From Candidatus Latescibacterota bacterium (GTDB lineage: Bacteria > Latescibacterota > MVCY01): 21,846 nt of DNA. Position numbers and translations under genes: made by a program. Shown here piece by piece: positions 1-21,846 of this stretch. The stretch's first letter is position 1; each line of letters opens with the position of its first letter. The stretch is taken from NCBI GenBank assembly GCA_030669445.1, contig DAOVDP010000002.1:1-21846 (forward strand). The letters run 5' to 3'. Below the pieces are notes generated by a model, which was given only the letters and a program-made list of their open reading frames with translations, did not search any database and was not told the DNA's origin.

Positions 1-130
1 GTGTCCTTCGGTGTTGAATCTATCATAACTGCAAAACTCGTGGTACAATGCCGAATACACGGTCAACCTGAGATAGCTTGTGAGCGTGAGTGCGGGAATT
101 CTTTTTCCATTCTCAACTGAGGAGACCATT

Positions 131-1393
131 ATGCCAAATAAGCCCCCTATGAAGAAGTCAATTCGTGTCGGCGTAGTCGGAGTGGGTCGAGGTCAGGGCT
201 TCGCCCGCGGAGCAGGCCCGCACCTGGGCATGGAATTGGTGGCCCTGTGCGACACCCGGGAGGAACGGCTGGAGCAGCTCGGCAAGGAACTGAAGGTCGC
301 CACTTATACCGACTATGACAAGTTCCTGGAACATGACCTGGATGCGGTAATCCTGGCCAACTACTTCCATCAGCATGCGCCATTCGCCATCAAGGCCCTG
401 CAGGCGAGCAAGCATGTGATGTCGGAGACGTCGGCTTGTCTTACGCTGGCAGAGGGAGTGGCTTTGATTCGCGAGGTGGAAAAGAGCGGCAAGATATACA
501 TGTTCGCTGAGAATTGCCCTTATATGCGGTTCAACCAGGAGATGCGCCGAGTTTATGAGTCGGGCAGGATCGGGCAGTTTATGTACGGCGAGGGGGAATA
601 CGTTCACCCCGCAGATGCGGACTTCTGGAACCGCATTTCACCTGGGGTAGATCACTGGCGGAACTGGATACCGGCGACCTACTACTGCACGCACTCGCTG
701 GCGCCGATCATGTTCATCACGGATACCCGGCCGGTCAAGGTCAACGGCTTCGTTATGCCCTACGCCAAAGATGACCCCGTGCCGGAGCGGAGTGTGCGGA
801 GGAACGATGCCGCCTCTATGATTGCATTGCGCATGGACAGCGGTGCAATAGTCAAGCTCTTACAGGTCCATCTCCGCGGGGAGGGTCTCTGGGTGCGTAT
901 CCACGGCAGCCGGGGTCAGATGGAGAACCTGCGGTGCGGTGACAGGAATATGGTTCGTCTTCGACGGGAGCAATATCATGAAAAACGCACGGAACCGGTG
1001 GATCAGATCTATCTCCCTGATTTTCCCGAGCATCACGCCGAGGCACTCAAGGCCGGGCACGGCGGCGGCGACTTTTTTATGAACCTTCACTTCGCCGAAG
1101 CCATTCGCAAGGACGAGCAACCGTTCCTCGATGTCTATCGCGGCGTGACGATGTCCATTGTGGGCATTCTGGCCTATCGTTCGGCGCTGCGGGATTCGAA
1201 CACGCTGGAGGTGCCGGACTTACGCCAGGAGTCGGAGCGCGAGAAATACGCCGCGGACGACTGGTCGCCCGACCCGGCCAAGCGGCATCCGGATCAGCCC
1301 TGGCCGAGTATCTTGGGCGATATCAAACCTGCCGAGAAGGGTTTGGCATACGCCCGCAAGATCTGGAGAAGTATTGGCTATACTGGAGATTGA
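131..1393 (+). CDS. Gfo/Idh/MocA family NAD(P)-dependent oxidoreductase
   Basis: A 420-residue protein of the Gfo/Idh/MocA family, which oxidises or reduces sugars, inositols and related polyols in the cytosol. The N-terminus shows the Rossmann strand and nucleotide loop (IRVGVVGVGRGQGF, residues 11-24), then the usual acidic end of the next strand (ALCD, 38-41) and the DAVILANYFHQHA segment near 71-83. The C-terminal half has the family's mixed sheet and a GGGDFF...HFAEAIR helix. The start at 131 is chosen over the upstream in-frame GTG at 80 because GAGGAG lies just ahead of this ATG. Oddity: the family's EKP motif with its catalytic lysine reads SETSA (98-102), so the lysine seems absent. 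The next gene starts 31 bp downstream and is probably co-transcribed. The substrate is unknown. The family call is firm; the reaction is not. Confidence 0.9.
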   Translation: MPNKPPMKKSIRVGVVGVGRGQGFARGAGPHLGMELVALCDTREERLEQLGKELKVATYTDYDKFLEHDLDAVILANYFHQHAPFAIKALQASKHVMSETSACLTLAEGVALIREVEKSGKIYMFAENCPYMRFNQEMRRVYESGRIGQFMYGEGEYVHPADADFWNRISPGVDHWRNWIPATYYCTHSLAPIMFITDTRPVKVNGFVMPYAKDDPVPERSVRRNDAASMIALRMDSGAIVKLLQVHLRGEGLWVRIHGSRGQMENLRCGDRNMVRLRREQYHEKRTEPVDQIYLPDFPEHHAEALKAGHGGGDFFMNLHFAEAIRKDEQPFLDVYRGVTMSIVGILAYRSALRDSNTLEVPDLRQESEREKYAADDWSPDPAKRHPDQPWPSILGDIKPAEKGLAYARKIWRSIGYTGD

Positions 1394-1424
1394 GTCCTGC
1401 TAAGGATCAGAGGAGGAGGATGAG

Positions 1425-2867
1425 ATGATACAATATGTTCCCAGTTCTGCGGACCTGGCGACAGTTTACCACGGCCCGACTCGAGTATGGATCTCAGGGC
1501 CTTCCATCGTTGCGCCTGGGGAGAAATTTAACCTTCGGATCTCGTTATTGCGCTTGGATGGATACCTGGCAACAGATTTCGAGGGTGAGCTTTTACTGGA
1601 AGGCAATACCGGAATTGAGGGGCTGCCGGAAAAGGTTGGTTTTTCAAAAGAGGATCAGTGCACTTTGGTGTTCTCTTGCTCCATTTCGGAAGAAGGCATT
1701 CACCGCTTCAAAATAGTTCCGGCAAAGGGATCCTTCCCTGCCGGTGAGTGCCACCCGATCTGGGTGCGGTCGGAGTTCCCTTACCGGTTGTTCTGGGGGG
1801 ACCTGCACGTCCATAGTGTGTTGGGGAAATGCGGCGTCCCTCACTGTCCCAAGCATCCGGATTATGGTTATTGGTATGCGCGCGACGTGGCCGGGCACGA
1901 CTTCTGTGGAATGGCGGATCACGCCAGCAAATTGAATCCTGAGGACTGGGAGGAGCTAAAGGTCTCGGCGGCGCGGTGGCACGTTCCCGGGAAGTTCGTG
2001 ACGATTCTTGGATTTGAGGGCGATTACAACGGTGAGGATGGCGGGCATTTCAATCTGTATTTTTCCTCGGATCAAGGGGAATACAAGAATTTCAAGCTTG
2101 AGGCCGGCGGGAACCTCGACGCCATCTTCGAGTTCGCCCGAGAACATCAGGCGCTGGCGATATGCCACCATTCCGGACGAACGGTGTGCGGACGCGATTT
2201 TGCCCAGAGTCATTTCGGCGGCCAGGATGTAGAACCGGTGATGGAAGTGTATTCTCAGTGGGGTTCCTCGGAGGAGTATGCGAGTTCCCGTCCCATCATT
2301 GAGGGGCGCCATCCGGGCGCTGGACACTACTACCGCTATGCGTTGAGTCATGGTTTTCGTCTGGGAGTGGTTGGAGGGTCGGACAATCATTGCACCGTTC
2401 CCGGCGGTCCTGTCCCTATGATTTATCCGCAATGGGGTGGCAAACTCCTGTTCCCTTATCCGGGCGGGGTGGGAGCACTCTATGCTAAGGGGTTGACTCG
2501 CCAGGACCTTTTCGAGGCGCTGCGTGCCCGGCGATGCTATGCCACCAGTTTTGAAAAAATCTTAGTTTGGATTGAGTCGGAAGGAAATCCAATGGGTTCG
2601 GAGATGGAAGCAACTTCGGCTGATATTGATATTCTGGTCTCGTGCACGCATGGCCCTCTGGTAGAGGTAGTGGTCATAAAGGACGGTCAGGTTGCCGCGC
2701 GCTTTGGGGATCATGCAGAAGACCGGGGTTTCGATGCCCAGCGGAAGACATTTCATCTCCTCTGGCACGACAGCGACTTTTCAAAGGAAAGCTCGTATTA
2801 CGTGCGCGCCACCCAATTTGATGGGGATATGGCCTGGTCAAGTCCGATCTGGATTCGCCCCAAATGA
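1425..2867 (+). CDS. DUF3604 / PHP-like metal-dependent hydrolase
   Basis: A 480-residue protein resembling DUF3604 proteins, which belong to the PHP-type metal-dependent phosphoesterase fold. Residues 1-115 look like a beta-rich N-terminal domain. The catalytic domain begins at RLFWGDLHVHS (121-131), giving the HxH metal pair at H128 and H130. Further candidate metal ligands are D165/H166 (GMADHAS), E198 (GFEGD), H248/H249 (CHHS) and the later GGSDNH segment. Start: ATG 1425 follows a strong AGGAGGAGG site. No signal peptide is evident. It lies 31 bp after the oxidoreductase, which suggests a shared role in carbohydrate or sugar-ester catabolism, but the substrate cannot be read from the sequence. 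Confidence 0.85.
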   Translation: MIQYVPSSADLATVYHGPTRVWISGPSIVAPGEKFNLRISLLRLDGYLATDFEGELLLEGNTGIEGLPEKVGFSKEDQCTLVFSCSISEEGIHRFKIVPAKGSFPAGECHPIWVRSEFPYRLFWGDLHVHSVLGKCGVPHCPKHPDYGYWYARDVAGHDFCGMADHASKLNPEDWEELKVSAARWHVPGKFVTILGFEGDYNGEDGGHFNLYFSSDQGEYKNFKLEAGGNLDAIFEFAREHQALAICHHSGRTVCGRDFAQSHFGGQDVEPVMEVYSQWGSSEEYASSRPIIEGRHPGAGHYYRYALSHGFRLGVVGGSDNHCTVPGGPVPMIYPQWGGKLLFPYPGGVGALYAKGLTRQDLFEALRARRCYATSFEKILVWIESEGNPMGSEMEATSADIDILVSCTHGPLVEVVVIKDGQVAARFGDHAEDRGFDAQRKTFHLLWHDSDFSKESSYYVRATQFDGDMAWSSPIWIRPK

Positions 2868-2913
2868 ATCAAAAGAAAAGTCCTCTTGAGAATCCACCAG
2901 GAGACAAGACAAA

Positions 2914-3112
2914 ATGCGGACTGAAGGCGTAGGACCATCTATAGACGATCAACTCATTGAAGAAGCAAGAGGAGGTAGCCCACATTCTCAGAGCCATCCG
3001 CAGTGAGGAAGAATACCACCATTGCCTTGCCCGAGAGCGTCACATGCTCCGAATCTGGGAAGCAGCACTGCAGAGCTCCAAACAGGGAGTGCGGGTGGAG
3101 GTAGAAGGATGA
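2914..3112 (+). pseudogene. Short frameshifted ORF, possible small-gene remnant
   Basis: Just after the DUF3604 gene, an ATG at 2914 is preceded by AGGAGA at 2899-2904, a well-placed ribosome site. It opens a frame that stops at 3006 after 30 residues. A second frame (open 2945-3112, no ATG or SD of its own) continues with a highly charged, helix-like sequence that includes EEVAHILRAIRSEEEYHH and ends RVEVEG. A single-base shift near 2965-2977 would join the two into a protein of about 65 residues. I recognise no family. It may be a decayed small gene, a frameshifted gene or chance. Confidence 0.3.
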
Positions 3113-3205
3113 TTCTGGGGTGAGTTTCTATATCCATCTGTGCGAATTTTGAACGGGGCGCTGCATCAAAAATTAGGCTCTGAGAGAAGTTTCTGCAGAA
3201 AAGCC
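3113..3205. other. Non-coding gap before the tRNA promoter
   Basis: No convincing ORF, repeat or terminator is seen here. The sequence passes from the GC-rich catabolic genes to the tRNA promoter. Confidence 0.5.
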
Positions 3206-3234
3206 TTGACTTTTCGGATCGGTTAGCCTATTTT
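3206..3234 (+). promoter_or_regulatory. Sigma-70 promoter of tRNA-Asn
   Basis: TTGACT (3206-3211) and TATTTT (3229-3234) are separated by 17 bp. Transcription would begin near 3241, a few bases before the tRNA. The fit to consensus is good at -35 and moderate at -10. Confidence 0.6.
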
Positions 3235-3244
3235 TAAAAATAGT

Positions 3245-3320
3245 TCCCCGGTAGCTCAGTTGGTAGAGCGGGTGGCTGTTAACCACTTGGTCGCTGGTTC
3301 GAGTCCGGCCCGGGGAGCCA
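3245..3320 (+). tRNA. tRNA-Asn (anticodon GTT)
   Basis: A 76-nt tRNA. Acceptor arm TCCCCGG (3245-3251) pairs perfectly with CCGGGGA (3310-3316), followed by discriminator G and an encoded CCA (3318-3320). The D-arm (GTAGCTCAGTTGGTAGAGC) and T-arm (CTGGTTCGAGTCCGG) are canonical. The anticodon loop CTGTTAA puts GTT at 3278-3280, which decodes asparagine. Seven T residues follow directly (3321-3327). The gene marks the left edge of the AT-richer defence-type cluster, but no integrase or second copy of the tRNA 3' end is visible. Confidence 0.97.
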
Positions 3321-3327
3321 TTTTTTT

Positions 3328-3745
3328 GGGGGGAGCGAACTGGCAACTGCTCTAAGCTTTTGCAAATAAATACCCGGACCTTAAGCCCATCCATCCCGCG
3401 GTCTTGGTGCTTGTACGTCGGTTATTTCAGTAAACTGGACTTCCGAGCTTGTTTCTCCCTAATAGATAGACTTCCTCGAATACTTCCCATTACCAATCTA
3501 TTTTGGTTTTGTCCCAGCCGTCCAGCATTCACAGTAGGACAGGTTCGGCCTCCCTATCGGCTGTCTTATGCAATCCTCCTTGGGTATTTTCTCTCCTCTT
3601 ATAATATCTTTCAATTGCTCTTTTTATCCGCTAATAAGCAACTGGGATAATGGGAGAAAGTTGGCAGCAGAGATGGTACCTTCTCCAGCTGACTCAGGGT
3701 ACTCTGGAAGTGACTAACTCTACTCCAACTGCTACAAATCTTCAA
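3328..3745. other. Gap with no convincing gene
   Basis: This stretch of about 420 bp separates the tRNA from the defence cluster. A 96-codon frame crosses it (3360-3650), but it has no ribosome site and an atypical residue mix, and it matches no family I know. I see no tRNA-like repeat, transposase remnant or CRISPR unit. Confidence 0.5.
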
Positions 3746-3775
3746 GTAGTTCCTTGATCAGAGGAACTGCTTTTT
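3746..3775 (+). terminator. Terminator-like hairpin
   Basis: AGTTCCT (3748-3754) pairs with AGGAACT (3762-3768) around a 7-nt loop, and a weaker outer G-C and T-G pair extends it. TTTTT follows at 3771-3775. It could insulate the downstream promoter from read-through. No gene ends immediately before it, so its transcript is unknown. Confidence 0.4.
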
Positions 3776-3800
3776 CCCTCCAGAAAGTTTCTTTTTTTTC

Positions 3801-3829
3801 TTGACATTTTGAATGAATATGAATATAAT
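3801..3829 (+). promoter_or_regulatory. Perfect consensus sigma-70 promoter of the defence cluster
   Basis: TTGACA (3801-3806) and TATAAT (3824-3829) are exactly 17 bp apart, a perfect match to the vegetative consensus. The expected start is near 3836, giving a leader of about 50 nt before the HTH gene. The spacer and -10 contain the direct repeat GAATATGAATAT, and TATTC recurs at 3842-3846 in inverted orientation, so an operator here is possible. Such a strong promoter ahead of a defence cluster would be expected to need a repressor; the first gene product is the obvious candidate. Confidence 0.8.
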
Positions 3830-3887
3830 GTAAAAAGTTTGTATTCGTTACTAATAATATAGGATTTTATCGAACAGGAGTATGACA

Positions 3888-4100
3888 ATGGCTGAACCCG
3901 CTCTGACGATTAAAGAACTAGCCAAGTATCTCAATGTAACAGAGAGGACTATTTACAATCTTCTGGAACGTGGAGAATTGCCGGGATTTAAAGTGGGAGT
4001 GAACTGGAGGTTCAGGAGAGAGGATATTGATAAATGGATTGAGAACAATAAAAAGATGAGTGTTCCAGCAAAAAGTAAGAATAAGCAAGGAAAAGAATAG
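3888..4100 (+). CDS. Excisionase-family (MerR-like) HTH DNA-binding protein
   Basis: A 70-residue protein made almost entirely of an excisionase/HTH_17 winged helix: LTIKELAKYLNVTERTIYNL (residues 7-26), then the wing FKVGVNWRFRREDIDKWI (34-51) and a lysine-rich tail. Such domains serve as phage or transposon excisionases and as small regulators of mobile or defence loci. Start: AGGAG (3876-3880) sits 1 nt from the ATG at 3882 but 7 nt from the ATG at 3888, so 3888 is preferred. It is first in the cluster, behind a perfect promoter and 27 bp before the ATPase gene. With no integrase in the window, local transcription control is more likely than excision. The target is not shown. Confidence 0.85.
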   Translation: MAEPALTIKELAKYLNVTERTIYNLLERGELPGFKVGVNWRFRREDIDKWIENNKKMSVPAKSKNKQGKE

Positions 4101-4127
4101 AAGCCGGCTATAAGGAGGATTTTTATC

Positions 4128-6743
4128 ATGAGCTTCTCTGAGATACTCAAGCCCAGACCAGAGGTTCTATCAGAAGAAGGAATTGATGGGATCATAGACT
4201 TGGCAAACCTTGAAGCCCCTAAAGGCAAAAAACTCGAAGCTAATCCCAAGCGTTTTCTCGCCTTAACATATCCCACAGCAGATGTTTGGCGAGTTATTCA
4301 GAAGTTATCTGATAGATTCTCAGATCGTAAAGATGCCCCAGGATTATTTCTCTTCGAGGGTTTAAAAGGAACTGGAAAATCGCATCTCCTTCTTATGATT
4401 TATCACTTATTTAAGAATTATGAAATTGCCAAGGAGTGGCTTGATTCTCATAAAATGTATTGTGAACTTCCTCAAGATTCGGTAGTGGTTGTAAACAAAT
4501 TCACGGACTTACCTCTTTATTCGATTTGGGATTTTATCTTTGAGCGTTTGACAACTCAGCGTCGCAAAAAAAGTATCGTTCAGCCAGGTCTGGCAGAGGT
4601 TGAGGAAGTTCTTGGAGATAAGAGACTAATTCTTATTCTGGATGAGTTAGAGCAAGGTATACGGGTAATAAGTGATCCATCTTTGAAGGCACAGAATATA
4701 GCATTCCTGCAGATGCTTTCCGAGTGGGCAAATCGCTCCGATAAGGTTACAGTTTTTGCAGGTATTTATAGCGACAAAGAAGAGCCAGGAAGTACCCTTA
4801 AAAGGGTTCCCAGTTGTCGAGTTCAATTCGCATATTCGGCTGATAGAGCGAAGGTAGTACTCCACAGACTTTTTGAGAATTACCTCGAGTTCAATCAAGA
4901 TACCTGCACTCCAATCGTTGATAGCTACTTGAATGCGTGGCGTCGGCAACAGCTTTCTTCAGCCGAGGAATACAGGTCAAAGATGCTTCTAACATATCCA
5001 TTTTTGCCCGAACTGCTTGAGCTGATTTTAGAAAGAGTGCCCGCTCGAGGAGGCTTTCAGAGTGTTCGTGGTGCTTTAGGATTCTTGGCAAATATGGTTA
5101 GATTGACATATGGCAAAGCTTATGTAATAACTGCGGCCCACGCTAATCTACACGACAGGGAAGTAGCTACAAGGCTTTCAGACCTTGATCCAAGTGGGGA
5201 TTTAATCCCAAGAGCACGTGCAAATCTTGATGAATTAAAAGATCAACTATTGGCATCCGAGATCGGTGCCGCTGTTATGCTCTATACTCTCACTAGCTCT
5301 GGTCGCAGCAGGGGTGCTACCCGAGAAGAACTGATAAGACACGTTCTTAATCCTAAGGTTGATATAAACGACTTTGAGAAGACACTATTAGCTTTCCAGA
5401 AATATGCTTCCCATTTTCATGTTCAGGAGGGTAGGTATTTCTTTGATCTCGAAGAGAATGCAGATGCAAAAGTCGAATTTCGCTCTTTAACGATTGATCC
5501 AGATGGAAGCAAGGCTCGCACCTTCCTCCATAAACTCTGGTGCGACGGAATTTTCAGGGAGCCTGACTCTGTTATCTACCAGGGCGAGGAAACGACGAAA
5601 GCTGGATTGGATGAGCTTGATAAAGATCGTCTCCGTTTTGTTCTTGCGCCTCATAAACTAAGTCAAGAAGAACGACACGTGTTATTTCACGGAGTTCCTA
5701 TGCGAAATCAGGTTGTCCTGCTTGAGCCAAAAGATGCAAAATTCGACCTCGATACCCATAGAGATCTTTTGAAATGGGCGCAGCGACAGCTTGCCGCTCA
5801 GGAACTTGCAGGGACTGCTAAGGATTCGGGGCGTAGGGCTGATTATGAAAGAATCATCCGGGAAGACAAAAACCACTGCGTTGATGCAATCAAGCGAGCA
5901 GGACTGGTTTTGATCCGCTGGGAGGAATATGGAAAGATAGCAAAGGGGGATCGAGTTGAGGAAGAAACTATTCCTGGCACTACTAAAGAAGATGTTCTCA
6001 GATTTCTTTCTCAGCAAATGTTTCCCACTCAATTATTTCAGGAGCATCTTTCCTCCCGTTTAAATGAAATTCTCAACCTCACTGTAAAAGATATTGACAG
6101 ACAATATCGTTCTACTCCCGGGTTTCCTGTTCCTACAACCGTGAGATCAGTTCGTCAGGCTCTTCGAGAATTATGCCGAAATAAGCAGATTAGCATCAAA
6201 CATCAACGAGGCAATTTTTGCGGAGAGAATCCAAGTCTCACAGAGACAGAGCTTTTTGAGGCAATTATAGGAGAACCTTTTGAGCCCTCACCTATCCATC
6301 CTCCGACACCTACTTTGGAGGTAGAAGGGCAAAGGCCGCCTTCCGAAGTTGAAAGAGAGGGAGCCGTTACAACTCCTCCCACAATCGTTACTGCGAAAAA
6401 GCAAGAAATTAGCATTCCACCGCAGAGTGGTGCAGGGGAACTGCGGCAAACTATTGCTCTTCGACTTCAAGAATATCCTGATGCAAAGATGACACGCATT
6501 CGCGCTACTATATTTTTGGAAAAGAGCACAGGTGACCTTAGTACTCTTCCCGCTTCAATCAGGGGAAGTCTCAGTGGCCAGGGAAACCTTACCGTAGAAA
6601 TCACCGTCAGCAAAGATGGTGAGTTTACTAAAGGTGAGGTGGAGAGTATTGTTGAATCGCTTCCCTGTCTTCCTGAGGCAAGCTATGGGGCCCGATTGGA
6701 GCTTTTAATCCCATCTACAGAAGAAGGTAAAGAAAATGAGTAA
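4128..6743 (+). CDS. BrxC/PglY/DUF499-like P-loop ATPase of a BREX-type cluster
   Basis: An 871-residue cytosolic P-loop ATPase. Walker A is GLKGTGKS (78-85), preceded by FLFE as in DUF499/BrxC-type proteins. Walker B is RLILILDELEQG (166-177), with D172/E173 as magnesium and catalytic acids. A long helical middle region follows, then a proline-rich linker (about 716-750) and a compact C-terminal domain (about 770-871, containing VEITVSKDGEFTKGEVE) that resembles the tail of DUF499 proteins. BrxC/PglY proteins usually exceed 1000 residues, so this is short. A GGAGG site precedes ATG 4128. The last 8 bp overlap the PglZ gene, implying translational coupling and a physical partnership. The ATPase assignment is firm. 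The BrxC-like call rests on architecture and the adjoining PglZ gene. Confidence 0.8.
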   Translation: MSFSEILKPRPEVLSEEGIDGIIDLANLEAPKGKKLEANPKRFLALTYPTADVWRVIQKLSDRFSDRKDAPGLFLFEGLKGTGKSHLLLMIYHLFKNYEIAKEWLDSHKMYCELPQDSVVVVNKFTDLPLYSIWDFIFERLTTQRRKKSIVQPGLAEVEEVLGDKRLILILDELEQGIRVISDPSLKAQNIAFLQMLSEWANRSDKVTVFAGIYSDKEEPGSTLKRVPSCRVQFAYSADRAKVVLHRLFENYLEFNQDTCTPIVDSYLNAWRRQQLSSAEEYRSKMLLTYPFLPELLELILERVPARGGFQSVRGALGFLANMVRLTYGKAYVITAAHANLHDREVATRLSDLDPSGDLIPRARANLDELKDQLLASEIGAAVMLYTLTSSGRSRGATREELIRHVLNPKVDINDFEKTLLAFQKYASHFHVQEGRYFFDLEENADAKVEFRSLTIDPDGSKARTFLHKLWCDGIFREPDSVIYQGEETTKAGLDELDKDRLRFVLAPHKLSQEERHVLFHGVPMRNQVVLLEPKDAKFDLDTHRDLLKWAQRQLAAQELAGTAKDSGRRADYERIIREDKNHCVDAIKRAGLVLIRWEEYGKIAKGDRVEEETIPGTTKEDVLRFLSQQMFPTQLFQEHLSSRLNEILNLTVKDIDRQYRSTPGFPVPTTVRSVRQALRELCRNKQISIKHQRGNFCGENPSLTETELFEAIIGEPFEPSPIHPPTPTLEVEGQRPPSEVEREGAVTTPPTIVTAKKQEISIPPQSGAGELRQTIALRLQEYPDAKMTRIRATIFLEKSTGDLSTLPASIRGSLSGQGNLTVEITVSKDGEFTKGEVESIVESLPCLPEASYGARLELLIPSTEEGKENE

Positions 6744-7713
6744 TTTGATTATGGATGACTTTCAGAATCTAATTGCACAAGGACCAAGGGTCAAATGGTT
6801 AGAAAAATGGCTATTAGAGGAGGTCTGGGCGACTGAACGTTACCAAGTACTTTCTCCTTCCGAGTACCTAAAAGCGGGCGAATCAAAGATCAACGAACTT
6901 GAAGAGATTATAGCACAAGCGGCATATAGACTTTACGATGAATTTCTTGATGAGCCTCCACAAGGCAGAAATGTTTTGGATTTCATAGAAAGTGAGCAAC
7001 CTTGTGCTTTAGTTATTTTTGATGGACTTTCCCTTCGAGAAGTTCCTGTTATTCTGAACCTTGCTCAAAAATCGAGTTTCAGGATTGAAGAAGTCAGAAT
7101 ATCCTATTCAACATTACCCACAGAAACCATTGATTTCATCGAACAGAGATTGAAATTCGGAAGTGTTGCCCCATCGCAACTACCGAGGAGAAGAGAAATC
7201 AATGAAAAAGGGATTGTCGCATATTACTATGACAGTCCAAACCAACAGCATTCTCTTGATCGAAATTCAGAGAAGCTTCTTTTGTGGTCAGCGTTTCCCG
7301 ATAACACCTATAGTGATAGTGGTGCTCGTTTTGTCCAACACTTTGAAGAAATTCATACCCTCCTTGAAACAGCCTGGCTCAACACAGTTCAGCAAATTCC
7401 TCGGGGACGAAAGATTTTGATAACCAGTGATCATGGATATGTTTATTTGGGCTCGGGACTTTCCTTTACCAGAACAAATTCAGAGTTAAGGCCATTGACA
7501 GAATATCTTAGAGGCGAACGGTATAGACGCTTAACTGAAGAAGATGCCAGGCCACCCGAACATCCTGATCTGGCAGTATATCCTGGCCGTAAAGTTGCGG
7601 TTTTGAGGGGACGTATTCAAACTCATCCTCCGGGTAAGGCGGCCAGTAGACTATATAAACACGGAGGGCTGTCAATAATGGAAATGTTAGTACCCTGGAT
7701 CGTTTTAGAATAG
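6736..7713 (+). CDS. pglZ: Short PglZ-domain protein (alkaline phosphatase superfamily)
   Basis: A 325-residue protein carrying the PglZ signatures in order: ALVIFDGLSLREVP (91-104, metal-binding D96), LLWSAFPDNTYSD (182-194), ITSDHGYVYL (229-238, D232/H233) and YKHGGLSIMEMLVP (307-320, H309). PglZ proteins are alkaline-phosphatase-fold hydrolases and the hallmark of Pgl and BREX phage-resistance systems. Their exact chemistry there is unsettled. Typical PglZ proteins run to about 600-900 residues. This one keeps the catalytic core with only a short helical N-terminus and ends a few residues past the HGGLS motif. Its ATG lies inside the last codons of the ATPase gene. Family membership is well supported. 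The name is used for the family, not proven orthology. Confidence 0.82.
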   Translation: MSNLIMDDFQNLIAQGPRVKWLEKWLLEEVWATERYQVLSPSEYLKAGESKINELEEIIAQAAYRLYDEFLDEPPQGRNVLDFIESEQPCALVIFDGLSLREVPVILNLAQKSSFRIEEVRISYSTLPTETIDFIEQRLKFGSVAPSQLPRRREINEKGIVAYYYDSPNQQHSLDRNSEKLLLWSAFPDNTYSDSGARFVQHFEEIHTLLETAWLNTVQQIPRGRKILITSDHGYVYLGSGLSFTRTNSELRPLTEYLRGERYRRLTEEDARPPEHPDLAVYPGRKVAVLRGRIQTHPPGKAASRLYKHGGLSIMEMLVPWIVLE

Positions 7714-7722
7714 GGGAAAGAT

Positions 7723-9375
7723 ATGGATACAATTGATGTTAAACGACTGCTTCGACAACCTGAAGGACAGTTTCTTGAACGAAAGGGTTGTTATGAATAC
7801 ATCAAAGGGCAGTGGAGACTCAGAAAGGCGAGAGGTGTCGCCAGAGATGTCGCTGAGACATTATCAGCCTTCGCCAATGCTGATGGAGGTACTCTTTTAC
7901 TGGGAGTGGACGATGATGGAAATGTCTCAGGAGTTGATTTTGCAAAAGATAGGCTCAGAGTTATCCAGGATGCTCCTAAGAACTTGATAAAGCAACCCCT
8001 GCGGACTAATATTAATGAAATCCCTTTCCAGGGGAAGCGACTCTTCCTTTTCACTGTCAACTGGATGCCAGGTGTATATCAACTGACTGATGGTCGCTAT
8101 CTTCTGCGCATTGGTGATTCAAATATGCCTTTTCCTGCAGATCAGATTGAACTGCTCAAGTCTGGGAAAAGAAAAGCTATTTTTGAAAGTCGTATTGAAC
8201 CAACCGCCTCGTGGGATTATATTTTTAAAGAACTTATTGTAGACTTTGGCAAAAGAATAGGAATAGATAAAAGCCCTGAAGAAATACTATTTGAGTATCG
8301 CTTAATAGACTACGATAATGGGAATCCCAAGTTTAAGTTGGCCAGTCTCTTGCTTTTCGGGAAAGATCCTCTCCGCTGGCATCCCAGATGTGGTATTGAT
8401 TTTGTCAAATATGAAGGGACTGAAAGAAAACTGGGTAGAGAACTGAATATCATCAAAAGGGCAAGGATAGAATTACCTTTGATAAAATTGATTGAAGAAG
8501 CATACAAAACAATTTCTGCCCAGATCAAAGAACGGCAATACCTTCACGACCTATTCTTTGTCGAAAAGTTTGAATATCCTACTTTTGCCTGGCAGGAGGC
8601 AATTGTAAATGCTGTTGCTCACCGGGATTACAGTATTCAGGGATTGTCCATTGAGGTATGTATGTTTGATGATCGGATAGAGATTCGGAGTCCTGGTCTG
8701 CCTCCTGAACCGGTGACCTTGGAAAGAATTCTCAAAAGGGAACGAGTTCATGCCAGCAGAAATCCGCTCATTGTTCGGGTACTAACTGATTTGGGATACA
8801 TGCGAGAAACCGGTGAAGGTATTCCGAGGATGTTTGAAGAAATGGAAAAGAACGGATTGTATCCTCCGAAGATTGAGATTGTGGCTGATTCTCTATTTTC
8901 TGTCATCTTGAAAAACCAGCCTATGTACTCAATCGATGATATGGAATGGCTCAAGCAGTTTTCTGATTTGGATCTCAATCCAAATCAGAAAAGAATGCTC
9001 ATTTTTGCAAAAGCTCATGGTAATTCGTTCACCAGCAGGAATTACCAAAAGCTCTGTGATCTGGGTATTTATGAGGCAGGAAAAGAAATAAAAGAAATGA
9101 TAAGGTTAAGTGTCATTACATTGAATAAAAAGGGTGGAAGGATATATAGGCTTCAACCAAAACAAAAATGGGGGATTGTGGAGGAACCAACAGAGTATGT
9201 TCCTCTAAAGCAGATAATCTATAAGAAAGGATTTCTGAAAAACTCTGATATCCAAGAAGCGCTCGCTGTTTCTCGGTTTAAAGCAACAAAATTAGCCAAG
9301 ACATTTGTAGAAATAGGGCTCTTGCGAAGAGAGGGAAAAGGCAAGGGCTCAAGATATTACGCAGTCAAAGGGTAA
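7723..9375 (+). CDS. AlbA_2 (Schlafen-like)/COG2865 putative regulator or ATPase
   Basis: A 550-residue protein with an N-terminal AlbA_2 domain (about 12-145: FLERK at 17-21, then FANADGGTLLLGVDDDG at 50-66), a GHKL-like ATP-binding C-terminal module (E292, N296 and HRDY 300-303, then GYMRETGEG near 357) and a winged-helix tail from about 430. Proteins of this type are annotated as transcriptional regulators or ATP-dependent helicase-related (COG2865). AlbA_2/Schlafen domains bind nucleic acid and some are nucleases. It begins 9 bp after pglZ behind a GGGGAAAG site and ends 124 bp before the methyltransferase. That gap carries an operator-like triplet, so local regulation is a sensible guess. 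A role as sensor or effector is also open. Confidence 0.85.
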   Translation: MDTIDVKRLLRQPEGQFLERKGCYEYIKGQWRLRKARGVARDVAETLSAFANADGGTLLLGVDDDGNVSGVDFAKDRLRVIQDAPKNLIKQPLRTNINEIPFQGKRLFLFTVNWMPGVYQLTDGRYLLRIGDSNMPFPADQIELLKSGKRKAIFESRIEPTASWDYIFKELIVDFGKRIGIDKSPEEILFEYRLIDYDNGNPKFKLASLLLFGKDPLRWHPRCGIDFVKYEGTERKLGRELNIIKRARIELPLIKLIEEAYKTISAQIKERQYLHDLFFVEKFEYPTFAWQEAIVNAVAHRDYSIQGLSIEVCMFDDRIEIRSPGLPPEPVTLERILKRERVHASRNPLIVRVLTDLGYMRETGEGIPRMFEEMEKNGLYPPKIEIVADSLFSVILKNQPMYSIDDMEWLKQFSDLDLNPNQKRMLIFAKAHGNSFTSRNYQKLCDLGIYEAGKEIKEMIRLSVITLNKKGGRIYRLQPKQKWGIVEEPTEYVPLKQIIYKKGFLKNSDIQEALAVSRFKATKLAKTFVEIGLLRREGKGKGSRYYAVKG

Positions 9376-9397
9376 GTTATAGAACAATCTCAATTAG

Positions 9398-9469
9398 TTT
9401 ATGAGCCCTTCAAATATGCTCCGGTTAAATTTAAGACTGGCTCATAAAGGAATAAAATTGGTTCATAAA
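9398..9469. promoter_or_regulatory. Three-copy operator-like element
   Basis: TTTATGAGCC (9398-9407) is the exact reverse complement of GGCTCATAAA (9439-9448). GGTTCATAAA (9460-9469) is a third copy with one change. Centres are 41 and 21 bp apart, close to four and two helical turns, so all three face the same side of the DNA. The last two lie in the spacer and start region of a plausible promoter. This is the only sizeable gap within the cluster. A repressor or activator site controlling the methyltransferase half is the simplest reading. Confidence 0.55.
9431..9458 (+). promoter_or_regulatory. Possible internal promoter for the methyltransferase half
   Basis: TTAAGA (9431-9436) and TAAAAT (9453-9458) are separated by 16 bp, an imperfect but workable sigma-70 promoter. 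One operator-like copy fills the spacer and another covers the expected start point. Confidence 0.4.
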
Positions 9470-9499
9470 TAACACAAAGTTCGCTAAGTTCAGGATATT

Positions 9500-12400
9500 A
9501 TGATTAAATACGCCATTGAAGACTCTTTTCCCATCGTGGAAATAAATCGGCTGGCGATTCCCGAGAGAAATGCCTTCAAACCCATATATCAGATGCATAA
9601 GTGGTTTGCTCGCCGGGCATCTTGTGTTTTCCGGGCAATTCTTCTTGGCTGTATGAAACCCCTTCCACTTGATGAGAACGGAAAACCGATCAAGAACGGT
9701 GCTGAGGTCATTATGGAGGAATTTTACAAGGACCACAGCAACGACCCGGATACTAATGGCAAGGTTGTCCTCGATCCCTTTATGGGGGGTGGAACGACAG
9801 TCGTTGAGGCACTGCGGCTTGGTTGCAAGGTGATCGGCATTGACCTCAATCCAGTTGCTTGGTTCATCGTAAAGACAGAGATTGAGCCGGTTGATATCGG
9901 CGAACTCAAGGCATCATTCGAGCGTTTGGCAGAGCGGAAGGTTGCCTGGAGCGGTAAATCGGTCAAGGAGACGCTGCTTGAGCAGTACAAAACCGAATGC
10001 TCTTGCTGTGGGGCTGGCAGAGAAGAGGCTGGTATTATTTATACCTTCTGGGTCAAATCTGCTATTTGCACCAATCCTCTTTGCAGAAAGGAGGTTCCTC
10101 TTTTTTCAGACTATGTTATTGCTGCCAAGTCTCCTTCAATAAAGTATTATCGTGATGTGGAATGCCCTGAATGTGGAAAGATATTTGACTGGGAGTTAGA
10201 ACCCGCAAGTCTCATTGCTGAACCCAGCCTCTGCGTAGTAAGCCCATCATATTCAGCAGGCATTGGCCGAACTACTGTCCGGTGGAGTTACGCCTCTATT
10301 CTGAACAAAGACGCTATAGTAAAGTGTCCCTGGTGCTACAAGGAAGTAAAACCAAAGCTAAGATCATCTAAGACAGAGCGAAAAAAAATTCAACTTACGG
10401 TTCTCCTGTGTCCTTATTGCTATGCTGTGTGGCAGTGGAGAGGCGAGCTTCCCGAGGAAGTCAGTTGCCCTGTCTGCAAGAAGAGTTATAATCCCAAGAA
10501 GGGCAATGTTCCTAAGAACGGTTGGTTTCTATGTGCTGCTTGCGGGCAGACAGACAGGATAATAAACTCCATCCGGAGTCTGCCGGAGGACCAGCTCCTC
10601 CCCATGCGTCCCTATGCCATCGAAGGATATTGCCCTGTTTGCGCTGGGGATATTGAAGAAGAAAAAATAGACATCCAGAACGAACTTTTCGGAGAAGAAA
10701 AGAAGAAAAAGGTAAAAAGATTCCCTGCTCACCTTTGCCTGCTCACAAAAAACAACGGGAAGTTTTTCAAGAGAATCACTCCTTCTGACCTTGCCAGATA
10801 CCAGAAAGCCTGTGAAATGTGGGAGAAAGAAAGGGAGAATCTGGCCTATCCAAAGCAGAAAATACCAGAAGGATTTAATACTAATCAGATGATAAAACAT
10901 CACTATAACTACTGGCATCAGATGTTTAATCCTCGGCAGCTACTTTGCCTGTCAACATTAGTGGAGGCGATAAATGAGGAGCAGAATCAGGCATTGAAGG
11001 AGATGCTGATAAGTGCATTTTTTCAGACACTACGGAATCAGTGTACATTCTGTTTTTACAATCTTTGTGCGGATAAGCTCGAACCCTTATTTTCGAGAAA
11101 AGATTACGCCCCGCCTAATTTCCCTCTAGAAAATTCAGTATGGGGAACGAAATATGGTAGGGGTACATTTGTCAGCGTTATTGATAAGATTGTAGTTGGC
11201 AAAGAGTTCTGTTGGAAGCCTTTCGATAGACAGGTAGTTGAGATTAAAAAAGATGGTGTAATCCTTAAGGATATTCCAAGTGGAGAAGTTATTAAGGGTA
11301 ATAATGATAACATCCTACTTGAGGCCAAAAACTCAGCTAATCTTGATAGAATGGTTGACAGCCAAGTTCATTTTGTAATTACAGACCCTCCCTACGCTCA
11401 GAATGTAAATTATTCCGAAGTGGCTGATTTTTTCTATGCATGGCTTAGATTGATTCTTGGTACGAAATATTCTTGTTTTGCACCGGAAGTAACTCCAAAA
11501 GAAGAAGAAATAATCCAGCATAATCTTCGGGGAAAAACTCTTGAAGATTTTCAGGAGGGGTTTACACGAGTATTCGCGCTGAGCGGCTCTAAGTTGAAAG
11601 ATGAAGGACTATTAGCTTTTACCTTTCATCACGAGGCGAATGCTACTTGGGATGTTGTTCTTGAAGCAATTATGAAGTCAGGTTATTACATACAGGCAGT
11701 ATATCCCTACGAATCCGATGCAAGGAAAGGCGGATCTATGGGAGCTCAAAAGATTGCCTACGACCTCATTCACATCTGCCGCAAGCGCCCTCCTGGGCAA
11801 GAGACTCAACAAAAACGCTCCTGGGCGGGTATTCGCCAGGAAATCCGGCGCAGGGCCCGGGAGGAAATCACGGCCATTGAGACGGGAAGCTATGGTCAGG
11901 AGCCACTTTTCCCTGCTGATGTAAATATCATACTCATTGGTAAGTGCCTTGAACTCTACAGCCGTCACTACGGTGCTGTTGTTGACCACGTGGGGAACGA
12001 AGTTACGTTGAAACAGGCACTTGAAGAGATTCGCGTAATGGTAGACCAGTTACGAACAAAAGAGCAACCCTTGCCATCAGAGCTGGATGATATTGATCCT
12101 GAATCCTATGTGTATCTAACCTGCCTCTGTGACCGCAGGGAGATTAAGAGTGATGATGTTCATAAAGCTACCAGAGGCATCCTGGAACCTGACACCTTGA
12201 TTAAAGCAGGCCTTATGACCAAAGGCAGAGCTGGTCGGGGTAGAACTTATGAGGTAAAACAACCCCTTGAGCGGTTCAATCTTCTTCTAGAGAAGTTTAA
12301 ACAAACTTCAGCAGTCCAGCGGAATCTTTTTGGGGAAACGGATATGCCAAAGCTCAAGGGGAAGACATATTTCATTGACTATATTCATTTTCTTATGGTT

Positions 12401-12571
12401 GTTGTTGAGGGTGGAGAGAATATTGTGCCCTGGTTGGAACGATTCAGAGGAGAAACGCCAAGACTCAGAGCCGCTTGTGAGTACTTAGCGGTAAAGAATA
12501 GGAGTCTTGCTCCTACTCTCAAGAGAATCCTTGATTCAATGGATATAGGACCACTCTTTCAGACGAGGTGA
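9500..12571 (+). CDS. DUF1156 adenine-specific DNA methyltransferase with zinc ribbons
   Basis: A 1023-residue DNA methyltransferase. The N-terminus is the DUF1156 segment (about 5-50, with AFKPIYQMHKWFARR). The SAM-binding motif is VLDPFMGGGTT (90-100), followed by the acidic IGIDLNP strand. A cysteine-rich insert (about 167-382) has at least six CxxC pairs, as in zinc ribbons. The catalytic motif DPPY (629-632) indicates amino-methylation, most likely N6-adenine. The C-terminal 300 residues are not assigned. Start: ATG 9500 follows AGGA at 9491-9494. DUF1156 enzymes occur in BREX-like and other defence clusters with DUF499 ATPases and SNF2 helicases, where they mark self DNA. The target sequence cannot be read. 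The protein gene 4 bp downstream is likely coupled. Confidence 0.92.
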   Translation: MIKYAIEDSFPIVEINRLAIPERNAFKPIYQMHKWFARRASCVFRAILLGCMKPLPLDENGKPIKNGAEVIMEEFYKDHSNDPDTNGKVVLDPFMGGGTTVVEALRLGCKVIGIDLNPVAWFIVKTEIEPVDIGELKASFERLAERKVAWSGKSVKETLLEQYKTECSCCGAGREEAGIIYTFWVKSAICTNPLCRKEVPLFSDYVIAAKSPSIKYYRDVECPECGKIFDWELEPASLIAEPSLCVVSPSYSAGIGRTTVRWSYASILNKDAIVKCPWCYKEVKPKLRSSKTERKKIQLTVLLCPYCYAVWQWRGELPEEVSCPVCKKSYNPKKGNVPKNGWFLCAACGQTDRIINSIRSLPEDQLLPMRPYAIEGYCPVCAGDIEEEKIDIQNELFGEEKKKKVKRFPAHLCLLTKNNGKFFKRITPSDLARYQKACEMWEKERENLAYPKQKIPEGFNTNQMIKHHYNYWHQMFNPRQLLCLSTLVEAINEEQNQALKEMLISAFFQTLRNQCTFCFYNLCADKLEPLFSRKDYAPPNFPLENSVWGTKYGRGTFVSVIDKIVVGKEFCWKPFDRQVVEIKKDGVILKDIPSGEVIKGNNDNILLEAKNSANLDRMVDSQVHFVITDPPYAQNVNYSEVADFFYAWLRLILGTKYSCFAPEVTPKEEEIIQHNLRGKTLEDFQEGFTRVFALSGSKLKDEGLLAFTFHHEANATWDVVLEAIMKSGYYIQAVYPYESDARKGGSMGAQKIAYDLIHICRKRPPGQETQQKRSWAGIRQEIRRRAREEITAIETGSYGQEPLFPADVNIILIGKCLELYSRHYGAVVDHVGNEVTLKQALEEIRVMVDQLRTKEQPLPSELDDIDPESYVYLTCLCDRREIKSDDVHKATRGILEPDTLIKAGLMTKGRAGRGRTYEVKQPLERFNLLLEKFKQTSAVQRNLFGETDMPKLKGKTYFIDYIHFLMVVVEGGENIVPWLERFRGETPRLRAACEYLAVKNRSLAPTLKRILDSMDIGPLFQTR

Positions 12572-12575
12572 TTAA

Positions 12576-13007
12576 ATGCCTGGATATCAATTAGTAGAAG
12601 TAGGGAATCTAAGCCCAAATAAGAATAATGGTATCCCACCGGATGAAAACAAGATAGGCTTTTTGGATTTCTTACGGGAGATTGGGGGAAACCCATTTCC
12701 TTTCCCCAAATTTCACCGGGTCCAGGTAGGCGGACTGGAAGAGGTACTTTTTGCTGCCCGTTCCCACCAGGAAGAGATGGCGCTCAGAATACATAGCCTT
12801 CTTAGAAAAGGGGCACAAGACCTGGAGAAAAGGCTCATTGAAGTTCAGATTGTATTCCGGGGTAAACTCGTCAGGGGCGATACCCTCTGGGTGGAATACA
12901 GAAATACGAAACTTCCGATCGGACACATTTTCGGTTCGCCCATCAGACAAAGTGATGCCAGAAATAATCCATTTTATAGAACGAATTTCAATCTTACCAA
13001 TGGATGA
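12576..13007 (+). CDS. Unrecognised 143-residue protein between methyltransferase and helicase
   Basis: I do not recognise a family. The protein is soluble, with no signal peptide or membrane segment. Residues 1-35 look flexible (SPNKNNGIPPDENK), and the middle has a helix (GLEEVLFAARSHQEEMALRI, about 53-72). The C-terminal half (85-143) looks beta-rich (VQIVFRGKLVRGDTLWVEYR). It begins 4 bp after the methyltransferase stop and ends 6 bp before the helicase start, so it is tightly embedded in the operon and was probably retained for function. Possible roles are a methyltransferase specificity or adaptor subunit, or a helicase partner. These are guesses from position only. Confidence 0.75.
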   Translation: MPGYQLVEVGNLSPNKNNGIPPDENKIGFLDFLREIGGNPFPFPKFHRVQVGGLEEVLFAARSHQEEMALRIHSLLRKGAQDLEKRLIEVQIVFRGKLVRGDTLWVEYRNTKLPIGHIFGSPIRQSDARNNPFYRTNFNLTNG

Positions 13008-13013
13008 TTTCAG

Positions 13014-15857
13014 ATGAAGGTCAAGGAAAATACTCGGCAAAAAATTAATATAGGGGAAAGGGTAAAGGTTTATGGATTGGAGCACCTCGGAACAGGCGAG
13101 GTTCTCAGAGTGCGTGAATCAGGAGGGATTTATCAGGTTGATGTTGTGTTCGACTATGTTGATGGGCGACGACTAGAGACTGTCTCGATAGATAAACTTG
13201 AGCCTGTGCCTGATCTATTTCAACGACTTTCTGAGGGGGATGTGGATTCACCACTCGATTTCTTTTTGAAACAGCTTGCATATCAACTGCCACTTAGTAA
13301 TGCAGGAGGTGAACTTTCCAACTCAAGAACGGACCTTTTACCTCACCAGATTCTCCTGACCCGGGATATTGTTGAATCTCAGCGGCGCCGATTCCTTGTT
13401 GCGGATGAGGTCGGGTTGGGCAAAACGATTGAGACTGGGCTTATCATAAGAGAACTGTTTGCTAGGAAGGAAGCGGAACGGATCCTTGTAATTTGTCCCG
13501 CAGGATTGGTTAGAAATTGGCAAGACGAACTTAGAGACTGTTTCAGGTTACATTTTGATATACTCGGTATTGATTTCAATGATACAACGCCTCTTTCCTG
13601 GGAAAACCATCAGCGTGTAATAGCCTCAATAGACACAATAAAGCAGTCCAGAAGAATTGAAAGACTGAAGCGGGCGCCCAAGTGGGACCTGATTGTGTTT
13701 GATGAAGCTCATCATTTGAGTCGTAAAAAATATGGCAAAAAAATAGATTACACCCAAAACTATCGACTTGCAGAGGCATTAAGAGGTTACACGCGAGACA
13801 TGTTTTTCCTTTCGGCTACTCCTCATCAGGGGGATGCATATCAATTCTGGTCCTTGATTCAGCTCCTTGATGATCAGTTATTTGAATCCCCGGAGGTTAT
13901 GAGAGATCATAGGGGACTTCTCAACCGGGTAATGTTTCGTCGCACTAAGCGCGAGGTTACTGATGCAGAGGGCAATCCTATCTTTATGCGTCGTCAGGTT
14001 CATACACAAACATTTCCCTTAGCAGCACGTGAAAGATGGTTCTACGATCAGCTTACCGAATATTTGCGGGAAGGTTATGGAGTTGCAGGAATAGGCCAGA
14101 AGAAAACTACAAGTAAGCAACGAGCTGTGGGTTTTGTGATGGCTACATTCCAGAAGATGATGTCTTCAAGTCCCCGTGCCATTCGTCAGGCCTTGAGACG
14201 AAGACTCTTAGTATTGCTTGCCCGCGAACAGATGGCTCTGGATAAGGGGACCCAACGGACTTATGCTACTGGCTTAGCAGAGAAAATACTGAGAATTCAA
14301 GAAGAGATGAGGAAATTAGCCATTAAAATTGGATCAATTTCATCCTCGCCAGAGCAGGAGGCTGTTGCCGATACTCATATTGCAAAAGTGAAACAGCGAC
14401 TTGCTCGAAAAGGTTATCTCGGGGGAGAGATCACCTCTTGGGCTCTTGATGTTGAGGAAGAAGGCGAAGATGCTATTTATGCCGAGGCAGTAATCCCGGA
14501 CGAGGCTCAAAAGGTGCGAGATCTTATCAAGCTTGCTCCAGAAGGGCCAGATCGAAAATTCGATACGCTCATACGGGCAATCGAACAAGTTAGAAGACTC
14601 TCTCCAGAAGAGAAAGTCGGCATTTTTACTCAATATAGGGAAACATTGAAATTCTTGAAAGAAGAATTAAGCAAATTATATGGTGAAGGAAAGGTTGCTA
14701 CTCTTAAAGGAGGGCCTCTTGAAGACAAAATTGCGGCTATAGAGGTTTTTTGGGAACCAGATGGAGCACAGTTCTTGATCAGTACCTCTGCTGGAGGAGA
14801 GGGGATAAATCTTCAGGTATCTCATATTCTCTTCAATTACGATCTTCCCTGGAACCCAATGGCAGTGGAACAACGGATAGGACGCATTCACAGATATGGA
14901 CAAACTGACACTGTGCAAGTTTACAATCTTGTTGCTGAGGATACTGTTGAAGAGCGAATCTATAGTCTGCTTGAAAAAAAACTATTGGAGATTGCATGCA
15001 CTATCGGCAAGGTTGATCCAGTAACTGGGCAAGTCGTGGAAGATTTTAGATCAGAAATCCTTGGATTCTTAGGAAGTTCTCCTAACTATCAAGACCTTTA
15101 CAAGAAAGCTTTAATTGACAAAGATTATCAAAGGACTGAGCAAGAGATAGCTGAGGCAATAGAGAAGGCACGGCAAGCCAGTGAAGCCCTTCGTGAACTT
15201 GCCCAGGATCTTGAGTCTTTTAATTTTGGGCGATACAGAAACATGAAAGGCCCGTTCACTCTTGATAACCTCAAGCTTTTTGTAGAAAGAGGTATTTTAA
15301 GATTGGGAGGAGCATTCATACCTCAGGGGGATGTTTTCTATATTGAGACTCCCACGGTTTTGCATCGGTATGCCAATGTTGCGCCTCGGTATGAAAACGT
15401 GGTGTTTGATAGGAAACTTGCTATGAGGAAACGAAAAGCTGAATTGTTTGGTATTGGTCATCCTTTAGCTGATGCCCTCATAGAACATCTCAAAGGGCCT
15501 CTTTTTCCTGGTGAAGTTTGTATTAACGAAGCAGTCTCTGAGACTTGTCCAATTTCAGTTAGGTGCGTTTTTGTAGTGAATTTTGAAAAAGAACTGAAAA
15601 GAATTTTCTATAAAGGGTTCAATTTGAATGACGACGGGAAATTAGAAAAATTCCAGCCAGAGGAGGATATAGAATATCTTTCTATTCTAAGAAATAGATT
15701 GAAGCAGACAGGCTCTGAAAAAACAATTTCAATTCCTATGTGGCTTAAAGACAGAGTTGCTTCAATTGTCACGGAAGAGGAGACTCGGTTAAGGGCTAAA
15801 TTCGATAAGGTCTTATCTATAAATAGTAAAGTGCTTGGATTGGCTGTTCTGTCTTGA
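13014..15857 (+). CDS. SNF2/RapA-type DNA translocase (BrxHII-like helicase)
   Basis: A 947-residue superfamily 2 SNF2-type ATPase. After an SH3/Tudor-like N-terminus (about 12-64) come motif I DEVGLGKT (131-138), motif II DEAHH (230-234), motif III SATPHQGD (267-274), a RecA-like second domain with IFTQYRETL, and motif VI QRIGRIHRYGQ (620-630). The lysine- and acid-rich stretch about 685-735 looks helical, and the last 200 residues are specific to this group. Such proteins translocate on double-stranded DNA rather than unwinding it. BREX type 3 and related systems carry a similar helicase (BrxHII). Start: ATG 13014, 6 bp after the previous stop, with GGATG upstream, implying coupled translation. 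No terminator is visible after the stop. Confidence 0.93.
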   Translation: MKVKENTRQKINIGERVKVYGLEHLGTGEVLRVRESGGIYQVDVVFDYVDGRRLETVSIDKLEPVPDLFQRLSEGDVDSPLDFFLKQLAYQLPLSNAGGELSNSRTDLLPHQILLTRDIVESQRRRFLVADEVGLGKTIETGLIIRELFARKEAERILVICPAGLVRNWQDELRDCFRLHFDILGIDFNDTTPLSWENHQRVIASIDTIKQSRRIERLKRAPKWDLIVFDEAHHLSRKKYGKKIDYTQNYRLAEALRGYTRDMFFLSATPHQGDAYQFWSLIQLLDDQLFESPEVMRDHRGLLNRVMFRRTKREVTDAEGNPIFMRRQVHTQTFPLAARERWFYDQLTEYLREGYGVAGIGQKKTTSKQRAVGFVMATFQKMMSSSPRAIRQALRRRLLVLLAREQMALDKGTQRTYATGLAEKILRIQEEMRKLAIKIGSISSSPEQEAVADTHIAKVKQRLARKGYLGGEITSWALDVEEEGEDAIYAEAVIPDEAQKVRDLIKLAPEGPDRKFDTLIRAIEQVRRLSPEEKVGIFTQYRETLKFLKEELSKLYGEGKVATLKGGPLEDKIAAIEVFWEPDGAQFLISTSAGGEGINLQVSHILFNYDLPWNPMAVEQRIGRIHRYGQTDTVQVYNLVAEDTVEERIYSLLEKKLLEIACTIGKVDPVTGQVVEDFRSEILGFLGSSPNYQDLYKKALIDKDYQRTEQEIAEAIEKARQASEALRELAQDLESFNFGRYRNMKGPFTLDNLKLFVERGILRLGGAFIPQGDVFYIETPTVLHRYANVAPRYENVVFDRKLAMRKRKAELFGIGHPLADALIEHLKGPLFPGEVCINEAVSETCPISVRCVFVVNFEKELKRIFYKGFNLNDDGKLEKFQPEEDIEYLSILRNRLKQTGSEKTISIPMWLKDRVASIVTEEETRLRAKFDKVLSINSKVLGLAVLS

Positions 15858-15860
15858 AGA

Positions 15861-16031
15861 TTGCATTGAGTAGTAAGCTAGCAGAGCCGTTCGGATGGTG
15901 GAATGAATGTGGGAAGTAGGACTACCGAGAACCAAAATACAGAGCAGTTGGGCAGGTTTTTGGTCTGTTTCTTTAAGGGTATTTCCACCGGGGAAAATCT
16001 GCGAAACATGGAACTAAAGGAGTGTCAAATT
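15861..16031 (+). pseudogene. Degraded COG2865 fragment
   Basis: This gap matches an internal part of the COG2865 gene downstream (about 17260-17430). By eye, 32 of 40 bases agree between 15887-15926 and 17285-17324. The matching frame reads VRMVE, then TGA in place of a Trp codon, then MWEVGLP. Later another frame gives GENLRNMELKECQI against EENLRKMGLNERQI, so indels have shifted the frame. It is a dead fragment of a related gene, not a copy of the one downstream, given the divergence. Confidence 0.7.
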
Positions 16032-16095
16032 ACTTTCCCAAATTTGACTGTGTTTTAAGGTAAAGAAGCAAAAGTTTTTCAATAGGAGAAGATGT

Positions 16096-16602
16096 TTGGA
16101 CGTTAGGTTATTGCTTTTACTCACCTTAATGGCAGCATTTGCCGGTGGGGCTATATCGACAGCCATCGCTGAATTGCTTCGGGGCATATATGTTGCCCGT
16201 CGAGAGAGGAAACATCTGTTGGCCGAGCTTTTCCAAGATGCATCTTCGTGGCTTAATAGCACCGAGGACCTGTTCACGAAACCAAGAACCAGTTTAGCCG
16301 GTGCACCTATTGAGATTCCTAGCCTGTACCGAGTGTTGACCGGTAATTGTTTCTCTCGAGAGCGCGATGCTGAACTTCGCGAACAAGTACGATCAGTGCT
16401 CCGAGCAGCGAACATGTACAATGCGAAATTGGAATTTGCCAGTCAACGTCAAGCACAAGATTGGCATACGGGGAAAAACCTGCGTGCAGAGGCGGCTACG
16501 TATGCCAAGCAGACTCTCATCCCAAAGCTGGAAAAGCTACGTAGTATAGTTCAGAAGCATAGGTCTTTTAGGATTGGCAAGGGCGTGGATACAACTTATT
16601 AG
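16096..16602 (+). CDS. Unrecognised single-span membrane protein
   Basis: A 168-residue protein with one N-terminal membrane segment (about 4-24, LLLLLTLMAAFAGGAIS) followed by a basic stretch (RRERKH, 36-41). The long soluble part is probably in the cytosol and looks helical. The start is taken as TTG 16096 because AGGAGAA (16084-16090) lies at good distance. An ATG at 16092 is out of frame and stops after four codons, and the in-frame ATG at 16129 lacks a ribosome site. I know no family. It lies in the same frame as the next ORF, separated by one TAG stop. Function is unknown. It could be an unrelated insertion into a decayed COG2865 locus. Confidence 0.6.
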   Translation: MDVRLLLLLTLMAAFAGGAISTAIAELLRGIYVARRERKHLLAELFQDASSWLNSTEDLFTKPRTSLAGAPIEIPSLYRVLTGNCFSRERDAELREQVRSVLRAANMYNAKLEFASQRQAQDWHTGKNLRAEAATYAKQTLIPKLEKLRSIVQKHRSFRIGKGVDTTY

Positions 16603-16623
16603 CGATTGCGGTGGAGTACAGAA

Positions 16624-17631
16624 ATGAATACCTCCTTCATATTAAGCAGTATGCCCTGGGATTCCATTACGGGCGATTTTTTATTTGACGAAATAGATAC
16701 TGAAACCGTGGGCCGTTTCATCCGTCTTGCCGTGGCAAAGAACAGGCTCACCGACTTATCTGTCGATGAACCCCCTTTAGTAACCCTGGAGAAACTGGAG
16801 CTTATATCGGGCGGAAAATTGACGAATGGTGCAGTTCTTCTTTTCGGAAAGAATCCGCAGAAACATTTCATCAATCACTGCATCCGCATCGGGCGGCTCA
16901 AAACCGAGACGACCATCATCGACGACAAATGGGCGAGGGGAAACTTGTTCCAGCAGTTTGAGGAAACACTGAATGTGCTGAAGCAATACATAGCTGTCCG
17001 CTATGAAATCACAGGAATACAGAGGGAAGATATCTGGGACTATCCGATACCTGCCCTCCGTGAGGCGGTGCTGAATGCCCTCATTCATCGGGATTACTTT
17101 GATATAGCAAATTTCATTCAGATCAAGGCTTACGATGATCATGTCTGGTTTTTCAACCAGGGTAAGCTTCTGGAAGGCATTACTATCGAAGAACTGAAAA
17201 AGCCTCACAGCTCACATTTACGCAATCCTCTGATTGCCAAAGCGTTTTACCTTGCTGGCTACATTGAGCAATACGGTAGTGGCACGGTTCGAATGGTTGA
17301 ATGGATGAAGGAAGCAGGGCTACCAGAACCGGAATACAGAGAGGCAATGAGCGGTTTTTCGGTCTATTTCTACAAAGATATTTACACAGAAGAGAACTTG
17401 AGAAAGATGGGGTTGAACGAACGGCAGATTAAAGCAGTGCTGTATGCGAAAGAGAAAGGGAGAATCACGAATAAAGAGTATCAGGAGACCAATGAAGTTT
17501 CCCGACAAACCTCTGCACGCGAGTTATCGCATCTTGTGCAGTCAAATATATTGTTGAGACACGGAAAAACAGGAAGAGATACATATTATACTTTGGTCAG
17601 GAAAACAGCAGAAAGCAAGAATGCCTCATAA
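16624..17631 (+). CDS. COG2865 ATPase/regulator lacking the AlbA_2 domain
   Basis: A 335-residue protein matching the middle and C-terminal parts of COG2865 proteins. It has the GGKLTNGAVLLFGK segment, the GHKL-like motif EAVLNALIHRDY (147-158), the GYIEQYGSGTVRM segment and a C-terminal winged helix (from about 258). Full members carry about 130-200 further N-terminal residues with the AlbA_2 domain, and those are absent. Start: ATG 16624 with GGAG at 16613-16616, 7 nt upstream, better than the in-frame TTG at 16606. The good ribosome site suggests it is expressed despite truncation. It is only distantly similar to the 7723-9375 gene product. It could be a stand-alone regulator or a decaying gene. 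Confidence 0.7.
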   Translation: MNTSFILSSMPWDSITGDFLFDEIDTETVGRFIRLAVAKNRLTDLSVDEPPLVTLEKLELISGGKLTNGAVLLFGKNPQKHFINHCIRIGRLKTETTIIDDKWARGNLFQQFEETLNVLKQYIAVRYEITGIQREDIWDYPIPALREAVLNALIHRDYFDIANFIQIKAYDDHVWFFNQGKLLEGITIEELKKPHSSHLRNPLIAKAFYLAGYIEQYGSGTVRMVEWMKEAGLPEPEYREAMSGFSVYFYKDIYTEENLRKMGLNERQIKAVLYAKEKGRITNKEYQETNEVSRQTSARELSHLVQSNILLRHGKTGRDTYYTLVRKTAESKNAS

Positions 17632-17672
17632 ACGCCTCAAACGCCCAATAAATGCCTCACAAACGCCTCAAA
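17620..17672 (+). repeat. Imperfect 22-bp direct repeat at the end of the COG2865 gene
   Basis: The 22-bp unit at 17620-17641 recurs at 17651-17672 with one mismatch (T to C at the tenth base), 31 bp apart. Its core is AAACGCCTCAAA. The stop codon of the COG2865 gene falls inside the first copy, so the repeat spans the coding end and the gap. Confidence 0.75.
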
Positions 17673-17931
17673 GGGGATCAGAACGGGTCACAAAGGGGAC
17701 ATAGAGACGCCAGACGCTAAATAATCAGAGAGCCCGAAAAAGAAAAGAGCTAAACAAAAGATAAAAGAGCCGGAAATTTTGTCTTATAGACGTTCTAAGA
17801 AAACACAAGCAAATAGCGCAAGTTTCTATTAATAAGCAAATTGAGGCAATAGTTGGAATCGCTTGATTCTGACTTTAGGGGCTTGCATTCCTTTGTTAAC
17901 CGATAGCTTGCAATCCCAAGAAATTTTTTTC
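17673..17931. other. Gap with no convincing gene
   Basis: Purine-rich sequence after the repeat. I see no ORF with a ribosome site, no clear terminator and no mobile element. It marks the change from accessory DNA back to housekeeping-type genes. Confidence 0.5.
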
Positions 17932-17960
17932 TTGACAAGTTGGTTGAAGTTGATTATAAT
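17932..17960 (+). promoter_or_regulatory. Perfect consensus sigma-70 promoter of the DUF4139 gene
   Basis: TTGACA (17932-17937) and TATAAT (17955-17960) are exactly 17 bp apart. Transcription would begin near 17967, about 250 nt ahead of the start codon. Confidence 0.8.
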
Positions 17961-17966
17961 TATTCA

Positions 17967-18137
17967 ACAATTTGGTAACCATAATTCTTAAGTTTTTAAA
18001 AGAGAGGTTCTTAGCAGATGTTCTCTTTCTACTTCGTTTCTGGTGGTTGGGAGTGGTGCTGGCGTAACCACATACAAGGGAGGTGTGTGCCCACCGGGCG
18101 AAGTACGGACTGAAGTCTAAAAAAGAAGGGAAAATAA
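17967..18137 (+). promoter_or_regulatory. Structured leader RNA, possible riboswitch or attenuator
   Basis: The long leader can fold into several hairpins: AAAGAGA (17999-18005) with TCTCTTT (18022-18028), GTGGTT (18043-18048) with AACCAC (18066-18071), GCCC (18089-18092) with GGGC (18096-18099), and GGAC with GUCU around a TGAA loop (18107-18118). An intrinsic terminator follows before the coding start, the layout of a transcription attenuator. I do not recognise a known riboswitch class. Confidence 0.4.
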
Positions 18138-18172
18138 GCCACGGGCAACACTTCGTTGTTCGTGGCTTTTTT
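18138..18172 (+). terminator. Intrinsic terminator in the DUF4139 leader
   Basis: A 12-bp stem pairs 18138-18149 with 18055-equivalent arm 18155-18166 (outer GCCACG with CGTGGC, two G-U pairs inside) around a 5-nt loop, followed by six T residues (18167-18172). The 5' arm can instead pair with a later sequence: CGGGCAACA (18142-18150) is perfectly complementary to TGTTGCCCG (18172-18180). The two folds exclude each other. Confidence 0.65.
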
Positions 18173-18215
18173 GTTGCCCGAGAAGATGCTCAAAAAATAA
18201 AAGGAGGTGACCGAG

Positions 18216-19565
18216 ATGAGACGATTTCTTTTCGCCATCATTCTGCTGGTTTTGACTACTGGAAGGGCAGGGGCTGACATAAAGGAGACCCAGTTGACTG
18301 TCTACAGCCAGAACTTGGCCCTGGTCAAACAGACCGCTGAGTTTGAGCTGAAAAAGGGGGAAAACGAACTTCAGTTTACAGGTATCTCCCCCCAGTTTGA
18401 TCCCACCTCAGTGGTGATTCGCTCGCTCACTGCCCCGGAAAAGCTGACGGTATTGGAACAGCACTACCAATACGATGTGGTCAACTCAGCCAAAGTGCTG
18501 GAAAAGTACCTGGGTGAGCAAATCCAGGTTTATGCAAAAGATGGGTGGTTCTGTGAAGGGAAACTGCTTTCCTACTCGGCGGAGGACTTGGTTGTGGAGA
18601 CCATAGAGGGTGAACTGCGGATAATAAAAACAGCCCAGCTCACCGGCATTCACCTGGCACGGTTGCCAGCGGGACTGGTAACCCGTCCCACACTTAAGGC
18701 CTTGGTGGCTTGCACGGAGGCTGAATCCCACCCAATAGAGCTTGTTTATCTAACTCAGGGACTCAACTGGCAGGCAGAATACCAGGCAGTAGAAGAGAAA
18801 GCGGGAAAGAGTATGGAGTTTTCCTGTCAGGTCTCGATTGATAACCGTTCAGGTGTAGATTATCAGAACGCCCGCTTGAGGTTAGTGGCGGGCCAGATAC
18901 ATCGAGCGGGCCGAGAACGCGGTCCCCGGCCTATGGCCCGCACGATGGCCCTGGAAAAAGCAGCTCCCCAGTTTGTAGAAGAACCCCTCTTTGAGTACCA
19001 CCTCTACACCCTTGACCGCCGGACAACGATCGAGAACAACCAGAGCAAACAGATACCTTTGTTCTCCAGTGTGAGGACAAATATCGAGAGAATTTATTCC
19101 TACGACGCCAGCGAGGACGCAAAACAGGTGAAGGTGAGGCTCAAGTTTAAAAACGCCAAAAGCGAAGGTCCGGGAATGCCTTTGCCAGCAGGGAAGGTGC
19201 GTATCTTTAAAAAAGGAGCCGATGAGGGAGTAGAACTTATCGGCGAGGACAGGATCGCCCACACCCCGGTAGGTGAGAAGGTGAAGTTGACCGTGGGCAA
19301 CGCCTTCGACTCAGTGCCCGAGCGCAAGGTGCTCGAACATCACCGCATCTCCCGTACGGTGACCGAGGAGAAGATCCAGATAAAACTGCGCAACCAGAAG
19401 AAGGAGGCGATCACTGTGTTGGTGACCGAACATCTGGCCAGGGACTGGGAGATACTCGAGAGTTCTCTCGAATATGAAAAAAAGGACGCTTACACGATTG
19501 GATTCAAAGTCTCAGTGGAACCAGGCAAGGAGAGCACAGTAGAATACAAAGTCAGATATCACTGA
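18216..19565 (+). CDS. Exported DUF4139 protein
   Basis: A 449-residue protein starting with a signal peptide (MRRFLFAIILLVLTTGRAGA, cleaved near residue 20), so it is exported to the periplasm or cell surface. The rest is beta-rich and fits DUF4139 proteins: an N-terminal part with LTVYSQNLALVKQ and GENELQFTGI, a central GLNWQAEYQA segment, and a C-terminal beta domain from about 250. The family has no well-established biochemical role. Start: ATG 18216 lies 8 nt after AGGAGG (18202-18207); the in-frame GTG at 18207 overlaps the ribosome site and is rejected. A perfect promoter and a long leader with a terminator precede it, so expression is probably conditional. It stands alone, and 122 bp separate it from iorA. 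Confidence 0.8.
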   Translation: MRRFLFAIILLVLTTGRAGADIKETQLTVYSQNLALVKQTAEFELKKGENELQFTGISPQFDPTSVVIRSLTAPEKLTVLEQHYQYDVVNSAKVLEKYLGEQIQVYAKDGWFCEGKLLSYSAEDLVVETIEGELRIIKTAQLTGIHLARLPAGLVTRPTLKALVACTEAESHPIELVYLTQGLNWQAEYQAVEEKAGKSMEFSCQVSIDNRSGVDYQNARLRLVAGQIHRAGRERGPRPMARTMALEKAAPQFVEEPLFEYHLYTLDRRTTIENNQSKQIPLFSSVRTNIERIYSYDASEDAKQVKVRLKFKNAKSEGPGMPLPAGKVRIFKKGADEGVELIGEDRIAHTPVGEKVKLTVGNAFDSVPERKVLEHHRISRTVTEEKIQIKLRNQKKEAITVLVTEHLARDWEILESSLEYEKKDAYTIGFKVSVEPGKESTVEYKVRYH

Positions 19566-19687
19566 GGATTGTGAAAAAATAAGCAATGCAAAACTAACAA
19601 TGGAGAATGAGTGCTTGGTGGTGAGTTCAGCAGAAGAAGGGAGACGTAGATTCTGTCCTGCGGCGCTCAGATTTTGAGGAAGAGGAG

Positions 19688-21451
19688 ATGAAGAGACTCT
19701 TATCTGGAAATGAGGCTATTGCTCGAGGCGCTTATGAAGCGGGGATTACTGTAACCGCTGGCTATCCAGGTACTCCCAGCACCGAGATACTGGAGGCGTT
19801 AACCCATTACCCGGAGGTCTACTGTCAGTGGTCACCAAATGAAAAGGTGGCCTTGGAGATGGCTGCCGGTGCCTCAATTGCCGGGGCCAGATCCCTGGTG
19901 ACTATGAAACATGTGGGGCTGAATGTGGCGGCTGATCCCCTGATGACTTTATCCTACACCGGGATCAACCGAGGATTGGTGGTAGTGGTGGCAGATGACC
20001 CTGGTATGCACTCCTCTCAGAATGAGGAGGATTCAAGGCATTACGCCCGATTGGCCAAAGTCCCCATGCTCGAACCCTCTGACAGCCAGGAGGCAAAAGA
20101 TTTCGTCGGCTTAGCAATCGAGATCTCCGAGCGTTTCGACACTCCGGTCATCCTCCGTTCCACCACCCGGGTGGCGCACTCCAAGAGCATAGTTGATCTC
20201 GGCGAAAGAAAAGACCCGCCAAGGCCAGTCGAATTCGAGAGGAATCCAGAGAAATATGTTGCCGTGCCTTCCTATGCTCGCAAGATGCGTCTCAAAATGG
20301 GAAAGCGGCTCACAGAACTAACAGAATTCGTAGAGACTGTCTCTTGCAACTTCGTTCTCCCGGGCGACGGCCCTCTGGGGATTATCACTGGCAGTATCGC
20401 CTATCAGTATGTGAGGGAGATCTTTCCCCGGGCCTGGGTGCTGAAGCTGGGTATGAGTTATCCTTTTCCGGACCGACTTATTCAGAAGTTCGCCCAGCAG
20501 GTGGAACAGCTGTTAGTGGTAGAGGAGCTTGATGACTTCTTGGAAGAGCATATTCGTTCCTTGGGGATCGCAGTGACAGGAAAAGAGCTTGTGCCGGGCA
20601 TCGGAGAGTTAACTCCCGACCGGCTCTGGGAAGTAAAAGAGGCCCTGGAGGGCAAATCAAAGGCAAAAACCGGGACTGAGCAGTCTGATAAGATTTCTCT
20701 GCCCTCACGGCCGCCGGTGCTTTGTCCCGGATGTCCCCACCGGGGACTCTTTTATGCTCTGAAACAGTTCGATGTGATAGTTACCGGGGATATCGGGTGT
20801 TACACCCTGGCGGTATTTCCCCCTCTGGAAAAGATGGATACCCTCATCTGTATGGGGGCAGGAATAAGTGCGGCGTTGGGGATGGAGAAATCGGGGCTGA
20901 AGAAAAAGGTAGTGGGTGTAGTCGGTGACTCCACCTTCTTTCATTCCGGAGTGGGCCCGCTGATGGATATAGCCTACAACCAGGGCAAGGTAACCATAAT
21001 TGTGCTTGATAACCGAATCACCGCAATGACCGGGCACCAGGACCATCCCGGTACAGGGAGGACCCTTAAGGGAAAAGAGACAGTGGCTCTCTCTGTGGAA
21101 CAGATGGCAAAAGCCTGCGGCATCAGGCGGGTCCGTACCGTCGACCCTTACGATTTAGAAAAAGTGCATCAGGTGCTGGCAGAGGAGATAGAGACTGAGG
21201 AACCCTCGCTGATTGTCTCCCGTAGACCCTGTCTGTTAGTGGGAAAAAGAGAGAAACGTCCTCCTTTTGAGATTGACGAGCAGCTGTGCAAGACGTGTGG
21301 CAAATGCTTACAATTAGGTTGCCCTGCCTTAGAGGCGGTAAATGTTGATGGAAAGAAGAGTGTCAGGATAAATTCCTTGCTTTGTGCGGGCTGCGGGCTC
21401 TGTGCCCAGGTGTGCAAATTTGAGGCAATCAAATCGGCGAGTGGTGATTGA
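19688..21451 (+). CDS. iorA: Indolepyruvate:ferredoxin oxidoreductase, alpha subunit
   Basis: A 587-residue alpha subunit of the cytosolic enzyme that oxidatively decarboxylates aryl pyruvates (from Trp, Phe and Tyr transamination) to aryl-acetyl-CoA, passing electrons to ferredoxin. The N-terminus LLSGNEAIARGAYEAGITV and AGYPGTPSTEI is the pyrimidine-binding domain. CPGCPHRGLFYAL (near 345) precedes the thiamine diphosphate motif GDSTFF (413-418) ending in LDN (440-442). The C-terminus holds two 4Fe-4S clusters (CKTCGKC...CP and CAGCGLCAQVC). Length is typical. Start: ATG 19688 behind GAGGAG. iorB follows after 127 bp. This is a marker of anaerobic amino-acid fermentation. Confidence 0.95.
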   Translation: MKRLLSGNEAIARGAYEAGITVTAGYPGTPSTEILEALTHYPEVYCQWSPNEKVALEMAAGASIAGARSLVTMKHVGLNVAADPLMTLSYTGINRGLVVVVADDPGMHSSQNEEDSRHYARLAKVPMLEPSDSQEAKDFVGLAIEISERFDTPVILRSTTRVAHSKSIVDLGERKDPPRPVEFERNPEKYVAVPSYARKMRLKMGKRLTELTEFVETVSCNFVLPGDGPLGIITGSIAYQYVREIFPRAWVLKLGMSYPFPDRLIQKFAQQVEQLLVVEELDDFLEEHIRSLGIAVTGKELVPGIGELTPDRLWEVKEALEGKSKAKTGTEQSDKISLPSRPPVLCPGCPHRGLFYALKQFDVIVTGDIGCYTLAVFPPLEKMDTLICMGAGISAALGMEKSGLKKKVVGVVGDSTFFHSGVGPLMDIAYNQGKVTIIVLDNRITAMTGHQDHPGTGRTLKGKETVALSVEQMAKACGIRRVRTVDPYDLEKVHQVLAEEIETEEPSLIVSRRPCLLVGKREKRPPFEIDEQLCKTCGKCLQLGCPALEAVNVDGKKSVRINSLLCAGCGLCAQVCKFEAIKSASGD

Positions 21452-21501
21452 TAACTGGTGAATAGTGGGTGGGTTGCGTTTACTCCAATGTGAGTTCTTC
21501 G

Positions 21502-21551
21502 GTGAGAAAACCCAGAACGGATAGAGAGCTGTTTAAGTTCTCACTTCTCAC
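21502..21551. repeat. Small inverted and tandem repeat between iorA and iorB
   Basis: GTGAGAA (21502-21508) is the reverse complement of TTCTCAC, which occurs twice in tandem (21538-21544 and 21545-21551). It could form a weak hairpin in the iorA-iorB gap. There is no T-tract, so it is not a terminator. Confidence 0.4.
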
Positions 21552-21578
21552 TTTCCAAATGATTATTGGAGGCATGTT

Positions 21579-21846
21579 ATGTCTAATTCTGTCACCAGCA
21601 TCGTGCTGGTAGGGGTAGGTGGACAGGGAATACTTTTGGCGTGTAATCTTTTAGCCCAGGCCGCACTTAAGGCAGGATGGGATGTCAAAACCAACGAAGT
21701 GCACGGGATGGCCCAACGGGGAGGGAGCGTAGTAGCTCAGGTACGGTTTGGCCAGAAAATCCACTCCCCACTTATCCAAAAGGGAACAGCAGATTTTCTT
21801 CTGGCGTTAGAGAAACTGGAAGCACTGCGTTTTGCAGAATATCTCA
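21579..21846 (+). CDS. iorB: Indolepyruvate:ferredoxin oxidoreductase, beta subunit (partial)
   Basis: The first 89 codons of the beta (gamma-type) subunit, cut off by the window end. Residues SIVLVGVGGQGILLACNLLA and the later NEVHGMAQRGGSVVAQVRFG are the hallmark of the 2-oxoacid:ferredoxin oxidoreductase gamma/beta domain that completes the IorAB enzyme. Start: ATG 21579, 6 nt after GGAGG (21568-21572). An ATG at 21574 is out of frame and soon stops. The gene order iorA-iorB is the usual one and supports both calls. Confidence 0.93.
   Translation, partial: MSNSVTSIVLVGVGGQGILLACNLLAQAALKAGWDVKTNEVHGMAQRGGSVVAQVRFGQKIHSPLIQKGTADFLLALEKLEALRFAEYL

Follow-up and report, generated by a model that had tools for sequence, protein, structure and literature searches.

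A probable Type-3 BR defence operon from Candidatus Latescibacterota with a Schlafen-type gene between PglZ and the methyltransferase

What kind of defence system is encoded by the compact gene cluster on this bacterial contig? The window, by which we mean the whole stretch of 21,846 nucleotides that was analysed, holds a cluster of seven genes. As in a preliminary description of this DNA, all of them are present on one strand, here called as full open reading frames (ORFs) on the forward (+) strand. The cluster is not a chance arrangement, as the same gene order is found again in loci from many phyla. It had been read as a BREX-like variant, perhaps an undescribed subtype. The first idea is borne out and the second is not, since the parts and their order agree with the Type-3 BR (BREX-related) system that was described in January 2026 (Rakesh & Krishnan 2026, PMC12839542). 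We put the probability at roughly 0.75 that the locus is an intact Type-3 BR defence operon, restriction-modification-like, whose cargo slot is occupied by a Schlafen-type gene.

The cluster had been said to start at position 3801. This is not the start of a gene, but it does fall on a perfect sigma-70 consensus. The putative promoter-like site (3801..3829, +) consists of TTGACA, 17 nt and TATAAT, with 12/12 consensus bases as a consensus match only, and is located 52 bp 5′ of the first gene (3882..4100). This encodes a 72-aa excisionase-type HTH protein (excisionase family, 3.4e-18) that, judged by its sequence, is probably the operon regulator. It is near MAD1 of the MADS system, but its score of 76.4 bits is below the family cut-off of 80, so the locus is not placed in MADS. 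No further MADS-named models are among the matches of the same profile scan.

The second gene (4128..6743) encodes an 871-aa AAA+ ATPase of the DUF499/BrxC/HmaC kind with readable Walker A and B motifs, which pattern matching finds in 31/35 and 35/35 long close relatives, respectively. The DUF499-type AAA+ ATPase of Type-3 BR is recognised here through partial matches only, to NCBIfam DUF499_antiphage (4e-16, 58 bits, far below the equivalog cut-off of 1200) and to PADLOC DUF499 (2.2e-11) and HmaC (1.9e-8). The Pfam match to AAA_22 (1.4e-5, 25.8 bits) is slightly below Pfam's 27. The third gene (6736..7713) encodes a stand-alone PglZ of 325 aa (alkaline-phosphatase type). Its Pfam match is weak (0.022, below the cut-off); a profile built from eight relatives matches the solved PglZ-domain protein 9nv3 (1.8e-6) and response regulators (8ted, 0.0015). 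D189, D232, H233 and H309 are found in 47/47 aligned rows, D96 in 46 (one gap) and T131 in 46 (one serine). We take these six to be the metal-site residues, in which case the protein has the intact putative metal site of a Type-3 BR PglZ. The ATPase and PglZ had been called reduced; a short ATPase and a stand-alone PglZ are indeed present, but these are features of Type-3 BR and do not set the locus apart.

The DNA methyltransferase (9500..12571, 1023 aa) matches DUF1156 (7.2e-6, 26.5 bits against a Pfam cut-off of 24) and N6_N4_Mtase (1e-12), and its DPPY motif is found in 28/28 long close relatives and 6/36 distant ones. By sequence, it would be the DUF1156 N6-adenine methyltransferase with a zinc-finger insert that characterises Type-3 BR, although it carries eight CxxC motifs where the paper gives one or two 4C zinc fingers (PMC12839542). 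The last gene (13014..15857) encodes a 947-aa SNF2 helicase (SNF2, 2.2e-21), compared with ~940 aa for BrxHII in the same paper, and its nearest models are HmaA, BrxH and DrmD. A Pfam scan finds the helicase domains alone and no fused nuclease domain, as in Type-3 BR.

Between these two genes lies that of a 143-aa protein (12576..13007). Does it recur in the same place, as the preliminary description asked? It does, in 25 of the 27 close loci, counting the window, in which both flanking genes are retained, and 25 relatives were aligned. Its predicted model (pLDDT 92.7) resembles a P-loop NTPase, with no readable Walker A. By title, all 50 of the structural neighbours listed are AAA+ or RecA/Rad51-type proteins, with general knowledge of the fold used for a few titles, e.g. 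Shu1 and Psy3-Csm2; the structural Z is at most 4.9, a range where a common arrangement can suffice. By profile, the family matches a 132-aa haloarchaeal protein at the same position (probability 94%, E 1.6e-7), but not the 165-173-aa protein at this position in distant operons (probability 3%, E 0.014). The predicted models of the 143-aa and 165-173-aa proteins have strand and helix orders that are alike, judged by eye; Foldseek searches with these models gave no match at E <= 0.001, and the lists also hold unrelated folds. Among 26 members scanned there is no convincing Pfam match (best E 0.015, in one member), the best PDB sequence match is RecA (0.00048, with no single stretch passing alone), and the 143-aa protein, used alone as a query, had no match in viral contigs or plasmids. 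The P-loop-like fold agrees with the expectation for the iSTAND part of Type-3 BR, for which a separate gene is found in 82% of taxa (PMC12839542). The predicted structure supports, without proving, that this is the iSTAND (BrxB/BrxF-like) component. The earlier claim that no BrxB- or BrxF-like gene is present is therefore probably wrong.

The likeness to Type-3 BR extends to the DUF499-type ATPase, the DUF1156 methyltransferase, the nuclease-free SNF2 helicase, the stand-alone PglZ with a conserved active site and, probably, the small iSTAND-like protein, and the gene order agrees with the published description (PMC12839542). Other known systems share some of these parts. The PADLOC comparison suggested in the preliminary description returned Hma-type models and DUF499 as the best matches (HmaA 341 bits, HmaB 135, DUF499 40, HmaC 31), for the helicase, the methyltransferase and, weakly, the ATPase. 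PMC12839542 counts Hma itself among the BR systems. However, it consists of three genes only (HmaA, HmaB and HmaC), while the window adds PglZ and a small conserved gene, which places the locus outside Hma. In Type-1 BR, the helicases of 79% of taxa are fused to a nuclease domain (PMC12839542), whereas Pfam finds none in the helicase here. BREX type 3 shares PglZ, a BrxHII-kind SNF2 helicase, a methyltransferase and, probably, a BrxF-like small protein with the window, but the window ATPase is nearer to DUF499 models and its PglZ is much shorter. The reported lack of BrxA is upheld for the window, where no BrxA model is among the PADLOC matches of eight proteins (the best 25 matches for the methyltransferase and the helicase; the scan covered proteins other than the 72-aa HTH protein). 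The SNF2 and DUF1156 genes also brought ARMADA/DISARM into consideration, which we set aside as a term search of the ARMADA paper (PMC12458937) returned no PglZ, DUF499 or DUF1156.

Where the window and most of its close relatives do differ from the published Type-3 BR is at the junction of PglZ and the methyltransferase, which hosts extra, mostly toxin-like genes. In order to survey this junction, loci were split by rank into a close set (the window, L001 and L011-L050; 42 loci) and a far set (L006-L010 and L051-L090; 45 loci). The fragments L052 and L054 (41% and 49% identity) are close-like but were kept in the far set, and do not enter the slot count as they have no methyltransferase. L014 was dropped because its contig ends, and L017, L034 and L045, where no methyltransferase follows on the contig, were classed by whichever gene comes next to PglZ. 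ORFs on the operon strand were taken as cargo. Of the close loci, 14 have a tight junction and 27 have extra genes there, while one could not be assessed. The first cargo gene is PIN in 18 loci (by Pfam in 10, the remainder by BLAST or tblastn to those), AlbA_2-HATPase in three (window included), Fic in two, and HEPN-MNT, an MNT-like gene, DUF3800 and an unknown gene in one each. Some slot ORFs have no match to known families, and PADLOC gave no match for 7 of the 10 cargo ORFs scanned. In a second sample, two of four assessable loci are empty and two host an RHH-PIN pair.

The gaps tell a similar story. Between PglZ and the methyltransferase, a gap of at least 300 bp is found in 24/38 close and 12/41 distant loci, and the close-set gaps are bimodal (<=19 or >=382 bp). 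Between the ATPase and PglZ, such gaps are found in 1/40 close loci, due to a broken PglZ frame, and 0/38 distant loci; three further close-set gaps measure 70-224 bp. When cargo is mapped onto a careful tree built without three short rows (L023, L037 and L039), there are 9 changes for 9 states, where the minimum is 8: cargo passes down with the operon and is not freely swapped. Three of the four multi-member classes form clusters on the tree, which leads us to reject free shuffling; only the second PIN class, with two rows and two changes, does not. In a same-genus comparison for an empty site, none of the four relatives has a clear orthologue of the upstream neighbour, and the downstream neighbour has a close match (94%) in one relative only (G014). 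Gene content, conserved order, sequence motifs and the slot pattern are what the analysis shows. That related operons often have other toxin-like genes at this junction suggests that the operon has a dedicated place for a back-up weapon. It is apparently this slot that is new relative to the published Type-3 BR, for which conserved stand-alone nucleases are absent or found in limited instances (PMC12839542).

In the window the slot is filled by a gene (7723..9375) for a 550-aa protein with Schlafen AlbA_2 (SLFN_AlbA_2, 8.8e-19, 68.6 bits against a cut-off of 25.3) and HATPase_c_4 (2.6e-23) domains. Pfam thus finds the AlbA_2 domain of Schlafen endoRNases, and the match to a solved Schlafen is marginal (0.061). 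PADLOC's best label, pAgo (99 bits), is set aside as domain sharing, since the domains that Pfam recognises are Schlafen and HATPase, with none that resembles Argonaute. E14, E19 and D54, presumably the Schlafen catalytic triad, are kept in alignments with L011, L012 and the distant L060. The protein is probably a back-up RNase, which would halt translation once a phage has overcome or blocked the main system. Annotations of COG2865 proteins often name them DNA-binding regulators, and we consider it rather unlikely that this one regulates the operon instead. Weak C-terminal matches to winged-helix families (MarR 0.013, SoFic-like_C 0.0056; both below cut-off), the HATPase_c_4 domain and the 124-bp gap preceding the methyltransferase gene would fit such a role; against it, an HTH protein is already encoded in the operon, PIN, HEPN-MNT and Fic occupy the same junction elsewhere, and the three acidic residues are conserved.

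The preliminary description had counted the AlbA_2 protein as part of the core, and in its reading the locus would be an undescribed BREX subtype. The gene does recur in the same order in L011 and L012, the two closest relatives, so it belongs with this operon lineage, and the records or relatives of the window and these two loci name three phyla. A Schlafen-type gene also lies behind a PIN gene in L034, L043 and L047. But the gene after PglZ is another or none in 38 of the 41 assessable close loci (14 empty, 24 with another gene), so it is not a core gene. As the core also fits Type-3 BR (PMC12839542), this reading is very improbable.

How might such an operon work? We infer every function in the model that follows. 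The methyltransferase would mark host DNA at adenine, and the DUF499-type ATPase, the iSTAND protein and the SNF2 helicase would inspect unmarked DNA and travel along it. PglZ, as a putative metal-dependent phosphodiesterase, would nick or degrade this DNA, while the HTH protein may set expression from a presumably strong promoter. Defence would then be modification-guided restriction by PglZ, with the slot genes as a second strike. A precedent is the PrrC anticodon nuclease, which a linked type I restriction-modification enzyme keeps silent until an anti-restriction factor of the phage activates it (PMC2610378). There too a toxin is tied to a restriction system, but the proteins are unrelated, and any holding of slot genes by the core is drawn by analogy only. 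We tentatively propose, at well under even odds, that the slot is a dedicated weapon socket in a branch of Type-3 BR, which unrelated cargo (Schlafen, PIN, HEPN-MNT, Fic and others) entered at least five times, each silenced by the intact core complex and freed when a phage inhibits that complex, like PrrC but modular.

Could the slot genes be selfish instead? As toxin-antitoxin or addiction modules they would retain the operon with no role in immunity. The RHH-PIN pairs and the HEPN-MNT pair do resemble complete toxin-antitoxin modules, and some related operons are on plasmids or a phage-like contig. That said, the Schlafen, Fic and DUF3800 genes have no evident antitoxin, and the cargo is biased to one junction; we regard this explanation as doubtful, with about one chance in four. 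Mere neutral insertion into a defence island is improbable: cargo is also found in the close set between the methyltransferase and the 143-aa gene (5/26) and between the latter and the helicase (5/25), but the ATPase-PglZ junction is nearly closed to it, the slot gaps are bimodal and cargo classes persist along the tree.

If the proposed slot holds, it predicts where back-up effectors sit in BREX-related operons and offers a simple test of whether toxins serve as guards of restriction systems. The published picture of Type-3 BR as relying mainly on PglZ (PMC12839542) would then need some qualification.

The operon consists of seven ORFs, all on the forward strand between 3882 and 15857, with overlaps or short gaps between neighbours. 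An HTH gene (start 3882) is followed by the ATPase gene, the PglZ gene, which overlaps the ATPase gene by 8 bp, the AlbA_2 protein gene 9 bp further on, the methyltransferase gene (9500-12571, 124 bp after the AlbA_2 gene), the gene for the 143-residue protein (P143) 4 bp later and, after another 6 bp, the SNF2 helicase gene, which ends at 15857. A perfect match to the sigma-70 consensus lies ahead of the HTH gene (3801-3829). A second perfect match, at 17932-17960 (TTGACA, 17 nt, TATAAT), lies upstream of an ORF at 18207, and the two sites have a 37-nt stretch in common (81% identity). A tRNA-Asn gene (3245-3320) lies just upstream of the operon and might be an integration site; among the repeats listed for 2868-18250, none copies it over 16 nt or more. 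The genome is partial (62% complete, 1.29 Mb, 208 contigs).

Among the Pfam, PADLOC and NCBIfam models, those nearest to the helicase are HmaA, BrxH and DrmD and those nearest to the methyltransferase are HmaB and DUF1156, while the ATPase weakly matches DUF499 and HmaC. The window PglZ falls under the Pfam cut-off; a profile built from aligned PglZ sequences matches a PglZ-domain protein of known structure, as well as response regulators. Residues D189, D232, H233 and H309 are present in all of 47 aligned rows, and D96 and T131 in 46 each, the exceptions being one gap and one serine, respectively. The window methyltransferase carries eight CxxC motifs. Its 28 long close relatives have three (n=6), four (1), six (5), seven (13) or eight (3), and 36 distant relatives have two (n=5), three (21), four (5), five (4) or six (1), so that at least six occur in 21/28 and six in 1/36. 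The string DPPY is found in 28/28 and 6/36, respectively.

Judged by its predicted products, the operon matches the gene set of the Type-3 BREX-related (BR) system described in PMC12839542, which is defined there by a DUF499 ATPase, a DUF1156 methyltransferase, a nuclease-free SNF2 helicase, a stand-alone PglZ and an iSTAND component, for which the 143-residue protein is the probable counterpart; that source reports an active stand-alone PglZ in nearly all cases, and of 569 taxa 82% have an iSTAND gene. A PglZ profile search of GTDB gave 259 loci, and the gene order recurs in most of the best 80, where the contig is long enough. Plasmid relatives from Tenderia, Aminobacter and Ensifer have the same order. 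L045 is an exception, with the SNF2 gene upstream, and two haloarchaeal plasmid relatives have no helicase gene within the stretch read. A phage-like IMG/VR contig of 43 kb (L001/L005), with genes for a tail fibre, an integrase and a weakly primase-like protein, bears the ATPase, PglZ, methyltransferase, 143-residue and SNF2 genes, with nothing between PglZ and methyltransferase; here the defence genes ride on a phage or an integrated element.

The PglZ-methyltransferase junction appears to act as a slot for extra genes, or cargo. In the 42 loci closest to the window, including the window itself, the gap is at most 19 bp in 14/38 and at least 382 bp in 24/38, with no values between; in the 45 more distant loci it is at least 300 bp in 12/41. 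Gaps of at least 300 bp at the other junctions number 1/40 and 0/38 (close, then distant) for ATPase-PglZ, 5/26 and 0/19 for methyltransferase-P143, and 5/25 and 1/17 for P143-SNF2. The single ATPase-PglZ case (L037) has a broken PglZ frame, the protein match starting at 671 and the ORF at 965; three further close gaps there measure 70, 159 and 224 bp. L020, L026, L027, L033 and L040 hold cargo between methyltransferase and SNF2: an AAA_15 ATPase, ABC-3C parts, an Eco57I-like methyltransferase, DUF433 and HEPN_Swt1. As a second sample, four phylum surveys (E 1e-30, centre genome counted) found PglZ relatives in 5/395, 3/387, 3/392 and 8/395 genomes. They added six new contigs, with the ATPase-PglZ junction tight in all six; the slot is visible in four, being empty in two and holding an RHH-PIN pair in two. 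The slot filling of locus L133 spans 5 kb, an RHH-PIN pair and then several ORFs, one of which weakly matches the AAA_15 ATPase of L020 (30% identity).

Cargo is present in 27 of the 41 assessable close loci, counting three in which the gene after PglZ is visible with no methyltransferase behind it. One PIN family accounts for 15 loci and other PIN genes for 3, followed by AlbA_2-HATPase (3), Fic (2), and HEPN-MNT, an MNT-like PDC-S09 protein, DUF3800 and an unknown protein of 288 residues (1 each). In 10 loci the main PIN gene is paired with a small ORF from a single BLAST cluster; the member tested is RHH-like, scoring 19.5 bits where the cut-off is 20.5. At least 6 of the 15 main-PIN loci have an additional gene, for example a Schlafen-REase fusion (L043, L047), an AlbA_2-HATPase protein (L034) or DUF3800 (L035); the additional ORFs of L048 and L050 match none of the families searched. 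Cargo in the distant loci includes OLD-type ATPases, AlbA_2-HATPase, DUF1828 and a subtilase, as well as several ORFs without a clear family assignment.

The window's own cargo, an AlbA_2-HATPase (Schlafen-type) gene, occupies the same slot in a Nitrospirae record (L011, 70% identical) and a Nitrospinae record (L012, 72%). Because these three loci have their cargo in common and form one clade (support 100/100), the operon seems to travel together with it. Residues E14, E19 and D54, which we take to correspond to the Schlafen catalytic triad, are conserved in both records and in the distant L060; the solved Schlafen 8 matches weakly (0.061) over residues 30-67. The window holds a second HATPase_c_4 gene (16606-17631), without an AlbA_2 domain and preceded by an ORF for 168 residues with a hydrophobic start (16096-16602). 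This second gene may be a relative of the slot gene, either decayed or regulatory.

On a tree of 44 rows, 38 of them labelled, the nine slot states require nine changes, one above the minimum of eight; shuffled labels average 20.0, and 0/200 shuffles are as low as nine. The main PIN class, AlbA_2-HATPase and Fic need one change each and the second PIN class two, in a tree that does not tell gain from loss. The two PIN classes may be related, as may the HEPN-MNT and MNT classes, so we count six unrelated kinds; one of them might be the ancestral state, which leaves a minimum of five entries. Few changes and unrelated kinds together argue that cargo from unrelated families entered rarely and was then kept with its operon.

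According to PMC12839542, no stand-alone nuclease is conserved in the neighbourhoods of Type-3 BR systems, auxiliary nucleases being absent or kept in limited instances, whereas cargo is found in 27/41 close loci here, a sample of the branch nearest the window that may be rare in the published data. For BREX and BR loci as a whole, the same source names Schlafen, PIN and HEPN as linked effectors, often located within the operon; neither 'Fic' nor 'between PglZ' occurs in its main text. None of the titles listed by our most closely aimed literature searches concerns such a slot.

The core probably functions in restriction guided by modification, PglZ being the nuclease, as PMC12839542 proposes for Type-3 BR. 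The slot gene may be a regulator or an addiction module; we favour the reading that it would serve as a back-up RNase. The analogy is with PrrC, which according to PMC2610378 is silenced by its linked type I enzyme and activated by a phage anti-restriction factor.
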